From: an uncultured Lachnospiraceae bacterium
GTDB lineage: Bacteria > Bacillota > Clostridia > Lachnospirales > Lachnospiraceae
Assembly: GCA_902801515.1 (NCBI GenBank)
Contig: CADCII010000009.1
Location: 44,062-108,061, forward strand
DNA length: 64,000 bases
Direction of reading: 5' to 3'
Of the stretch, positions 1 through 64,000 are shown piece after piece. Within the stretch, counting starts at the first letter, position 1, and every line of letters starts with the position of its first letter. A program made the position numbers and the translations under genes. The notes below the pieces were generated by a model that saw only the letters and a list, made by a program, of their open reading frames with translations, did no database searches and was not told the DNA's origin.

Positions 1-1
1 A

Positions 2-364
2 GAGGAGCATATGGTATCCATCGGCGACAGATTCCGTGAACATGCAGGAAAGTGCAGGCCGGAACTGGCAGAAGCGAAGGATGGCGTATACACCGGTATC
101 GGCTGGGGAGACAGGGATTTCTTCCAGGACAGCTACAAACCGGACCGTATCCTGTCGGGAACCGGCGCCGGGGACACTGCGATCGCAGGCTTTCTGTACG
201 CGCTCAGCCACGGGATGGATCCTCAGACCTGCCTGAAGGTGGCGGCCGGATGCGGATCCATGTGCATCACGCAGTATGATACTCTGTCCGGACTTCTTCC
301 GATCCCGGAACTGATAAAGCGCATAAACTCCGGATGGGAACTGCAGCATTTCATTAAAGACTGA
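2..364 (+). CDS. PfkB-family carbohydrate kinase, C-terminal part (5' end outside window)
   Basis: The reading frame is open from the window edge, so the start lies upstream. What remains is about 120 residues ending in a TGA at 362-364. It contains GTGAGDT, the PfkB/ribokinase signature that holds the catalytic Asp and the anion hole for ATP-dependent sugar phosphorylation. The motif is followed by the usual helical segment (AIAGFLYALSHG), as in the C-terminal lobe of this superfamily. Substrate cannot be told from this fragment; fructose, ribose, adenosine or 2-keto-3-deoxygluconate kinases are all possible. A strong terminator follows at 424-454, so this ends its transcription unit. Confidence 0.8.
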   Translation, partial: EEHMVSIGDRFREHAGKCRPELAEAKDGVYTGIGWGDRDFFQDSYKPDRILSGTGAGDTAIAGFLYALSHGMDPQTCLKVAAGCGSMCITQYDTLSGLLPIPELIKRINSGWELQHFIKD

Positions 365-423
365 ACAGACTGAAAAGATCGAGCAGACCGGGGTTTTATT
401 TGGAACGATACAGCAATGTGCAG

Positions 424-454
424 AGACGGCATCCGGGGCAGGATGCCGTCTTTT
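424..454 (+). terminator. Rho-independent terminator after the PfkB gene
   Basis: A perfect 10 bp stem (GACGGCATCC / GGATGCCGTC) with a 6-base loop is followed by TTTT. It lies 60 bases after the kinase stop and 100 bases before the ABC-F start. Confidence 0.85.
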
Positions 455-557
455 CGCAGGAGACGCTCAGCCGCCGGATTTTATTTTATAATGATCTCTG
501 AGGCGCAGACGGAAACAGCGCTTTGGCACAGACCGCGCCGGGACGTGAGGGTATTAA

Positions 558-2399
558 ATGAATCGTCTGAATCTGGAACATATAGGAAAAACATACGGAA
601 CCAAAGATCTGTTCCATGACGTGACACTGGGGATCGAGACTGGAGACAGGATCGGCCTGATCGGCGTCAACGGGACAGGCAAGTCTACACTGCTGAAGAT
701 TGTCGCCGGAATCGTTGAGCCGGATGAAGGCCGGATCATCGCCGGAAGAGATGTCACCATCGCTTACCTTGGCCAGAATCCGGAGTTTCCGGAGAATACG
801 ACCGTTCTGGACGCAGTTATGCCCGGAAGGACCCCCGGGTCAGAAGAAGAGGCACAGGCACGCTCCATGCTGAACCGTCTGGAGATGACGGACCACAGTG
901 CCCGGATGGATGAGCTCTCAGGCGGACAGCGCAAGCGGGTGGCTCTGGTTCAGACACTGCTCTCGGGAGCGGAACTTCTGATCCTGGACGAGCCCACCAA
1001 TCATCTGGACCAGGAGATGATCCTGTGGCTGGAGGACTATCTCCTGCGGTTCAAGGGGGAACTGCTCCTGGTCACCCACGACCGGTATTTTCTGGACCGG
1101 GTCACCACAAAGATTGCGGAACTGGACAGGGGAGACCTGTATGCATACGAGGGGAATTACGAGACCTACCTGGAGAAGAAGGCGGAGCGGCTGGCGCTGG
1201 AGGCAAGTACACAGCATAAAAGAGAGAATCTGATGCGGACGGAACTTGCGTGGATCCGGCGCGGGGCGCAGGCAAGAACGACCAAGCAGCAGGCGAGGAT
1301 CCACCGGTTTGAGGATCTTCAGGAAGCTTCCCGCGAGGCAAGAAGAAGGCTGGAGCAGAGTACGCTGACCATGAGTTCTGTGACCACCCGTCTGGGAAAA
1401 AAGACTCTGGAACTTGATCATATCTGCAAGGCGTACGGAGAGAAAGTCCTGATCGATGATTTCAGCTATATCTTTCTGCGGGATGACCGGATCGGGATCA
1501 TTGGGCCCAACGGCTGCGGCAAATCGACGCTGATGAATATCATTGCCGGAATTCTTAAACCTGACAGCGGGGACGTGACCTCCGGTGATACCGTGCGGAT
1601 CGGTTATTTCCGCCAGGAGAGCGATGTCCCGGATGAGACACAGACGGTCCTTGAATATGTGAAGAATACCGGTGAGTATGTCAGGACGACGGACGGCCTG
1701 ATCACTGCGTCCCAGATGTGCGAGAAGTTCCTGTTTGACCCGAGGATGCAGTGGGCGAAGATCAGTGCACTCTCCGGCGGTGAGCGGCGCAGGCTCTGTC
1801 TTCTGTCTGTCCTGATGTCGCAGCCCAATGTGCTCCTGCTGGATGAGCCGACGAATGATCTGGATATCGAGACTCTGGAGATCTTTGAAGACTACCTGGA
1901 TCATTTTCTGGGAATCGTGGTTACCGTATCCCACGACCGTTATTTCCTCGACCGTATCGTGAACCGCATCTTTGCTTTCGGGGAAGGCGGCGAACTGAAA
2001 CAGTACGAAGGCGGGTTTACGGACTATTATGAGAAGAAGCGGGAAGAGACTGTAGAGTCAGCGGAGGAGGGCAGCAGAAGCCATCTGGCAGGCTCTGCCC
2101 AGACGTCATCCCGCAACCTTGCGGCAGCCGAGCTGTACGCGCAGTCAAAGAGCTCGTCCCGCAAGAGAAAGATGTCCTACAAAGAGCAGCAGGAATACGA
2201 GCATATTGATGAAGAGATCGCTGCGCTGGAGACGAAGATAGAAGAGCTGGATGCACAGATCCTGGAATGCGCCACACAGTATACAAAGCTGGAGGAGCTG
2301 ACGCGGCAGAAAGAAGAGGTTAAGGTGCTGCTGTCAGCAAAAGAAGACCGCTGGCTGGAGCTGAATGAACTTGCGGAGGAGATCGCGGCACAGACATGA
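558..2399 (+). CDS. ABC-F family ATPase, Uup-like
   Basis: A 613-residue soluble tandem ABC protein. ABC1 has Walker A GVNGTGKST (36-44), signature LSGGQ (120-124) and Walker B LILDEPTNHLD (141-151). A charged linker follows at about 205-275. ABC2 has GPNGCGKST (316-324), LSGGER (405-410) and LLLDEPTNDLD. The last about 75 residues (KRKMSYKEQQEYEHIDEEI onward) form a predicted coiled coil typical of the Uup branch. ABC-F proteins act on the ribosome or on branched nucleic acids and lack membrane segments, as here. The stop overlaps the ATG of the next gene by 4 bases, so the two are probably translationally coupled. An antibiotic-resistance role is possible for the superfamily, but nothing in the sequence points to it. 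Confidence 0.93.
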   Translation: MNRLNLEHIGKTYGTKDLFHDVTLGIETGDRIGLIGVNGTGKSTLLKIVAGIVEPDEGRIIAGRDVTIAYLGQNPEFPENTTVLDAVMPGRTPGSEEEAQARSMLNRLEMTDHSARMDELSGGQRKRVALVQTLLSGAELLILDEPTNHLDQEMILWLEDYLLRFKGELLLVTHDRYFLDRVTTKIAELDRGDLYAYEGNYETYLEKKAERLALEASTQHKRENLMRTELAWIRRGAQARTTKQQARIHRFEDLQEASREARRRLEQSTLTMSSVTTRLGKKTLELDHICKAYGEKVLIDDFSYIFLRDDRIGIIGPNGCGKSTLMNIIAGILKPDSGDVTSGDTVRIGYFRQESDVPDETQTVLEYVKNTGEYVRTTDGLITASQMCEKFLFDPRMQWAKISALSGGERRRLCLLSVLMSQPNVLLLDEPTNDLDIETLEIFEDYLDHFLGIVVTVSHDRYFLDRIVNRIFAFGEGGELKQYEGGFTDYYEKKREETVESAEEGSRSHLAGSAQTSSRNLAAAELYAQSKSSSRKRKMSYKEQQEYEHIDEEIAALETKIEELDAQILECATQYTKLEELTRQKEEVKVLLSAKEDRWLELNELAEEIAAQT

Positions 2400-3343
2400 C
2401 GAAGATAGATCTTATCACCGGATTTCTCGGATCCGGAAAGACAACATTTCTGAAAAGGTATGCAGGCTGGCTTCTGGACCAGGGGCTGAAGACAGGTATA
2501 ATTGAAAATGACTTCGGCGCTGTGAATGTGGATATGCTGCTGCTTCAGGACCTGGAGGCGCAGGGCGCGGCTACGGAGATGGTGGCTGCCGCGGACCTTG
2601 ACTGTTACCGCAGGCGGTTCAAGACAAAGCTCATCGCTCTGGGCATGCAGGGTCTTGACCGGGTGCTGGTTGAACCGTCCGGGATCTATGACCCGGAGGA
2701 GTTTTTTGACGTGCTGTATGAAGATCCCCTCAGCCGCTGGTATGAGATCGGGAGTGTGATCGCCATCGCGGACGCGAAACTGGAGGATGGTCTGTCGAGG
2801 GATGCGGATTATCTGCTGGTCTCGCAGCTGGCAGACGCCGGGAAGGTTGTACTGTCAAGGGTCCAGGAGGCATCACCGGAACAGATCGGGAATACCATAG
2901 AGCATATCAACCGCGCGATGGAGCAGTTTGGATGCAGCAGAAGATTTGGGGAAGATATAATCGCGAAGGACTGGGAAGACCTGACGGATGAAGACTTCAG
3001 GGATCTGACACAGTGCGGCTGCCGGATGGAAGAACACATTAAGCTGCAGGCAGTGAGGGAAGGGGGATTCAGTTCCCTGTATTATATGAACCTGGACCTG
3101 ACGCCTCAGATGCTGCAGGAGACAGTACAGAAACTGTTCAGCGACCCGCTGTGCGGGAAGGTCTTCCGCGTCAAAGGATTCGTCCCGCAGGACGGGGAAT
3201 GGCTAGAGATCAACGCGACACGGGACGGGATACGGACACAGCATATCGGCAGGGGACAGAATGTAGTGATCCTGGTCGGTGAAGATATGAAGAAAGACCG
3301 GATTGATCTTTATTTTCATCAGACAGAAAGCAGAGGAGAGTAA
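2396..3343 (+). CDS. CobW/P47K-type G3E GTPase, lacking the CxCC metal motif
   Basis: A 315-residue protein with P-loop GFLGSGKTT (9-17), the switch-like stretch ENDFGAVNVD (38-47) and VEPSGIYDPEEF, matching G3E GTPases of the CobW/YjiA group. These act as metal chaperones. Where canonical members have GCxCC after the switch region, this protein has AAADLDCYRRR with one Cys (C70), so the usual Zn/Co site is absent. It starts inside the ABC-F stop (ATGA overlap) and precedes the ProX-like gene by only 4 bases, giving a compact operon with tRNA-quality genes. Metal specificity, or whether it binds metal at all, cannot be read from the sequence. Confidence 0.85.
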   Translation: MTKIDLITGFLGSGKTTFLKRYAGWLLDQGLKTGIIENDFGAVNVDMLLLQDLEAQGAATEMVAAADLDCYRRRFKTKLIALGMQGLDRVLVEPSGIYDPEEFFDVLYEDPLSRWYEIGSVIAIADAKLEDGLSRDADYLLVSQLADAGKVVLSRVQEASPEQIGNTIEHINRAMEQFGCSRRFGEDIIAKDWEDLTDEDFRDLTQCGCRMEEHIKLQAVREGGFSSLYYMNLDLTPQMLQETVQKLFSDPLCGKVFRVKGFVPQDGEWLEINATRDGIRTQHIGRGQNVVILVGEDMKKDRIDLYFHQTESRGE

Positions 3344-3347
3344 TATT

Positions 3348-3920
3348 ATGAAAACAACACTTTATGACAGCGCGCCGGAGAAGGCAAATGACAGACCGGA
3401 TCTTCCGGAAGGGCGTCCGGACCAGGAGATGCGCACTTACAGATTCCTGGCCAAAGCCGGAATAACCTTCAAGCGGGCAGACCACGACCGCGCCGAGACG
3501 ATGGAAGACTGCCAGCAGATCGAAAAGGTCCTGAAAGCACCCATCTGCAAGAATCTGTTCCTGTGCAACCGGCAGAAGACGAACTTCTACCTCCTGCTCA
3601 TGCCCGGGGACAAGCCGTTTAAAACGAAAGAGATCACGAAACAGATCGGATCGGCAAGACTTTCATTTGGCCCGGAAGAATATATGTGGGAGTATATGAA
3701 CTGCCGCCAGGGAAGCGCCAGTGTGCTCGGACTGATGAACGACACAGACAAACATGTGCGTCTGCTGATAGATGAAGATCTTAAGAAGAACCCGTATATC
3801 GGGGCGCATCCGTGCAACAACACCTCCACACTGAAGCTCCACACTTCCGACATCTTTGGAAAGTTCCTGGAGAAGGTCGGACACGAGGCAACGTACGTAA
3901 AACTGAAAGGCGAGGCCTGA
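3348..3920 (+). CDS. YbaK/ProX-type aminoacyl-tRNA deacylase
   Basis: A 190-residue protein. The ATG at 3348 is preferred because GAGGAG lies just upstream; an earlier in-frame ATG at 3303 overlaps the CobW gene. The body has the YbaK/EbsC fold signature: [19 protein letters not shown], then [28 protein letters not shown] and a C-terminal [11 protein letters not shown]. This resembles ProX/PrdX-type free-standing editing domains, which remove mischarged Ala (or Cys) from tRNA-Pro. It sits directly upstream of dtd, another trans-editing deacylase, so the pair likely serves translation fidelity. The exact amino-acid specificity is inferred from family resemblance. Confidence 0.85.
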
Positions 3921-3945
3921 GGGACGGCTTCTGCAGAGGAGAGAT

Positions 3946-4398
3946 ATGAGATTTGTAGTACAGAGAGTATCTGAAGCAGCAGTGACTATCGACGGAAGGA
4001 CGGCAGGGCAGATAGGGAAGGGCTTCCTGGTCCTGATCGGAGTGTGCGACAGCGACACCAGAGAAACGGCGGACCTGTTCGTCCGCAAACTGCTGGGGCT
4101 TCGCATCTTTGAAGATGCACAGGGAAAAACCAACCTGTCGCTGAAAGATGTCGGGGGAGAACTCCTCCTGGTCTCCCAGTTTACACTGTATGCAAACTGT
4201 CGCAAAGGCAACCGCCCAAGCTTCACAGACGCAGGAAAACCGGACCACGCAGAGGCATTGTATGAATACATCGTCGAAGAATGCCGCCGCGCCGGCTACA
4301 GTGTCCAGACCGGAGAGTTCGGGGCAGAGATGAAAGTCTCCCTGGTCAACGACGGCCCGTTCACCATCCTGCTCGACGAACACCTGCTGAAGAGCTGA
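3946..4398 (+). CDS. dtd: D-aminoacyl-tRNA deacylase
   Basis: A 150-residue protein, the normal Dtd length. It starts [17 protein letters not shown], has the catalytic SQFT (77-80) with NRPSF (89-93), and ends with [17 protein letters not shown], which contains the GP motif that enforces D-chirality selection. Dtd hydrolyses D-aminoacyl-tRNA (and Gly-tRNA-Ala) in the cytosol. A GAGGAG ribosome site precedes the ATG. It follows the ProX-like gene by 25 bases. A 27 bp-arm palindrome begins 4 bases after its stop. Confidence 0.95.
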
Positions 4399-4401
4399 GT
4401 A

Positions 4402-4459
4402 TGAACAAGTGCCTGTCACTCGTGCAAGCGACCTTGCACGAGTGACAGGCACTTGTTCA
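4402..4459. repeat. Perfect 27 bp palindrome with 4-base loop, copy 1
   Basis: The arms at 4402-4428 and 4433-4459 are exact reverse complements around CGAC; the core reads GTGCCTGTCACTCGTGCAAG. There is no T-tract, so it is not a classical terminator. A near-identical copy lies at 5176-5232, on the other side of the HAD gene. Confidence 0.95.
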
Positions 4460-4501
4460 ACGGATACTTGCCCGGTGGTGATGCCCGGGATCGGAGGAAA
4501 T

Positions 4502-5155
4502 ATGAAGAAATATAAAGCAGTACTGTTTGACCTTGACGGTACGATCAATGATTCCGGGCCGGGGATCATGAATTCCTGCCGGTATGCGCTGGAGAAGATG
4601 GGCTGTGAGCAGCTTCCGGAGGAGACAATGCGCCGTTTTGTCGGGCCTTCGCTGCTGTATTCTTTCCAGACCTTCTGCGGGATGAGCGAAGAGGAGGCAG
4701 AGCGTGCGATCGTTCTGTACAGAGAGTGTTACAACGCAGGAGAGGCATACAACCTGACGGTCTATGACGGAATGCGGCAGCTGCTTGAGGCTCTTGGAGA
4801 AAATGGAATACTCTGTGCAGTCGTTACTTCCAAACCGCAGGTGATGGCAGAGAAGATCCTGGAACATTTTGATCTGCGCAGATTTTTTGCATGCGTTGCG
4901 GGGCCGGATCCCAGCGACGGATCCAACCGGAAAAGTGCCCTGATCGAGAGGGCGCTGAAGGAACTTAGGGTTGAAAACAGGGATGCCGTGATGGTGGGAG
5001 ATACCCGGTTTGACATCATAGGAGCCGTGCAGGCAGGGTGTGATTCCATCGGAGTGACCTATGGGTACGGAACCGAGGAAGAATTGAAGGAGAACGGAGC
5101 GACATACCTTGCGGACAGCACGGCAGAGATTGGAAAAGTCACGGGCGTTTTCTGA
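4502..5155 (+). CDS. HAD-superfamily phosphatase, phosphoglycolate phosphatase-like
   Basis: A 217-residue HAD hydrolase. The ATG at 4502 is chosen because a GGAGG lies just upstream; an in-frame ATG at 4409 lies inside the palindrome. Motif I is FDLDGT with nucleophile and acid Asp, motif II is VVTSK, and motif IV is GDTRFDI. An alpha-helical cap (about residues 15-85) makes it a type-I-cap enzyme like Gph/PpaX/PgmB. The substrate could be phosphoglycolate, pyrophosphate or a sugar phosphate. Palindromic repeats flank the gene on both sides, so its transcript would end in, and start from, strong hairpins. Confidence 0.88.
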   Translation: MKKYKAVLFDLDGTINDSGPGIMNSCRYALEKMGCEQLPEETMRRFVGPSLLYSFQTFCGMSEEEAERAIVLYRECYNAGEAYNLTVYDGMRQLLEALGENGILCAVVTSKPQVMAEKILEHFDLRRFFACVAGPDPSDGSNRKSALIERALKELRVENRDAVMVGDTRFDIIGAVQAGCDSIGVTYGYGTEEELKENGATYLADSTAEIGKVTGVF

Positions 5156-5175
5156 GCATGAATAAGCGCCTATGA

Positions 5176-5232
5176 TGAACAAGTGCCTGTCACTCGTGCA
5201 ATGTTCTTGCACGAGTGACAGGCACTTGTTCA
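5176..5232. repeat. Palindromic element, copy 2
   Basis: 26 bp arms at 5176-5201 and 5207-5232 around loop TGTTC. The arms match copy 1 base for base, while loop and flanks differ. It lies between the convergent HAD gene and the DUF3592-like gene. Confidence 0.95.
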
Positions 5233-5237
5233 CAATG

Positions 5238-5756
5238 TCAGTGGATTATGATGTCGTCGGTCAGGCCGCTGGTGTCTACATAATAGTGGTCCATGTTCTG
5301 CGGATCTATATAGACGCGGATGTCGGTATCTTTGGCGTCGATCGGATAGAACATGAGGTTTTCGCTCTTGAAGATATGTGTCTTTCCGGTCGTCGGGTCT
5401 TTGTAATGACATTCCAGGATGAACGGAGACCGGCCGTTGATCCGGACGTTTTCGTTGGGATGGATGTCACGAATCCTGGCAGTGACATAGAAACCGTTTT
5501 TTACCAGCTGCTCGTTGCGTGAGCGACGGCGGTAGCGGATCACAAAACATAATATGCCGACTATGAGGAAGACGATCCCCAGTCCCATGAAAATGAACGG
5601 CAGCAGGCGGACGTCAGGATCTGCGTACTGACCGTAACCTTCTACGTGAAGAAAGGCCAGTGTGGCGACCAGGACGGCGGACCCGCCGAAGATCACAAAC
5701 ACAAGTCCGACTATAAAAAGAGGGCCTGGTTCAATATTGCGTCTTTTCTTTTCCAT
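5238..5756 (-). CDS. DUF3592-like membrane protein
   Basis: 172 residues if started at the second ATG (5756). A first ATG at 5768 sits directly against the GGAGGG and is poorly spaced, so the start is uncertain. Two hydrophobic segments (GPLFIVGLVFVIFGGSAVLVA and FIFMGLGIVFLIVGILCFVI) are followed by a basic stop-transfer (RYRRRSR) and a soluble domain of about 90 residues. That domain (FYVTARIRDIHPNENVRINGRSP, DIRVYIDPQNMDHYYVD) looks like a DUF3592-type beta domain. Function unknown; no neighbour gives a clue. Confidence 0.7.
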   Translation of the reverse strand: MEKKRRNIEPGPLFIVGLVFVIFGGSAVLVATLAFLHVEGYGQYADPDVRLLPFIFMGLGIVFLIVGILCFVIRYRRRSRNEQLVKNGFYVTARIRDIHPNENVRINGRSPFILECHYKDPTTGKTHIFKSENLMFYPIDAKDTDIRVYIDPQNMDHYYVDTSGLTDDIIIH

Positions 5757-5884
5757 ATGAGTGATCATCCCTCCTCTGACCCGGCATGAAACACGGGCAG
5801 TAAATATTCAAGTCTGATTATAACAGATTTGAGAGAATTATAACGCTGCCGGACACAGACAGGACACTATGTTTTTAAAAAATG

Positions 5885-5913
5885 TTTACAGATTGATTAA
5901 TTAAAGGTATAAT
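5885..5913 (+). promoter_or_regulatory. Sigma-A promoter for murA in a 338-base intergenic region
   Basis: TTTACA (5885-5890), 17 bases, TATAAT (5908-5913). It lies in the gap 5757-6094 that otherwise shows no gene. The murA start is 182 bases downstream, so the 5' leader would be long; I saw no known riboswitch in it. Confidence 0.75.
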
Positions 5914-6094
5914 GTGGGCGACGAGCATCTTCAGCTTGTCTTTTTGCTTACGCTTTAAGGGAAGTGTGAGCAGAGTTTTTCCGCTTCTGCATCCGTTTGG
6001 AAATATGGCAGGGCGGTTACAGGGGGAGACGCTGACCGGTGAATTAAGGGATTATCCGGACGGCGGAATAATTAGTAACTGAAGAGGAAGAAGT

Positions 6095-7387
6095 ATGGAA
6101 CAATATATAATCAGAGGCGGCACTGCGCTGAACGGTGAAGTAGAGATCGGCGGCGCCAAGAATGCCGCGCTCGGTATTCTTGCCGCAGCGATCATGACAG
6201 ATGAAGAGGTTCTGATCGAGAATCTTCCGGACGTCAGAGATGTCAATGTCATGCTTGAGGCTATGATCCAGATCGGCGTGAAGGTCGACCGCAGAGACAG
6301 ACACAGCGTTGTTCTGTGCGGAGCAGACATAGGCGATGTGAATATCGAGTACGAATACATCAAAAAGATCCGCGCAAGTTACTATCTTCTCGGCGCATTG
6401 CTTGGCAAATACAAGAAAGCGGAAGTTCCGCTTCCCGGCGGATGCAATATCGGTTCCAGACCGATCGACCTGCATCTGAAGGGCTTCAAGGCGCTGGGTG
6501 CAAAGGTCACGATCCAGAACGGAAGCATCTGTGCTGACGCGCAGATTCTGAAGGGCCGCCACATCTTCCTGGATACTGTATCTGTAGGCGCCACTATCAA
6601 TATCATGATGGCGGCCTCTATGGCAGAGGGAAGAACCGTTATTGAGAACTGTGCCAAGGAACCCCACGTTGTCGACGTGGCCAACTTCCTGAACAGCATG
6701 GGCGCCAACATCAAGGGCGCAGGTACGGACGTGATCCGTATCGTCGGCGTGGAGAAACTGCACGCGACGGAGTACTCTATCATTCCGGACCAGATCGAGG
6801 CAGGAACCTATATGTTCGCGGCGGCATGTACCGGCGGCGACGTTCTTGTCAAGAATGTCATTCCCAAGCATCTTGAGGCTACGATCTCGAAGCTTCTTGA
6901 GATCGGCTGCGATATTGAGGAATATGACACGGCAGTTCGCGTAAAAGCACCCGCGAGACTTTCCTGCGCAAATGTGAAGACGCTCCCGTATCCCGGATAC
7001 CCGACAGATATGCAGCCCCAGATCGGAGTCGCGCTGTCCATGGCCGAGGGAACGAGCATCGTGACGGAGAGCATCTTCGAGAACCGGTTCAAATATCTGG
7101 ATGAGCTGGCACGCATGGGCGCAGTCTCCAAGGTAGAAGGCAATACAGCTGTGATCTCCGGAGTGGAAAAACTCACCGGAGCCCGCGTCAGCGCGCCTGA
7201 CCTGAGAGCCGGTGCGGCACTTGTGATCGCTGGACTTGCGGCGGAAGGCATCACCATGATCGATGATATCATCTATATCCAGAGAGGATATGAGAACTTC
7301 GATCAGAAGCTGAGAGGACTCGGGGCGAAGATCGAGTGCGTCAATTCTGAGCGGGAAGCACGCAAGTTTGTACTCATGGTCGGATAA
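6095..7387 (+). CDS. murA: UDP-N-acetylglucosamine 1-carboxyvinyltransferase
   Basis: A 430-residue enzyme with the EPSP-synthase fold, the first committed step of peptidoglycan synthesis (PEP + UDP-GlcNAc). Diagnostic stretches: GGTALNGEVEIGGAKNAAL at the N terminus (Lys that binds substrate), the active-site loop PLPGGCNIGSRPIDLH with catalytic Cys117 (the fosfomycin target), and YPGYPTDMQPQ. Because Cys is present, fosfomycin sensitivity is expected. GAGGAAG precedes the ATG. It has its own promoter and is followed by a terminator at 7428-7461, so it is monocistronic. Confidence 0.97.
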   Translation: MEQYIIRGGTALNGEVEIGGAKNAALGILAAAIMTDEEVLIENLPDVRDVNVMLEAMIQIGVKVDRRDRHSVVLCGADIGDVNIEYEYIKKIRASYYLLGALLGKYKKAEVPLPGGCNIGSRPIDLHLKGFKALGAKVTIQNGSICADAQILKGRHIFLDTVSVGATINIMMAASMAEGRTVIENCAKEPHVVDVANFLNSMGANIKGAGTDVIRIVGVEKLHATEYSIIPDQIEAGTYMFAAACTGGDVLVKNVIPKHLEATISKLLEIGCDIEEYDTAVRVKAPARLSCANVKTLPYPGYPTDMQPQIGVALSMAEGTSIVTESIFENRFKYLDELARMGAVSKVEGNTAVISGVEKLTGARVSAPDLRAGAALVIAGLAAEGITMIDDIIYIQRGYENFDQKLRGLGAKIECVNSEREARKFVLMVG

Positions 7388-7427
7388 GCAGGCCGAAATG
7401 ATATTTATTTTATAATTGCATGACATA

Positions 7428-7461
7428 ATTCGGGCGCTCTTGGTAGCGCTCGAATTCATTT
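7428..7461 (+). terminator. Terminator after murA
   Basis: An 11 bp stem (ATTCGGGCGCT / AGCGCTCGAAT, one G-U pair) with loop CTTGGT, followed by a T-rich stretch. Confidence 0.75.
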
Positions 7462-7589
7462 TCTGATAGAATATCAGCAATTCTGCCAGACCGGCTCAGG
7501 GCCGGGTCCGGAAAATGCCGGCGCAGGCAGACAGGTATTGGTTGTTCCTGCCTCAGGCGGGATTCACAGCACTTTGTGCAGATGGGGAA

Positions 7590-8507
7590 ATGAGTATGGG
7601 AAAGAGTGTCGCGATCCTTACTGACAGCAACAGCGGGATCACGCAGAATTGCGCAAAGGCGCTGGGAATATCTGTGCTGCCGATGCCGTTTTATATTAAC
7701 GACAAATTGTTCTATGAAGACATCACCCTCACCCAGGAGGAGTTTTACAGACACCTTGAGGATGATGCTGAGATCCACACATCCATGCCCGTCGTCGGAG
7801 AGGTCCTGGACCGCTGGGACAGTCTTCTGAAGGACTATGATGAAGTGGTATATATCCCGATGTCCAGCGGACTGTCTAGTTCCTGCGCCACAGCGAAGAC
7901 TCTGGCGGAGGATTATGACGGACGGGTACAGGTCGTGGACAACCAGAGGATCTCTGTCACACAGAGACAGTCGGTCCTTGACGCGGTCAGGCTTGCGGAG
8001 CTGGGCTATGACGCAGCCGGGATCAAAGAGTACCTGGAGAAAACAAAATTCGATTCGTCCATCTACATCTATGTACCGACTCTGAAATATCTCAAGAAGG
8101 GCGGAAGAGTGACACCTGCAGCCGCCGCGCTGGGAACGCTGCTGCGCATTAAACCCGTCCTGCAGATCCAGGGAGAGAAACTGGACGCATTTGCCAAGTG
8201 CAGGACCATGAAAGCGTCAAAGACAACGATGCTGAAGGCGATCGAGGACGATATCCGTGACCGCTTTGCTCTTGAGGGTGAGCCGGACAAATACTGGATC
8301 TCCGGCGCCTATTCGGGAGCGCGGGATGAAGAAGTAGAGCAGTGGGTGTCTGAGATTCAGGAAGTTTATCCTGGCAAACAGATCATTATGCAGCCGCTGT
8401 CGTTGTCGGTATCCTGCCACATCGGACCGGGGGCGCTGGCCGTTACGGTCTCGAAGAAACTGCCTGAGAATCCGGATGAGGCGGCATGCCGTCCGGACGT
8501 ACAGTAA
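7590..8507 (+). CDS. DegV family fatty-acid-binding protein
   Basis: 305 residues from the ATG at 7590 (a second ATG two codons later is equally possible; GATGGGGA precedes both). It begins VAILTDSNSGI, has HTSMPVVGE, SSGLSSSCATAK and YVPTLKYLKKGGRVTPAAAALG, the conserved DegV pattern. DegV/FakB-type proteins carry an acyl chain for a fatty acid kinase that feeds host or exogenous fatty acids into phospholipid. No kinase (FakA) gene is adjacent. It stands alone, followed by a DUF308 membrane protein. Confidence 0.92.
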   Translation: MSMGKSVAILTDSNSGITQNCAKALGISVLPMPFYINDKLFYEDITLTQEEFYRHLEDDAEIHTSMPVVGEVLDRWDSLLKDYDEVVYIPMSSGLSSSCATAKTLAEDYDGRVQVVDNQRISVTQRQSVLDAVRLAELGYDAAGIKEYLEKTKFDSSIYIYVPTLKYLKKGGRVTPAAAALGTLLRIKPVLQIQGEKLDAFAKCRTMKASKTTMLKAIEDDIRDRFALEGEPDKYWISGAYSGARDEEVEQWVSEIQEVYPGKQIIMQPLSLSVSCHIGPGALAVTVSKKLPENPDEAACRPDVQ

Positions 8508-8562
8508 TAATTAAGAGCAGATCATCAGAAGGTTGAATGAGCTGCAAAGGGGGTGTAGCAAT

Positions 8563-9141
8563 ATGGGAGAAGTGCTGAAAGAAGTTTCCATTTCCAGTAT
8601 TCTGATTGCGATCGTAGGCCTTGTCCTGCTGATCATGCCGAACCTTACCAACAGGATCATCGTGTACGGCATCGGAGCGGTTCTGGTGATATACGGGGTC
8701 GGACGGGTTTTCCGCTATATCAGGCGAAACGCGGACGACGGCATGATGGAGCACGACCTGTCCATCGGACTGGTCTGCATAGTCTCCGGACTGTTCATGA
8801 TCCTGTACTCCGGAGTGGTGATCAGTGTTCTTCCCTTCCTGTTCGGACTTGCGCTGATCTTCGGAGGCGTCATGTCAGTGCAGACAGCGTTCGACGTGAG
8901 ACGGTTCCACGGACCCAGATGGACACTGCATCTGATCATCGGGATCGCGTTTGTATTTGCGGGGGTTGAAGCGATACGCAATCCGTTCGGGACAGCCTCG
9001 CTCCTGACACGCTTTGTGGGACTGTGCTTCCTGCTCCTGGGAATCTACACATATATTGAAAATAAAAAAGTCACAGAACTTCGCCGCGAGTTCAGGGGAA
9101 CCCCGGACATTATCGACGAAGAAGATATAAAGAAAGGATGA
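8563..9141 (+). CDS. DUF308/HdeD-like membrane protein
   Basis: 192 residues; the ATG at 8563 follows GGGGGTG. Six hydrophobic helices alternate with short turns (SILIAIVGLVLLIM, IIVYGIGAVLVIYGV, IGLVCIVSGLFMILYS, VLPFLFGLALIFGGV, LHLIIGIAFVFAGV, FVGLCFLLLGIYTYIE), the pattern of three repeated hairpins seen in HdeD/DUF308. A charged C-terminal tail follows. No biochemical role is established for Gram-positive members. It ends 4 bases before metG and may be co-transcribed with it. Confidence 0.8.
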   Translation: MGEVLKEVSISSILIAIVGLVLLIMPNLTNRIIVYGIGAVLVIYGVGRVFRYIRRNADDGMMEHDLSIGLVCIVSGLFMILYSGVVISVLPFLFGLALIFGGVMSVQTAFDVRRFHGPRWTLHLIIGIAFVFAGVEAIRNPFGTASLLTRFVGLCFLLLGIYTYIENKKVTELRREFRGTPDIIDEEDIKKG

Positions 9142-9145
9142 CAGC

Positions 9146-11179
9146 ATGGCAAATAAAGGACCTTATTATATAACTACAGCAATCGCCTATGCATCAGGCA
9201 AGCCGCATATCGGCAACACATATGAAGCGGTTCTTGCGGACGCGATCGCGCGCTACAAGAGAGTCGAGGGATATGACGTTGTGTTCCAGACCGGAACCGA
9301 CGAGCATGGCCAGAAAAATGAGATCAAGGCTGCGGAGGCAGGAATGACTCCCCAGGCTTTTGTCGATATGAACGCCGGTGAGATCAAACGCATCTGGGAT
9401 CTGATGAACACCAGCTATGACCGCTTTGTCCGTACTTCAGACCCGGAGCATAAGAGAAAGGTCCAGAAGATCTTCAAAAAGCTCTACGACCAGGGAGACA
9501 TCTACAAGGGAGCCTATGAAGGCTGGTACTGCACGCCCTGCGAATCCTTCTGGACAGAGTCCCAGCTGGTTGACGGCAACTGTCCGGACTGCGGACGCCC
9601 GGTCACCAAGGCAAAGGAAGAAGCTTATTTCTTCAAAATGAGCAAATATGCCGACCGCCTGATCGAGTATATCAACACCCACCCGGAATTTATCCAGCCT
9701 GTTGCCCGCAAGAATGAGATGATGAATAACTTCCTCCTTCCGGGTCTGCAGGATCTGTGCGTCTCAAGGACTTCATTTACCTGGGGCGTTCAGGTTGATT
9801 TTGATCCGAAACACGTCGTTTATGTGTGGCTGGATGCGCTCAGCAACTATACCACTTTTGCCGGCTATGATCCGGACGGATCCACGGATGATTATAAGAA
9901 GTACTGGCCGGCAGATCTTCATCTGATCGGCAAGGACATCATCCGCTTCCATACCATCTACTGGCCGATCTTCCTGATGGCGCTGGGCGAACCGCTGCCG
10001 AAGCAGGTATTCGGACATCCGTGGCTGCTGATGGGCGACGGCAAGATGTCCAAGTCCAAGGGAAATGTCCTCTACGCGGATGAGATGTCTGAAATCTTCG
10101 GTGTGGACGCGGTGCGCTATTTCGTACTGCACGAGATGCCTTTTGAAAATGACGGCGTCCTGACCTGGGACCTGTGTGTTGAGCGTTTCAATTCAGACCT
10201 TGCGAACACGCTGGGCAATCTGGTGAACCGCACGATCTCCATGACCAATAAATATTTTGGCGGAGAGGTCCGGGCGACAGGCGTTACTGATCTGGAGGTA
10301 GCTCCGTCGGGCGTTGTCTCCGAGGGACAGACCGGAAGCATCGATGAAGACCTGAAGAAGGTCGTTCTTGAGACGCCGGTGAAGGTGACGGAGAAGATGG
10401 ATCATCTTCGCGTAGCGGACGCGATCAGCGAGACATTTGCCCTCTTCAAGAGATGCAATAAATACATCGACGAGACTGCTCCGTGGATCCTTGCAAAAGG
10501 TGAGGATCAGCAGACGAAGGACCGCCTGAGCCAGGTGCTCTACAACCTGGTGGAAGCGATCGCAGTGGGCGCCGAGCTGCTCGAATCCTTTATGCCGGAT
10601 ACGGCAGGAAAGATCCTTGCACAGCTGAACGCTGAAAAGCGCGGCCTGGACAACATGACCACTTTCGGACAGTATCCGTCCGGACAGAAGGTTACAGATG
10701 CTCCGCAGATCCTCTTCCAGAGGCTGAAACCGGAAGATGTGGAGGCGGAGATCGCGAAACTGCAGCAGGCTAAGGCAGCAGCGGCAGGCGCGGCTGAAGA
10801 AGAGAAGGCTGACGAGGCTGCAGACGCAGACTGCATGGATGTGGAGAAGAAGGAAGAAGTTACGATCGATGACTTCGCGAAGCTCCAGATCCAGGTCGGC
10901 GAAGTTGTCAGCTGCGAAGCTGTGAAGAAGTCGAAGAAGCTTCTCTGCAGCCAGGTGAAGATCGGATCCGAAACACGCCAGATCCTGTCCGGGATCAAGC
11001 AGTGGTACACACCGGAAGAGATGGTCGGGAAGAAGGTTCTGGTTATCACAAACCTGAAGCCGGCAAAACTCGCCGGTCTGGAGAGTCAGGGCATGATCCT
11101 CTGCGCAGAAGATGACCAGGGGCGTCTGAGCCTGGTAAGGCCGGAGGGAGAGGTATCCTGCGGAGCCGAGGTGCGCTGA
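9146..11179 (+). CDS. metG: Methionyl-tRNA synthetase with C-terminal tRNA-binding domain
   Basis: A 677-residue class I synthetase. The HIGH-like motif is ASGKPHIGNTY near residue 15-22, KMSKS is at 300-304, and a zinc-knuckle insert has CTPC...CPDC. After the anticodon-binding helical domain and a Lys/Ala-rich linker comes an EMAP-II/Trbp111-like domain (about 570-677, DDFAKLQIQVGEVV and KILVITNLKPAKLAG-like stretch) that increases tRNA affinity and dimerises. This domain layout is usual in Bacillota. A terminator follows at 11210-11241. I found no T-box leader upstream. Confidence 0.97.
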   Translation: MANKGPYYITTAIAYASGKPHIGNTYEAVLADAIARYKRVEGYDVVFQTGTDEHGQKNEIKAAEAGMTPQAFVDMNAGEIKRIWDLMNTSYDRFVRTSDPEHKRKVQKIFKKLYDQGDIYKGAYEGWYCTPCESFWTESQLVDGNCPDCGRPVTKAKEEAYFFKMSKYADRLIEYINTHPEFIQPVARKNEMMNNFLLPGLQDLCVSRTSFTWGVQVDFDPKHVVYVWLDALSNYTTFAGYDPDGSTDDYKKYWPADLHLIGKDIIRFHTIYWPIFLMALGEPLPKQVFGHPWLLMGDGKMSKSKGNVLYADEMSEIFGVDAVRYFVLHEMPFENDGVLTWDLCVERFNSDLANTLGNLVNRTISMTNKYFGGEVRATGVTDLEVAPSGVVSEGQTGSIDEDLKKVVLETPVKVTEKMDHLRVADAISETFALFKRCNKYIDETAPWILAKGEDQQTKDRLSQVLYNLVEAIAVGAELLESFMPDTAGKILAQLNAEKRGLDNMTTFGQYPSGQKVTDAPQILFQRLKPEDVEAEIAKLQQAKAAAAGAAEEEKADEAADADCMDVEKKEEVTIDDFAKLQIQVGEVVSCEAVKKSKKLLCSQVKIGSETRQILSGIKQWYTPEEMVGKKVLVITNLKPAKLAGLESQGMILCAEDDQGRLSLVRPEGEVSCGAEVR

Positions 11180-11209
11180 CGCAGAATGTTAAACAGGGAT
11201 AAATTGTTA

Positions 11210-11241
11210 AGCGGGCATCCGGAATCGGAGCCCGCTTTTTT
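11210..11241 (+). terminator. Terminator after metG
   Basis: AGCGGGC / GCCCGCT stem with a 13-base loop and a run of six T. Confidence 0.85.
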
Positions 11242-11322
11242 AAACCCGTTTATGCATGGTAATTCTTATCGCGAGATATTATGGATGTTCTTTGTTTCAG
11301 GCACCATCAGGCTGCAGAACAA

Positions 11323-11556
11323 TCATTTTTTCGCCGCTTTCAGACGGGTGATCATATCCCACATGGCCTGGACTGAATTGAAGTTTTCCGGGCGGATCTC
11401 GCCGGCGGACAGCCGGATCCCGTAGGTTTCGCTGATCTCAGAGACGATCGCCAGGATATCGAACGACGTAAGCAGTTTGTCCCCCATCAGGTTTTTTTCG
11501 GAAGTAAAATCAATGTCCGGACGGATATCGTCCAGAATCTCCAACAGTGTCTGCAT
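11323..11556 (-). CDS. Acyl-carrier-protein-like protein
   Basis: 77 residues with the four-helix carrier layout. The prosthetic-group Ser lies in DKLLTSFDILAIV, where S follows T rather than the usual DSL; the following FDILAIV fits the D-alanyl carrier (DltC) type. It is the last gene of a minus-strand cluster with an MBOAT transferase and an SGNH-like protein, so it probably holds an acyl or aminoacyl group handed to the MBOAT. No DltA-like ligase is in the window. GGAGGA precedes the ATG. Confidence 0.75.
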   Translation of the reverse strand: MQTLLEILDDIRPDIDFTSEKNLMGDKLLTSFDILAIVSEISETYGIRLSAGEIRPENFNSVQAMWDMITRLKAAKK

Positions 11557-11635
11557 CTCTCTGTCCTCCTGTTCTTTTTTTTATTGTCCGCAGTACAGAC
11601 GCCATGCCTGTCTGAAGCTTCCGGACACTTTCGGT

Positions 11636-12625
11636 TCAAGATCCCTGCGCCGGATCGGCACGTTCAAGCTGCTCTGCCAGCACAGCGGAAAAGGCTCTTG
11701 CAGCGGCATCATTCATATGCCCGTCCATATCCGTAAACGCTGAGATGTCATGCGTAAACAGATTGAAATGCTCCGCGTCATTGAAATTGATCCAGGGAAC
11801 CCGCTCCTCCTCGAAGAATGCTCCCAGATATTCCCAGAATTCCCGGTAGTCCTGCGCTGATGCCTGCAGGTTTGGCTGCGGGATCGGTGTGGTCACGGCG
11901 CACAGCCGGATACCTTCTTTCCGGCACAGGGACACCAGTCTCCTGAGCTGTTCCATATTCTCTGGAACGATTCGGGAGACACTGGCCGGTGTCAGATCCT
12001 GCGTGGTAAAGGCGGAAGTGTTCACCGGATAGCGGGCAATAAAACCGGAATCATGGTATTCCTGGGACGCGGTCCGGAACCTGTCGATGCTGTAGTCTTT
12101 GTTCCATTTTGCCCGGACGGTTTCCGGCAGGTTTGCAAGCTCATAAGACAGCGGATATTCATACCAGGGGAAGAACAGTGTCCGGAAGTTGCATTTTAAT
12201 ACAGAATGAACGAAATAAGACAGCTTTGCAAGACCGGCAGGGAACTCATGATAGAAGAGCAGATAATTGTTGCCCTCCTCCTTTTCCCTGACCAGGTAGC
12301 CGGGGGAGATCTCATAGATGACCCGCTCCGGTTTATGTCCCGTCTCGATCATCAGTCTGAGCAAATAGTAGCAGTCCTGCGGATACTCACTGCCCACGCA
12401 CAGATTGTGCCCGGTCCGACTGTTCACCTTCCCGGCGGATTCCGGATCGATATTGATCTTCCCATGGGAAGTGCCCATATAGATATCATCAAATGTCTGT
12501 GTCGTGACTGCATGAATGTCATTTCGCATAAATGTGCACGGATAGAGTGCGTAATCCATTGCAACCAGTATGAACGCCGTCAGAACACAGAATACCATCA
12601 GTCGGATCCATTTAAAACTGCGCAT
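11636..12625 (-). CDS. Membrane-anchored SGNH/DltD-like protein
   Basis: 329 residues from the ATG at 12625 (MRSFKWIRLMVF...), which overlaps the MBOAT stop by 14 bases. One N-terminal membrane anchor (about residues 7-27) precedes an extracytoplasmic domain. That domain starts DDIYMGTSHGKI, where GTSH resembles the GxS nucleophile block of SGNH hydrolases, and ends FTDMDGHMNDAAARAF with a DxxH-like element (DGHMN). With the MBOAT and carrier protein it forms a module analogous to DltB-DltD-DltC or AlgI-AlgJ/X, transferring acyl groups to an extracellular polymer. The polymer is unknown. Confidence 0.72.
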   Translation of the reverse strand: MRSFKWIRLMVFCVLTAFILVAMDYALYPCTFMRNDIHAVTTQTFDDIYMGTSHGKINIDPESAGKVNSRTGHNLCVGSEYPQDCYYLLRLMIETGHKPERVIYEISPGYLVREKEEGNNYLLFYHEFPAGLAKLSYFVHSVLKCNFRTLFFPWYEYPLSYELANLPETVRAKWNKDYSIDRFRTASQEYHDSGFIARYPVNTSAFTTQDLTPASVSRIVPENMEQLRRLVSLCRKEGIRLCAVTTPIPQPNLQASAQDYREFWEYLGAFFEEERVPWINFNDAEHFNLFTHDISAFTDMDGHMNDAAARAFSAVLAEQLERADPAQGS

Positions 12626-14129
12626 AGATGAACCCCCGCGGCGCGGCGCTGCACCCGAATAAACCGATTCCTGCAAACAGTGCAAGGAAGACCCCAAAGA
12701 CGACCGGAGACGGCAGCGTGTCTGAGAGCTTATGCCTCACATCGATCCCTTTCTCTTCCAGGATCCCGACGCCCACCATCACGATACAGCCTGCCATGAT
12801 CGTCAGCAGTGCCCAAGGCACGTACGCGGTTCCCAGGCTGCCTGCCGGGATCTGCATCAGCAGGGATGGCTGGAAATGCGTAAAAGACTGACGGATCATG
12901 TAGAACGCCTGTGTGAGTGTATCTGAGCGATCGAAGAACCACCGCAGATTCACAAGAATAAATGTGCGTATGATGGTGAACAGATGGTACCAGGTCTCCT
13001 TCCCTGAGATATGGAGGGCCTTCTTCATATTCCGGTATGTTCCGTCCATCAGTTCACTGAAGGCAATGATGCCGCCGTTCAGAAGACCATATACCACATA
13101 CTTCCAGCTGGCACCGTGCCAGATACCAACAAGGAAGAATACGATCAGATCTGCCAGAGCGATCGGAACAACGCGGCCCTGCTTCCTGCCGAATTTCTTT
13201 CTGCACCACCCGGAGAAACGTATCATCGCCCCGGACAGCGAAACCGGATAGAACACATAGTTCATCATCCATTCGCCAAGGGTAATATGCCAGCGCTTCC
13301 AGAAATCCGCCATGGAAACGGCAAGATAAGGTCTTCGGAAGTTCTCATCCAGCGTGATCCCGAACAGGGAGGCGATTCCGGTCACAACATCCATTGCACC
13401 TGAAAAGTCCGCATAAAGCTGGATGCCGTAGAAGAGCAGCGCGATCAGTCCCAGTCCGCCGAAACGGTCGAGATCTCCCCAGATCGCATCGGCAAATACG
13501 CCCGCCCAGTCTGCGATGATAATCTTCTTCGCATATCCCCACAGGATCCGTTCCAGACCTCGCGTGAAGCTCCGCATGTCAAATGTATGCGGTTGCGTCA
13601 GCTGCGGCATCAGCCTTCCGAAATTACCGATCGGTCCCTGCAGAAGCTGGGGAAAGAAAGATACAAAGAGTGCGTACTGAAAGGGATTCTTCTGCGCTTC
13701 GGCCTTCTTCCAGTAGACATCCAGCAGATATCCGGATGACTGAAAGGTATAAAAAGAGATCCCCAACGGAAGAAGGATCTGAAGTCCGGATGGCGGCAGC
13801 GAAAACAGCCGGCAGACATTATCCGCGATAAAGCCGGCGTATTTTACAGCGCCAAGCATGCCAAGATTGCAGATCAGTCCCGCAGTGAGGACCAGCTTTT
13901 GTAAATATGCCGGGGCATCTTTCTCCTGCAGCCTGCTGATCCACAATGCAGACAGCCAGGTCACGCATATGGAATACAGAAGAAACAGGAAGTAACGGGC
14001 ATTTCCCGACAGATAATACAGACAGCTGAAAAGCAGCAGAACGATCCATTTCACCCTGGCAGGCACCAGATAATACGCAAGAACGGCTGCCAGAGTGAAC
14101 AGAAAAAATGCATTTGAAACCAGCGACAT
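12612..14129 (-). CDS. MBOAT family O-acyltransferase
   Basis: A 505-residue polytopic membrane protein of the AlgI/DltB branch. Visible landmarks are LPLGISFYTFQSSGYLLDVYW, LLQGPIGNFGRLMPQL, the NFRRPYLAVSMADFWKRWHITLGEW block, and the catalytic His in FLVGIWHGASWKYVVYG. MBOAT proteins move acyl groups across or at the membrane onto surface glycans or teichoic acids. It is in one minus-strand cluster with an SGNH-like protein and carrier downstream and exported proteins upstream, so a surface-polymer modification role is likely. Length and motif order are complete. Confidence 0.92.
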   Translation of the reverse strand: MSLVSNAFFLFTLAAVLAYYLVPARVKWIVLLLFSCLYYLSGNARYFLFLLYSICVTWLSALWISRLQEKDAPAYLQKLVLTAGLICNLGMLGAVKYAGFIADNVCRLFSLPPSGLQILLPLGISFYTFQSSGYLLDVYWKKAEAQKNPFQYALFVSFFPQLLQGPIGNFGRLMPQLTQPHTFDMRSFTRGLERILWGYAKKIIIADWAGVFADAIWGDLDRFGGLGLIALLFYGIQLYADFSGAMDVVTGIASLFGITLDENFRRPYLAVSMADFWKRWHITLGEWMMNYVFYPVSLSGAMIRFSGWCRKKFGRKQGRVVPIALADLIVFFLVGIWHGASWKYVVYGLLNGGIIAFSELMDGTYRNMKKALHISGKETWYHLFTIIRTFILVNLRWFFDRSDTLTQAFYMIRQSFTHFQPSLLMQIPAGSLGTAYVPWALLTIMAGCIVMVGVGILEEKGIDVRHKLSDTLPSPVVFGVFLALFAGIGLFGCSAAPRGFIYAQF

Positions 14130-14154
14130 GGTTTTCTCCGTAAAGAGGTTTTGA

Positions 14155-14838
14155 TCAGAACATCAGTCCGTTATCAAGGCACTGCTGCGGCTCCGGCGCA
14201 GGTGCAGGCGCGGGCGCAGGCGCTTCCGCATCCTGGGAACTGTCGGCATTCCCGGATGGTGCCTGTCCGGTCCTGGACCGGTAATCGGCGATCATGCCTT
14301 CCTCACCGCTCCGGGCGATATTCTTCTCACTCTGCAGCGAATCTGTCTCACTGTCCAGGCTGAGGCTCACAAAGCGCACATACACGATCCCGGACTCCTC
14401 ATCCGTCAGGATGGTCAGCTCCTGCGCATCTCCAAAGGGAAGTGTGTGCAGAACTGCGGTGCCCTCATCTGCGAATGTCAGCTGTATGTCGTATACGGGA
14501 GGAACAAAATTCAGAATCTCCGCCGGCTCACACCACAGTATTCCCTCTTCATGCTCCTGAAGCATCGTATCGTCCGGCAGGAGATTATCCGAGTATTCCC
14601 CGTAGGAGGCACGAAGCGCAATGCCTGTGATCGCTCTGCCGCTCTCATTTATCAGCCTGACTTCGTAGTCGGAATCACTGTGCTTCTCCCCGATCCGGAT
14701 CATCTCTTCCGCCGCCTGTGATTCTGTCTCCATGACCGGATCCTCCTGCGAAGCGTATGCCTGCAGCATAGTGCCTGAAGCAAGAGCCGCAGCCAGGATT
14801 CCTGCTGTTACAATCCGATTCCACATTATTCTGCGCAT
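14155..14838 (-). CDS. Exported protein with C-terminal Ala-Pro repeat
   Basis: 227 residues: an N-terminal signal peptide (ITAGILAAALASGTML-type core, cleavage likely after QAYA), a beta-rich body (YEVRLINESGRAITGIALRA...), then a linker with an (AP) run (APAPAPAPEP) and a short tail QQCLDNGLMF. No catalytic motif is seen. The body resembles domains that hold a beta-sandwich on the cell surface. It lies 25 bases upstream of the MBOAT gene in the same orientation and 15 bases from the transglutaminase-like gene, so it is part of the surface cluster. I do not recognise a named family. Confidence 0.65.
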   Translation of the reverse strand: MRRIMWNRIVTAGILAAALASGTMLQAYASQEDPVMETESQAAEEMIRIGEKHSDSDYEVRLINESGRAITGIALRASYGEYSDNLLPDDTMLQEHEEGILWCEPAEILNFVPPVYDIQLTFADEGTAVLHTLPFGDAQELTILTDEESGIVYVRFVSLSLDSETDSLQSEKNIARSGEEGMIADYRSRTGQAPSGNADSSQDAEAPAPAPAPAPEPQQCLDNGLMF

Positions 14839-14853
14839 GCTGTCTCCTTCTGA

Positions 14854-15564
14854 TCATTTCATATATTTATAGGTTCCGGGTGTTCCATAGCGGAACTTGA
14901 ATCCGCAGTATTTCCCCTGCCTGACCCATCCGGAAGCTGTTCGGACCGTCTTGCCCGCATAGGCGCGGTTCAGATCGGGGTCGAAATAAAACAGCTTCTT
15001 CTTGAACTTGATGGTGACCCATGCGTGGGATTTGAGATTGCTCATACTGCCGTTTGGAACATGTCCTTGAACCACCTTTGGGGAATACCCCAGCACCTTT
15101 GCCATCCAGTAAAATGTATAGGCTGCCGTGTTGCAGTCACCGGAGCCGGTGGAGAAGCCGTACTTCCCGTAATACTTCGCGGCCTTGCTTCCGCGCGATC
15201 CGTTCGTATTGCTGCGGTATCTCAGGCCGGCAGACCACTTGAACGCCTTCTTCAGATTCTTGACAGATTTCTTTCCCCCGGCTTTCAGTTTCACCAGACG
15301 CTTTGCCGCCATTGCCTTCACGCCCTTGAGTTTTGTGGCAGTGCCCTGTTTATCGATCGAATAGTACGCCGTCTTCCCGTTCACCTTGCACTTATATGCC
15401 GGAACGTTCACCACGAGGGTCCCTGCTGCGGTATAGATATGCAGCTTTCCTTTTTCCGTGACAAGACCGGTTTTTTTTGCCTCAGCCGCAGACACAGGCG
15501 GGGCGAGAAACACCGTCATCACCAGTAATGCCGCAAGGATGCGGATCCATCCCGTTTTCTTCAT
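14854..15564 (-). CDS. Secreted transglutaminase-like protein
   Basis: 236 residues with a signal peptide (ILAALLVMTVFLAPPVSAAEA). The C-terminal half has a transglutaminase/NlpC-like Cys-His-Asp triad: GSGDCNTAAYTF (Cys), SHAWVTIKF (His) and YFDPDLNRAY (Asp). Lys-rich composition (KKSVKNLKK) suits binding to anionic wall polymers. Family members act as cross-linking or protease-like enzymes on the cell surface, but the reaction here is unknown. It belongs to a run of three related exported genes (14854-17065). Confidence 0.78.
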   Translation of the reverse strand: MKKTGWIRILAALLVMTVFLAPPVSAAEAKKTGLVTEKGKLHIYTAAGTLVVNVPAYKCKVNGKTAYYSIDKQGTATKLKGVKAMAAKRLVKLKAGGKKSVKNLKKAFKWSAGLRYRSNTNGSRGSKAAKYYGKYGFSTGSGDCNTAAYTFYWMAKVLGYSPKVVQGHVPNGSMSNLKSHAWVTIKFKKKLFYFDPDLNRAYAGKTVRTASGWVRQGKYCGFKFRYGTPGTYKYMK

Positions 15565-15574
15565 TGTCTGCCTC

Positions 15575-16213
15575 CTAGATTGAGAAATAATTGTTCAGCA
15601 TATATGCTTTAGTCTTGTCATTCCGGACCAGCTGGACCTCGAAATGTTCATAAACCAGTGAGAGATCCGTAAACGGATCCACTGCGTTCCATCCGCTGCA
15701 GCTGTTTCCCTCTGTGACCTTTTTTGGCCGTCCAAGCTTTGCGATCACCCTGCTGTACATATCCGTACTGATCTTCCCCTTTGGAAGGGCGGCTCTGAGT
15801 GCCTTTGTCTTTTTGTCACTGTAGACACCCTTCTTTTCAAACACATAGATCCTGGAAGAACCGTCCACATAGATGCCAGGCGCGACCGCATGGCTGTAAT
15901 TGTCGAACCCGTATTTCTTCTTGCCGATCTTGAACAACTTTACATTATAGGCATTCAGAAAGAGGCTCTTCGCACGGTATGCCGCTCCGTTTTTTCCGAA
16001 ATAAAAACGGTACTTCACTCCTTTCACGGAGACCTTCTTCCATTTATTTTTGATCTTCGAACCCTTTTTATAGTAATAGTACTTCTTGCCCGACTTCACG
16101 AGCCCCTTCCTGGAAGCGGCCCAGGTCTGTGCTGCAGGAAGTGCCGGAACGACTGCTGCCTGCAGCGTCAGCGCGAGCATCAGCGCCAGGCAGATCTTGC
16201 GAAACTTCTTCAT
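15575..16213 (-). CDS. Exported protein with cell-wall-binding-type repeats
   Basis: 212 residues with a signal peptide (LALMLALTLQAAVVPALPAA). Residues about 35-75 have aromatic-glycine repeats (KYYYYKKGSKIKNKWKK, YRFYFGKNGAAYRAK) similar to the choline/cell-wall-binding repeats in the neighbouring 16244-17065 gene. The rest (GLPK..AKLGRPKKVTEGNSCSGW) has no Cys-His-Asp triad, so it is probably a non-enzymatic relative. It lies 10 bases from the next gene of the cluster. Confidence 0.65.
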   Translation of the reverse strand: MKKFRKICLALMLALTLQAAVVPALPAAQTWAASRKGLVKSGKKYYYYKKGSKIKNKWKKVSVKGVKYRFYFGKNGAAYRAKSLFLNAYNVKLFKIGKKKYGFDNYSHAVAPGIYVDGSSRIYVFEKKGVYSDKKTKALRAALPKGKISTDMYSRVIAKLGRPKKVTEGNSCSGWNAVDPFTDLSLVYEHFEVQLVRNDKTKAYMLNNYFSI

Positions 16214-16243
16214 GTGTACCCCCTTTATTCTGATCGGTCTGCG

Positions 16244-17065
16244 TCAACTGATCTTAACCGCATAGCGCTCATTCGTTGCCCAGGCAGGGCGGCCTTCCGA
16301 ACCGCTCTGACCCCTGCTGGCTCCGTAACACTTGGCAGAGCCGATCACGCGCGCCCAGTTGGGATCATAATATCTGCCCTCGATCCGGCACCAGCCGTGC
16401 CCGCCCGAGGAGCACGCATAGACTTTTTTATAGCCCGCCGCATTGGCCAGGTAGGCGAAGACAGCACCATAGCTGTAGCAGTCCCCGCTTCCGGCATTGA
16501 TCATACGCTCCGCATAGCGGACATCCCATCCGCTGCCTCCTGAGAACCCACCGACATTCCTCGGCGCATAATGCTTCTTCGTATATTCAAATGCTTTGCG
16601 AAGTTTGGTTTTTCTGGCAAGCCCCGGACGCGCTATGGAATCCAGAATCTTCTGGCACCGCACCATCAGCCTGATCTTTCTTTTATTGGAATGCGTCACT
16701 TTGGCACTGCCGTTCTTGTTCAGCCTGATCCCATTGACCTTCCTGCTGACGATCAGGTATCCATTCTGTCCGTTGGCTGGCTGGAAGAAATAATACTTCT
16801 TCCCGACCTTGCGCCAGCCGGTCCGCTGCACTCCTTTTGAATCCAGATAGTAGGTATATTTTCCGATCTTCTGGATTCCATGCAGGCGCTTGCCTTTGGC
16901 GTTGTAATAATAGTATTTATCCTTCTTATTGACCCACTTACCCTTATTGGCTTCCGCATGGGAACGCACCGGAAGCAGCATGCAGATAAACAGTGCCATC
17001 AAAAGGACCAGACAGATCCTCCTGTGCCTGATCGGATGTTCCGATCTCCATACATGTTCTCTCAT
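16244..17065 (-). CDS. Secreted transglutaminase-like protein with wall-binding repeats
   Basis: 273 residues; the ATG at 17065 is chosen because a G-rich ribosome site (GGGGGG) precedes it. A signal peptide (LVLLMALFICMLLPVRSHAEA) is followed by three aromatic-glycine repeats (KYYYYNAKGKRLHGIQKIG, YTYYLDSKGVQRTGWRKVG, YYFFQPANGQNGYL), then a transglutaminase-like core. The core has GSGDCYSYGAVFAYLANAAGY (Cys), SSGGHGWCRIEG (His) and YYDPNW (Asp). It is probably wall-anchored and modifies surface protein or peptide. It is the first gene of the minus-strand surface cluster; the upstream 375-base gap would hold its promoter. Confidence 0.8.
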   Translation of the reverse strand: MREHVWRSEHPIRHRRICLVLLMALFICMLLPVRSHAEANKGKWVNKKDKYYYYNAKGKRLHGIQKIGKYTYYLDSKGVQRTGWRKVGKKYYFFQPANGQNGYLIVSRKVNGIRLNKNGSAKVTHSNKRKIRLMVRCQKILDSIARPGLARKTKLRKAFEYTKKHYAPRNVGGFSGGSGWDVRYAERMINAGSGDCYSYGAVFAYLANAAGYKKVYACSSGGHGWCRIEGRYYDPNWARVIGSAKCYGASRGQSGSEGRPAWATNERYAVKIS

Positions 17066-17174
17066 ATACCCCCCTTGCTGCCGGAATACTGTGACTTGTT
17101 TAATTATATCATTAAACGCTGGCACTGTCACCGAAAACCATGGTGCAGGTATCTTAAGGCTGCAGAAAAATCAC

Positions 17175-17203
17175 TTGTAAACGGTGTTTACGGATCCTAT
17201 AAT
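17175..17203 (+). promoter_or_regulatory. Promoter and long leader before tatD
   Basis: TTGTAA (17175-17180), 17 bases, TATAAT (17198-17203). The next gene starts 238 bases on, at 17441. The leader can form a hairpin with TCCCGC (17279-17284) and GCGGGA (17319-17324). The rest of 17066-17440 shows no gene. Confidence 0.55.
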
Positions 17204-17440
17204 GTTCATAGCAAAAACAAAGTTCTTTTCTCAGATGTCTTTCATTTCTAAAATATCTGATTTCTTATCTGAACTGGTTCCCGCTCTTCATTCGGTGATG
17301 CATTCTTCATAATGTTCTGCGGGAGTTTCTGACACAGCATCAGAAGGAGAAGACAGAGCTGCTTCTGGATGGATATGATGAGGAAAAGGAATGAAGAGTT
17401 CTGAAGTTATACAGAGAGAAGACAGAGCAGGGATAATCGG

Positions 17441-18382
17441 ATGAACCAGATACCGATCTGTGATACACATGCACACTATGACGACGACGCATTTGATTTA
17501 GACAGGGATATTCTGCTTGACGAAGGCCTGAAAGAAGGCGGAGTAGAATTCGCAGTCAATGTCGGTGCGTCCATGAAAGGCGCGGACGAGTCTGCAGATA
17601 TGGCCCAGAAGTATGAGATCATCTACGCCGGCTGCGGGATCCATCCGGATGATGTGGGCGTTTTCGAGCATGCGGGATATGTGCCGGAGAAAGAGCTTTG
17701 GAAAAGTTCTGGGATGAGAACAGGGAATTCCGGGGATACAGCGGCCGGGCAGATGCAGGAGGATCCAGACGAGATCGAAAGACTGCGAAGACGTCATCTG
17801 GAGTGGGCGAGATTCTCTGATTCGGATGAAGCCATGAGCCATCTGAAGAAGCTTTGCCAGAGTCCGAAGGTTGTCTGTGTCGGAGAGATCGGCCTTGACT
17901 ATCACTGGATGGTGGAAGAAAAAGAGGTCCAGAAACGCTGGTTCCGCGAGCAGATGCACCTGGCTTACGAACTGGGGCTTCCCATCAATGTCCACAGCAG
18001 GAACGCCGCGAAGGACACTTTCGATATGATCCGGGAGAACTATGACGCCGGGCAGTGCACCGGAGGCATTATCCACTGTTATTCCGGAAGCCGCGAGCTG
18101 GCACGGGAATATGTGAAGATGGGATATCATATCGGGATCGGAGGAGTGATCACATTTAAGAATTCCAAGACCCTGAAGAGGGTTGTGGAAGATACCCCCA
18201 TCGAATATCTGGTCACAGAAACAGACTGTCCCTATCTTTCGCCGGAGCCGAACCGGGGAAAGAGAAATGATTCCCGCAATATTTATTTTGTGATTGAAAA
18301 GATCGCGGAGCTGAAGCAGACAGATCTGCAGGAATGCGCAAAGATCCTTCTGGACAATGCACGCGCGGTATACAGGATATAA
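17441..18382 (+). CDS. tatD: TatD family metal-dependent DNase
   Basis: 313 residues of the amidohydrolase TIM barrel: DTHAHYDDDAF (metal-binding His pair), GEIGLDYHW (Glu/Asp), NVHSRNA, HCYSGS and ETDCPYLSPEPNRGKRN at the C-terminal side. These are the metal ligands of TatD 3'-5' exonucleases. It is about 55 residues longer than the usual 255-260 because of an insert around residues 75-130 rich in charged residues. It ends 2 bases before the rsmA start, a pairing common in Bacillota (tatD-rnmV-rsmA). rnmV is missing here. Confidence 0.93.
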   Translation: MNQIPICDTHAHYDDDAFDLDRDILLDEGLKEGGVEFAVNVGASMKGADESADMAQKYEIIYAGCGIHPDDVGVFEHAGYVPEKELWKSSGMRTGNSGDTAAGQMQEDPDEIERLRRRHLEWARFSDSDEAMSHLKKLCQSPKVVCVGEIGLDYHWMVEEKEVQKRWFREQMHLAYELGLPINVHSRNAAKDTFDMIRENYDAGQCTGGIIHCYSGSRELAREYVKMGYHIGIGGVITFKNSKTLKRVVEDTPIEYLVTETDCPYLSPEPNRGKRNDSRNIYFVIEKIAELKQTDLQECAKILLDNARAVYRI

Positions 18383-18384
18383 AA

Positions 18385-19287
18385 ATGACTAAATTATCGA
18401 ACGCGAAAAATACAATTGCTGTTGTATCGCAGCATGATTTTGACTTCCGCAAGCGTTTCGGACAGAATTTCCTTATAGACGAGGGAGTGATCCTGCGCGC
18501 GCTTGAAGCTGCGGGTGTAAATAAAAACGACGTTATCTTCGAAATCGGCCCCGGCATCGGGACACTGACACAGTACCTGTGTGAGGCGGCGTACCGGGTA
18601 GCTGCAATAGAGATCGACAGGAAACTGATCCCGATCCTGGAAGAGACGCTGAAAGAATATGATAACGTGCGGATCATCAACCAGGATGTCCTGAAGACGG
18701 ATCTTCTGGAGCTTGCTGCGGAATACGAAGCGGGAAGAGAGGACAGACCGTCCGCAAAACACGCCCTTAAGATCGTGGCGAACCTGCCGTATTACATCAC
18801 AACTCCGATCCTGATGGGACTGTTCCGGCAGAAGGTCCCCGCACAGTCGGTCACCGTCATGGTGCAGAAGGAAGTCGCGGACAGGATGACGGCGCAGCCG
18901 GGCGGCAAGGATTACGGATCGCTGTCGATCGCGGTTCAGTACTATTCCAGGCCGAGGATCGTCGAGATTGTTCCGCCGGAGAGTTTTGTCCCCAGGCCGA
19001 AGGTGACCAGCGCGGTCGTGACAATGGATCTGTACGAAGAGCCGCCAGTGAAGCCTGTGGATGATAACCTGTTTATCGCCATAACCAGGGCCGCCTTTGA
19101 GCAGCGCAGAAAAACTCTGGTCAATGCGCTCGGCAGCAATTCTTCCGTCCCGTATGGCAAAGACAGTATACGGGAGGCGCTGGAGAAGATGGGCCTTAGT
19201 CCATCCGTTCGCGGGGAGGCATTGTCGCCCGAAGAATTTATCCGGCTCTCCGACTTGCTGAAGAGCTCAGAATCAAAGACAGAGTAA
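18385..19287 (+). CDS. rsmA: 16S rRNA (adenine1518/1519-N6)-dimethyltransferase
   Basis: 300 residues from the ATG at 18385, which comes straight after the tatD stop. An ATG at 18334 lies inside tatD. SAM motif I is FEIGPGIGTLT, and KKRFGQNFLIDEG-type sequence (FRKRFGQNFLIDEG) is diagnostic for KsgA/RsmA. The catalytic NLPYYITTPIL motif is intact. RsmA dimethylates two adenines in the 3' hairpin of 16S rRNA late in 30S assembly; loss gives kasugamycin resistance. No strong SD is present, so it is likely translated by coupling to tatD. Confidence 0.96.
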   Translation: MTKLSNAKNTIAVVSQHDFDFRKRFGQNFLIDEGVILRALEAAGVNKNDVIFEIGPGIGTLTQYLCEAAYRVAAIEIDRKLIPILEETLKEYDNVRIINQDVLKTDLLELAAEYEAGREDRPSAKHALKIVANLPYYITTPILMGLFRQKVPAQSVTVMVQKEVADRMTAQPGGKDYGSLSIAVQYYSRPRIVEIVPPESFVPRPKVTSAVVTMDLYEEPPVKPVDDNLFIAITRAAFEQRRKTLVNALGSNSSVPYGKDSIREALEKMGLSPSVRGEALSPEEFIRLSDLLKSSESKTE

Positions 19288-19309
19288 AGAAGTTAATACT
19301 CACTATTCA

Positions 19310-20110
19310 TTACAAACCTTCTGAAGGAGTATCTTCAACCGGAGTGCCGCTCGCTTCTGCAGCCGGCTCCTCCTCTGTCTCAGGTTTGGGCGGCGCCGGT
19401 GCATAGCCAATATTGGAGAGGTCTGCCTCCTCATCCACTGCAAACTCGTGGTCAGGAGTGGCTTCCTCAGCGGTCTCCTCCGGCATCAGTTTTTTGAAGA
19501 CCGGATACATCAGCTCCACATTGATCATCGCGTTGATCGAGATGCCAAGCAGGAACCAGAACAGGATCAGGTTCCAGAAGATCATGACATTGGTCTGAGA
19601 CACAGATAAACCGACCATCAGTGCGGCAACCGCCGCGATCGCGATGGAACGGGGGCCGTTTCCGAAGATCAGCAGGCCTGCGTTCATGAAGGTGTTTTTA
19701 GTCGAGTTGTAGAATCTGGACAGCAGGGCAAATGAATATACGGTGATCAGGAACCAGAAGATCAGTCCGACCAGTATGACCGCACGGATGACAGTCCCCG
19801 ACGTTCCCGGGACAGTGCGGAATATCAGGAATTCAAAGCCCAGGACCACGAACAGGATCAGCAGAAGCAGCCACATGATCGTTGCCTGCTTGAAATTCTC
19901 TTTAAAAGACTTGAAGAACCTCTTAGCCAGGTATCCCTCTTCCTGGTCCTTCATTTTGAAGAAGCAGTAATAGAGCGCTGTAATGGACGCCCCGGTAGTG
20001 AAGATGGGAATGCTGCACAGAATGAACAGCAGGTTGAGTACCAGCAGGTCTGCAACCCTGCTCAGGAACCGCATTACAGGGTTGTCCAGATCAAATAAAC
20101 CTCTTAACAT
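19310..20110 (-). CDS. YesL-like DUF624 membrane protein
   Basis: 266 residues. The N-terminal pattern FDLDNPVMRFLSRVADLLVLNLLFILCSIPIFTTGAS is the DUF624/YesL signature, followed by four more hydrophobic helices. The C-terminal 60 residues are acidic and Pro/Glu-rich (EEEPAAEASGTPVEDTPSEGL), an extension not normally part of the domain. Family members often sit beside sugar ABC transporters; here it is beside a lipase-like gene instead. Its start overlaps the hydrolase stop by 7 bases, so the two are co-transcribed. Confidence 0.85.
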   Translation of the reverse strand: MLRGLFDLDNPVMRFLSRVADLLVLNLLFILCSIPIFTTGASITALYYCFFKMKDQEEGYLAKRFFKSFKENFKQATIMWLLLLILFVVLGFEFLIFRTVPGTSGTVIRAVILVGLIFWFLITVYSFALLSRFYNSTKNTFMNAGLLIFGNGPRSIAIAAVAALMVGLSVSQTNVMIFWNLILFWFLLGISINAMINVELMYPVFKKLMPEETAEEATPDHEFAVDEEADLSNIGYAPAPPKPETEEEPAAEASGTPVEDTPSEGL

Positions 20111-21090
20111 AATAACCCCTCCAGGAAATGAAGGACGTCGGCGTAGACCGTTTCCTTATCCAGTTCGTTCAGCACTTCGTGCCTGTCCTCCTCGTAGATC
20201 TTCAGTTCTGTATCCTGAAGCCCCAGCGATTTGAACTGGGCAGCGACTTTTCTGGGGCCGTCGCCGTTATTGCCCACAGGATCCTTGGCCCCTGCAATAA
20301 AGAGGACCGGAAGGTTTTTGGGCATATGCTCCAGGTTTGCGTTGGAAGTCAGGTACCGGAGCGTTTCAAACAGCGTATAGAAACCATTGCAGGTAAACAC
20401 GAATTGTGTGCGCCTGTCGCTGACATAGGCATCGACCACCGACTCATCTCTGGTCAGCCAGTCGACCTTCGTCCTGGCTGGCTCAAACTGTTTGTTCAGA
20501 GCCCCGAGCGCCAGGTTGTTCAGGAACGGACTGCGGTAGAACCAGCCTTTTCTGCCGGCGATAAACTTTGACAGAAACATACCGGCAGCAGTTTCCAGAG
20601 CCGGGTGGAACGCAGTCCCGCTGATCACAGCGCCGGACAGCGAAGCACCCCTCAGACACAGGAACTGTCTTGCAAGGAAGGAACCCATGGAATGTCCCAG
20701 AAGGAAATACGGAAGATCCGGGTACAGATCCTGCGTGAGCATCTGCAGGGCACGAATGGCACGAATCAGATTCTTATTTCCGCTTGTCTCGCCCGCAGGG
20801 TTGGTAGAATTGCCCTCCGAATAGTCATTATCCCCGAAATAACCGAAATAATTCTCATTTCCGTCCCGGATCGAGCCTCCATGTCCAGGCAGGTCGCATC
20901 CGGTTACGATAAATCCGTGTGCAGCCATGAAAGTGGCAAAATCATCATACCGGTCAATAAATTCCTGCATACCGTGTATGATCTGCAGGACTCCCACCGG
21001 AGAGACTCCTTCGTCCGGAACCCATCTCAGAGCCCGGATCTGTGTTTTACTGTCCCCTGAAGGGTATGTAAATTCTGTTTTTACTGCCAT
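20104..21090 (-). CDS. Alpha/beta hydrolase, lysophospholipase/monoglyceride-lipase-like
   Basis: 328 residues. The nucleophile elbow is LLGHSMGSFLARQF (GHSMG). An oxyanion block HGMQEFIDRYDDFATF precedes it, and VLFIAGAKDPVGNNGDG and EDRHEVLNELD supply Asp and His. This order fits the Hydrolase_4 (serine aminopeptidase S33/monoacylglycerol lipase) family, acting on lysophospholipids or acylglycerols in the cytoplasm. No signal peptide. A GGAGG ribosome site precedes the ATG, with a 7 bp hairpin (CTCCCGC/GCGGGAG) in the leader. It heads a two-gene unit with the DUF624 gene. Confidence 0.88.
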   Translation of the reverse strand: MAVKTEFTYPSGDSKTQIRALRWVPDEGVSPVGVLQIIHGMQEFIDRYDDFATFMAAHGFIVTGCDLPGHGGSIRDGNENYFGYFGDNDYSEGNSTNPAGETSGNKNLIRAIRALQMLTQDLYPDLPYFLLGHSMGSFLARQFLCLRGASLSGAVISGTAFHPALETAAGMFLSKFIAGRKGWFYRSPFLNNLALGALNKQFEPARTKVDWLTRDESVVDAYVSDRRTQFVFTCNGFYTLFETLRYLTSNANLEHMPKNLPVLFIAGAKDPVGNNGDGPRKVAAQFKSLGLQDTELKIYEEDRHEVLNELDKETVYADVLHFLEGLLC

Positions 21091-21197
21091 ATAGTAGCCT
21101 CCTGAAACTCCCGCTTCGCGGGAGTACTTTGTGTAATCATATCACATAATCACGGATAGTTTCCCTTAATAAGGCGGTTTTTTCGTGATTTCTCAAA

Positions 21198-21227
21198 TTG
21201 ACACATGTATCGGCAAACACATATAAT
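21198..21227 (+). promoter_or_regulatory. Promoter for ileS
   Basis: TTGACA (21198-21203), 18 bases, TATAAT (21222-21227). The leader to the ATG at 21304 is about 70 bases and shows no T-box consensus. Confidence 0.8.
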
Positions 21228-21303
21228 GTCCCATGATACTGTCTCAATCTATGCAATCATGCCGGGCTGCTGACGAGAAAGGCGCCCGCGGAGGTAAACG
21301 AAG

Positions 21304-24300
21304 ATGCGATACACAAAGGTAAACACAGACCTGAACTTCGTCGAGCGTGAGAAAGATGTCAATAAGTTCTGGAAGGAAAATGACATCTTCCGCAAGAGTA
21401 TGAAGATCCGTGAAGGAGCTCCGTACTACACATTTTACGACGGACCGCCGACCGCTAACGGAAAGCCGCATATCGGCCATGTCCTGACGAGAGTCATCAA
21501 GGATATGATTCCGCGCTACCATACGATGAAGGGTGAGTATGTCCCCCGCAAGGCTGGCTGGGACACCCACGGACTTCCGGTGGAGCTGGGCGTTGAGAAG
21601 GAACTGGGTCTGAACGGAAAAGAGCAGATCGAAGCTTACGGCATGGAGCCGTTTATCCAGAAATGCAAAGAATCCGTCTGGCAGTATAAGGGCATGTGGG
21701 AGGATTTCTCCGACACGGTCGGTTTCTGGGCAGACATGGATGATCCGTATGTCACCTATTATGATGATTTCATTGAATCTGAATGGTGGGCACTGAAGGA
21801 GATCTGGGACAAGAAGCTGCTCTACAAAGGATTCAAGGTCGTCCCCTACTGCCCGCGCTGCGGCACCCCGCTGAGCGCCCAGGAAGTTGCCCAGGGCTAC
21901 AGACTGGTCAAGGAGCGCTCCGCGATCGTCCGCTTCAAGGCAACGGATGAAGAGGATCTTTACTATCTGGCATGGACCACGACTCCGTGGACTCTTCCGA
22001 GCAATGTCGCGCTGTGCGTAAATCCTTCCGAAACCTATGTCAAGGTTAAGGCTGCGGATGGATATACCTATATCCTTGCCCAGGCACTTGCAGACAAGGT
22101 CCTCGGCAAACTGGCCGATAAGGAAACTGCAGCGGAAGTCAGCAAGGCTTACCACGACAAGATTGCTGCCGCGGTAGCGGAGGGCGGAGATCCGAAGAGC
22201 GTCGAGTTTGACGCGGACTCTTACGACAGGAACGGTATTCCGGAAGGCAAGGCATATGAAGTGCTTGAGACCTATATCGGAACCGACCTGGAGAGACGTC
22301 CCTACGAACCGCTGTTTGAAGCAGCAGGAAAAGCAGCAGCGAAGCAGCATAAGACCGGTCATTTTGTGACCTGCGATGATTATGTCACGATGACTGACGG
22401 TACCGGTATCGTCCATATTGCTCCGGCATTCGGTGAAGACGACGGACGTATCGGCCGAGTCTATGACCTTCCGTTCGTACAGTTTGTTGACGGAACCGGA
22501 AACATGACTCCGGAGACGCCGTATGGAGGCATGTTCGTCAAGAAAGCGGACCCGGTCATCATCCGTGATCTGGACCGTGAGGGCAAACTGTTTGACGCGC
22601 CGAAGTTCGAGCATGAATATCCGCACTGCTGGCGCTGTGACACTCCGCTGATCTACTATGCACGTGAATCCTGGTTCATCAAGGTCACGGAAGTGCGCGA
22701 TCAGCTGGTAGCGAACAACAATACTGTCAACTGGATCCCGCCAACAATCGGCTCAGGCCGTTTCGGCAACTGGCTGGAAAATGTACAGGACTGGGGTATC
22801 AGCCGCAACCGCTATTGGGGAACTCCGCTTCCGGTCTGGGAGTGTGAGGACTGCGGAAAGCAGATCTGCATCGGTTCCCGCGAAGAACTGAAGGAGATGT
22901 CCGGCAGAGAAGACGCTCTGACCGTAGAACTGCACAGGCCGTATATCGACGAGTATGTATGCACCTGTCCGGAATGCGGCAAACACAGCATGAAGAGAGT
23001 CCCCGAGGTTATCGACTGCTGGTTTGACTCCGGAGCGATGCCGTTTGCGCAGCATCACTATCCGTTTGAGAACAAAGAAACTTTCGAGCAGCAGTTCCCG
23101 GCCGCTTTCATTTCCGAGGCAGTGGACCAGACAAGAGGATGGTTCTACTCCCTGATGGCTGAATCGACGATCCTGTTCAATAAGTCTCCGTATGAGAATG
23201 TTATTGTCCTGGGACTGGTCCTTGACGGAAACGGACAGAAGATGTCCAAGAGCAAGGGCAATGCGGTGGACCCGTTCGAAGCGCTGAAGACGCACGGAGC
23301 GGACGCGATCCGCTGGTATTTCTACAGCAACTCCGCGCCCTGGCTTCCGAACCGTTTCCACGGCAAGGCAGTGCAGGAGGGACAGAGGAAATTCCTCGGA
23401 ACCCTGTGGAACACCTATGCATTTTATGTTCTTTACGCGAACATTGACGACTTTGATCCGTCGCAGTATGCCGACAGTTACAAGGAGCTCCTCGAGAAGG
23501 TCAAGGCAGGGGATGAAAATGCGCTTCCGGTCATGGACCGCTGGCTGCTGTCCCGCATGAATACCATGATCCGCAACGCTGACACATCTCTGGCAGCTTA
23601 TAAGATTCCGGAGACAGCCCGCGCGCTCGAATCATTTGTGGATGATATGTCCAACTGGTATGTGCGCAGATGCCGCGACAGGTTCTGGGCACACGGCATG
23701 GAGCAGGATAAGATCAATGCGTACATGACACTGTATGTGGCACTGAAGAATCTGTGCCTGTGTGCGGCGCCGATGATTCCGTTCATGACGGAGGAGATCT
23801 GGCAGAATATCGTGCGCGGTGCGGAGACTTCTGCAGCAGAGTCTATCCATCTGGCTGATTATCCCACAGCGGATGAGGCACTGATTAATGCGGAACTCGA
23901 GAATTCTATGGATGAGGTCCTTAATATCGTTGTCATGGGCCGTGCTGCCAGAAATGACGCGAATATCAAGAACCGTCAGCCGATCGGCCGCATGTTCGTC
24001 AAAGCGCCGCAGACTCTGAGCCAGTACTTTGCAGACATCGTCACTGATGAGCTGAATGTGAAACAGATCGAATTCACGGATGACGTGAGGTCCTTTACCA
24101 GCTACAGCTTCAAGCCGCAGCTTCGCACTGTCGGTCCGAAGTACGGCAAACTGCTCGGCGGCATCAAGAAGTACCTTGGCGAAGTCGACGGCAATGCTGC
24201 GATGGATGAACTGAATGAGAATGGATCGATTAAGTTCGATGTAAATGGCGAGAGCGTGGAGCTGACAGCGGAAGATCTTCTGATCGAGACTGCACAGATG

Positions 24301-24630
24301 GAAGGATTCGTAAGCCAGCAGAACGGCCCGTTTACGGTAGTGCTTGACACCAACCTGACAGAGGATCTGATTGAGGAAGGTTTCGTAAGAGAACTGGTAT
24401 CCAAGATCCAGACCATGAGAAAAGAAGCGGGATTTGAAGTACAGGATCACATCAGCGTGTTCCAGTCCGCCAATGACAGGATCCGCCGGATCATGGAAAA
24501 GTTCGGCAGCGATCTGAAACACGAAGTCCTTGCAGAGTCTATTTCCTATGAGACAGCAGATGAGACCGCCTACACGAAGGAATGGACCGTTAACGGTGAG
24601 AAGGTTACTCTTGCAGTAAAGAAGATCTGA
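21304..24630 (+). CDS. ileS: Isoleucyl-tRNA synthetase (long, eukaryote-like type)
   Basis: A 1108-residue class I synthetase. HIGH lies in PPTANGKPHIGHVLTRV (about 55-60) and KMSKS at 646-650. A CP1 editing domain is visible at about 190-400 (LAWTTTPWTLPSNVAL and the threonine-rich TTTPWT). Cys pairs PYCPRCG and CEDCGKQ / CPECGKH look like zinc knuckles. The length and C-terminal domain are those of the type-2 IleRS, which is generally less sensitive to mupirocin. That last point follows from the family, not from this sequence. A strong own promoter lies 80 bases upstream; GGAGG precedes the ATG. Confidence 0.96.
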   Translation: MRYTKVNTDLNFVEREKDVNKFWKENDIFRKSMKIREGAPYYTFYDGPPTANGKPHIGHVLTRVIKDMIPRYHTMKGEYVPRKAGWDTHGLPVELGVEKELGLNGKEQIEAYGMEPFIQKCKESVWQYKGMWEDFSDTVGFWADMDDPYVTYYDDFIESEWWALKEIWDKKLLYKGFKVVPYCPRCGTPLSAQEVAQGYRLVKERSAIVRFKATDEEDLYYLAWTTTPWTLPSNVALCVNPSETYVKVKAADGYTYILAQALADKVLGKLADKETAAEVSKAYHDKIAAAVAEGGDPKSVEFDADSYDRNGIPEGKAYEVLETYIGTDLERRPYEPLFEAAGKAAAKQHKTGHFVTCDDYVTMTDGTGIVHIAPAFGEDDGRIGRVYDLPFVQFVDGTGNMTPETPYGGMFVKKADPVIIRDLDREGKLFDAPKFEHEYPHCWRCDTPLIYYARESWFIKVTEVRDQLVANNNTVNWIPPTIGSGRFGNWLENVQDWGISRNRYWGTPLPVWECEDCGKQICIGSREELKEMSGREDALTVELHRPYIDEYVCTCPECGKHSMKRVPEVIDCWFDSGAMPFAQHHYPFENKETFEQQFPAAFISEAVDQTRGWFYSLMAESTILFNKSPYENVIVLGLVLDGNGQKMSKSKGNAVDPFEALKTHGADAIRWYFYSNSAPWLPNRFHGKAVQEGQRKFLGTLWNTYAFYVLYANIDDFDPSQYADSYKELLEKVKAGDENALPVMDRWLLSRMNTMIRNADTSLAAYKIPETARALESFVDDMSNWYVRRCRDRFWAHGMEQDKINAYMTLYVALKNLCLCAAPMIPFMTEEIWQNIVRGAETSAAESIHLADYPTADEALINAELENSMDEVLNIVVMGRAARNDANIKNRQPIGRMFVKAPQTLSQYFADIVTDELNVKQIEFTDDVRSFTSYSFKPQLRTVGPKYGKLLGGIKKYLGEVDGNAAMDELNENGSIKFDVNGESVELTAEDLLIETAQMEGFVSQQNGPFTVVLDTNLTEDLIEEGFVRELVSKIQTMRKEAGFEVQDHISVFQSANDRIRRIMEKFGSDLKHEVLAESISYETADETAYTKEWTVNGEKVTLAVKKI

Positions 24631-24718
24631 GTATTGCGAAGAGAATCTGAATAATGCAAAGCAGATCGAAACACTGCAAAGCAGTTCCGAACGCTGCAGC
24701 AGCTCTATGGAGGTAACA

Positions 24719-27190
24719 ATGACAAAGAAAAAAGAAGTTTCCAAGTTTGATAAAAAAGTATTTCAGGAATCCGTAGAGGATAACCTGCGTTCCCTGTTTC
24801 GCAAGAAACTGAAGGATGCGAACAAGCAGGAGATCTTCCAGGCGGTATCCTATGCTGTCAAAGACGTCATCATCGATGACTGGATGGCAACCACACAGCA
24901 GCTGGAGAAAGACGATCCGAAGATCCTGTATTACATGTCCATGGAATTCCTGATGGGACGTGCCCTGGGCAACTCACTGATCAACCTGAAGGCATACAAG
25001 GAAGTCAAGGCCGCTCTGGAAGATATGGGCCTGGACATCGATGCTGTGGAAGATCAGGAGAGAGATCCGGCTCTTGGCAACGGCGGTCTTGGAAGACTTG
25101 CCGCATGTTTCCTGGATTCTCTGGCAACACTTGGCTATCCGGCATACGGCTGCGGTATCCGTTACCGTTTCGGTATGTTCAAGCAGAAGATCGAGAACGG
25201 TTATCAGATCGAAGCGCCGGATAACTGGCTGAAGAACGGATATCCGTTTGAACTGAAGAGACCGGAATACGCCCGTGAAGTCAAGTTCGGCGGATATGTC
25301 CGTGTTGAGTACAATGAGAATACCCACCGCAACAAGTTTATCCAGGAGAACTACCAGTCTGTACTTGCAGTTCCTTTCGATATCCCGGTCGTCGGTTATG
25401 GCAACCATATGGTTGACACTCTCCGTGTATGGGATGCGGAAGCCATCAACGACTTCCAGCTGGATTCATTTGACAAGGGTGATTACCAGAAGGCTGTCGA
25501 GCAGGAGAACCTGGCAAGAAATATCGTCGAGGTCCTGTATCCGAACGATAACCACTATGCCGGCAAGGAGCTGCGTCTGAAGCAGCAGTATTTCTTCATC
25601 TCCGCGTCTGTGCAGGATGCGATCGATCACTATAAGAGAACGCATACCGATATCAGGAAGTTCTATGAGAAGGCAACCTTCCAGATGAATGATACCCATC
25701 CGACCGTTGCAGTCGCTGAGCTGATGAGGATCCTTCTGGATGAGGAAGGCCTTGAGTGGGATGACGCGTGGGAAGTCACCACAAAGACGGTTGCCTACAC
25801 GAACCATACCATCATGGCAGAAGCTCTTGAGAAATGGCCGATCGAACTGTTCTCCAGACTGCTTCCCCGTATCTATCAGATCGTGGAAGAGATCAACCGC
25901 CGCTTCCTTCTCGAGATCGAGAAGAAGTTCCCGGGCGATCATAACAAGATTGCCAACATGGCGATCATCTATGACGGTCAGGTCAAGATGGCGAACCTTG
26001 CGATCGTTGCCGGCTATTCCGTCAACGGCGTTGCGCAGCTGCACACAGAGATCCTCAAGGCTCAGACCCTCAGGGATTTCTATGAGATGTTCCCGCACAA
26101 GTTCAACAACAAGACCAACGGTATCACACAGCGCCGCTTCCTGCTCCACGGCAACCAGCTGCTTGCAGACTGGGTAACCGATCATATCGGCGACGAATGG
26201 GCTGTCGATCTTCCGCAGATTGCGAAGATGAAGGTCTTTGCGGACGATCCGAAGGCACAGCAGGAATTCATGAACATCAAGTATCAGAACAAGCTGCGCC
26301 TGGCGAAGTACATCAAAGAGCACAACGGAATCGACGTAGATCCGCGCTCCATCTTCGATGTACAGGTCAAGAGACTGCATGAGTACAAGAGACAGCTGAT
26401 GAACATCCTTCATGTCATGTATCTGTACGACCAGCTGAAGGATCATCCGGAGATGCCGTTCTATCCGAGAACATTCATCTTCGGCGCCAAGGCTGCTGCA
26501 GGCTACCGCAGGGCAAAGATGACCATCAAGCTGATCAATTCCGTCGCGGATGTCATCAACAATGACGCTTCCATCAACGGCAAGATCAAGGTTGTCTTTA
26601 TCGAGGATTACCGTGTATCCAATGCTGAGTGGATCTTCGCGGCTGCAGACGTCTCCGAGCAGATCTCCACTGCGTCCAAGGAAGCATCCGGAACATCCAA
26701 CATGAAGTTCATGCTGAACGGCGCTCCGACTCTTGGAACCATGGACGGTGCCAATGTTGAGATCGTTGAAGAAGTCGGCGCAGAGAATGCGTTTATCTTC
26801 GGCCTGTCCTCTGAAGAGGTCATCAACTTTGAGAACAACGGCGGCTATGATCCGAACTATTACTTCAATACCGATCAGGATATCCGCCGTGTACTGATGG
26901 AACTCATCAACGGCACATACTCCAACGGTGATATGGAGATGTTCCGTGAGATCTATGATTCTCTGCTGACCAACAAGTACGGCAATGCAGACCAGTACTT
27001 CATTCTTGCCGACTTTAAGTCCTATGACAAGGCAAGAGCAGACATCGTAGAGGCATATCAGGATGAGGCCCGCTGGGCGAAGATGGCGATCCTGAACATG
27101 GCGTCCTCCGGCAAGTTCACCTCTGACCGTACCATCCAGCAGTATGAAGATGATATCTGGCATCAGGTGCCGATGAAGGTCACGGTATAA
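24719..27190 (+). CDS. glgP: Glycogen/starch phosphorylase
   Basis: 823 residues from the ATG at 24719 (GGAGG five bases upstream). It carries the glucan phosphorylase landmarks DPALGNGGLGRLAACFLDSLATL and the pyridoxal-phosphate loop EASGTSNMKFMLNGAPT with Lys663. The enzyme releases glucose-1-phosphate from alpha-1,4-glucans in the cytosol. The gene is monocistronic and followed by a strong bidirectional terminator. Codon use is strongly biased, typical of a highly expressed gene. No other glycogen gene is nearby. Confidence 0.97.
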   Translation: MTKKKEVSKFDKKVFQESVEDNLRSLFRKKLKDANKQEIFQAVSYAVKDVIIDDWMATTQQLEKDDPKILYYMSMEFLMGRALGNSLINLKAYKEVKAALEDMGLDIDAVEDQERDPALGNGGLGRLAACFLDSLATLGYPAYGCGIRYRFGMFKQKIENGYQIEAPDNWLKNGYPFELKRPEYAREVKFGGYVRVEYNENTHRNKFIQENYQSVLAVPFDIPVVGYGNHMVDTLRVWDAEAINDFQLDSFDKGDYQKAVEQENLARNIVEVLYPNDNHYAGKELRLKQQYFFISASVQDAIDHYKRTHTDIRKFYEKATFQMNDTHPTVAVAELMRILLDEEGLEWDDAWEVTTKTVAYTNHTIMAEALEKWPIELFSRLLPRIYQIVEEINRRFLLEIEKKFPGDHNKIANMAIIYDGQVKMANLAIVAGYSVNGVAQLHTEILKAQTLRDFYEMFPHKFNNKTNGITQRRFLLHGNQLLADWVTDHIGDEWAVDLPQIAKMKVFADDPKAQQEFMNIKYQNKLRLAKYIKEHNGIDVDPRSIFDVQVKRLHEYKRQLMNILHVMYLYDQLKDHPEMPFYPRTFIFGAKAAAGYRRAKMTIKLINSVADVINNDASINGKIKVVFIEDYRVSNAEWIFAAADVSEQISTASKEASGTSNMKFMLNGAPTLGTMDGANVEIVEEVGAENAFIFGLSSEEVINFENNGGYDPNYYFNTDQDIRRVLMELINGTYSNGDMEMFREIYDSLLTNKYGNADQYFILADFKSYDKARADIVEAYQDEARWAKMAILNMASSGKFTSDRTIQQYEDDIWHQVPMKVTV

Positions 27191-27214
27191 TTTAAAATAA
27201 GATAAAAGTGAAAA

Positions 27215-27257
27215 GCCGCCGCATTCTCACATCACTTAACTGTGAGAATGCGGCGGC
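27215..27257. terminator. Bidirectional terminator between glgP and the GH18 gene
   Basis: A 16 bp perfect stem (GCCGCCGCATTCTCAC / GTGAGAATGCGGCGGC) with an 11-base loop. It is T-rich on the plus side (TTGTTTTT) and A-rich before the stem, giving U-tracts in both directions. Confidence 0.9.
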
Positions 27258-27288
27258 CTCTTGTTTTTGCGTTTCAGGGAGTGCCTTT

Positions 27289-29013
27289 TTATGATAATTC
27301 GGTTTCCTTCTCGGTCTCAGAGGGTGCGGCGGAAGCCACATCTTCGATCAGCTGCGCTTCCAGCGCAGCCGCTTCGTCAGGTGTCTTATTCATAGCATCC
27401 GTTATCGTCTGCCATATGGAATCCTGCTCAAACGTCAGAGCCCATATAGCGGTGCCGCCCAGATCATACTTGGATGTCAGCAGCGTCTTGCGCTGCAGGG
27501 ACTGAGCGTCCTCGATCCAGATCTCGCACAGAACGCCGTCGTCAGTATACCATGATACATAGTTCTGGGCGGTCTCTGCATCCCATACAGGCGTGAGGTG
27601 CCAGGAATCGAGCGTTGCGGCTACGGAATTCATGGACAGTTCTTCACTGTTCACATAGGTGACTCCGTCAGCGTCCGTTGAGGTATACCAGATTCTGGTA
27701 TAGAACGGGACTGCGCTGATAAGCTTTTTGGCGGGGATACCCATACTGAGCAGCTTGCTGATGGCATTCTCTTCGTAAGGAAGGGAGGCTACAGAACCTG
27801 CTGATTCAGATCCCGCATAATGCTCGTCATACCCCATGGTGATCAGGTAATCCGCGACATGAGCGATCTCAACACGGTTCAGGTAAGCATTGAAATCATA
27901 CGGCGGCACCAGGTCCACACTGAGAATCAACTTCTCTTTGCGGCATGCGATAGACATCTCTCTTACGAACTGCGTGTAGCAGAGCGCATCTGCTTCTTCC
28001 ATATATTCAAAGTCGATGTTGATACCGTCCAGACCCAGATCCTTAGCGAATCCTATCAGCTGTCCGATGCATCTTCTGCGTGAAGCGGTTGAGGCGAGCA
28101 TGGCAGAAGTATCCATGTCTGCGGAGAAGTCGCTGACAAGTCCCCAGACCTGAAGCCCCTTTGCGTGAGCTTCCTTCACATACGCAGCGGATGCGATCGA
28201 ATCTACGTTTCCGTCGTTGTCCGCCAGGGAGAACCAGGTCGGACTGATGGCAGTGACACCGGACATTGCGGCGGTATCATTTTCAAAGTTTTTATTTGAA
28301 CTCTTGTTCCCAAGCATGTGCCATACGACCGTAACCTTCTCATCAGGAGCCTGGGACGTATAATCCTGCGGGGTAAAGCCTTCATTGAGAATATTGACTT
28401 CGGATGGCTCCGACATCCGGTTTGACTTTACATAGCCGATAAAACCGTCGATAGTCAGAACACGCATCCAGTGCGGCAGCTCTTCCAGAACCATGACCCG
28501 GTCGCCTTTGTTGAGATCGGTCAGAATCGGACTCTTGATCCCGCCCTGGTAACGGACAGCGCAGTCCTTGGCAGCCGTCGCGACCAGAGTGTCTCCCCAT
28601 TTATTTCTGAGGTATACATGCTGCGTCTCTTTCTCGAAAGAGTACGTCACGTTCGTATACTCGGAAATGAAATCCATGCTCAGGTAGAGCGCAGAGGAAG
28701 ACTCATCACGCAGAAGAATGATCTCCTTGTAAGTGGCTTCCGAAGTTGGATCGCTGGTGAGCGCACCGTCGATCACAGTATAGGAAGTCGAGTTGATCGG
28801 AATCTCATACGTCTGCAGCGGAGTCGTGAAGATGACATTATTCAGCGTCTCATCCCAGTAGAAGCGCTCATTCAGAGAACTGCGCACCAGATCATAAGGG
28901 ATATACAGAGAACCGCTCTCTGCGACAAGCGCACGCTCAGGAATGTTTTCGTCCTGAAGTACGATCGCCGCTTCATTATCTGCCATCTCTCCGAAGTATT
29001 CCGTGTATGACAT
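27289..29013 (-). CDS. GH18 family glycosidase with SH3-like domain, N terminus disrupted
   Basis: 574 residues from the only usable ATG (29013). An N-terminal copper-amine-oxidase-like beta domain (about 25-130: ESGSLYIPYDLVRSSLNERFYWDE) is followed by an SH3b-like domain (about 150-200: VRYQGGIKSPILTDLNKGDRVMVLEE). A GH18 barrel with the catalytic DGINIDFE follows (Glu near residue 336), as in spore-cortex YaaH-type and chitinase-like enzymes. The expected membrane anchor is missing: reading upstream in this frame gives YLIRRYTPTTKR, the usual juxtamembrane sequence, and then a TAA at 29058-29056. So either the 5' part has decayed or translation reaches it by frameshift from the upstream reading frame. 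Likely role: cell-wall glycan hydrolysis. Confidence 0.78.
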   Translation of the reverse strand: MSYTEYFGEMADNEAAIVLQDENIPERALVAESGSLYIPYDLVRSSLNERFYWDETLNNVIFTTPLQTYEIPINSTSYTVIDGALTSDPTSEATYKEIILLRDESSSALYLSMDFISEYTNVTYSFEKETQHVYLRNKWGDTLVATAAKDCAVRYQGGIKSPILTDLNKGDRVMVLEELPHWMRVLTIDGFIGYVKSNRMSEPSEVNILNEGFTPQDYTSQAPDEKVTVVWHMLGNKSSNKNFENDTAAMSGVTAISPTWFSLADNDGNVDSIASAAYVKEAHAKGLQVWGLVSDFSADMDTSAMLASTASRRRCIGQLIGFAKDLGLDGINIDFEYMEEADALCYTQFVREMSIACRKEKLILSVDLVPPYDFNAYLNRVEIAHVADYLITMGYDEHYAGSESAGSVASLPYEENAISKLLSMGIPAKKLISAVPFYTRIWYTSTDADGVTYVNSEELSMNSVAATLDSWHLTPVWDAETAQNYVSWYTDDGVLCEIWIEDAQSLQRKTLLTSKYDLGGTAIWALTFEQDSIWQTITDAMNKTPDEAAALEAQLIEDVASAAPSETEKETELS

Positions 29014-29042
29014 TCTTTTTGTGGTAGGCGTATATCTGCGGA

Positions 29043-29504
29043 TCAGATATACTTTTTATCCGGTTTTCCGGAAGAATTCTCCGGGCCTGCGGCGGAGGAA
29101 GAACTGTCCTCTTTACTGTCCTGTGCTTTGTCTGGTGCTTTATCTGGTTTATCCTTACTCTTACTTTCCGAATCTGCGGTCTTTGGATCTGACGTTTTTG
29201 AATCTGTAACTTCCGGATCCGCATCTTCCGAACCTGCAGCATCCGGATCCGGTGTTTCTGTATCCTCGTCCTCAGATTCGGGAGCGGGGGGAATGTACGC
29301 CCTGCCATCTTTTTTGCGCTGTGCGGCAAGCTCAGCTACAGCCCTGTCCGTCTCGGCGATAGCTTCTTCCAGCTCTTTCCTGCGGAGTGCTTCGGAGATA
29401 ACATCGTCTGCCTGGAGCAGAGCGTCCTTCAGGTCGTCCGACATGAAATCATCGGAAATCCCGGTATTATTCTTACGGTTATTATCATCCTGCATATCAG
29501 GCAT
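29043..29504 (-). CDS. Acidic low-complexity protein upstream of the GH18 gene
   Basis: 153 residues. The first 75 look alpha-helical and charged (DDLKDALLQADDVISEALRRKELEEAIAETDRA); the last 75 are Asp/Ser/Lys/Pro-rich (EDEDTETPDPDAAGSEDADP). It ends PDKKYI just before the GH18 ATG. The GH18 frame is -1 relative to this one, and a run TAAAAAG sits at the junction, so the two may once have been, or may still be, one polypeptide. No signal or membrane segment. Function unknown. Confidence 0.55.
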   Translation of the reverse strand: MPDMQDDNNRKNNTGISDDFMSDDLKDALLQADDVISEALRRKELEEAIAETDRAVAELAAQRKKDGRAYIPPAPESEDEDTETPDPDAAGSEDADPEVTDSKTSDPKTADSESKSKDKPDKAPDKAQDSKEDSSSSAAGPENSSGKPDKKYI

Positions 29505-29677
29505 ATCCTTTCCTGATCTTTTTCGATATATTTCAGTCTGCTAACCGTAAGTATAGCAATTCATATATGGCAGTTCGACGCAGAAAATCTTAAGAAAGCC
29601 CGAATACTCCTGTAAGATTCCGCAGCACGGCAGGGCAGCCTGATGTGGTCTGATGTGAGGATATCCGGGCTGTTCTC

Positions 29678-30016
29678 TTACCCGCACCACCCTGGACTGC
29701 CGGGGGGATCTCCTGATGGATCCGGCATATTCCGGCAGCCAGGCAGCGGGGACGGCCGGATCTGTGCCCGGCCCGGTCCTTCGATCCGGTTAAAGTCAAT
29801 CTCTGTGATCTTCTGTGAACTGCTGTTCTCAGGAATGAAGTCCATCATATAGGACACACCTTCTCTAAGGCATGTGGCTGCAACCTGTCCGGGTTCCGCC
29901 TCCTTTCCGTCCAGGCAAAGACGTATGCCGGCCCGGACATATTCCTGCAGGAGGTCGTACATTCCCCTGCACTGTTTTCGGTGACTTCCGATCTGTTCTA
30001 TCTTTCCATGCTTCAT
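29678..30016 (-). CDS. Small hypothetical protein left of the transposon
   Basis: 112 residues from the ATG at 30016, which follows AGGAAAGG; a longer frame opens from 30127. Residues 1-78 (MYDLLQEYVRAGIRLCLDG, VAATCLREGVSYMMDFIPE) look like a real soluble helical protein. The last about 35 residues are Pro/Gly-rich and could be read-through after a frame change. No motif recognised. Its 5' side faces the transposon insertion point 233 bases away. Confidence 0.4.
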   Translation of the reverse strand: MKHGKIEQIGSHRKQCRGMYDLLQEYVRAGIRLCLDGKEAEPGQVAATCLREGVSYMMDFIPENSSSQKITEIDFNRIEGPGRAQIRPSPLPGCRNMPDPSGDPPGSPGWCG

Positions 30017-30137
30017 AGCATCAATCCTTTCCTGTCTGGCGGAGGTGCAGTGTGATGTATCGTTTCCGCCTTCAGAGACCGGAATGTTGCTGACACTGCT
30101 ATTATATATGTCAGACAATTCGCGCATAAAGCACTAG

Positions 30138-30253
30138 TTGTGTGACATAATACAATTCGTGAAAGTGCAGAAAGAAAGACGCCGCAGAGAGGAAAACAGA
30201 AGAGGGCAGCAGGCGGAGAGCCTCTTTACAGCCAGGAGTCCGGGAGATGAGGT
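30138..30253 (+). other. Possible small reading frame ending at the transposon target site
   Basis: A frame from TTG at 30138 reads MCDIIQFVKVQKERRRREEN and on to GDE at the insertion point. If the transposon is removed and the two flanks are joined at GAGGT, the next codons are GTA TAG, so the frame would stop exactly at the junction after 39 codons. There is no clear SD, so it may be chance. Either way it shows that the element landed at or just outside the 3' end of whatever lies here. Confidence 0.25.
30249..30253. repeat. 5 bp target-site duplication, left copy
   Basis: GAGGT immediately before the terminal TGT of the transposon. Identical to 49900-49904. Five bases is the Tn7-family duplication length. 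Confidence 0.93.
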
Positions 30254-30357
30254 TGTATATCTGTTATTTAATCTCCCATTTTCGATTTCAAAAGCAGGCA
30301 GTAAAATGCTAATGTTTTACCATTTGACGGGGATGAACTGTTACTCTTTTCCCATTT
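30254..30357 (+). repeat. Transposon left end with three TnsB-type sites
   Basis: The terminal TGT is followed by three same-orientation repeats: CTGTTATTTAATCTCCCATT (from 30261), TGCTAATGTTTTACCATTT (30307-30325) and CTGTTACTCTTTTCCCATTT (30338-30357). They are the inverse of the right-end repeats. Confidence 0.9.
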
Positions 30358-30371
30358 CGAAATTAGAAAAG

Positions 30372-30416
30372 AATGTATGCAGAAGACCTGTACCAGGTAG
30401 TCTGCATACATTTTTT
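30372..30416 (+). terminator. Strong hairpin terminator just inside the left end
   Basis: A 12 bp perfect stem (AATGTATGCAGA / TCTGCATACATT) with a nested ACCTG/CAGGT stem, followed by TTTTTT. It would stop host transcription from entering the element from the left. Confidence 0.85.
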
Positions 30417-30496
30417 ATGCTTCCGAATATAGAAAGAAATCAGGTATGGATGTCGTTTCCGCATATTGAAAATAAAAGCAATATGCGGAGGCGTAT

Positions 30497-32314
30497 ATGG
30501 AAAAGAAAAAATCGCTGGCGGAAACGCACCCTGAACTCGCAGGGCAGTGGCATCCGACGAAGAATGGAGATTTGAAGCCGGAAGATGTGACGGCTGGGAG
30601 TAATAAAAAAGTATGGTGGTTCCTGTCATACGATGTCCCGGAAGATTACCCTGTTGAACATCTGAGAGGCAAGCACTTTGATTTTGAATGGGAGTGCATT
30701 ATTCAAAGCCGAACAAGAAAAGGAACGGGATGTCCCTTTTTATCCAATTATGCTGTGTTAAAAGGGTTTAATGACCTGTTGACAGTAAGACCAGATCTTG
30801 CAAAGGAATGGCATCCTACGAAGAATGGAAGTTTGACACCGAGTGATGTTCCTGCGGGATCACATAATAAAGCATGGTGGCTCGTACCCTATGACGACCC
30901 AAAGACAGGCAAACACTTTGATTTTGAATGGCAGGCTGAAATATGTTCGCGAATAAGCGGGATAGGATGCCCGTATTTATCCGTGCCGGCAAAAGAAGTG
31001 TGGAAGGGGTTTAACGACCTCGCAACAACTCATCCTGAAATTACAAAACACTGGCACACAAAAAAGAATGGGGATTTGACGCCGGAAAATGTGACTGCAG
31101 GTAGTATGAAGAAGGTATGGTGGCTTCTTTCATATGACGATCCAGTTACAGGCAGGCATTTTGATTTTGAATGGCAAGATACGGTTAAGAACATAACAAA
31201 AAAAGAATGCATCTGCCCCTATTTTTCCAGTCATGCTAAGTGTTGGCCGGGATTTAATGATCTTGCAACAACTCATCCTGAACTTGCAAAACAGTGGCAT
31301 CCGATAAAGAACGGAAAACTGACACCGAACGATGTAACAGCAAACTACTGGAAAAAGGTCTGGTGGTTGCTTCCGTATGATGATCCTCATACGGGAAAGC
31401 ACTTTGATTTCGAGTGGGAAGCCACGGTTTGTAACAGGACCGCAGATCACGGTTGTCCTTATCTTTCTGGACAATCCGTATGGAAGGGGTTTAATGACCT
31501 TTTAACTACACATCCTGAGGTTGCAAAAGAATGGCATCCGACAAAGAACGGGGATTTGAAACCGGAAGATGTATCAGCAGGAAGCACGAAGAGCGTATGG
31601 TGGTATCTTCCATATAATGATCCTCATACGGGAAAACATTTTGATTTTGAGTGGAAAACATCATCTAATAAAAGAACAAGTGGACGTGGTTGTCCGTTTC
31701 TTACAGGCAATGCAGTGTGGAAAGGTTTTAACGATCTCAATACTTTGTATCCTGGGGTTGCGAAAGAATGGCACCCTACAAAAAACGGAAAACTGACACC
31801 AGACAATGTAACAGTTGGAAGCCCCAGAAAAACCTGGTGGTATCTCCCATATGATGATCCTAAAACAGGTAAACATTATGATTTTGAATGGAAAGCAAGT
31901 ATTGTCAGCCGTGTCCATGGTGCAGGATGTCCTTATCTGTCGGAATCGCGAGGAGAGCAACATGTTATAAAATATATGTCCTCATATGATTATAAATACG
32001 TATATGAAAAAACATTCCCAGACCTGAAAGGAACTGGAGGCGGGTTCTTGTCGTATGATTTCTATATAGAAGGAACAAATATCCTGATTGAATACCACGG
32101 AAAACAGCATTATAAACCCATCGAATACTTTGGTGGTGAAAAACAGCTCAAAATACAGAAGGAGCACGACCGTCGCAAACGTGAATACGCAAAGAAGCAT
32201 GGTTACAAACTCGTCGAGATATCCTATAAGCGCGACACGTACGAGAAAGTTGCGGCGTATCTGGATGAGCACCTGCTTCCTCTTCTGACGCAGAACCCGC
32301 CTGTTCCCACATGA
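30497..32314 (+). CDS. Nuclease-like protein with six degenerate treble-clef repeats (transposon cargo)
   Basis: 605 residues, preceded by CGGAGG. Six repeats of about 75 residues share LATTHPELAKEWHPTKNG, LTPxDVTAGSxKKVWW and GKHFDFEW, then GCPYLS. This is the layout of the DUF4379-type zinc-ribbon/treble-clef repeat. However, the usual CxxGHxW and CPxC ligands are reduced to one His (GKH) and one Cys (GCP) per repeat, so ordinary zinc binding is unlikely. The C-terminal about 100 residues hold a Vsr/DUF559-like PD-(D/E)xK fold: D521 (YDFYI), E532 and Q537 (EYHGKQHY), then QKEHDRRKREYAKKHGYKLVEI. Probably a DNA-acting defence or recombination nuclease. It is convergent with the long tniQ across a shared terminator. 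Confidence 0.75.
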   Translation: MEKKKSLAETHPELAGQWHPTKNGDLKPEDVTAGSNKKVWWFLSYDVPEDYPVEHLRGKHFDFEWECIIQSRTRKGTGCPFLSNYAVLKGFNDLLTVRPDLAKEWHPTKNGSLTPSDVPAGSHNKAWWLVPYDDPKTGKHFDFEWQAEICSRISGIGCPYLSVPAKEVWKGFNDLATTHPEITKHWHTKKNGDLTPENVTAGSMKKVWWLLSYDDPVTGRHFDFEWQDTVKNITKKECICPYFSSHAKCWPGFNDLATTHPELAKQWHPIKNGKLTPNDVTANYWKKVWWLLPYDDPHTGKHFDFEWEATVCNRTADHGCPYLSGQSVWKGFNDLLTTHPEVAKEWHPTKNGDLKPEDVSAGSTKSVWWYLPYNDPHTGKHFDFEWKTSSNKRTSGRGCPFLTGNAVWKGFNDLNTLYPGVAKEWHPTKNGKLTPDNVTVGSPRKTWWYLPYDDPKTGKHYDFEWKASIVSRVHGAGCPYLSESRGEQHVIKYMSSYDYKYVYEKTFPDLKGTGGGFLSYDFYIEGTNILIEYHGKQHYKPIEYFGGEKQLKIQKEHDRRKREYAKKHGYKLVEISYKRDTYEKVAAYLDEHLLPLLTQNPPVPT

Positions 32315-32343
32315 ATTGCATTTCCATTGAGAGCACTGAATTA

Positions 32344-32367
32344 ACCGGCACAATGCGTGCCGGTTTT
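32344..32367. terminator. Bidirectional terminator between the nuclease gene and tniQ
   Basis: ACCGGCAC / GTGCCGGT stem with a 5-base loop and a T-rich tract on the plus side (TTTTAATT). Confidence 0.8.
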
Positions 32368-32369
32368 AA

Positions 32370-34001
32370 TTATGTCTCTTCCGACGGGTTTTGTCCGGAA
32401 GTGCTTGTTTCCAGTCTGGCTTTAACTTCGGAATATGATATGCGAGGGTGGATTCTCTTCTTACAATGAGGGCAACATAATGCCTTGTTTTTTCCCAGAA
32501 ACCCCGGCACAGCTCTGAATTCCAAACCACACGTATTACACTTAATGGTAATAGAATGGGAACTCCGTGATGCGCAGAAAAACCCTTCGCCGTACATTAA
32601 GTCTATTGCTTTACGCATTTTTTCATCGTTGCAGCTCGAGCACGACAGGTGGTACAAAATCGGAAGACCATGCACGGAGAACTCGGATCCGCAGATATTA
32701 CAGCGGACGAAGAATGTTGCTGTTCCATCATTTTCTTCCATCTTCAGGAAAGAATACTGCCCGGAATACCTTTTTTCCAAAATGGCATCATAGTCGTGAG
32801 GCGACAGTCTCTTGAAGGGGTTCTCGCACACTCTCAGCATTTTACCAAACGGTTCCGAACGGGTCAGGTGTGAAACGGGATCCGAATATTCCAGACAGTA
32901 TTTCCCGTTTTGCTTAAATACTTTCACGCCGTAACGTCCTCCGGCGGCGCTTACTGCAATGTGCTCCGCATAAGCGTCTGCGGTCATCCCGCGGACGGCA
33001 CAGGAACAGGGAAGATTGAACCGCCTGCTGTAAGGAGTATTTACAAGGATCCGCCCGCACCCGGGGCAGATATCGGCGGAAGCGATTCCGTTTTCTTCTT
33101 TTTCGTGCTTTGAGCAGGAGGATACGGCATCGCGGACACCCGATGCGGTATCAAAGATCATGTGTGCGAAACGCAGCAGATCGGACAGAGGAGCAGAACC
33201 CCGCGAGGTTGCTCCCTGGTTGCGGATAATATCCGGAACATCCGAAAGCAGAATGCCGGTCTTCCCGGCATAGTCTTTAATCATATCCTTCAAAACCTTA
33301 TCCGCATTGCGGAGTTTCGCTCCGAGCGGTTCAAGCGCCGCGGAGACGGCGGCTGCCAGACCGGCAACATCGGCATTCAGGTTCAGAGAAAGAAGGTCAT
33401 GGCAGAAACGCGCATAGGATATTTCCGTGTCGAAATCCGAAATGGAAGGAACGACCTGCGGCAGCATTGAAACGCTGTAATCACATATGACCTCGCTTTG
33501 GCCGCACGCGCCATCCCTTTTAGGCGGAAGAACCTTCAGAATGCATCCGTGTTTATGGCAGACCCGCACACCGGGCATCTGGTGGGAACGATACAGGGTG
33601 TGCATGCCGAACAGGAACCCGTTTTTCTTTTCTTCCTCATAACACTGAGGGCAGACGTGAAATCCGAGGAGCCTGTCATGTGAATAAAACGGATCCGCGC
33701 CGCGCGGGAGCGGAGTCCTGTAGAAGCACTGCGCGATCACCCTCGTCTGGTTAAACCTGCTCATGAACGGAAAGAGTCCGGGAAAAACGGTGTGCGAGTA
33801 AAAGAAATTCAGTTCCGTGCCGGAGGCGGCTTCCGACAGAAAATCGAGAAGATAATCGGAAGAGTCGCGCCTCAGGGAAAACCCGGTGAACCCGAACATG
33901 TCGTTCAGGGCGTCAACATCCAGAAGGTTCAGTTCTGCGAGCCTGTGGATATAGGAATAGAGCAGTTCGTCCTCAACGGGCGATACAACAATCGGAAGCA
34001 T
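32370..34001 (-). CDS. TniQ/TnsD-type target-site selector, long form
   Basis: 543 residues. The N-terminal TniQ domain starts MLPIVVSPVEDELLYSYIHRL. A zinc finger with CPQC (117-120) and CHKHGC (148-153) follows. The C-terminal half has three more Cys clusters (CPGCGRIL...CSC, CNICGSEF...CSSC, CNTCGLEF...CPHCKK), as in TnsD-like proteins that read a fixed chromosomal attachment site by DNA sequence. In Tn7-like elements TnsD recruits TnsC to the target. It follows tnsC but is set apart by a terminator and has its own leader with an exact copy of a 19 bp motif also found before the short tniQ. Its SD is partly inside a leader hairpin (34011-34061). Confidence 0.9.
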   Translation of the reverse strand: MLPIVVSPVEDELLYSYIHRLAELNLLDVDALNDMFGFTGFSLRRDSSDYLLDFLSEAASGTELNFFYSHTVFPGLFPFMSRFNQTRVIAQCFYRTPLPRGADPFYSHDRLLGFHVCPQCYEEEKKNGFLFGMHTLYRSHQMPGVRVCHKHGCILKVLPPKRDGACGQSEVICDYSVSMLPQVVPSISDFDTEISYARFCHDLLSLNLNADVAGLAAAVSAALEPLGAKLRNADKVLKDMIKDYAGKTGILLSDVPDIIRNQGATSRGSAPLSDLLRFAHMIFDTASGVRDAVSSCSKHEKEENGIASADICPGCGRILVNTPYSRRFNLPCSCAVRGMTADAYAEHIAVSAAGGRYGVKVFKQNGKYCLEYSDPVSHLTRSEPFGKMLRVCENPFKRLSPHDYDAILEKRYSGQYSFLKMEENDGTATFFVRCNICGSEFSVHGLPILYHLSCSSCNDEKMRKAIDLMYGEGFFCASRSSHSITIKCNTCGLEFRAVPGFLGKNKALCCPHCKKRIHPRISYSEVKARLETSTSGQNPSEET

Positions 34002-34010
34002 ATAATTCTC

Positions 34011-34061
34011 CTTTGAAATGACTGCCCTGTCGGAACAGGGATTGTTATGGTCATTTCAAAG
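34011..34061 (-). promoter_or_regulatory. Leader hairpin overlapping the SD of the long tniQ
   Basis: Perfect 12 bp arms (CTTTGAAATGAC at 34011-34022, GTCATTTCAAAG at 34050-34061) enclose a second perfect stem-loop CCCTGT-TCCG-ACAGGG (34025-34040, minus-strand reading). The distal arm ends in AAAG, which is the first half of the AAAGGAG ribosome site, so folding would hinder translation initiation. Confidence 0.8.
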
Positions 34062-34075
34062 ATGCTTCCGTGGCA

Positions 34076-34094
34076 ATGTTTAAAAGGTCGACGC
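34076..34094 (-). promoter_or_regulatory. 19 bp motif, copy before the long tniQ
   Basis: Minus-strand GCGTCGACCTTTTAAACAT, identical to 40001-40019 upstream of the short tniQ. TTGC lies upstream at the same distance in both, so it may overlap a promoter and act as an operator. Confidence 0.75.
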
Positions 34095-34101
34095 GAAGGG
34101 C

Positions 34102-34132
34102 AAAACAAAAAGCCGGCACACGAAGTGCCGGC
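34102..34132 (-). terminator. Terminator after tnsC
   Basis: GCCGGCAC / GTGCCGGC perfect stem with a 5-base loop and, on the minus strand, TTTTTGTTTT. It lies 21 bases after the tnsC stop and separates the tniQ-tnsABC operon from the long tniQ. Confidence 0.88.
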
Positions 34133-34153
34133 CTGCCGTCGAACCGTATGCTG

Positions 34154-35818
34154 TTATCCGACCTGGTCGAGACCGAGCGCGGCGTCGATATCGGAGTCCG
34201 GCATCTTTTCGGCTTTCGATGCGGAAGCCTTCCTCTGCTTCTTCTGCGCGGACTTCTCTTTGAGCACCTCAAACACTTCCCTCGTGACGTCCATCTCGTC
34301 GCCGAGGTCGTCGGGGCCTTTTCCTTTTGTGATCCTGTTGAAGGCGCGGGTGATGACGACGGCGTTGTAGTCTTTTGTAAATATACGGATATTGCGGATC
34401 ACCTTGTTTTTCAGGGCTTCGATCCTGTCAACGTCATCCGTGACGTCCCCGCCGACGATCTCCTTCGACGCCTTCATGGACGACAGCGCCGCATCCCCGA
34501 CGTCCGCGGCAAGTCCGGGATCGTCCGTCAGGAGCTTTCCGGAGAAGAGGAGGGGATCGCGGAGGTGCGGGTACTTGTCGAGGAGTTCGGAGGAATATCT
34601 TTCCGCCGTCCTGCGTACGTACAGGGCATCGATTTCGGGCTTCTGAGCCGAGAAAACGTAGTCCCTGGTCATTTTCTTATACAGTTCCTTGAAGACGCCA
34701 ACAACGCCGAATGAGCACTCGTACAGGGCGTCTATGAGTTCTTCCGTACGGGCGTCGTCCGACAGGACGACCTCGGGCTCGAACCACTGGTAGTTGAAGA
34801 ACCTTCTCACCATCCAGGCGAAGAACTGCCTGTCCCTGCAGCACAGGGAGAAGTCGACGGGGCGGTACCTGCGGGTCATCTGCGGGCTGTCCGTGATGTG
34901 GCTGACCGCCTTTTCGGTGCCGACCAGGATAAGACGGCATTTCGTCTGGTTCGTGATGTTCAGGAGGGCTTCGAAGGAGGACTGCCTGTTCTTCCTGAAG
35001 TTGCAGTTCTGCACTTCGTCGAGGATGATCACGCCGATGGAGAAGGTCTCTATCAGGCTGATAATATAATGCGAAAGGGAGGGAATGCTCTTCTGTTTTT
35101 CCGCGAAGGCATAGTAAAACGGCCTGTGATTGTGAAGCGCCCTGTCTATGCCCTTCGCGATGTTGAGCAGCAGTCCCCTGAGATTGTCGTTGGTTTCGGC
35201 CTGAGCGAGGACGAATGCGATCTGGGTCACGGCGGGAGTATTGGGGAACGAATGGTGGATGACCTGCGGACAGTCCTTGATGAGATCTTCGATGGTACTT
35301 GTCTTTCCCGTTCCCGAGAACCCTATCAGGGCAAGACTCCGGAACTCCCCGCTCGCCTGCCGCCCGTTCATGACGACGGCGCTTTCCCGCGTTTCCCCCG
35401 CCTCGACGACCGGGCAGTACTGCCCGGGGTTCTCCGCGACGGATACCATACGGAGCCTGTACCCTTCGCGGATGGAAGAGTGGAAGCTCTCCTCGATATC
35501 CTTCGAGACGGGGAGGGGCACCCTGACCATGTCGAGGTTGTCGATCAGGTCCGCCTGCGCCTCTGCGGGAAGCGATACGGTCTCGGAATGGCTGAAGCCC
35601 GGGATCCCCGTGTTGTAGGCGAGGCTGAAGGCCGTGCCTCTCCGGGGAACGGGAAGCGCTTCAATAAACGGGTTGCCCGCGTCCGAGGCAAGCGGGGCAT
35701 GCGAATAGACCGCATCCACGACGGAACCCTCGCCGAGTTTCTCCGCGGAAGCGTATTTCGCGCCCGGGTCGACGGAATCGTCGATATACTGATATTTCAG
35801 GTCTCTGATACCGTTCAT
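34154..35818 (-). CDS. tnsC: TnsC-type AAA+ regulator
   Basis: 554 residues from the ATG at 35818, chosen because GGAGA lies 7 bases upstream (an ATG eight codons earlier lacks a ribosome site). Walker A GFSGTGKT is at 166-173, Walker B VIILDE at 263-268, followed by sensor-like RLILVGTEKAVSH. TnsC polymerises on DNA as an ATPase, connects the TniQ-bound target to TnsA/TnsB and controls target immunity. The C-terminal 120 residues are charged (KEKSAQKKQRKASASKAEK). It is larger than the minimal V-K type TnsC, consistent with elements that also have TnsA. It lies 111 bases after tnsB and ends before a terminator. Confidence 0.92.
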   Translation of the reverse strand: MNGIRDLKYQYIDDSVDPGAKYASAEKLGEGSVVDAVYSHAPLASDAGNPFIEALPVPRRGTAFSLAYNTGIPGFSHSETVSLPAEAQADLIDNLDMVRVPLPVSKDIEESFHSSIREGYRLRMVSVAENPGQYCPVVEAGETRESAVVMNGRQASGEFRSLALIGFSGTGKTSTIEDLIKDCPQVIHHSFPNTPAVTQIAFVLAQAETNDNLRGLLLNIAKGIDRALHNHRPFYYAFAEKQKSIPSLSHYIISLIETFSIGVIILDEVQNCNFRKNRQSSFEALLNITNQTKCRLILVGTEKAVSHITDSPQMTRRYRPVDFSLCCRDRQFFAWMVRRFFNYQWFEPEVVLSDDARTEELIDALYECSFGVVGVFKELYKKMTRDYVFSAQKPEIDALYVRRTAERYSSELLDKYPHLRDPLLFSGKLLTDDPGLAADVGDAALSSMKASKEIVGGDVTDDVDRIEALKNKVIRNIRIFTKDYNAVVITRAFNRITKGKGPDDLGDEMDVTREVFEVLKEKSAQKKQRKASASKAEKMPDSDIDAALGLDQVG

Positions 35819-35929
35819 ATTAAGAATTCTCCATATATTCATGTCCGTACCTGTTCTCGTTTTGTTGTTTCCATACGCCGCGGACTGCTCTGCACTTCAG
35901 GGAATGCGGAACGACCGCAGACAGGGGCA

Positions 35930-38137
35930 TCAGTACATTCCGGGCGGAAGATCCGTGTCGGGCGGCATAACGAAGCCCGCCTTCCCTTTTCCGCCGGCGG
36001 TATTGTCCGTTGTGTCGGGGACGCCGTATACGGCGGAAGTGTCGAATGTTCCGGCGTCGTCCGCAACGGTGATTTTATCAGCGATGGCGTTGTCCTTCTG
36101 GTGTCGGAACTGTTCCGCCCTGCGGTGCGCCCCGATGTTCCTGTCGGAGGAGGGTCCGCGGTCCGCCGTGCTCTTTACGACTTCCTTATCCGCCATGTGC
36201 TTCCTCGCCGAAAGGTTCTCGTTGATCTCCCTGGAGCGGACGTCCATCGCGTTCTGTTTTTTCATGTAGTATTCGAATTCCGCCCACGTGAGGTTCCGGA
36301 AGGAAAAGGACCCCGTCTTGTGCTCGTTCAGATCCGCGCGGATCACCTCGCCGTCTTCCATGAAGAAGATACTGTTGACGGAGCGCGGGTCGTAACGGAT
36401 GGTGTACGGCACGGCTTTGCGGTCGTACATGTCCTGTATCAGACGGACGGACCGGGAAGAGATATAACGGAGTTTTTTAAACACGATGCCTTCCCTTGTT
36501 ACCGAAGCGCTGCCCTCGATGAGGAGGTCGAAGTAGAACTGGTTCTCGTTGGAGATCGTCCTCGGGGAGCCGTACTGTTTGCCGTGCTCCCACAGGTCAA
36601 GCGGGATGGCGCGGATGCCGAGGTCTATGAGCTCACGGTTATGCCCTTCGTTGTAATCCATCATGACGCTCTTGTTGTGGCGCTCGACTTCCCTTGCGAT
36701 GAGGGTTGCGTACTCCTCGAGCGTCATGCGTGCTTTCCTGTGGTGGTTGCTGTCATGGTCGGTCGTGATCAGCCCGGCGTCCTTTATGACCGCTTCCTGG
36801 TGTGCGTGCAGGGAATGGTGGAATGCTTCGATGGAACCCTTGCCGCTTCCGTAACCGCCGCGGTTGATGTGATGATAAAGCCCGGTGCGCTGACAGAATT
36901 TTTCGAAGCCATTCGACATGAAGTCGCTTCCCCTGTCGGTCATGATGCGGTCGGGCAGGATGCCCGTGACCCAGCCCCGGCTCAGGAGCTGGACTTCGTC
37001 AAGCCCGGTCTGAAAAACGGGGGCGGGACGCACGAGGTTCGCGAACAGGTTCGTCAGCCCGATGTACGAGTTATTGTCGAACCCGACGCTCACGGACAGG
37101 ACGAGCTTGCTGTAGGCGTCGATCATCGTGTAGAGGATCGGACGCCCGATGGACTGCGGTGTACCGTCCGAGGAGATAATGACAATGTCGACTTCGAGGG
37201 CGTCCACAAGGGCGAGGTCTTCGCTGCCGTAGACGCGATAGAGTTCGTCTCCGGGCAGGGGACGGCGGTTGTTCATGATCTCAAGTTCGCCGTACCGCGA
37301 AATGTCCTCGTCCATCCTGTTGCGCATCCTGCGGATCTGGTAATAGAACTGTTCAAAAGTCGGACGCTGCGTCATCGGCAGAAGGACGGTGGCGTCGTCG
37401 CCGGGAGAATAGCTGTAATCGGGATCGCGGAAGAACCTTGTGTTCATCTCGTTATAGGCATCCATCAGGCTGACCTTCTTTCCCGTTTTGTAATATTCGT
37501 ATCCGGCTTCAATGCACTTGAGGATATGCTCTGTCATGACCGTCCCGACAGGCACGCCGCTCGCGGTCCCGTGCCCGGCTTTTCTGGAATATCTGTAGAG
37601 CTTCCTGCCGCCTTCCCTGCCGAACGCCCTGCTGTTCCTGCGCAGCAGGACATGATCCTGCATGCCTGACTGGAGCCAGCCGCGCACCATCTCGCGGATG
37701 CTGTAGGCGCTCATGCCGGCGTCCACGGAAAGAAGAGCGCAGAACTGCTTCGCCCTCGCATCGCGGAAGCTGAAGTATTTCGGACCGAACTCCTCTGCAA
37801 CGCGGGCAAGGACTTCCTTCTTCCTGTCAAAGTCCGCCTTTTCGGATTCCGACATGAGGCCGCGGTCGAACACGGGGGCGGGATCCCTGACCACCTGGAC
37901 ACTGCCTTCCTCGACGCAGTCCAGAAGGTGGTGGTAATTGTTGGAGTAAAGGCGAAGGGACCTGGTATCCATTTCGACCAGCGTGACGACGTCGTCACGG
38001 TCGATGTCGATGATGCGCAGGTGCTTTCCGTCTATGACGACGTGCGCGCCCGGCACGACGGACATCACGGCGTCGGTCACGACATCCGCAGGGACCGCCT
38101 GCTTTTTTGCGGGTACGAGTTTACGGGGATCTTTCAT
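35930..38137 (-). CDS. tnsB: TnsB-type DDE transposase
   Basis: 735 residues. The rve-type integrase core has D317 (LEVDIVI), D401 (IMTDRGSDFMSNG) and E437 (GSIEAFHHSL), completing the DDE triad with the usual 35-residue D-E spacing. N-terminal HTH modules (about 90-280) would bind the repeated end sites. A long flexible C-terminal tail (about 640-735) probably contacts TnsC. TnsB carries out 3' cleavage and strand transfer at the transposon ends, while TnsA makes the 5' cuts. AAGGAGG precedes the ATG, 25 bases after tnsA. Confidence 0.94.
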   Translation of the reverse strand: MKDPRKLVPAKKQAVPADVVTDAVMSVVPGAHVVIDGKHLRIIDIDRDDVVTLVEMDTRSLRLYSNNYHHLLDCVEEGSVQVVRDPAPVFDRGLMSESEKADFDRKKEVLARVAEEFGPKYFSFRDARAKQFCALLSVDAGMSAYSIREMVRGWLQSGMQDHVLLRRNSRAFGREGGRKLYRYSRKAGHGTASGVPVGTVMTEHILKCIEAGYEYYKTGKKVSLMDAYNEMNTRFFRDPDYSYSPGDDATVLLPMTQRPTFEQFYYQIRRMRNRMDEDISRYGELEIMNNRRPLPGDELYRVYGSEDLALVDALEVDIVIISSDGTPQSIGRPILYTMIDAYSKLVLSVSVGFDNNSYIGLTNLFANLVRPAPVFQTGLDEVQLLSRGWVTGILPDRIMTDRGSDFMSNGFEKFCQRTGLYHHINRGGYGSGKGSIEAFHHSLHAHQEAVIKDAGLITTDHDSNHHRKARMTLEEYATLIAREVERHNKSVMMDYNEGHNRELIDLGIRAIPLDLWEHGKQYGSPRTISNENQFYFDLLIEGSASVTREGIVFKKLRYISSRSVRLIQDMYDRKAVPYTIRYDPRSVNSIFFMEDGEVIRADLNEHKTGSFSFRNLTWAEFEYYMKKQNAMDVRSREINENLSARKHMADKEVVKSTADRGPSSDRNIGAHRRAEQFRHQKDNAIADKITVADDAGTFDTSAVYGVPDTTDNTAGGKGKAGFVMPPDTDLPPGMY

Positions 38138-38162
38138 GGGGCAGTACCTCCTTTGTGATGTT

Positions 38163-38990
38163 TCAGCGGATATCCCCGCATCCGAGGATGCGGTCCGCCG
38201 CTTCGTTTGTTCCGATGAACAGGCTCGGCGCTCCGGCGCCGGGTCTGTGGTATAACGCCCTCTCTTTGAACATCCGCGCGAGCGTCTTCCTGTCGAAGAT
38301 GACGTTCCCGAGGTCGGGGCGGAAACGTTTCGTGGCTACCAGGTGGTAGAGGTGGTCCGTGGGGATCCTGACGTCCTCTTTATGGAAGAACTTGATTGCG
38401 AGCCTGATGTTGTCGGCCGTAACGGTGTTGAGTTCATCCTTGAAGACGAGAAGCCAGGGGACGCCCCGTCTCAGCCAGTACGTCTTCTCAATAAGAAGTT
38501 TCTCCTTGTCCCTCCTGCTCAGGTCCCTGCTTCCCTTGACTGAAACGGCGATGTACCTGTAATCACCGCTGTTCATCGTCAGAAGGAGGTCCGTCGTCAT
38601 CCTGCAGAGGCCGAACCTGTCCCTGGGGTGGCGGAAGCCGTATTCCTCCGCGATTTCCATCGTGCAGTCAAATTCAAGGGCGGAGTCTTCGCCGATGTCG
38701 TCGAGCCCGGGCTCAAGGTACAGGTCTTCGGGGTCGTCGCTCCGTTCAAGCCTGAGAGCGTACTGCTCGCGGATGTCCTCGACGCGGTCGTTGAACCGCA
38801 GGATCAGGTACGCGTCATGCTCCCCGCGGGAGAAGAGATGGACGCCGCGCTTCGTCTTCCAGTCCTGGACGACCGAGCACAGGCCGCGTGAGTTGAACTC
38901 TGTCGCCTTCGTCCACGGCACGTAGTCCGCGCCTGTCCCGCCGCAGCGTTTCTCCTTGAGTTTCCTTTTGTCCGATATATGCCTGCTCAT
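38163..38990 (-). CDS. tnsA: TnsA-type endonuclease
   Basis: 275 residues. The PD-(D/E)xK fold residues are E57 (SRGEHDAYLILRF), D134 (MTTDLLLTM) and K152 (SVKGSRDL), preceded by VEDIREQYAL and followed by KLLIEKTYWLRRGVPW, all typical of TnsA. It nicks the 5' ends so the element leaves by cut-and-paste rather than by cointegrate formation. Tn7-like elements with a separate TnsA make simple insertions, which agrees with the clean 5 bp duplication here. The ATG is one base after the short tniQ stop, so the genes are translationally coupled. Confidence 0.93.
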   Translation of the reverse strand: MSRHISDKRKLKEKRCGGTGADYVPWTKATEFNSRGLCSVVQDWKTKRGVHLFSRGEHDAYLILRFNDRVEDIREQYALRLERSDDPEDLYLEPGLDDIGEDSALEFDCTMEIAEEYGFRHPRDRFGLCRMTTDLLLTMNSGDYRYIAVSVKGSRDLSRRDKEKLLIEKTYWLRRGVPWLLVFKDELNTVTADNIRLAIKFFHKEDVRIPTDHLYHLVATKRFRPDLGNVIFDRKTLARMFKERALYHRPGAGAPSLFIGTNEAADRILGCGDIR

Positions 38991-38991
38991 C

Positions 38992-39966
38992 TTACAGACC
39001 TCCTGAATGGTCTCTTCCTTTCAGAAAGACCGAACCGTCCGCCGTACGGATCTCGAGGACTCCGCACCCGCAGTCCGTGCGGGAGGTGATGTTCTCCGGA
39101 AGACGTTCCCGTCCGGGAGCGTCACATTCTCCGGGAAAAGCTCGGCCAAATGCCTTCGCCAGTTCTCTGGCGCCGCCGAAGACCGAAAATACGGTTTTCA
39201 GGAACTTCGGTCCCGTAAGCCGGGACAGTCCGCCGGAGATGTTCTCCGCCTCGTGCAGGCAGAACCAGTCCTCAAAGCCCGATCCCGAAAGATACTCCTG
39301 CACGCCGTTGATGTCGCCGCAGTCTATGCCTTCGTCTTTCAGGCGCAGGGTGACGAGGCTCTCCAGCTTCTCCCTCGAAAGGGGCAGCGCAAGGCGCATG
39401 AGGTCCCTGATGAAACCTGCATGCCTGCAGTCAAGATCAAAAGCGCCTCTGGAAAACCGCCAGTCCCGCGCCTGTAGGTCGGCGCCGTTCAGTATCCAGT
39501 ACGACTCGTGCCTCCACCGCCTGACGGAACACGGTCTCAGCGGGACCCTGTGCAGGGGACAGACCCTGACCGCCTGATGGAAGCGGTATATGACGGGATA
39601 CCCGCAGGCATCCTCCGCCTCTTTCACGCAATCCGGGCAATATGAAAGGGACTTTGTGTAGGTAAGGCGTTCCCCTTTCCCCGTCATGATGCCGAGGATG
39701 TGTTCCTGTTCCGCGGATGACGTTCTCGCGCAGAACTCGGGATACATCGTGTGCCGTACCAGCATCCGTCCCACAGTCATTTCGGGAACGTCGATAGCGT
39801 CCGCGAAGAGGGTGACGTCGAAGAACCCGTCTCCCCGTATGCGGCATCCGGCAACGAGCTTCTCGAAGTCCTCAATTTTCGGTATGCAGTTGACCTGCAT
39901 CAGCCTGAAGATCCATGAAACCAGCAGTTCGTCCTTATAAGGCGATACGACGGTCGGAATGTTCAT
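38992..39966 (-). CDS. tniQ: TniQ protein, short form
   Basis: 324 residues from the ATG at 39966, chosen because AAGGAGA sits upstream; the ATG at 39999 has no ribosome site. MNIPTVVSPYKDELLVSWIFRLMQVN is the TniQ start and CPDC (110-113) with CPLH (136-139) is its zinc finger. It lacks the extra C-terminal zinc clusters of the long TniQ/TnsD in this element. In CRISPR-associated Tn7-like transposons the short TniQ couples Cascade to TnsC, while the long form directs homing. A second TniQ could also read another DNA target. It heads the tniQ-tnsA-tnsB-tnsC operon. Confidence 0.9.
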   Translation of the reverse strand: MNIPTVVSPYKDELLVSWIFRLMQVNCIPKIEDFEKLVAGCRIRGDGFFDVTLFADAIDVPEMTVGRMLVRHTMYPEFCARTSSAEQEHILGIMTGKGERLTYTKSLSYCPDCVKEAEDACGYPVIYRFHQAVRVCPLHRVPLRPCSVRRWRHESYWILNGADLQARDWRFSRGAFDLDCRHAGFIRDLMRLALPLSREKLESLVTLRLKDEGIDCGDINGVQEYLSGSGFEDWFCLHEAENISGGLSRLTGPKFLKTVFSVFGGARELAKAFGRAFPGECDAPGRERLPENITSRTDCGCGVLEIRTADGSVFLKGRDHSGGL

Positions 39967-40000
39967 TTTTTCTGTTCTCCTTAAAGTTGTGGGGCGCATG

Positions 40001-40103
40001 ATGTTTAAAAGGTCGACGCTTACTGCAAAAAGAAAACCGCCCTTTTTTCAGTGTGAAGTTCATGAAAACTGTGAAAAGGCGGATAAGCGTCGATGTTTAA
40101 AAG
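40001..40103. promoter_or_regulatory. 19 bp motif within a large dyad upstream of the short tniQ
   Basis: GCGTCGACCTTTTAAACAT (minus strand) lies at 40001-40019. GATGTTTAAAAG recurs directly at 40092-40103, and TCGACGCTTA (40013-40022) is inverted at 40084-40093. CCGCC (40037-40041) and GGCGG (40078-40082) give an inner stem. This gap (39967-40211) lies between the divergent HTH gene and tniQ, so it is a plausible operator region. Confidence 0.65.
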
Positions 40104-40211
40104 ATGGCGGAAGTGATACGATAGGGCATCGGAGTAACAGTTCTCCGGAAGAAAACACGGGGAGGCCGCGGGAGTTGCCCAGCCTGCATATGGACCGCAC
40201 GGAAAGCGAAA

Positions 40212-40904
40212 ATGAGAGTATACTGCATCAATCTGAACCCGTTCGGGGAGAACAGCGGAGAATACAGAAAAATCAAGCAGGAGTGCATCAGCGTATGTCT
40301 GGACTCCTTCTTTTTACGCCATACTGAAAAGAATAGAGATGACATCGAAACAGTCTCCTTTGCGTACAGGTTCAGACCCGGGCATGAGAAGATTCAGAGC
40401 AGTTACATCGAAACCCTGATGAAACAGGCGGACAGCGAAGGCGCCGTCCTTATCTTCATGACACTTGACTCGATCCGCGTACGGTCGGTACGCAGTACAT
40501 GTGCCATGCTTCAGCGTTGTGTCCAGCGCTATACGAACATTGCCGCGGTGTATTTGCCTTCCGTAAGCATGGAAAAGCCGTTTGATGAATACTGGAAGGA
40601 ATTCCTCGCGTTCGCCCACGATGACGCCGGCTACACGCCGGGGCGTGTGGTTGCGGGAGAGTCCTCTCCGAAGGAACTTCGCAAGTTTATCGAAGACCAC
40701 AGAGGGTACCGCAACTTCGTCAACGCCACAGACCTTGAAAAGTATACGGGTGTCAGGCTCTCATCTGTGCGGGACAGATCCAGGCAGTTCGATCCCGGGC
40801 GAAAGGGCAGACCGATAACGCAGGAGGAGATTGATGAAATTTCCGAAATCATGAAACGCCTTGATGAGGAAATTCGGAACAGGATTGAGATCTTCCCCGA
40901 CTGA
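40212..40904 (+). CDS. Helix-turn-helix protein with a resolvase-like N-terminal part
   Basis: 230 residues, unknown family. The N terminus (MRVYCINLNPFGENSGEYRKIKQE) and LIFMTLDSIRVRSVRSTCAMLQR recall the serine-recombinase fold, but no nucleophilic Ser is at the usual place, so it is probably not a recombinase. The C-terminal half has a likely HTH (VNATDLEKYTGVRLSSVRDRSRQF) and a charged helix. It diverges from the tniQ-tnsABC operon with a 245-base shared region rich in repeated motifs, the arrangement of an autoregulator of transposition. A terminator follows at 40933-40960. Confidence 0.6.
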   Translation: MRVYCINLNPFGENSGEYRKIKQECISVCLDSFFLRHTEKNRDDIETVSFAYRFRPGHEKIQSSYIETLMKQADSEGAVLIFMTLDSIRVRSVRSTCAMLQRCVQRYTNIAAVYLPSVSMEKPFDEYWKEFLAFAHDDAGYTPGRVVAGESSPKELRKFIEDHRGYRNFVNATDLEKYTGVRLSSVRDRSRQFDPGRKGRPITQEEIDEISEIMKRLDEEIRNRIEIFPD

Positions 40905-40932
40905 ACACAATGAATGCTTATTTCCGGAAGAG

Positions 40933-40960
40933 CCGGCTGTCATAATGACAGCCGGTGTTT
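40933..40960 (+). terminator. Terminator after the HTH gene
   Basis: CCGGCTGTCAT / ATGACAGCCGG 11 bp stem with a 1-base loop and TGTTTT. Confidence 0.8.
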
Positions 40961-41005
40961 TCATGTCTCCGAAGTCCGGGTATGACACCGCATTTGTGGC
41001 AGGTC

Positions 41006-41215
41006 TCAGTCCAGAGGCGGTTCCAGGTACAGCTTCTGTCCGCAGATGCAGGTCACTTCCTTCGGCACCCCATGGTCGCAGGGGAAGAAGGAAAATTCAT
41101 AGCGGCCGCCGAATACATCCTCCGCACAGCCCGCGTGCTGCTGAAGGAACTCCTCCAGTCTGTCAAGCTCGTCCCCTGCGATGGTGAACATTATGAATCT
41201 GCTTTTCCCGCTCAT
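41006..41215 (-). CDS. Small protein with Cys/His cluster, second gene of unknown operon
   Basis: 69 residues from the ATG at 41215, which overlaps the upstream stop as ATGA. The sequence begins MSGKSRFIMFTIAGDELDRLEEF and ends with a possible metal site (FFPCDHG, then TCICGQKLY). No family recognised. Coupled translation with 41212-41718 suggests the two act together. Transposon cargo next to the CRISPR mini-array. Confidence 0.6.
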   Translation of the reverse strand: MSGKSRFIMFTIAGDELDRLEEFLQQHAGCAEDVFGGRYEFSFFPCDHGVPKEVTCICGQKLYLEPPLD

Positions 41216-41718
41216 ATGAAATAAAAACCCCCATCGTCTGAACTGTCGTCCGCACAGGACATGTCCATGTCGCGGCATCCTTCGCAGTCGCCCTGACTGT
41301 TCCGATCATCCGCATTGTTGTCTGTAGCGTACACGCGGCAGAGACGGTGCTTTGCCTCCGGCGTAAGTCCCGCGTAGACACGGAAGATTTTGTTCGCAAG
41401 TTCGTCGTAGGACTCGTCTGTGACCGCCTGCCAGGGGTCCAGACCCATGTTGATGAGAGGGAATTTTCTGACTGCGGCGCGGCTTTCCATGGGTGTCAGG
41501 CCGTAGGTCGTTTCCAGTCTTTTCCTGACCATGCCCCTGTGTTCGAAACCTTCCACAGTCCAGCCCCGGTCCGCCATACGCTCAAAGACGGTGCTCCACT
41601 GATGATACCAGCGGGTCATTTCCGAAATGTTCATGATGTAGCACATGTATGCCACATCCGCCAGAGTCTCACGGGAGATCCCCGTGGAGATGTGATTTGA
41701 TATTCTGCCGTTTGCCAT
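41212..41718 (-). CDS. Hypothetical protein, first gene of unknown operon
   Basis: 168 residues from the ATG at 41718 with a strong AAGGAGG 6 bases upstream; a longer frame to 41805 lacks one. Helical, basic to neutral N-terminal part (MANGRISNHISTGISRETLADVAYMCYIMNIS), then GLTPMESRAAVRKFPLINMG and an Asp/Cys-rich acidic tail (DCEGCRDMDMSCADDSSDD). Length is like a Cas11 small subunit but I see no sequence similarity. It is transcribed away from the CRISPR array that begins 376 bases upstream. Function unknown. Confidence 0.6.
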   Translation of the reverse strand: MANGRISNHISTGISRETLADVAYMCYIMNISEMTRWYHQWSTVFERMADRGWTVEGFEHRGMVRKRLETTYGLTPMESRAAVRKFPLINMGLDPWQAVTDESYDELANKIFRVYAGLTPEAKHRLCRVYATDNNADDRNSQGDCEGCRDMDMSCADDSSDDGGFYFI

Positions 41719-42093
41719 TAAAAACCTCCTTCGTATCAGTTTGTTAACAGTAACCGCTGCAGCGTGGGTCCAGATTAGCAGAAAATTACCTGTGAAACCG
41801 TTCAACTTTTAGACGGTTTACCGTCCGAAGACGGAAAAAGGATTTCCGAATGAAATTCGGCAGACAATAGCGTTCCGAATGAGTATTGTGTATATCCGAC
41901 ATACAAATGAAGGTATTTTCTGACGGTTTAAGGGAAATTTCTTTTTCTGAATCAGAAAAACGAATTTTGGTTTCAGAATAAGGAAAAAGTCGGATTTGCA
42001 GGTCGGAACGGCATATTGTAAAAGAGTGGACGCTGTAAAGAATTTTTGTACATCGACGGCAAAAACGTCGGGTTTTTCCCATAAACACTGACT
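41719..42093 (+). promoter_or_regulatory. AT-rich region upstream of the mini-array, possible leader
   Basis: 375 bases without a gene. It holds many inverted TTCTGA/TCAGAA-type elements and, at 42054-42077, CGACG-loop-CGTCG followed by GGTTTTT, which would act as a terminator just before the array. A leader could only lie here, because the intact repeats are on this side, but I cannot identify a promoter reading into the array. Confidence 0.3.
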
Positions 42094-42305
42094 CTTTTTC
42101 CCGCTTACGCGGGGGTGAACCCCTCAAAGACTGTCAGATGGCGGAGAGCTCCGACTTTTCCCCGCTTACGCGGGGGTGAACCTATCCAGGCTCTCCTTTG
42201 ATGTAGAGATATTCCCTTTTCCCCGCTTACGCGGGGGTGTACCCATGCTCCAAGTGGTCTCCTTCTCAAATAACATCTTTTCCCCGCTTACGCGGGGTTC
42301 TGCCC
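42094..42305 (+). CRISPR. Orphan mini CRISPR array, type I-E-like, four repeats and three spacers
   Basis: Four 29-base repeats start at 42094, 42155, 42216 and 42277, spacing exactly 61 (29 + 32), the type I-E geometry. The core is CCCCGCTTACGCGGGGGTGA with the short GC stem (CCCCGC...GCGGGG) typical of I-E repeats; copies 1 and 2 are nearly intact. Repeat 3 ends GTGTACCC and repeat 4 ends GTTCTGCCC, so decay increases to the right and a leader, if any, is on the left. Spacers are 42123-42154, 42184-42215 and 42245-42276. No cas gene lies anywhere in the window. It is inside the Tn7-like element. Confidence 0.9.
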
Positions 42306-42477
42306 ACAGTTACCATTCCAACCGCAGCAGAAGAGTGCACAAAAGCAGGTGTGTGACACAGGGCTTCTTTCATTCGGAAATGAGCCGAAAACAGCGTATC
42401 AGAAAACATATTAAAAATATAAGCTTCTGCACGTAATCTGCATCATGTTTACGGTTTCTCATTTAAACATGTTGTAT

Positions 42478-42483
42478 TATAAT
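42478..42483 (+). promoter_or_regulatory. -10 box of the restriction-modification operon
   Basis: TATAAT 48 bases before the hsdM ATG, with a weak -35 (TTTCTC) 17 bases upstream. The rest of 42306-42530 shows no gene. AAAAGGAG precedes the ATG. Confidence 0.5.
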
Positions 42484-42530
42484 AAATACTGATTTTTTTC
42501 TAACAAAGGATTTAAAAGGAGAAAACATCT

Positions 42531-44105
42531 ATGACTGACACAAAGCGCGAACAGGAACGTGCGGAACTCTATAAATCAATCTGGGCTATCGCCAATGACC
42601 TTAGGGGCTCTGTTGACGGTTGGGACTTCAAGAACTATGTTCTGACAACCCTTTTCTACCGTTATATCAGTGAGAACCTGACCGAGTATATCAACAAGGG
42701 CGAGCGGGAAGCCGGCGATGCCGCCTTCGACTATACGCAGATGTCGGACGAGGATGCTGCAGGAGCGAGAGACGGACTGATTGAAGAGAAAGGTTTCTTT
42801 ATCCTTCCGTCTGAACTGTTCTGCAACGTGGTCGCCCGCACGAAGGATGACGACGATCTTAACGAAACCCTTGAAAAGGTGTTCCGCCATATTGAGGACT
42901 CCGCCATGGGTTCCGAGTCCGAGAAGGACTTCAAAGGACTGTTCTCAGATTTTGATGTGAACAGCAATAAGCTGGGCAGTACGGTCGCACAGAGGAACGA
43001 CAAACTGGTCAAACTGCTTAACGGGATCAACAGCATTGATTTCGGGATAAGCCATGATACCGCCATCGACGCCTTCGGCGACACATACGAATACCTCATG
43101 GGTATGTACGCCGCCAACGCCGGCAGATCTGGAGGTGAGTACTTCACGCCACAGGAGGTGTCTAAACTCCTTACGATGATTGGTTTGTCCGGACGCACGA
43201 GGATCAACAAGGTCTATGACCCCGCATGCGGATCTGGATCCCTGCTTCTCCAGAGTGCGAAGATTCTGGGAATGGACGGCGTGAAACAGGGATACTTCGG
43301 TCAGGAGATCAACATCACGACATTCAATCTCTGCCGTATTAACATGTTCCTGCATGAGATCAGCTACGACAAGTTCGATATCGCCCATGGGGATACCCTT
43401 GTCAATCCGCTGCACTGGGACGATGAGCCGTTCGATCTGATCGTCTCGAATCCCCCGTATTCCGTCCACTGGCCCGGTGATTCAGACCCCGTGCTTATCA
43501 ACGATGAAAGGTTCTCACCTGCTGGTGTACTGGCTCCGAAGAGCAAGGCCGACCTGGCGTTTGTCATGCATGCGCTTTCATGGCTCTCTCCTGAGGGAAC
43601 GGCGGCAATCGTCTGTTTCCCCGGTGTTCTTTACCGCGGTGGTGCCGAGCAGAAGATCCGCAGGTATCTGATCGACAACAATTACGTTGATGCTGTGATA
43701 CAGATGCCGGACAACCTTTTTTACGGAACCAGCATCTCAACCTGCCTGCTCATTCTGAGGCGTAACCGCCCGGATAACAGGGTGGCTTTCATTGATGCTT
43801 CCCGTGAGTGCGTGAAGATAACAAACGGAAACAAACTGACGGAAGAGAACATCCAGAAAATCTACGGATATTATATGAACCGTGAAGATGTGGAATACAC
43901 GGTCAACATGGTCAGTACGGATAAGGTCGGCGAAGAAAATTACAACCTTTCAGTGTCAACCTATGTTGAGAAGCAGGATACCCGTGAGAAGGTTGATATC
44001 GTAAAGCTGAACGCCGAGATCAAGGAAATCGTTGCCAGGGAACAGGTCCTGCGTGATGAAATTGACAAGATCATTGCTGAGATCGAGGGAGGGCAGACTG
44101 TATGA
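42531..44105 (+). CDS. hsdM: Type I restriction-modification DNA methyltransferase subunit
   Basis: 524 residues. The N-terminal helical HsdM domain (KSIWAIANDLRGSVDGWDFKNYVLTTLFYRYIS) is followed by a SAM-dependent N6-adenine methylase with motif I VYDPACGSGSLLLQ and motif IV NPPY (307-310). It methylates adenine in the recognition site as part of the HsdM2S or R2M2S complex. An ATGA overlap couples it to hsdS. Unlike the adjacent tns genes, the operon from hsdS on is clearly AT-richer, so the cargo has a different origin. Confidence 0.95.
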   Translation: MTDTKREQERAELYKSIWAIANDLRGSVDGWDFKNYVLTTLFYRYISENLTEYINKGEREAGDAAFDYTQMSDEDAAGARDGLIEEKGFFILPSELFCNVVARTKDDDDLNETLEKVFRHIEDSAMGSESEKDFKGLFSDFDVNSNKLGSTVAQRNDKLVKLLNGINSIDFGISHDTAIDAFGDTYEYLMGMYAANAGRSGGEYFTPQEVSKLLTMIGLSGRTRINKVYDPACGSGSLLLQSAKILGMDGVKQGYFGQEINITTFNLCRINMFLHEISYDKFDIAHGDTLVNPLHWDDEPFDLIVSNPPYSVHWPGDSDPVLINDERFSPAGVLAPKSKADLAFVMHALSWLSPEGTAAIVCFPGVLYRGGAEQKIRRYLIDNNYVDAVIQMPDNLFYGTSISTCLLILRRNRPDNRVAFIDASRECVKITNGNKLTEENIQKIYGYYMNREDVEYTVNMVSTDKVGEENYNLSVSTYVEKQDTREKVDIVKLNAEIKEIVAREQVLRDEIDKIIAEIEGGQTV

Positions 44106-45346
44106 CCAGGCTCGAAGAACTGATACAGGAACTGTGTCCTGACGGGGTGGAATTCAAGAAGTTTGGCGAAATTGCTACAATCTCAAGGGGTGGCAGTTTT
44201 CAGAAAAAGGATTTTACGGATACAGGTGTTCCGTGTATTCATTACGGACAGATATATACAAAGTATGGCTTATTTGTTGATGAAACAATCAGTTTTATTG
44301 ATCCAGCCATATCCATGAAGCAGAAATATGCTGTGAAGAATGATATTGTCATGGCTGTCACCAGTGAAAACATAGAAGACGTGTGCAAATGCGTTGCTTA
44401 CTTTGGAGATGAGCCCGCCGCTGTCAGCGGCCACACTGCCATTATTCATCATAATCAGGACGCAAAGTATCTTGTGTATTATCTTCATTCTTCTATGTTC
44501 TTCGCACAGAAAGAAAAACTGGCGCATGGAACGAAAGTTATAGAAGTAACGCCGGACAAACTGAACGCAGTTGAAGTCCCCGTACCTCCTCTGGAGGTAC
44601 AGCACGAAATTGTTCGCATACTGGATAGGTTCACATTGCTTCGGCAGGAACTTTTAAATCAGTTGTCAGCAGAACTTTCAGCTCGCAGAAAGCAGTATGA
44701 ATACTACAGAAATAAACTGCTCCCTTTTAGTCAGGAAGATGTTGAATGGAAAACTCTCGGAGAGATTTGTACGATTGTAAGAGGCGCATCACCCAGACCA
44801 ATAAAGAACTATGTTACAGATGATGCAGAAGGCGTAAATTGGATTAAAATTGGCGACGTTAAGCCTGGAGATAAATATATCACTTCTTGTGCAGAAAAAA
44901 TCACTAAAGAGGGTGCGAAGAAATCCAGAGTTGTCAAACCAGGAGATTTTATTCTTTCCAATTCAATGAGTTTTGGAAGACCATATATCCTGAATATTGA
45001 AGGCTGTATTCATGACGGATGGCTTTCTATAAGCGATTTTGATGAATATGTCACGCCCGATTATTTGTATCATATTCTTGTATCAAGTTACATTCAGGCT
45101 GTTATGGCACAAAGAGCGTCCTTTGGTGGAGCAGTCCAGAATCTTAATGCTGACATAGTGCGAGGAATTGAAATCCCGATTGTGAGCAAGGAAGAACAGA
45201 GTAAGATTGTAAAAATTCTTGATAACTTCTCTGTATTATGCACAAACATCTCCTCTGGTCTTCCTTCTGAAATCGAAGCCCGCACGAAACAGTACGAATA
45301 CTACAGAGACAAACTGCTGTCTTTCAAGAGAAAGGAGCTTCTCTGA
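44102..45346 (+). CDS. hsdS: Type I restriction-modification specificity subunit
   Basis: 414 residues with two target-recognition domains (about 10-190 and 210-390), each ending in a conserved coiled-coil stretch (LDRFTLLRQELLNQLSAELSARRKQYEYYRNKLL and the similar LDNFSVLCTNISSGLPSEIEARTKQYEYYRDKLL). This symmetric repeat defines HsdS and sets a bipartite target. It overlaps hsdM by ATGA and the next gene by TGATG. AT-rich codon use differs from hsdR. Confidence 0.93.
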   Translation: MTRLEELIQELCPDGVEFKKFGEIATISRGGSFQKKDFTDTGVPCIHYGQIYTKYGLFVDETISFIDPAISMKQKYAVKNDIVMAVTSENIEDVCKCVAYFGDEPAAVSGHTAIIHHNQDAKYLVYYLHSSMFFAQKEKLAHGTKVIEVTPDKLNAVEVPVPPLEVQHEIVRILDRFTLLRQELLNQLSAELSARRKQYEYYRNKLLPFSQEDVEWKTLGEICTIVRGASPRPIKNYVTDDAEGVNWIKIGDVKPGDKYITSCAEKITKEGAKKSRVVKPGDFILSNSMSFGRPYILNIEGCIHDGWLSISDFDEYVTPDYLYHILVSSYIQAVMAQRASFGGAVQNLNADIVRGIEIPIVSKEEQSKIVKILDNFSVLCTNISSGLPSEIEARTKQYEYYRDKLLSFKRKELL

Positions 45347-46272
45347 TGAAATTAGGACAGATGACAGAAGTCGACATTCGGACGATTTGGACTCATGAAC
45401 AGTATGATTTCTCAAGATGGCTTGCTTCTGAAGAGAATATTGCAGTTCTTGGAGATATGCTCAATCTGTCGTTGACTGATATTGAGACCGAGAAGTTTGT
45501 TGGGAGTTATCGTTGTGATATCATCTGTAAGGACGAGCTGACCGGAAAGAATGTCCTCATTGAAAACCAACTTGAAGATACAAACCATGAGCACCTTGGG
45601 AAAATAATCACATATGCATCGGGTCTTGATGCAAGTGTTATAGTCTGGATTGTGGCAAGTGCCAGAGAAGAACATGCCAGCGCTGTAGAGTGGTTAAATA
45701 AGCATACTGACGATGATGTAAGTTTCTTCCTGTTAGAAATCCATGCTTACACCATAGGAGATTCAAACCCTGCTCCCATGTTCAAAATAATAGAGCAGCC
45801 AAATGATTTTGAAAAGAATGTCAAAGCTATTGTAAAAAAAGGGAATATGAATGAGTCCCAGACAAAGCGCCTTGAATTCTGGACAATGTTCAATGACGTT
45901 GTTACAAAAAAAGGAAAGCCGTTTAACACACATAAGCCCAGCACAGACCACTGGTATACCGTTGCTGTCGGGTCTTCACGTTGCTATATTTCCATTGACC
46001 TTGTAAATAAAGAACATAGGATTCGAGTTGGTTTATGGATTCCGAAGGAAAAAGATTTATTCGATCATTTAGACAGTCATAGACAGGAAATCGAACGAGC
46101 ATCCGGGTTAGCGCTGGAGTGGAATAGGCTTGATGGAAAGAAAGCCTCAGCTATATATACTCATATCGAAGGATTGAATTTCAAAAAACAGGATAATTAT
46201 CCGGAACTAATGGATGAAACCATAAAAACAGTAGTTGCATTAAGAGACGCAATTAAACCGCATATTCTTTAA
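45346..46272 (+). CDS. DUF4268 nuclease-fold protein embedded in the type I operon
   Basis: 308 residues. The N-terminal half has a PD-(D/E)xK-like pattern: D58 (RCDIICKD), then E73 and Q75 (VLIENQLEDTNHEHLGKI), followed by TYASGLDASVIVWIV. The C-terminal half (WTMFNDVVTKKGKPFNTHKPSTDHWYTVAVG) is the DUF4268 domain. Such proteins often sit inside restriction loci and may be an additional nuclease or modulator of the complex; the role is not established. Its start overlaps the hsdS stop and hsdR follows 15 bases later, so the four genes are one operon. Confidence 0.82.
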   Translation: MKLGQMTEVDIRTIWTHEQYDFSRWLASEENIAVLGDMLNLSLTDIETEKFVGSYRCDIICKDELTGKNVLIENQLEDTNHEHLGKIITYASGLDASVIVWIVASAREEHASAVEWLNKHTDDDVSFFLLEIHAYTIGDSNPAPMFKIIEQPNDFEKNVKAIVKKGNMNESQTKRLEFWTMFNDVVTKKGKPFNTHKPSTDHWYTVAVGSSRCYISIDLVNKEHRIRVGLWIPKEKDLFDHLDSHRQEIERASGLALEWNRLDGKKASAIYTHIEGLNFKKQDNYPELMDETIKTVVALRDAIKPHIL

Positions 46273-46287
46273 TGCGAGGAATACTTC

Positions 46288-49200
46288 ATGTCACAGAGCA
46301 CTTACAACATTCTCGCTTCCACGGATGAAGCGACCGTAGTTTCAGAATACATTCCGTCAAAGTCCACTTCCGAGTCCTATCAGTCGGAAGCGGACCTTGA
46401 GAGGGAATTTGTCGCCCTGCTTACACGGCAGGGCTATGAGTATCTGCCCATACACTCGGAAGGCGACCTGATCGACAACCTGCGGCATCAGCTGGAACTG
46501 CTGAACGGCTACACGTTCAGCGACAGCGAATGGGAAAGGTTCTTCAGCACCGTCCTTGCGAACCCGAACGACGGCATCGTCGAGAAGACACGCATGATCC
46601 AGCAGGACAACGTGCAGGTTCTTAAAAAGGATGACGGGACTACAAAGAACATCACCCTGATCGACAGGAAGCGTATCCACAACAACCGGCTTCAGGTCAT
46701 CAACCAGTACGTCAATGACGGCGGGAAGCATGACAATCGCTACGACGTCACCATTCTGGTGAACGGGTTTCCGATGGTGCATACCGAACTGAAACGCAGG
46801 GGTGTTGCCATAAGGGAGGCGTTCAACCAGATCAACCGTTATCAGAGGGACAGCTTCTGGGCACAGGCGGGGCTGTACGAGTACATACAGATCTTCGTCA
46901 TCAGCAACGGGACGCACACGAAGTATTATTCGAACACGACCCGCATCAGCCGCATCAAAGAGTCCGGCGGCGGAAAGGGTTCCGCTAAAAAGACCAGCAA
47001 TTCGTTTGAGTTTACCTCGTACTGGGCGGATGCGAACAACCGTATCATCCCCGACCTCATTGACTTCACGAAGACGTTCCTTGCGAAGCATACGGTACTG
47101 AACATCCTGACCAGGTTCTGCGTCTTCACGTCCGAAGAACTGCTCCTGGTGATGCGTCCGTATCAGATCACGGCCGTTGAACGCATGCTGAACAAGATCG
47201 CCATTGCGACGAACTATCACCATGAAGGCACGACGGAAGCGGGCGGGTACATCTGGCACACGACAGGTTCCGGCAAGACGCTGACCTCGTTCAAGGGCGC
47301 ACAGCTCGCGTCGGATCTTCCGTATATCGACAAGGTCCTGTTTGTCGTGGACCGCAAAGACCTGGACTACCAGACCATGAAGGAATACGACCGCTTTGAG
47401 AAAGGCGCGGCCGACGGCAATACCTCCACGAAGGTACTGGAATATCAGCTGTCTGACAGGGATAAGAACGGGAACCCGCATGAGTACAGGATCATCATAA
47501 CGACGATACAGAAACTGGCGAACTTCGTGTCGAAGAACAAGGGGCACAGGGTCGCGAACCAGCGTATCGTCATCATCTTCGACGAGTGCCACCGCAGCCA
47601 GTTCGGCGAGATGCACCATAAGATCACGAGGTTCTTCAAGAAGTATTATCTGTTCGGTTTTACCGGCACTCCAATCTTCGCCCAGAACGTGGGAAGGCAT
47701 GACAACCCGAGGGTTGCCACCACGCCGCAGCTCTTCGGCGGTCCCGTCAATCCGAAGACGGGAAAGCCCGGCGCCCCTCTCCATACATATACCATTGTGA
47801 ACGCGATCAATGACGAGAACGTCCTTCCGTTCCGCATCGATTACGTGGATACCATGCACATGAAGGACAGTGCGGACAAAAAGGTTGAGGCAATCAACCG
47901 CGAGTCCGCCCTTGCCGCGCCCGAAAGGATCCGCGAGGTCGTATCCTATGTGTTGGAGCATTATGATCAGAAGACGAAGCGTACATCCTCCTATGTGCTT
48001 AAGGGAAAGCACGTAAGCGGGTTTAACAGCATATTCGCCGCGCAGTCAATTCCAGTGTCGATTCAGTATTACCGTGAATTCAGAAAACAGATCGCGGAAA
48101 GAGGCATGGATCTGACCGTCGCAACGATCTACAGCTTTGCGGCGAACGAGGATACCGAGGCGATGGATGACATCCTCCCCGATGAAGAGTTCGAGACGGA
48201 CGGGATGGACGAGTCCAGCCGTGACGCTCTGGAAACCGCGATTATGGATTACAACCTGAAGTTTCACACGAACTTCGATACTTCCGCCGCGAAGTTCCAG
48301 AACTACTACAAAGACCTGTCCCAGAGGGTGAAGAACCGTGAGGTGGACATCCTGATCGTTGTCAATATGTTCCTTACGGGTTTTGACGCGACGACGCTCA
48401 ATACGCTCTGGGTGGACAAGAACCTGAAGATGCACGGACTTATCCAGGCTTTCTCCCGGACAAACCGTATCCTGAATTCGGTGAAGAACTATGGGAATAT
48501 CGTATGCTTCCGCAACCTGGAAGACCAGGTCAACGAGGCAATCGCGCTGTTCGGGGATGAGAACGCCAGCAGTATCGTTCTCCTGAAAGATTACGACTCT
48601 TATTACGAGGGGTACGAGGAGGACAGCGGAAAACACCACCTGGGCTACAGGGAGATAGTTGCGCTGCTGCAGGCGAAATTCCCCGTTGGGGTACCGATCG
48701 TCGGAGAGAAAGCCCAGAAGGATTTCATCGGGCTGTACAGTTCTCTTCTCCGGGTAATGAACATCCTGTCCGCATTTGACAGGTTCGAGGAGGAAAGGCT
48801 CCTGTCCGACAGGGACATGCAGGATTACCAGTCCGAGTACATCGATCTGTATGATAAGTTCCGCAGGTATGTGGAAAAAGAGGATATCAGCGATGACATC
48901 GTCTTTGAGATTGAACTCGTTAAACAGGTGGAAGTCAATATTGACTATATCCTCGCCCTTGTTCAGAAGTACCATGATGAGAACTGCCTTGACAAGGAAG
49001 CCGAGGCGGCGATCATGAAAGCGGTTGACTCTTCCATCCAGCTCCGTTCAAAGAAGGAACTGATCAGAGCGTTCCTGGACTCCATCAACATCAAGACGGA
49101 TGTAAACAAAGACTGGAAGGAGTTCGTACAGAGACAGAAGAAGGAAGACCTGGACAATATCATCAAAGACGAACGTCTGAAGCCGGAAGAAACGGAGCGG

Positions 49201-49371
49201 TATATCCGTGAGAGTTTCGAGGCGGGATCCCTGAAAACGAACGGCACGGCCGTCGATGACATCATGCCCGCAGTAAGCCGTTTCGGTGGCGGGAACCGCG
49301 CGAAGAAGAAGCAGGGCATCATTGATAAGCTGAGAGCCTTCTTTGAGAAGTACATAGGTCTCGGAATATAA
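46288..49371 (+). CDS. hsdR: Type I restriction endonuclease subunit
   Basis: 1027 residues. An N-terminal restriction-nuclease domain (DNRYDVTILVNGFPMVHTELKRRG with D...ExK-like residues), then an SF2 translocase with TTGSGKTLTSF (about 326-333), DECHRS (about 431), and motif VI-like QAFSRTNRIL. HsdR moves DNA and cuts it at a distance when the site is unmethylated. Complete length and intact motifs suggest a working system. GAGGA precedes the ATG. A terminator follows at 49395-49425. Confidence 0.95.
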   Translation: MSQSTYNILASTDEATVVSEYIPSKSTSESYQSEADLEREFVALLTRQGYEYLPIHSEGDLIDNLRHQLELLNGYTFSDSEWERFFSTVLANPNDGIVEKTRMIQQDNVQVLKKDDGTTKNITLIDRKRIHNNRLQVINQYVNDGGKHDNRYDVTILVNGFPMVHTELKRRGVAIREAFNQINRYQRDSFWAQAGLYEYIQIFVISNGTHTKYYSNTTRISRIKESGGGKGSAKKTSNSFEFTSYWADANNRIIPDLIDFTKTFLAKHTVLNILTRFCVFTSEELLLVMRPYQITAVERMLNKIAIATNYHHEGTTEAGGYIWHTTGSGKTLTSFKGAQLASDLPYIDKVLFVVDRKDLDYQTMKEYDRFEKGAADGNTSTKVLEYQLSDRDKNGNPHEYRIIITTIQKLANFVSKNKGHRVANQRIVIIFDECHRSQFGEMHHKITRFFKKYYLFGFTGTPIFAQNVGRHDNPRVATTPQLFGGPVNPKTGKPGAPLHTYTIVNAINDENVLPFRIDYVDTMHMKDSADKKVEAINRESALAAPERIREVVSYVLEHYDQKTKRTSSYVLKGKHVSGFNSIFAAQSIPVSIQYYREFRKQIAERGMDLTVATIYSFAANEDTEAMDDILPDEEFETDGMDESSRDALETAIMDYNLKFHTNFDTSAAKFQNYYKDLSQRVKNREVDILIVVNMFLTGFDATTLNTLWVDKNLKMHGLIQAFSRTNRILNSVKNYGNIVCFRNLEDQVNEAIALFGDENASSIVLLKDYDSYYEGYEEDSGKHHLGYREIVALLQAKFPVGVPIVGEKAQKDFIGLYSSLLRVMNILSAFDRFEEERLLSDRDMQDYQSEYIDLYDKFRRYVEKEDISDDIVFEIELVKQVEVNIDYILALVQKYHDENCLDKEAEAAIMKAVDSSIQLRSKKELIRAFLDSINIKTDVNKDWKEFVQRQKKEDLDNIIKDERLKPEETERYIRESFEAGSLKTNGTAVDDIMPAVSRFGGGNRAKKKQGIIDKLRAFFEKYIGLGI

Positions 49372-49394
49372 ATACTTTCATCCTTCATAATGTC

Positions 49395-49425
49395 AGGAGC
49401 AGGCGGCAATGTCTGCTCCTTTATT
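49395..49425 (+). terminator. Terminator after hsdR
   Basis: AGGAGCAG / CTGCTCCT stem with a 10-base loop, followed by TTATT. Confidence 0.75.
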
Positions 49426-49471
49426 GCGTCCTGCATAAAATCCGTATATATATATTCGGAAAATGAATGTC

Positions 49472-49899
49472 GATGGGAAAAGATTAACAGCAAATCTGTT
49501 ATTGTTTTCCCATTTTGTAACGGGAATCGGGAAGATGGGAAAAGATTAACATTTTCTGACAATTCATCGAGTATTCAGACAAGATGTTATTGTTTTCCCA
49601 TTTTCCCCGAAAAACCGTCAAAATCGGGCTTTTTTCCTGTTACTTAATTTCCCATTTTGCCTCTGAAAACGGGGTGTCCAATCTGCTAATGTTTTCCCAT
49701 TTTCAGGCGGTTTCCGTCTGTTCGGAAAACAGGAACCCGCATGGCTGGCGGGTTTGCGGATCTCGATGGGAAAAGATTAACAGGTCCGTTCCTTCCTATA
49801 TAAGGGTGGGATGGGAAAAGATTAGCATTTCCGAAATCCGTTTTTTTTATCAAAATGGGAAATCATTAGCAGAATGGGAAGAAGATTAACAGATTGACA
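49472..49899. repeat. Transposon right end with ten TnsB-type sites
   Basis: Sites of the form GATGGGAAAAGATTAACAG lie at 49472-49490, 49534-49552, 49765-49783, 49810-49828, 49854-49872 and 49873-49892. Inverse copies (CTGTTATTGTTTTCCCATTTT) lie at 49496-49516, 49585-49604, 49637-49658 and 49683-49703. The four outermost all point the same way and end at the terminal ACA (49897-49899). The mixed orientation of the inner six is unusual. Confidence 0.88.
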
Positions 49900-49904
49900 G
49901 AGGT
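49900..49904. repeat. 5 bp target-site duplication, right copy
   Basis: GAGGT directly after the terminal ACA; identical to 30249-30253. Confidence 0.93.
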
Positions 49905-50041
49905 ATAGAATGTTCCGAAAACCGGAGACGAAAGTTGGCGCATGTATTTTATGTGAAACACCTCATAAAGAATAAGAGATATAGTAAGTTGCATAGAGCA
50001 GTATACAATTTGTCCTGAATTCTGACAATTCCAGTCAACGT

Positions 50042-50083
50042 CCGGCCTGAAAATGCGTTTATCCGGCCGGAAAATGCGTGTAC
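50042..50083. repeat. Tandem 21 bp repeat in the right flank
   Basis: CCGGCCTGAAAATGCGTTTAT followed directly by a copy differing at three positions (50063-50083). It lies in the 49905-50194 stretch, which shows no gene. Such tandem repeats occur at the ends of some IS21-type elements, but no transposase is nearby. Confidence 0.55.
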
Positions 50084-50194
50084 CCCGCTGGGTCGGAAGG
50101 ACATAATATTGACCGGCAGAGGGACGCCATAACGACCGCACAGGATTTATTGAGAAATCTTGTCAAAAAAAACGGCGCATTTTTACGCCAGCCA

Positions 50195-50226
50195 TAAAAA
50201 AATGACCCGTCACAAGGACGGGTCAT
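50195..50226 (-). terminator. Terminator after the ferredoxin gene
   Basis: ATGACCCGTC / GACGGGTCAT stem with a 5-base loop and TTTTTTT on the minus strand. Confidence 0.9.
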
Positions 50227-50254
50227 CGTTGTTATTGAGAAATAAACTCAATTA

Positions 50255-50425
50255 TCACGGAGCTTCGATTGCTCCTGTCGGACATGCATCTGCGCAGGAT
50301 CCGCACTCAAGGCAAGCATCTGCGTCGATAACATACTTTCCATCGCCTTCGCTGATAGCGCCAACCGGGCACTCTTCTGCACAGGTTCCGCAAGCAACGC
50401 ATTCATCGCTAATCGTATATGCCAT
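50255..50425 (-). CDS. 2[4Fe-4S] ferredoxin
   Basis: 56 residues (MAYTISDECVACGTCAEECP, then ACLECGSCADACPTGAIEAP). The two CxxCxxCxxxCP clusters each bind a [4Fe-4S] cube, as in clostridial ferredoxins that carry low-potential electrons for pyruvate:ferredoxin oxidoreductase and hydrogenases. GAGGAGG lies upstream. It is monocistronic with its own terminator. The gene's 3' end faces the transposon, 356 bases from the element. Confidence 0.95.
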   Translation of the reverse strand: MAYTISDECVACGTCAEECPVGAISEGDGKYVIDADACLECGSCADACPTGAIEAP

Positions 50426-50621
50426 TATCAGTTCCTCCTCTTAATTATTGATGATTCTTTATGCTGCATACATAACACTTTTACTCCCCTTAGGGGCTCG
50501 TCCACATAATAATACAGCAGATACAGACAGTACAAGATAATTTTAGACAGATGCCGCGAACCCAAGTTTGACGGAAAAAACGCACGTTGAGCAGAGATAA
50601 ATTAAATTGTGCAAAATGTAC

Positions 50622-50650
50622 TTGCGCTGTGCGTGAGGGCGGTATATAAT
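50622..50650 (+). promoter_or_regulatory. Promoter for the DUF1858 gene
   Basis: TTGCGC (50622-50627), 17 bases, TATAAT (50645-50650), 40 bases before the ATG. Confidence 0.7.
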
Positions 50651-50689
50651 GCCTTCAGACTCATTTTAAACAATACGGAGGAGACTATT

Positions 50690-50896
50690 ATGGTTGAAAT
50701 CACAAAAGATATGACGATCGGTGAGATCCTTGGAATCGACTACAGCCTTGCAGGCGTACTTATGAGCGGCGGAATGCATTGTGTAGGCTGCCCGTCTTCA
50801 CAGGCTGAGACCCTTGAAGAGGCTGCGATGGTCCACGGTATCGATGCGGATCTTCTGCTTATGAAGCTGAATACCTACCTTCAGGAAAAAGCCTGA
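50690..50896 (+). CDS. DUF1858 domain protein
   Basis: 68 residues from the ATG at 50690, preceded by [45 protein letters not shown] has the DUF1858 pattern with CVGC. Members are small helical proteins often fused to or paired with hybrid-cluster or ScdA-like iron repair proteins, with a redox or metal-binding role proposed. The CxxC can bind metal or form a disulfide. Monocistronic. Confidence 0.88.
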
Positions 50897-50929
50897 GATC
50901 AGAAGACTGTGAATGGACGATAAGAACCA

Positions 50930-50962
50930 AAGACCGGCAGTGCAGTGATGCGCCGCCGGTCT
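50930..50962. terminator. Hairpin between DUF1858 and holB
   Basis: AAGACCGGC / GCCGGTCTT 9 bp stem with a 15-base loop, touching the holB stop. The U-tracts are weak on both strands. Confidence 0.55.
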
Positions 50963-51939
50963 TAGCTTTCTTTCATTGCCAGAAGCAGAAGCTCCATGGT
51001 CAGTTCAAAATTCACATTTGCCCGGAGCCTTGCCCCGGCTGTCTCTATTGCGTCCAGAATCTTCCGGATTCCTTCATAGGAAATGAGAGAGGCTGCAGTC
51101 TGTATCTCGCGTGTGAAATCCTTATGAAGGACCGCTTTGGTATCGTCTGTGGCTTTCACGTACAGGATATCCCGGTACCAGGAAGTGAACAGGTCGGTGA
51201 AGTCTCCGACAGCCAGTTTGTACTCGGACAGTTCACGTACAGCCTCCAGGATCTCAGGAAGTGTCCAGTCCTTCACATTGAGAAGAATGTTCATCGCAAG
51301 GGACAGAGCGTCTTCGGTGAGCGCATGCCCGGCGGAGTCCAGTTCGAGGATGACACACCGGGAACGGATGGTCTCCAGCATCATGTCCGCAGAGTCCGCC
51401 AGAAGAATGAGCACTGCGTATTCCGGCGGCTCCTCCAAGGTCTTGAGAAGCGTGTTCTGTGCTTCCGTGTTCATCAGGTGGGCGTCCGGAATGATATAGA
51501 CCTTACGGGTGCTGTTAAATGGGCGGATCTGGATGTCGTCAACCAGACGGCGGGCGTCTTCGACGGAAAAGGTTTTTGGTTTGTCGTGGGTCCAGGTTAG
51601 CAGATCCGGCTGATTGTGATCCTTCGCCTGAACGCAGCTGCGGCAGGTTCCGCAGGCGTCAATCGCGTCAGGAGAGATCGAAGACCTGAAGTCCGGCGTT
51701 TCCGGAAGGGATCTTCGTGCTCCGGCGCCGGCGTCATCGCTCTCGTAGGAAGGGGTATGAAGAAGGCTGTCCAGAGTCGTGCACTGAAGGGTCTGCGCAA
51801 ATGCCTCAGCCAGATCCTGTTTTTCGGAGGAACTGTCCCCGCAGATCAGATATGCATGGCTGACCCGGTCTGCCAGGATCGCGCGCTTCAGATGGATGAC
51901 GGCCTTTCTGCTGCCGGTTATATCCCTGAAAGAAGCCAT
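50962..51939 (-). CDS. holB: DNA polymerase III delta' subunit
   Basis: 325 residues. The AAA+ fold of the clamp loader is visible: MASFRDITGSRKAVIHLKRAI, HAYLICGDSSSEKQDLAEAFAQTL with a degenerate P-loop, the zinc-module-like ACGTCRSC, VYIIPDAHLMNTEAQNTLLKTLEEPPEYAVLILLADS, and SRC in the arginine-finger region. delta' binds delta and tau/gamma to load the sliding clamp. It starts in the last base of the gmk stop (TAATG). In many Clostridia holB is followed by ricT in the same direction; here ricT is 3.1 kb away and on the other strand. Confidence 0.93.
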   Translation of the reverse strand: MASFRDITGSRKAVIHLKRAILADRVSHAYLICGDSSSEKQDLAEAFAQTLQCTTLDSLLHTPSYESDDAGAGARRSLPETPDFRSSISPDAIDACGTCRSCVQAKDHNQPDLLTWTHDKPKTFSVEDARRLVDDIQIRPFNSTRKVYIIPDAHLMNTEAQNTLLKTLEEPPEYAVLILLADSADMMLETIRSRCVILELDSAGHALTEDALSLAMNILLNVKDWTLPEILEAVRELSEYKLAVGDFTDLFTSWYRDILYVKATDDTKAVLHKDFTREIQTAASLISYEGIRKILDAIETAGARLRANVNFELTMELLLLAMKES

Positions 51940-52529
51940 TACTCTGCCTCCTGTATGCTGCGGATGTATGCGGCGATCTCACTGATGCACTCACTGCGGT
52001 CGCTGTTATTGGAAAAACGTCTGGTGATGCCTGCCTTCCGGAGGTTTTCTTCAGAGAAATCCTTCTGGTCAGCAAGAAAACGGCGGCACATCTCTTCATA
52101 CTTGTGGTTGCCCGGTTTGCCTTCCCGCTTAAGGGCGCGGCCCAGGCGGATACCGTCATCGACTTCCACATAGACCGGGATCACCCGCTCTTTTCCGTAG
52201 TAACTGCGAAGCCGCAGATAGGATTCCAGAGTGCCGATCCCGAGAAGATCGCCTCCCATATCGCCCTCATCTACAGTGAAATAAGTCCACGGACCGTGTT
52301 TTGTCTGATAGGTACGCTGCTCGATCACGCGGCCTGCCTCTTCAAGTGCCTTAAGACCTGCGGCATCTGTAAAATGATATTCCACACCTTCTTTTTCCTT
52401 TGCCCGGATCGGACGTGTCGTCCAGGGGATCTGAGGAGACAGGTGCAGTGAGGCGTCGGAAAGGAGAGCTTCATAGATGGTGTCCTTGCCGGACGCGCTT
52501 TTTCCCATGAGATAAAATATGTGATTCAC
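51939..52529 (-). CDS. Guanylate kinase-like protein
   Basis: 196 residues. The P-loop is MGKSASGKDT, with PWTTRPIRAKEKEGVEYHF matching the GMP-binding TTRxxRxGExxGxdYxF block. The loop has KSASGKDT rather than the GPSGxGKST of standard Gmk, so it is a diverged form that may phosphorylate another nucleotide or regulate. It starts 4 bases after the decarboxylase stop and overlaps holB, so the three genes form one operon. Confidence 0.85.
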   Translation of the reverse strand: MNHIFYLMGKSASGKDTIYEALLSDASLHLSPQIPWTTRPIRAKEKEGVEYHFTDAAGLKALEEAGRVIEQRTYQTKHGPWTYFTVDEGDMGGDLLGIGTLESYLRLRSYYGKERVIPVYVEVDDGIRLGRALKREGKPGNHKYEEMCRRFLADQKDFSEENLRKAGITRRFSNNSDRSECISEIAAYIRSIQEAE

Positions 52530-52533
52530 GCTT

Positions 52534-54033
52534 TTATGTATCCTCCTTTATGATCCATATGGAAGAAAGTGTATAGTCTTCGGTTCCCTGCAGTTCATAT
52601 CCATCTTCCGTTAGTCTCTCAGCCAGTCTGATGAGACCGGGCGTGATTTCTTCTCCGGGAGCAACCAGAGGCACCCCGGGCGGATAGAGATACAGGTATT
52701 CCGCACTGATATGTCCCGCTGCTTCATGTATATCCACTTTGCACTGAGGTGAGTTCAGCGCATGGTAAACAGAGAGGCGAACGACGGGTCGATCCGCGGG
52801 TGCAGCGGCAGCATCACCGGGAACTTCACAGGCATCCGCTAAGACTTTACGGTTATCTCCGGAGTCCTCGAGATGATCCCGACAAAGATCAGGGCATTCC
52901 TGCGGGGGCAGCTCATTTATCTCCTTAAGTGCCTGCAGCAGGCGGTCGAAGCCTTCCTCGCTGTCGCAGACAGAGGTCAGCATCAGAACATAGGAAGGAG
53001 CGAGCATCTCAGGCTGCAGATGATACCGGTCACGCAGAAGCTCATACAGCTTCCGGGCGCTTATGTTCCGCGGGCGGAGCAGGATCCGGGAGGGATCATC
53101 CGTCCGAAGGACCTCAATCAGCTCAAACTGTGCCTGCTCACGGAAATGACACAGAATGTGGATATAATGATCAAAGAGTTCGTCTCCATGCTCAGCCAGC
53201 TGCCGGATGCAGGAATCTATGGAAGCCATCAGCACGTAGCTGGGACTGCTGGTCTGGAAGACGGACAGCATGGCGCGAAGTTTTCTGCGGTCTGTAAGGT
53301 CTCCGTTCACATGCAGCAGTGCTGTCTGTGTAAGGGACGGCAGGGTCTTGTGAAGGCTGTGGATGACGATATCCGCTCCCAGCGCCACGGATGACTCCGG
53401 GAAGGCGGGATGCATTCCGAAATGAGCGCCGTGCGCTTCATCCACGATCAGCGGGATCCTGTACCGGTGGACAATATCTGCGATCGCTTTCACGTCGCTT
53501 ACAATTCCGTCATAGGTTGGCGAGGTCAGAAAGACGGCGGAAGGAAGTTCCCGGCCGGGGACTGACAGAGCCTTCTCTACATCGGCAGGGTCGATCGGAC
53601 CGTTGATGTCCATATATGATTCTGTATATGAATGGCATGATGCCGTATCAGGCGGAATGTGTCCCTCAGCCGGATACAGATATTCTGTCCGGATATCCCT
53701 GAGTGAGACGGCGTTGTAGGCTGACCTGTGGCTGTTTCTGGCCATCAGAAGAAGGCCTCCCACAGGGACGCAGGCCAGGATCGCACTGAGAATACCCGCG
53801 GTGCTCCCATTTACCAGAAAATGAGTCTCGCTGCTGTGGTACAGATCAGCGGCGCGCTCACGGGCTTCTTTCAGAACGCCTTCTGCATGGTGCAGGTTGT
53901 CGAAGCCGTCGATCTCCGTAATATCGAAGGAAAACGGGTCCTGCATGGAGCAGGCTCTGCGCTTGTGCCCGGGCATATGGAACGGATAAACATCCGACGC
54001 ACAGTATTCAGTTAACTTCTCATACAGGCTCAT
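52534..54033 (-). CDS. PLP-dependent Orn/Lys/Arg decarboxylase-like protein
   Basis: 499 residues from the ATG at 54033; an ATG three codons earlier is possible. It starts MSLYEKLTEYCASDVYPFHMPGHKRR, a standard start for this family. The PLP-binding Lys lies in DIVIHSLHKTLPSLTQTALLHV, after DEAHGAHFG. The fold-type-I small-domain sequence (PGVPLVAPGEEIT) closes the protein. It belongs to the short SpeA-like group that decarboxylates Arg, Lys or Orn to polyamines. Its association with gmk and holB is common in Clostridia and has no clear metabolic explanation. Confidence 0.9.
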   Translation of the reverse strand: MSLYEKLTEYCASDVYPFHMPGHKRRACSMQDPFSFDITEIDGFDNLHHAEGVLKEARERAADLYHSSETHFLVNGSTAGILSAILACVPVGGLLLMARNSHRSAYNAVSLRDIRTEYLYPAEGHIPPDTASCHSYTESYMDINGPIDPADVEKALSVPGRELPSAVFLTSPTYDGIVSDVKAIADIVHRYRIPLIVDEAHGAHFGMHPAFPESSVALGADIVIHSLHKTLPSLTQTALLHVNGDLTDRRKLRAMLSVFQTSSPSYVLMASIDSCIRQLAEHGDELFDHYIHILCHFREQAQFELIEVLRTDDPSRILLRPRNISARKLYELLRDRYHLQPEMLAPSYVLMLTSVCDSEEGFDRLLQALKEINELPPQECPDLCRDHLEDSGDNRKVLADACEVPGDAAAAPADRPVVRLSVYHALNSPQCKVDIHEAAGHISAEYLYLYPPGVPLVAPGEEITPGLIRLAERLTEDGYELQGTEDYTLSSIWIIKEDT

Positions 54034-54067
54034 GAAAATCATTTTACCACAGGTTTGCCGAAACTTC

Positions 54068-54095
54068 TTTACAAAACGGTGGTTATCGCTATAAT
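54068..54095 (+). promoter_or_regulatory. Promoter for mecA
   Basis: TTTACA (54068-54073), 16 bases, TATAAT (54090-54095), 23 bases before the ATG. It lies between the divergent decarboxylase and mecA genes. Confidence 0.75.
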
Positions 54096-54118
54096 GATTG
54101 CAACAAGGTGGGGTGTCC

Positions 54119-54973
54119 ATGAAAATAGAAAAGATTAATGACAGACAAATACGCTGCATCCTGACGAAGGAAGATCTCGAGGACCGGAAGATCCGGCTCT
54201 CGGAGCTGGTGTACGGCGGGGAGAAGGCACGCGGACTGTTCCGCGATATGCTGATGAAGGCTGCTGAGGAACTGGGGTTTGATTACAACAACAATCCCCT
54301 GATGGTCGAAGCGGTTCCCACGGGACAAGAACAGCTCGTACTGATCATAACCCGCGTGGATGATCCGGAGGAGCTCGATACGAGGTTCTCTCGTTTTTCT
54401 GCCGATCCGTCGGGAGGAAAAGAGAACACATTCGCATCTCTGGCAGAATCCCTGACGGGGGCGGATGATGTGCTGAATCTCCTGAAGAGATTTACGCAGG
54501 CGCGCGGCGGCATGCAGGGCTCTTCTTCCGGCGATAAGAAGAGTGCGAAGGATCCGAAGGGCGAAAGTGCCGGTGGACAGAACAGGAAGGGTTCGCGCAG
54601 GACCGGCAGAGGCCAGGGCGACCTGAAGACAGATTCTGTGCCGGAGGCCGTGAGAGAGCTGACGCCGGATGAGATCTACGAATATACAAGATTCTATCTC
54701 TTCCGCTCGCTGGATAACGTGATCCGTGCTGCGAAAGGGATCGGGGACGGATATGAGGGATGGAATTCTCTCTACAAGAATCCGGATGACGGTGCCTACT
54801 ATCTCCTGATCAGGAAGATGGATACAGACCCGGAGAAGTTCAACCGGATATGCAACGTGCTCTCCGAATACTCGATGCCTATGGACTACTCAACCGGAAT
54901 GGATGAGTTTTTCCGTGAGCACATGAAGGTCATCCTGTCGGATAATGCGCTGCAGGATCTGCAGAAGATCTGA
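54119..54973 (+). CDS. mecA: ClpC adaptor protein MecA
   Basis: 284 residues from the ATG at 54119 (GGTGGGG upstream). MKIEKINDRQIRCILTKEDLEDRKIRLSELVYGGEKARGLFRDMLMKAAEELGF is the MecA N-terminal substrate-binding domain, and the C-terminal domain ends with the ClpC-binding-like SLDNVIRAAK and YYLLIRKM strands. A basic, low-complexity linker (KKSAKDPKGESAGGQNRKGSRRTG) joins the two and is longer than in Bacillus. MecA hands regulators such as ComK to ClpCP for degradation in Bacillus; the substrate here is unknown. A terminator follows at 55030-55054. Confidence 0.92.
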   Translation: MKIEKINDRQIRCILTKEDLEDRKIRLSELVYGGEKARGLFRDMLMKAAEELGFDYNNNPLMVEAVPTGQEQLVLIITRVDDPEELDTRFSRFSADPSGGKENTFASLAESLTGADDVLNLLKRFTQARGGMQGSSSGDKKSAKDPKGESAGGQNRKGSRRTGRGQGDLKTDSVPEAVRELTPDEIYEYTRFYLFRSLDNVIRAAKGIGDGYEGWNSLYKNPDDGAYYLLIRKMDTDPEKFNRICNVLSEYSMPMDYSTGMDEFFREHMKVILSDNALQDLQKI

Positions 54974-55029
54974 CAGCGTACGTCTGATACAGATCAGGAT
55001 GAAACAGCATGGAAAGAACAGTCATTGTC

Positions 55030-55054
55030 GGGGTCAGGTGTCTGACCCCTTTTT
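55030..55054 (+). terminator. Terminator between mecA and ricT
   Basis: GGGGTCAG / CTGACCCC perfect stem with loop GTGT and five T. Confidence 0.9.
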
Positions 55055-55075
55055 ACGGATAAGGATATTTTCAGT

Positions 55076-56302
55076 ATGATTAAGATTGTTGGCGTGAGAT
55101 TCCGCAATGCAGGAAAGGTTTACTATTTCGGTCCGAAGGACTTTACCCTGCGTGTCGGGGATCACGTAATCGTTGAGACATCAAAAGGACCGGAATACGG
55201 CGTGATCACGACAGGCTGCAAGATGGTAGCGGACGACCAGGTCGCGCAGCCGCTGCGCGATGTGCTGCGCATTGCTTCGGAAGAAGATGAGGCGCAGATG
55301 TCGGAGATCCGGGTGAAGGAGAAGGAAGCGCTGAAGGTCTGCCGTGAGAAGGTGCACGAACACGAGCTTGACATGAAGGTGGTCGGCGCGGAGTATGCGT
55401 TTGACGGAAGCAAGATGCTGTTTTATTTCACTGCGGACGGCAGAGTGGATTTCCGTGAACTGGTCAAGGACCTTGCAGCTGTATTTCATATGCGCATAGA
55501 ACTGCGCCAGATCGGTGTCAGGGACGAGACCCGCATGCTGGGCGGGATCGGCACCTGCGGAAGAGAGCTTTGCTGCGCTACTTATCTCAGAGAGTTCCAA
55601 CCGGTCTCCATCAAGATGGCAAAGGAGCAGAACCTTTCCCTGAATCCCGCGAAGATATCGGGTGCCTGCGGAAGGCTGATGTGCTGTCTGAAAAATGAAG
55701 AGGAAACGTATGAGTTCCTGAATGCGAAGATGCCGAAAATGGGTGCCGAGGCAGTCACTGCGGACAACCGCAGCGGAAAAGTCGTGGAACTGGATGTCCT
55801 GCGCCAGAGAGTGAGGGTACTCTTCGAAGAGGAAGATTCGAAGGAACTGGAGTATTTCTCTGTGGAAGACCTGACGTTCCAGCCCCGCAAGAAGAAAGAT
55901 CCGTCTGCCCAGGGCCAGGAGAAAAATAAGAACAAAAAGGAAGATAAGAAGCCTGAGCAGGCTGCAAAGCCGGCAAAGAGCGCAGGAGCGGAGAAACCGA
56001 AGAAGGATGCCGCCCAGGAAGAGAGCGCTTCTGCCGGAGAGAATAATAAAGAGAATAAAAAGAAATCCCGCAAAAGAAAACACAAGGCTGACGCTGCAGC
56101 CGCAGCACCTGAGCAGGCTGCTGACAGACCTGCCGGCCAGGACGCGGAGAACAGCGACAGGACTGACGAGAAAAACGGCAGTAAGAATGGTGACAAGGCT
56201 GCGGGGAAGAAGCACCGCCGCCGCAGATCCCGCCGTTCCGGCGAAACCAAGCATACCAGTGAGATGAAGATCTATGCAGACAGTGGGACACAGGGAGACT
56301 GA
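55076..56302 (+). CDS. ricT: PSP1/RicT-like protein
   Basis: 408 residues. MIKIVGVRFRNAGKVYYFGP and KGPEYGVITTG start the PSP1 domain. The cysteine pattern GIGTCGRELCCATYL, GACGRLMCCLKNEEETY is conserved in RicT (YaaT), which binds [4Fe-4S] clusters and, with RicA and RicF, adjusts RNase Y processing in Bacillus. A Lys/Glu/Ala-rich tail of about 120 residues (KKEDKKPEQAAKPAKSAGAEKPKK) is longer than in Bacillus and probably binds RNA. It heads a plus-strand operon with trmN6 and rsmI. Confidence 0.93.
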   Translation: MIKIVGVRFRNAGKVYYFGPKDFTLRVGDHVIVETSKGPEYGVITTGCKMVADDQVAQPLRDVLRIASEEDEAQMSEIRVKEKEALKVCREKVHEHELDMKVVGAEYAFDGSKMLFYFTADGRVDFRELVKDLAAVFHMRIELRQIGVRDETRMLGGIGTCGRELCCATYLREFQPVSIKMAKEQNLSLNPAKISGACGRLMCCLKNEEETYEFLNAKMPKMGAEAVTADNRSGKVVELDVLRQRVRVLFEEEDSKELEYFSVEDLTFQPRKKKDPSAQGQEKNKNKKEDKKPEQAAKPAKSAGAEKPKKDAAQEESASAGENNKENKKKSRKRKHKADAAAAAPEQAADRPAGQDAENSDRTDEKNGSKNGDKAAGKKHRRRRSRRSGETKHTSEMKIYADSGTQGD

Positions 56303-56321
56303 ACGGCCGGGAGAACCGATT

Positions 56322-57056
56322 ATGCGGCCGGGTGAGCGTATCGATGATCTGCAGCGCTGCGGCTGCCGTATTATCCAGAATGAAGAACTGTTCTGTTTCG
56401 GAATGGACGCAGTTCTGCTTGCGGCATTTGCGCAGCCTAAGATCAGCGCCGGGGCGAAGGTACTTGACCTTTGTTCCGGAAACGGCGTGATCCCGATCCT
56501 TCTGGATGCAAGAATGCAGGGATCGGGAGTTCATTTTACAGGTGTTGAGATCAATAATACATGCGTGGATATGGCCCGAAGAAGCGCCCTCATGAACGGG
56601 CAGCAGGACCGTATCCGCTTTATAGAACATGATATCAGGCAGGAATGCGGTCAGATCGCGCCTGCTTCTTTTGATATCGTGACGGTTAATCCGCCCTATA
56701 TGACCGGCGGCGCCGGGCTGACCGGTGAGAATTACGCAAAGACGATCGCCCGGCACGAAGTGCTGTGCGGAATAGAAGATGTGGCAGCTGCCGCCTCTTC
56801 GGCTCTTCGCTTCGGGGGACGGGTATTCATGGTCCACAGACCTCACAGGCTGGGAGATATCTTCCGCGCGTTTTCCGCCCGTGATCTTGAGATCAAGCGG
56901 ATGCGGATGGTGCATCCTTATGCGGACCGGGAGGCCAACATGGTATTGATCGAAGCATCAAAGGGCGGAAAGCCTTATATCCATGTGGAAAGCCCGCTGA
57001 TCATCTATGAGGGAAAAGGAATCTATACACAGGAGGTCCGGGAACTGTATGGCTGA
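56322..57056 (+). CDS. tRNA1(Val) (adenine37-N6)-methyltransferase-like protein
   Basis: 244 residues from the ATG at 56322, behind GGGAG; an ATG at 56274 would overlap ricT. YQNEELFCFGMDAVLLAAFA-type sequence (QNEELFCFGMDAVLLAAF), SAM motif I LDLCSGNGVIPILL and the catalytic NPPY (VTVNPPYM) match the TrmN6/YabB methylase family. It probably methylates adenine in tRNA; the target is inferred from homology. It overlaps the rsmI start by 8 bases. Confidence 0.88.
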   Translation: MRPGERIDDLQRCGCRIIQNEELFCFGMDAVLLAAFAQPKISAGAKVLDLCSGNGVIPILLDARMQGSGVHFTGVEINNTCVDMARRSALMNGQQDRIRFIEHDIRQECGQIAPASFDIVTVNPPYMTGGAGLTGENYAKTIARHEVLCGIEDVAAAASSALRFGGRVFMVHRPHRLGDIFRAFSARDLEIKRMRMVHPYADREANMVLIEASKGGKPYIHVESPLIIYEGKGIYTQEVRELYG

Positions 57057-57921
57057 CTGCGGAATGTTATATCTGGTGGCAACGCCGATCGGGAATCTGG
57101 AGGATATGACCTTCCGGGCGATCCGGGTGCTGAAGGAAGCGGACCTGATCGCGGCGGAGGATACCAGGGGCAGCATCAGGCTTCTCAATCATTTTGATAT
57201 CCACACGCCGATGACCAGTTACCATGAGTACAATAAAGTGGCGAAAGCGAAAACACTGGTGGACAGGATGCTCGCCGGACAGACGGTTGCCTGCGTCACT
57301 GACGCAGGAACGCCCGGCATCTCCGATCCGGGCGAAGTCCTGGTTCAGATGGCAATGGAGGCCGGCATACAGGTGGTACCTGTCCCGGGGGCGTGCGCAG
57401 CTGTAAACGCGCTCATTTCCTCAGGGCAGGCTACGCGGAGATTCTGTTTCGAGGCGTTTCTGCCCTCAGAGAAGAAGGAGAGGGACGCTGTCCTTGAGGA
57501 GCTGAAGGAAGAGACCAGGACCATCGTTCTGTATGAGGCTCCGCACCGTCTTGAGAAGACGCTGCAGATCCTGCTGGACACTCTGGGAGACCGCTCCCTG
57601 AGTATCTGCAGGGAACTGACCAAGAAGCATGAAGAGATCTTCCGGACAACCATTGCAGGTGCGCTCGATCTGTATCATGAGCAGGAGCCCAGAGGAGAGT
57701 ATGTCCTGGTGATCGCGGGAAGGGACCGCAGAGAGCTGATCGCGAGCCGGCAGGAGGCTGTCCGCTCGGAGCTTACGCTGGAAGAGCATATGCGCAGGTA
57801 CCAGGAGAGCGGAATGGACCGGAAGGAAGCCATGAAAGCCGTGGCGAAGGACCGCGGGATCACGAAGAGAGAAGTGTACGCACAGCTTCTGGAGGGCGAT
57901 TCTTCAGAAGACGGACAGTGA
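57049..57921 (+). CDS. rsmI: 16S rRNA (cytidine1402-2'-O)-methyltransferase
   Basis: 290 residues from the ATG at 57049 (AGGAGG 12 bases upstream). LYLVATPIGNLEDMTFRAIRVL, AEDTRGS, and VTDAGTPGISDPGE are the SAM-binding landmarks of the RsmI/YraL tetrapyrrole-methylase-like fold. The enzyme 2'-O-methylates C1402 of 16S rRNA near the P site. It follows trmN6 by overlap, the usual RicT-TrmN6-RsmI order. Confidence 0.95.
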   Translation: MADCGMLYLVATPIGNLEDMTFRAIRVLKEADLIAAEDTRGSIRLLNHFDIHTPMTSYHEYNKVAKAKTLVDRMLAGQTVACVTDAGTPGISDPGEVLVQMAMEAGIQVVPVPGACAAVNALISSGQATRRFCFEAFLPSEKKERDAVLEELKEETRTIVLYEAPHRLEKTLQILLDTLGDRSLSICRELTKKHEEIFRTTIAGALDLYHEQEPRGEYVLVIAGRDRRELIASRQEAVRSELTLEEHMRRYQESGMDRKEAMKAVAKDRGITKREVYAQLLEGDSSEDGQ

Positions 57922-57980
57922 AGGCGCAGGCAGCAGTTACAGGGACAGCAGTGTTCAGACAGAATGCACAGGAGAGTTTT

Positions 57981-58793
57981 ATGGACCGGATCGTACAGGA
58001 GATAGAACAGGCAGCCAGAGAAGCCGGTGAGATCATCCGTTCTGCCCACGGCACAGAGCTCGGGGTCGAGAATAAAGAAGGGCGTGCCAATTTTGTCACC
58101 AGATATGACACGATGGTGCAGGAATTTCTGACCAGGAGACTCCGGGAGATCATTCCGGACGCCCGGTTCTTAGGAGAAGAGAGCGGGATGGACCGCTTTG
58201 TGCCCGGCGATGAGGAAGGATATCTGTTCGTGATCGATCCCATCGACGGGACGACGAACTTTATACATAATATGCACCCGCATGTCACGTCCATAGGACT
58301 GTTTAAAGACGGACAGCCCTGGGCAGGCGTTGTCTACGCGCCGGTCACAGATCAGCTGTTCAGTGCGCAGCGAGGCTGCGGTGCTTATGAAAACGGCAGA
58401 CGGATCCATTCCTCCAGGCAGGGGCTGTCTGAGAATATCATGCTGACCGGAACCTCCGGATTCTCCATGAGCGCATTTGCAGTCAGCCAGAAACTGACCG
58501 CTGCGTTCCAGGAGAGGTGTCAGGGTTACCGCAGCACAGGCAGCGCGGAATACAATCTGTGCATGGTCGCGAGCGGCCGCGCCGGCGGGTATTGTGAAAT
58601 GAAACTGGGGCTGTGGGATTTTGCCGCAGGAAGTGTTATTCTTGAAGAGGCAGGCGGGAGGATCACCGACTATCACGGCAATCCGCTCTCCTACCGCGAA
58701 GAGTCCGGTATCATTGCACTCTGCGAAGGCCTGGCAAAGGATGAGAATATGCCCGATACCGGGGCCTACTGGGATATGTGGGACGGAAAATGA
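57981..58793 (+). CDS. Inositol monophosphatase family protein
   Basis: 270 residues from the ATG at 57981, behind AGGAGAG. Metal-binding sequences are FLGEESG, DPIDGTTNF and WDFAAGSVILEEAGG, all conserved in the IMPase/FBPase/PAPase group. The substrate may be inositol phosphate, fructose-1,6-bisphosphate or 3'-phosphoadenosine-5'-phosphate. It follows rsmI by 59 bases and is followed 22 bases later by a DUF3783 gene, so it probably ends up in the same transcript. Confidence 0.92.
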   Translation: MDRIVQEIEQAAREAGEIIRSAHGTELGVENKEGRANFVTRYDTMVQEFLTRRLREIIPDARFLGEESGMDRFVPGDEEGYLFVIDPIDGTTNFIHNMHPHVTSIGLFKDGQPWAGVVYAPVTDQLFSAQRGCGAYENGRRIHSSRQGLSENIMLTGTSGFSMSAFAVSQKLTAAFQERCQGYRSTGSAEYNLCMVASGRAGGYCEMKLGLWDFAAGSVILEEAGGRITDYHGNPLSYREESGIIALCEGLAKDENMPDTGAYWDMWDGK

Positions 58794-58815
58794 ACCGGCT
58801 GCAGGAGGTTTGATT

Positions 58816-59214
58816 ATGGCGGCAAAGCTTTTGATATACCATATGGATGAAGTCAGGACACAGGCGCTCGAAGGCCTGTGCGCAGCACTGGACATAGAAC
58901 CGGTCCGGGTGGATGCTTCTTCTTATGGCGCGCCTGTAGGCCTGCTGTCCGGGACGGCTGACCTGAAGGAACTGTCAGCAGGCGCCGGGGCGATGGCCGG
59001 GCAGATGAGTACACAGCCGGTCAGTGAAGAGATGATCGTGATGTCCGGATTCACAGAAAAACAGTTCAACCGCCTTCTGGAAGGACTGAAAGAGACTAAC
59101 CTTCGTATAGCGCTGAAAGCGGTGGAGACTCCGACCAGCCGTTACTGGACGGGGGAAATGCTCCAGACAGAGCTTAAAAAGGAAAGAGAAGCGTTCCAGA
59201 AGCAGGAGAAGTGA
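58816..59214 (+). CDS. DUF3783 domain protein
   Basis: 132 residues, GGAGG upstream. KLLIYHMDEVRTQALEGLCAALDIEPVRV and MIVMSGFTEKQFNRLLEGLKE..RIALKAVETPTSRYWT match DUF3783, a small alpha/beta protein common in Clostridia with no known role. The last 15 residues are a charged helix (ELKKEREAFQKQEK). Confidence 0.85.
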   Translation: MAAKLLIYHMDEVRTQALEGLCAALDIEPVRVDASSYGAPVGLLSGTADLKELSAGAGAMAGQMSTQPVSEEMIVMSGFTEKQFNRLLEGLKETNLRIALKAVETPTSRYWTGEMLQTELKKEREAFQKQEK

Positions 59215-59272
59215 TGTTGAAGGACAGGTGAAATCATAGATAAAAGCAGCAGTCTTGAAAAAGGAGAAAATC

Positions 59273-60768
59273 ATGCGATATCTGATCCGTAACGGAGTGA
59301 TCGCGGACGGAACCGGCAAAAAGTGTTTTGCGGGTTCTGTTTTGATTAAGGACAGTAAGATAGAAGCTGTTTTTCCCGGAAAGGATAACGCTCATGCGGC
59401 GGCGGCAGCACAGAATGCGGCTGTCGTGGATGCGCAGGGCGGATATATCACACCCGGGTTTGTCGATATCCACAGGCACGGCGACTGGAAGGCACTGACA
59501 CGCGGAGATGATGAACTTCTCTGCCGGCAGGGGATCACTTCTGTCGTAAAAGCCGCGGACTGCTTTTCAGGGAGAAGAGCAGGCGGTAGATCCCGCCTCT
59601 TCCATGGAGGCATACCTGTCCAGCCTCCGGAAAGTGAAGCGCAGCGTCCACACAGGAATGCTAGTGGGCGGAGGGACCGTACGGGCAAGTGTAGCAGGCT
59701 ATGGCTCGCAGCCTCTCACTGAGGACGAGGAGGAGCAGATCCGCCAGAAGATCGTGCAGTCTCTGGACGCAGGTGCTGTGGGCGTCAGCCTGGGAATCGG
59801 ATATGAGCCGGAATATGCCTATGACGAAGCAGGTCTTGTGAGAGTTCTGGAACCGCTTCGGGGCAGGGACACAGCGGTCGCGGTCCACATCCGGACCGAA
59901 GGCGACGGCTCTGATAAGGCGGTGGCAGAGATGATAAGAGTCTGCCGGGCTCTTGACGTGCCCCTTCATCTCAGCCATATGAAATGCATCGGGAAACGCA
60001 ACTGGAGGGTCACCTGCAAGACGGAACTTAAGCAGGTCCAGAAGGCCAGGGAAGGGGGCCTGGATGTCACGATGGACGCCTACCCCTATATCACAGGCTC
60101 CACACAGCTTGTACACCTGATCCCGCCACGTTTCCAGAGCAAAGGGACACAGGCGCTCCTGGAGTATCTGGCCGATCCGTCCGTGAGAAGACAGATCACA
60201 CAGGAGCTGAAGAAGCCTTCCGGCGAGTATGAAAATATCGTGGAACTTGCCGGGTTTGAGAACATTATGGCTATAGGCACAAGATCTGCTGAGTTTGCCC
60301 CGTTTGAGGGGCGGACCATCCTGGAGATCGCCGGAGAGCGTAACCAGGATCCCTATGACACACTGTATGACATCCTCCTGGCTGAGCGCTGCGAGTGCGC
60401 GATGCTGGATACGTACGGCTGTGAGGAGGACCTGATCGATTTTCTGAAAAATGAAACGTGCAGCCTGATCTCGGACGCGATCTACCCGGAGGGCGGACAC
60501 TGTCATCCGAGAGTATACGATTCATTTCCAAGATTCCTGATCAAATATGTGCGGGATAATCCATTTGGACAGGGGCGTCCTGGAGGCAGGGAAAGAAGCG
60601 GATATCTGTGTATTTCATCTGGAGAACCTGAAGTCACATGCCACCTTCAGCCATCCGGATCAGCTGTGTACAGGTTTTGATCATGTGTTTACGGCAGGAG
60701 TGCCGGTGGTGATACAGGACCGGTGGACAGGAACAGGAGCGGGAGAAATGCTGAAGAGTGACCGATAA
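59273..60768 (+). pseudogene. Decayed D-aminoacylase/N-acyl-D-amino-acid deacylase gene
   Basis: AAGGAG precedes the ATG at 59273. The first segment (MRYLIRNGVIADGTGKKCF, GGYITPGFVDIHRHGDWKALTRGDDELLCRQGIT) is the metal-binding start of the amidohydrolase. Near 59560-59600 the frame shifts, and the second segment (GTVRASVAGYGSQPL, VAVHIRTEGDGSDKAVAEMI, HLSHMKCIGKRNW) carries on in another frame. Near 60550-60590 a second shift leads to RGVLEAGKEADICVFHLENLKSHATF. The usual conserved stretch between these parts is missing, so about 25-30 codons appear deleted. Two frame changes and a deletion make it non-functional. The neighbour is a peptidase, which suggests a former D-amino-acid or peptide salvage pathway. 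Confidence 0.8.
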
Positions 60769-60814
60769 AGATGCGTTGATAAAGATATATGATCAAAAAA
60801 GGAGGATGCCAGGT

Positions 60815-62026
60815 ATGACAGAGCAGTTGAGTGAAGAGAGGAGACAGCAGGTACTGGATCTGTGCAGAGACCTGATCCGGATCCGCTCCTATTCAGGAGA
60901 AGAAGACAGGGTCGCGCAGAGGCTTGGAGAGTTCTGCAAGTTAGCCGGGTTTGACGAGGTCCGCACGGATGAGTACGGGAACCTGATCTGCATAATTAAC
61001 GGAAATCGCCCCGGGCCGACAATCCTGTCTGACGGACACATGGATACGGTTCCGGTCCAGGATCCGGGCTCATGGAAGCATGATCCCTTCGGAGCAGAGA
61101 TCGTGGATGGCATCATGTACGGCCGCGGCACGTCGGATATGAAATGTGCTCTTGCCTGTATGGCTGCGGCGGCAGGCTTTTTTGCGAAAGATACAGGAAG
61201 AGATTTTGCCGGGCGGGTTGCCGTGGCAGGGATCGTCCACGAAGAATGCTTTGAAGGCGTCGCGTCAAGGGCAGTCAGCCGTGACCTTAAGCCGGACCTG
61301 GTGGTCATCGGGGAAGCGTCGGAACTGAAGCTGAAGATCGGACAGAGGGGCAGGGCAGAGATCCTGCTGGAGACATACGGAGTTCCTGCGCATTCCTCCA
61401 ATCCGGAAAAAGGCGTCAACGCAGCTTATTCCATGTGCAGGGCTGTGGAGCGCATCCACGCTCTGGCACCATCCGTGCATGAGTTCCTGGGGAAAGGTAT
61501 CCTTGAACTGACAGATATCAAGTCCCTGCCATACCCGGGTAAATCAGTGGTCCCGGAATACTGCTCTGCGACTTATGACCGCAGGCTCCTTGTCGGGGAG
61601 ACAAAAGAGAGTGTCCTGGCCCCGATCAGGAAAATCCTGGAAGAGCTTCATGAAGAAGATCCGTCTTTCAGAGGAAATGTCTCCTACGCGTCCGGAGAAG
61701 AGACCTGTTACACCGGAGAAAAGATCAGCGCCGAGCGTTTCTTCCCGGCATGGCTGCTGGAGAGAGACCATCCTGCAGTGCAGAGTGTGATGGAAGGTTT
61801 CCGCTCCCATGGCTATGAACCGGAGATCACGAAGTACAGTTTCTGCACCAACGGAAGCCATTACTGCGGCGAAGCCGGGATCCCTGCGCTGGGAATGGGT
61901 CCGTCCAAAGAGAATATCGCCCACACCATCGACGAATATGTATCAGTTGACGAATTGTTCTCAGCAGCCCAGATCTATGAGTGGATGATGGAGGCTGTTT
62001 TGTGCGAAACTAACAAAGTTTCTTGA
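60815..62026 (+). CDS. YgeY-like M20 family metallopeptidase
   Basis: 403 residues from the ATG at 60815 (AAGGAGG upstream). SDGHMDTVPV, GRGTSDMKCAL and VHEECFEG carry the binuclear zinc ligands of M20 (ArgE/DapE/YgeY) peptidases. The YgeY branch is linked to selenium metabolism and to carbamoyl-peptide or nucleotide catabolism in some Firmicutes. The substrate is unknown here. Its stop codon overlaps the -35 box of the next gene. Confidence 0.9.
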   Translation: MTEQLSEERRQQVLDLCRDLIRIRSYSGEEDRVAQRLGEFCKLAGFDEVRTDEYGNLICIINGNRPGPTILSDGHMDTVPVQDPGSWKHDPFGAEIVDGIMYGRGTSDMKCALACMAAAAGFFAKDTGRDFAGRVAVAGIVHEECFEGVASRAVSRDLKPDLVVIGEASELKLKIGQRGRAEILLETYGVPAHSSNPEKGVNAAYSMCRAVERIHALAPSVHEFLGKGILELTDIKSLPYPGKSVVPEYCSATYDRRLLVGETKESVLAPIRKILEELHEEDPSFRGNVSYASGEETCYTGEKISAERFFPAWLLERDHPAVQSVMEGFRSHGYEPEITKYSFCTNGSHYCGEAGIPALGMGPSKENIAHTIDEYVSVDELFSAAQIYEWMMEAVLCETNKVS

Positions 62027-62050
62027 CATCACACCGGTTGGTTGTATAAT
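62023..62050 (+). promoter_or_regulatory. Promoter for the BMP binding-protein gene
   Basis: TTGACA (62023-62028) inside the stop codon region of the peptidase gene, 16 bases, TATAAT (62045-62050). The ATG is 105 bases downstream. Confidence 0.85.
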
Positions 62051-62154
62051 TTTTATTGTAATGTGCAGCAAAACGAATTACGTAAACATTGGTTTTGTTG
62101 CCTTGGTATCTCAGGAGCCCCTTGGGCGGGAGAATGTGAAAAGGAGGCAGAAAC

Positions 62155-63159
62155 ATGAAGAAAGTATTGGCAGTTGTCATGACAGCAGTTCTCGCAGCAG
62201 GAATGACCATCAGCGCATTTGCATCAGAAGATCTTGCGGATAAGAAGATTGCTCTTCTTCTTCCGGGATCGATTGATGACCAGGGATGGAATGCGACGAA
62301 CAATGCAGGCGCGAAGGCAGCTGAAGAAGAACTCGGCGTTACGATCGATGTTGTTGAGAGCGTGCCGGCAGAAGAGTATGAGTCCACCTTTACTGAATAT
62401 GCTGAGAAAGGCTACGACCTGATCATGGCAGCAGGATCTCAGTGGGATGAATCCGCAACGGTTGTTGCCGAGAACTATCCGGACACCATTTTCTGCGCGA
62501 TCAACGGCCAGATCTCTGATTTCCCGAACCAGATCCCGGTATTCCCGAAAGAGTATGAAGGATCCTATCTGGCAGGCATCATCGCCGGCTACACCACCGA
62601 GAACGGCCAGTTCGCTGTTACCGGCGGCCAGTCCAATGACCCGATGGTCAAACTGATGGACACCTACGAAGCAATGGCAACCAAGATCGCAGGTGAGCGC
62701 GGCATCGAAGGCGCTGCAGCGACCCGTGCGTTCGTAGACAGCTGGACGGATGTTTCCGCGACCAAGGATCTGCTTTCTTCCATGATCGACAATGGCGCAG
62801 ACACCGTATTCTGCTATTCCAACGAGGGAACTTCCGGTGCTATCCAGGCAGCAGAAGAGAAGGGTGTGAAGTTCGTTGGATTCTCTGCTGACAAGAACGG
62901 CGAATCTGATTGCGTAGTAGCTTCCGTTTCCATGAACTGGGCAGCTGTATATCCGACTATTGTCGAGAATATCCTGAACGGCAGCTGGACCGGCAAGACC
63001 GATATCGGTGTAGCGGAAGGTGTCTTCGAAGTCATCGAAACCGATCAGATCAGTGAAGAGTGCCATGCAGCTCTTGTGGACGCAACCAGTGCGATCTCGA
63101 ATGGCGAAGTTGATTTTGAGCAGTTCTTCGGCGGAGCAGCAGAGACTGAGGCTGAGTAA
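62155..63159 (+). CDS. BMP family nucleoside-type ABC transporter substrate-binding protein
   Basis: 334 residues. A signal peptide (VLAVVMTAVLAAGMTISAFA) ends at SEDLADKKIALLLPGSIDDQGWNATNNAG, the BMP/PnrA start. LIMAAGSQWDESATVVAENYP, GSYLAGIIAGYTTENGQFAVTGG and GADTVFCYSNEGTSGAIQAAEE support the purine-nucleoside-binding (PnrA/TmpC) fold. No lipobox Cys follows the hydrophobic core, so it would be secreted and not lipid-anchored, unusual for a Gram-positive ABC binding protein. Next to it is the transporter ATPase. Confidence 0.93.
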   Translation: MKKVLAVVMTAVLAAGMTISAFASEDLADKKIALLLPGSIDDQGWNATNNAGAKAAEEELGVTIDVVESVPAEEYESTFTEYAEKGYDLIMAAGSQWDESATVVAENYPDTIFCAINGQISDFPNQIPVFPKEYEGSYLAGIIAGYTTENGQFAVTGGQSNDPMVKLMDTYEAMATKIAGERGIEGAAATRAFVDSWTDVSATKDLLSSMIDNGADTVFCYSNEGTSGAIQAAEEKGVKFVGFSADKNGESDCVVASVSMNWAAVYPTIVENILNGSWTGKTDIGVAEGVFEVIETDQISEECHAALVDATSAISNGEVDFEQFFGGAAETEAE

Positions 63160-63204
63160 TTGACTAAGTCAGCCTGCTGTCTGCAGTAAATCAGATATAA
63201 CAGA

Positions 63205-63236
63205 CCGGGTGCGGGACGGCTTTCGTCCGCACCCGG
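63205..63236 (+). promoter_or_regulatory. Intercistronic hairpin after the BMP gene
   Basis: CCGGGTGCGG-GAC / GTCCGCACCCGG stem with one bulge and a 7-base loop; no T-tract. Likely 3'-end protection of the abundant binding-protein mRNA. Confidence 0.6.
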
Positions 63237-63272
63237 ACAGGCAGGCGGGGCTGAATTGCTCTGCCTGTTTTT
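63237..63272 (+). terminator. Attenuating terminator before the ABC ATPase
   Basis: ACAGGCAG / CTGCCTGT stem with a 16-base loop and TTTTT, 19 bases before the ATPase ATG. It would reduce transporter expression relative to the binding protein. Confidence 0.6.
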
Positions 63273-63290
63273 AGATTACGGGGGACCTTT

Positions 63291-64000
63291 ATGGAACAGA
63301 AACAGAAAGCACAGCCGCCTGTGGTAGAGATCGACCGCGTCAGCAAACGGTTCGCGAAAGTGCTGGCCAACCACGATGTCTCCATCGAGCTGCGCAAGGG
63401 CGAAGTCGTTGCTCTGCTCGGCGAAAACGGCGCCGGCAAGAGTACGATCATGAATATCCTGTACGGGATCTATCACATGACGTCCGGAGAGATCCGGGTT
63501 GACGGAGTTAAACAGAATATAACGACGCCGAGAGATGCCATGGCGCTGGGAATCTCCATGATCCAGCAGCATTTCTCCCTCGTCGGGGCACATACAGTCA
63601 CAGAAAACATTATCCTGGGAAATGTGAAGGGCAAGATCGATTATGCTGCCGAGGAGAAGAAAGTCCAGGAACTGTCCGACCGCTATCATTTCGGCGTCAG
63701 CGCGAAGGCGAAGGTCGGGGATCTTCCGGTCGGTATGCAGCAGAAGGTTGAGATCATGAAGGCACTCTACCGGGATACCCGGATCCTGATCATGGATGAG
63801 CCTACCGCGGTCCTGATGCCTCAGGAGATCGACACTCTGATGGAGTTCATCCGAAGCTTTGTCGAGGAGGGCAATTCCGTCTTCTTTATCACTCACAAGA
63901 TGAGAGAGGTCATGCAGGTTGCGGACCGGATCGTGATCATGAGAAACGGAGAAGTCAGCGGAACCGTCAGCAAGGAAGAAGTGCAGATGGCAGACCTTGC
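63291..64000 (+). CDS. ABC transporter ATP-binding protein of a BMP-type nucleoside system (3' end outside window)
   Basis: The ATG at 63291 follows GGGGG. Visible: EIDRVSKRFAKVLANHDVSIEL, Walker A GENGAGKST, Q-loop MIQQHFSLVG, signature region LPVGMQQKVEI and Walker B ILIMDEPTAVL with the H-loop THKMRE. The signature is LPVGMQQ, as in NupA/YufO-type and RbsA-like double ATPases, so a second ABC domain is expected beyond the window. It works with the adjacent BMP protein to import nucleosides or related bases. Confidence 0.93.
   Translation, partial: MEQKQKAQPPVVEIDRVSKRFAKVLANHDVSIELRKGEVVALLGENGAGKSTIMNILYGIYHMTSGEIRVDGVKQNITTPRDAMALGISMIQQHFSLVGAHTVTENIILGNVKGKIDYAAEEKKVQELSDRYHFGVSAKAKVGDLPVGMQQKVEIMKALYRDTRILIMDEPTAVLMPQEIDTLMEFIRSFVEEGNSVFFITHKMREVMQVADRIVIMRNGEVSGTVSKEEVQMADL

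Follow-up and report, generated by a model that had tools for sequence, protein, structure and literature searches.

A complete Tn7-like transposon occupies 19,646 bp of the window (the whole 64,000-nucleotide stretch of DNA analyzed) and carries a short CRISPR array between its transposition genes and a type I restriction-modification operon. The ends and genes of the element are as follows:

30249–30253, target-site duplication GAGGT, left copy
30254–49899, complete Tn7-like transposon, 19,646 bp, ends TGTATATCTGTTA ... TAACAGATTGACA, with inverted termini and a 5-bp duplication
30254–30354, left end; scanning gave TnsB-like sites at 30307 and 30339, and a terminal one was recognized by eye
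30497–32314, plus strand, left-end protein made up of six treble-clef DUF4379 stretches (Pfam)
32370–34001, minus strand, long TniQ (TnsD-like, 543 aa; Pfam TniQ, 4e-14)
34154–35842, minus strand, TnsC, AAA+ regulator, 562 aa (Pfam TniB/AAA_22)
35930–38137, minus strand, TnsB transposase, 735 aa (Pfam and homologue alignment)
38163–38990, minus strand, TnsA endonuclease, 275 aa (Pfam)
38992–39999, minus strand, short TniQ, 335 aa (Pfam TniQ, 3.4e-11)
40212–40904, plus strand, 230-aa protein, unmatched in Pfam, PADLOC, and NCBIfam at E 0.01
41212–41718, minus strand, 168-aa protein with no Pfam, PADLOC, or NCBIfam match
42531–49371, plus strand, type I restriction-modification cargo: hsdM, hsdS, a DUF4268/PDC-S11 protein, and hsdR
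49474–49899, right end; TnsB-like sites of the TGGGAAAAGATTAACA type (at most three changes), six of them direct and three inverted
49900–49904, target-site duplication GAGGT, right copy

The right end, when inverted, reads TGTCAATCTGTTA, and the left end reads TGTATATCTGTTA. Elsewhere in the window, the scan for TnsB sites returned four scattered matches, one with three changes and three with four. The right end is long and mixed in orientation, its nine TnsB-like sites spanning about 430 bp. In a congener (G374), both flanks of the insertion adjoin on one contig, which thus presents an empty site. The left flank match extends to within 77 bases of the insertion and the right one starts 4 bases after it, leaving 81 bases between the flank matches, as expected of an empty site. 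Because the alignment near this site is poor, the empty site agrees in length and not in sequence. The termini, repeated TnsB sites, 5-bp duplication, and empty site, together with tnsA, tnsB, tnsC, and tniQ/tnsD genes, place the element among the Tn7-like transposons.

The TnsB residues D317, D401, and E437 fall in invariant columns of eight aligned homologues, and the protein matches the Tn7 TnsB chain 7pik_A at E 2.4e-22; its rve and Mu_C matches lie below the Pfam cut-offs. The long TniQ is probably a protein-guided site selector. The short TniQ matches residues 2–322 of the long one by tblastn (E 1.9e-9) and is 29% identical to it in a global alignment. Given this match, the short protein looks like the TniQ core without the C-terminal extension. 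A search of solved structures with the short TniQ gave 0 matches, and a two-row TniQ profile had Tn7 TnsD as its best match (E 5e-4). Between hsdS and hsdR, the frame at 45346–46272 encodes a DUF4268 protein that PADLOC lists as a candidate PDC-S11 protein.

The gene content resembles that of the dual TniQ-TnsD Tn7-like transposons described by Faure et al. (2023, PMC10293859), which have tnsA, tnsB, tnsC, one TniQ of more than 400 aa, and a smaller one. Unlike in the arrangement given in that report, the two tniQ genes are not in tandem here, the short one being upstream of tnsA, and the element carries an orphan array. The same report counts 1,048 loci with tandem tniQ/tnsD, describes a dual TniQ/TnsD branch as mostly without Cascade I-F, and proposes that a small TniQ is characteristic of elements that have a further target selector. 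No such selector for the short TniQ was identified in the window element. The products of 40212–40904 and 41212–41718, encoded near the short TniQ, are candidate partner target selectors for it.

The array and the hairpin before it have these components:

42053–42077, plus strand, terminator-like hairpin with T run, ahead of the first repeat
42094–42304, plus strand, orphan I-E-like CRISPR mini-array of four repeats and three spacers
42122–42154, plus strand, spacer 1, 33 nt; target not found
42183–42215, plus strand, spacer 2, 33 nt; target not found
42244–42276, plus strand, spacer 3, 33 nt; target not found
42277–42304, plus strand, fourth repeat (R4), stem intact and 3′ handle changed; trailer end

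The four direct repeats start at 42094, 42155, 42216, and 42277, with spacings of 61, 61, and 61. The 28-nt repeat, CTTTTCCCCGCTTACGCGGGGGTGAACC, contains a CCCCGC/GCGGGG stem and a TTAC loop. The first repeat (R1) departs from it by one stem change that still permits U–G pairing, R3 by one change in the 3′ handle, and R4 by four changes, all at the 3′ end. This alteration of the R4 3′ end indicates that the leader side should be that of lower coordinate. We rejected a chance origin of the repeats, as about 20 bases common to four copies in an exact 61-nt register are far beyond chance. The RNA fold of 42040–42320 is also more stable than that of shuffled sequences (z −3.5). Decay of the array appears slight, since all four stems can pair, the repeats remain almost identical, and every spacer has a length of exactly 33 nt. 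No extra repeat-like copy occurs within the element, even with up to nine changes allowed, and no further exact copy of the stem occurs in the 3.08-Mb host assembly (94 contigs). The repeat core had no exact-pattern match in the genome-contig or viral-contig collections and no match in 396 other genomes of the family with up to one mismatch. In a live array, repeat 1 is the template for copying. Here R1, the leader-side repeat, carries a change that is missing from R2–R4, which indicates that no repeat has been copied from R1 since that change arose.

We compared the array with ten cas-linked I-E arrays, namely that of MT835722.1 (L036) and those of nine family loci (L072–L080). The repeats of these arrays differ from the window repeat at 2, 3, 3, 4, 4, 4, 6, 7, 7, and 8 positions, so that six of the ten lie within 2–4 bases of it, and all ten have the same period as the window array. 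With a repeat of the expected size (about 28–29 nt), the CCCCGC/GCGGGG stem, and the 61-nt period, the window array is type I-E-like in sequence. The family loci were fetched for 12 of the 13 genomes with Cas8e, and L081–L083 were left out of the ten-array comparison: L081 has no repeat similar to that of the window, and the repeats of L082 (two copies in register) and L083 (four) differ from it at 7 and 8 positions, respectively. The window, L082, and L083 repeats end in GAACC, an ending found in none of the other ten. The stretches fetched from two congeneric genomes (L077 and L078) include I-E arrays of 72 and 74 repeats.

The closest of these repeats, with two differences, belongs to MT835722.1, which was reached by BLAST of the array against the phage collection and encodes an eight-gene cas operon. 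Its genes, named from sequence and order, run cas3-cas8e-cas11-cas7-cas5-cas6e-cas1-cas2/DnaQ, and each Cas query from this record matched its counterpart in all four I-E loci tested (L073, L074, L077, and L090). The two arrays are alike in their 28-nt repeat, 61-nt period, and mostly 33-nt spacers, whereas the window array has no cas genes, only three spacers, and a different leader end. Filed as "Bacteriophage sp." and unannotated, MT835722.1 has 27 repeat-like copies at 61–62-nt spacing and looks like a piece of a bacterial genome.

We found no cas genes in the window with eight I-E Cas proteins as tblastn queries (best E 0.13; the positive control worked). I-E Cas proteins were thus not found as an effector of a CRISPR-associated transposon (CAST) within the element either. 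The seven annotated frames longer than 400 aa were assigned to other families; this comparison did not extend to Cas12k as such or to two long antisense frames, of 923 and 551 aa. The main structural points of the preliminary description therefore stand: an array with an exact 61-nt spacing, a type I-E-like repeat (2–8 differences from ten cas-linked ones), a location inside a Tn7-like transposon (to which our analysis adds the ends at 30254/49899, the GAGGT duplication, and the empty site in a congener), two TniQ proteins recognized by Pfam, and an absence of cas genes from the window.

The host genome, the only known carrier of the element, has no match to the Cas8e model (0/1) or to the Cas1 model (0/1); among the Cas proteins, this genome-wide search of the 94-contig assembly was limited to Cas8e and Cas1. 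Built-in controls over 14 named genomes gave Cas1 matches in 9 and Cas8e matches in 2. Cas8e is present in 2/19 genus genomes and 13/378 family genomes, so compatible hosts exist and a partner in trans is possible. An array with the window repeat type was not found in three stretches around congener cas8e genes (L090–L092), and the I-E systems of congeners are unsupported as the source of the repeat, as judged from these cas8e-surrounding stretches. The mismatched stems detected in congeners do not lie within arrays.

The sequence upstream of the first repeat also sets the window array apart from its cas-linked counterparts. The leader end before the first repeat is TTTTAG[ACT] in seven of the ten cas-linked arrays and TTTAAGT in one; the remaining two (L077 and L078) end in TTTCCRAAGT, without the common leader end. 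The window bases before the first repeat, CACTGACT, lack the leader end of those eight arrays. Of two terminator-like sites in the region (shuffle mean 0.8, sd 1.1), one is the hairpin, which ends at 42071 and leaves 22 nt to R1. No plus-strand promoter-like site was found by consensus matching from 41700 to the array. Both the terminator and the promoter calls are consensus matches that occur at frequencies near those in shuffled sequences. Taken together, the missing common leader end, the hairpin, the lack of a promoter-like site, and the change in R1 make the array look like a fragment severed from its leader.

The spacers gave no target in any collection searched. Within the window, including 30 kb to the left and 14 kb to the right of the element, the best match was 21/33, within the range of shuffled sequences. 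Against 19 genomes of the genus, nothing exceeded chance among the matches listed, the best outside the array having E 0.08. BLAST against phages and plasmids returned 2 and 18 records, which are other CRISPR arrays or short matches with E up to 9, mostly to the repeat; a plasmid record from Cedecea (H31) that mostly matched spacer 2 has E 9 and was dismissed as chance. Scans of IMG/VR with the first 30 bases of each spacer as the pattern, leaving positions 6, 12, 18, and 24 open (6, 12, 19, and 25 for spacer 1), gave 0 matches for each of the three. Surveys report a match for 11–13% of spacers (PMC9071438), and as so few have one, this null result is weak evidence.

We also considered whether the array targets the present insertion site and rejected this, since spacer matches stay at shuffle level and no match of more than 12 bases joins the element to its 500-bp flanks. 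The 33 bases after R4 were likewise rejected as a fourth, atypical homing spacer, with four 12-base matches where about two are expected. The end of these 33 bases has 12 bases in common with a ferredoxin gene (Pfam Fer4) at 50369–50380, 465 bp from the insertion. In the opposite direction, 19 bases of one MT835722.1 spacer align, with a single mismatch, to hsdR of the element (E 3.8e-4; 323 spacers tested). We set this match aside, as about 0.1 such matches are expected among 323 spacers and the rest of the spacer is unmatched.

None of 30 other TnsB-bearing loci, which are distant relatives of 3.4 to 35 kb and in many cases cut by contig ends, contains a CRISPR array (0/30) or I-E cas genes at E 0.001 (0/30). 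These loci were drawn from the relative searches plus G117, with G556, G075, G081, G112, and G720:C343 left out, and the array test looked for three exact 20-mers in register, a pattern that detects the arrays of the window, L036, and L073. A TnsA match is present in 19 of the 30 loci, and the others look like tni-type elements or are cut off; L127, L128, and L144 each have a single stem-like palindrome. The best TnsB match among 392 genomes of the order is 27% identical. Among 345 relatives, the best match and closest relative found is G025 (29% identity), in which a 35-kb contig without an array carries tns genes along with the HsdM, specificity, and HsdR-like domains of a type I restriction system. 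Immediately upstream of tnsA, where the window element has its short TniQ, G025 has an 814-aa TniQ-like frame. Single-protein scans of viral and genome contigs, which reach close relatives only, confirmed no TnsB relatives, and a TniQ scan of viral contigs, of the same reach, was likewise unproductive.

We favor, with moderate confidence, the reading that this complete Tn7-like transposon carries, as cargo, a captured and leaderless fragment of an I-E array that is silent in its host. A fragment of this kind would be carried along beside the type I restriction-modification operon. With neither Cas8e nor Cas1 found that could use or extend the array, it is most likely silent in this host and, we infer, passively inherited. 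Target choice would most likely proceed through the long, TnsD-like TniQ, which may bind a chromosomal site near the insertion with no guide RNA. The short TniQ could be a truncated duplicate that works with a non-I-E partner, or it may have a second protein-guided role. Should the element reach a cell whose I-E Cascade is compatible, the array could supply crRNAs in trans and would be at most a latent source of them; the data analyzed contain no sign of selection for such a supply.

The preliminary description had instead proposed a use for the array, either through a Cascade borrowed from the host for RNA-guided insertion or by arming a host I-E system against rivals, and our results do not support it. 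The I-E cas operon that it proposed to seek elsewhere in the genome, and whose absence from carriers it had named as a refuting result, is represented in the one known carrier by no Cas8e, no Cas1, and no other exact copy of the stem. The spacer targets that it proposed to seek in plasmids, phages, and chromosomes did not appear in the phage, plasmid, and IMG/VR collections or in the 19 genus genomes. Related transposons lacking the array, which it had counted as evidence against its proposal, are what we observed (an array in 0/30 loci, these being distant and many cut by contig ends). A short TniQ, the length of which it called Cascade-type, is not by itself a sign of Cascade, given the 1,048 tandem loci and a dual branch described as mostly without Cascade (PMC10293859). 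To call the arrangement new was also too strong, as orphan arrays on mobile elements have been described (PMC9071438, PMC8649781).

We regard it as unlikely that the mini-array is functional and turns the I-E Cascade and Cas3 of a host, in trans, on rival mobile elements or phages, in the manner of viral mini-arrays. The repeat lies within 2–4 bases of six cas-linked I-E repeats, the stems are able to pair, restriction-modification cargo adjoins the array, and mini-arrays that exploit host CRISPR systems have been described in a 2024 review (PMC11656645). However, no Cas8e or Cas1 was found in the host, no spacer has an above-chance match in phages, plasmids, IMG/VR patterns, or 19 genus genomes, and the array lacks the common leader end and a promoter-like site. 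Viral mini-arrays have repeats identical to those of a host CRISPR array. No such host array was found here, as the genome has no other stem copy and the nearest cas-linked repeat has two differences.

RNA-guided transposition, in which the short TniQ would recruit an I-E Cascade borrowed from the host and loaded with array-derived crRNAs and the long TniQ would serve protein-guided homing, appears improbable. Short TniQ, long TniQ, and array do co-occur in one element, the short protein is similar to the core of the longer, and the CRISPR-coopting TniQ of I-B1 CASTs appears to derive from a truncated TnsD (PMC11406308). These points must be set against the lack of a Cascade found in the element and of Cas8e in the genome, the failure of the spacers and of the atypical spacer to match the insertion site, the absence of arrays from related loci, and the existence of a dual TniQ/TnsD branch mostly without Cascade (PMC10293859). 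A borrowed, nuclease-active I-E system would moreover be expected to cut its target. We consider it very improbable that the element is a CAST split between transposon and host, with guides and TniQ adaptor in the element, a borrowed I-E Cascade, and homing by the long TniQ, as the observation behind it is the co-occurrence of these parts. If the guides were used, an adaptor and guides would suffice for an RNA-guided transposon with a host-supplied effector, which could plausibly represent an early stage in the evolution of CASTs. The least probable reading is an RNA decoy resembling the single-repeat RNA anti-CRISPRs that have been described (Racr; PMC11656645), in which repeat RNA would tie up the Cas6e or Cascade of an I-E host; the repeat is close to I-E repeats, but the array has four repeats with full-length spacers instead of a solitary repeat, and no promoter-like site lies upstream.

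Benler et al. (2021, PMC8649781) list 410 Tn7-like transposons with a cas gene or an array, 14 of them outside three TnsB subclades, and I-E is among the captured subtypes named in the 2024 review (PMC11656645). The I-B1 and I-F3 CASTs (PMC11406308) share a short TniQ, a short array, and a Tn7-like core with the window element, in which, in contrast, neither Cascade genes nor an insertion-site spacer was found. A 2025 classification (PMC12669027) adds I-D, I-C, and IV-A to the Tn7-like CASTs and describes an I-E5 CAST in telomeric transposons without TniQ. That system likewise ties I-E CRISPR components to a transposon, but has Cas3 with an active HD domain and no TniQ/TnsD, whereas the window element is Tn7-like, has TniQ, and has no Cas protein found. 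Orphan arrays on plasmids, of which 207 are reported (PMC9071438), and viral mini-arrays (PMC11656645) are also arrays without cas genes on mobile elements; the carrier here differs in being a chromosomal Tn7-like transposon, and no spacer target was found. Among the titles and abstract openings returned by a literature search, none described a Tn7-like element with an orphan I-E array. As it stands, the locus suggests that array fragments can enter the cargo of Tn7-like transposons, and it cautions that a TniQ with a nearby array should not be read as a CAST.

The host genome contains a second tnsA-tnsB-tnsC set (L086; G000:C74:1-5399), the TnsB of which is about 25% identical to that of the window element. 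In the congener with the empty site, contig C41 holds a TnsB match with a score equal to that of L086.
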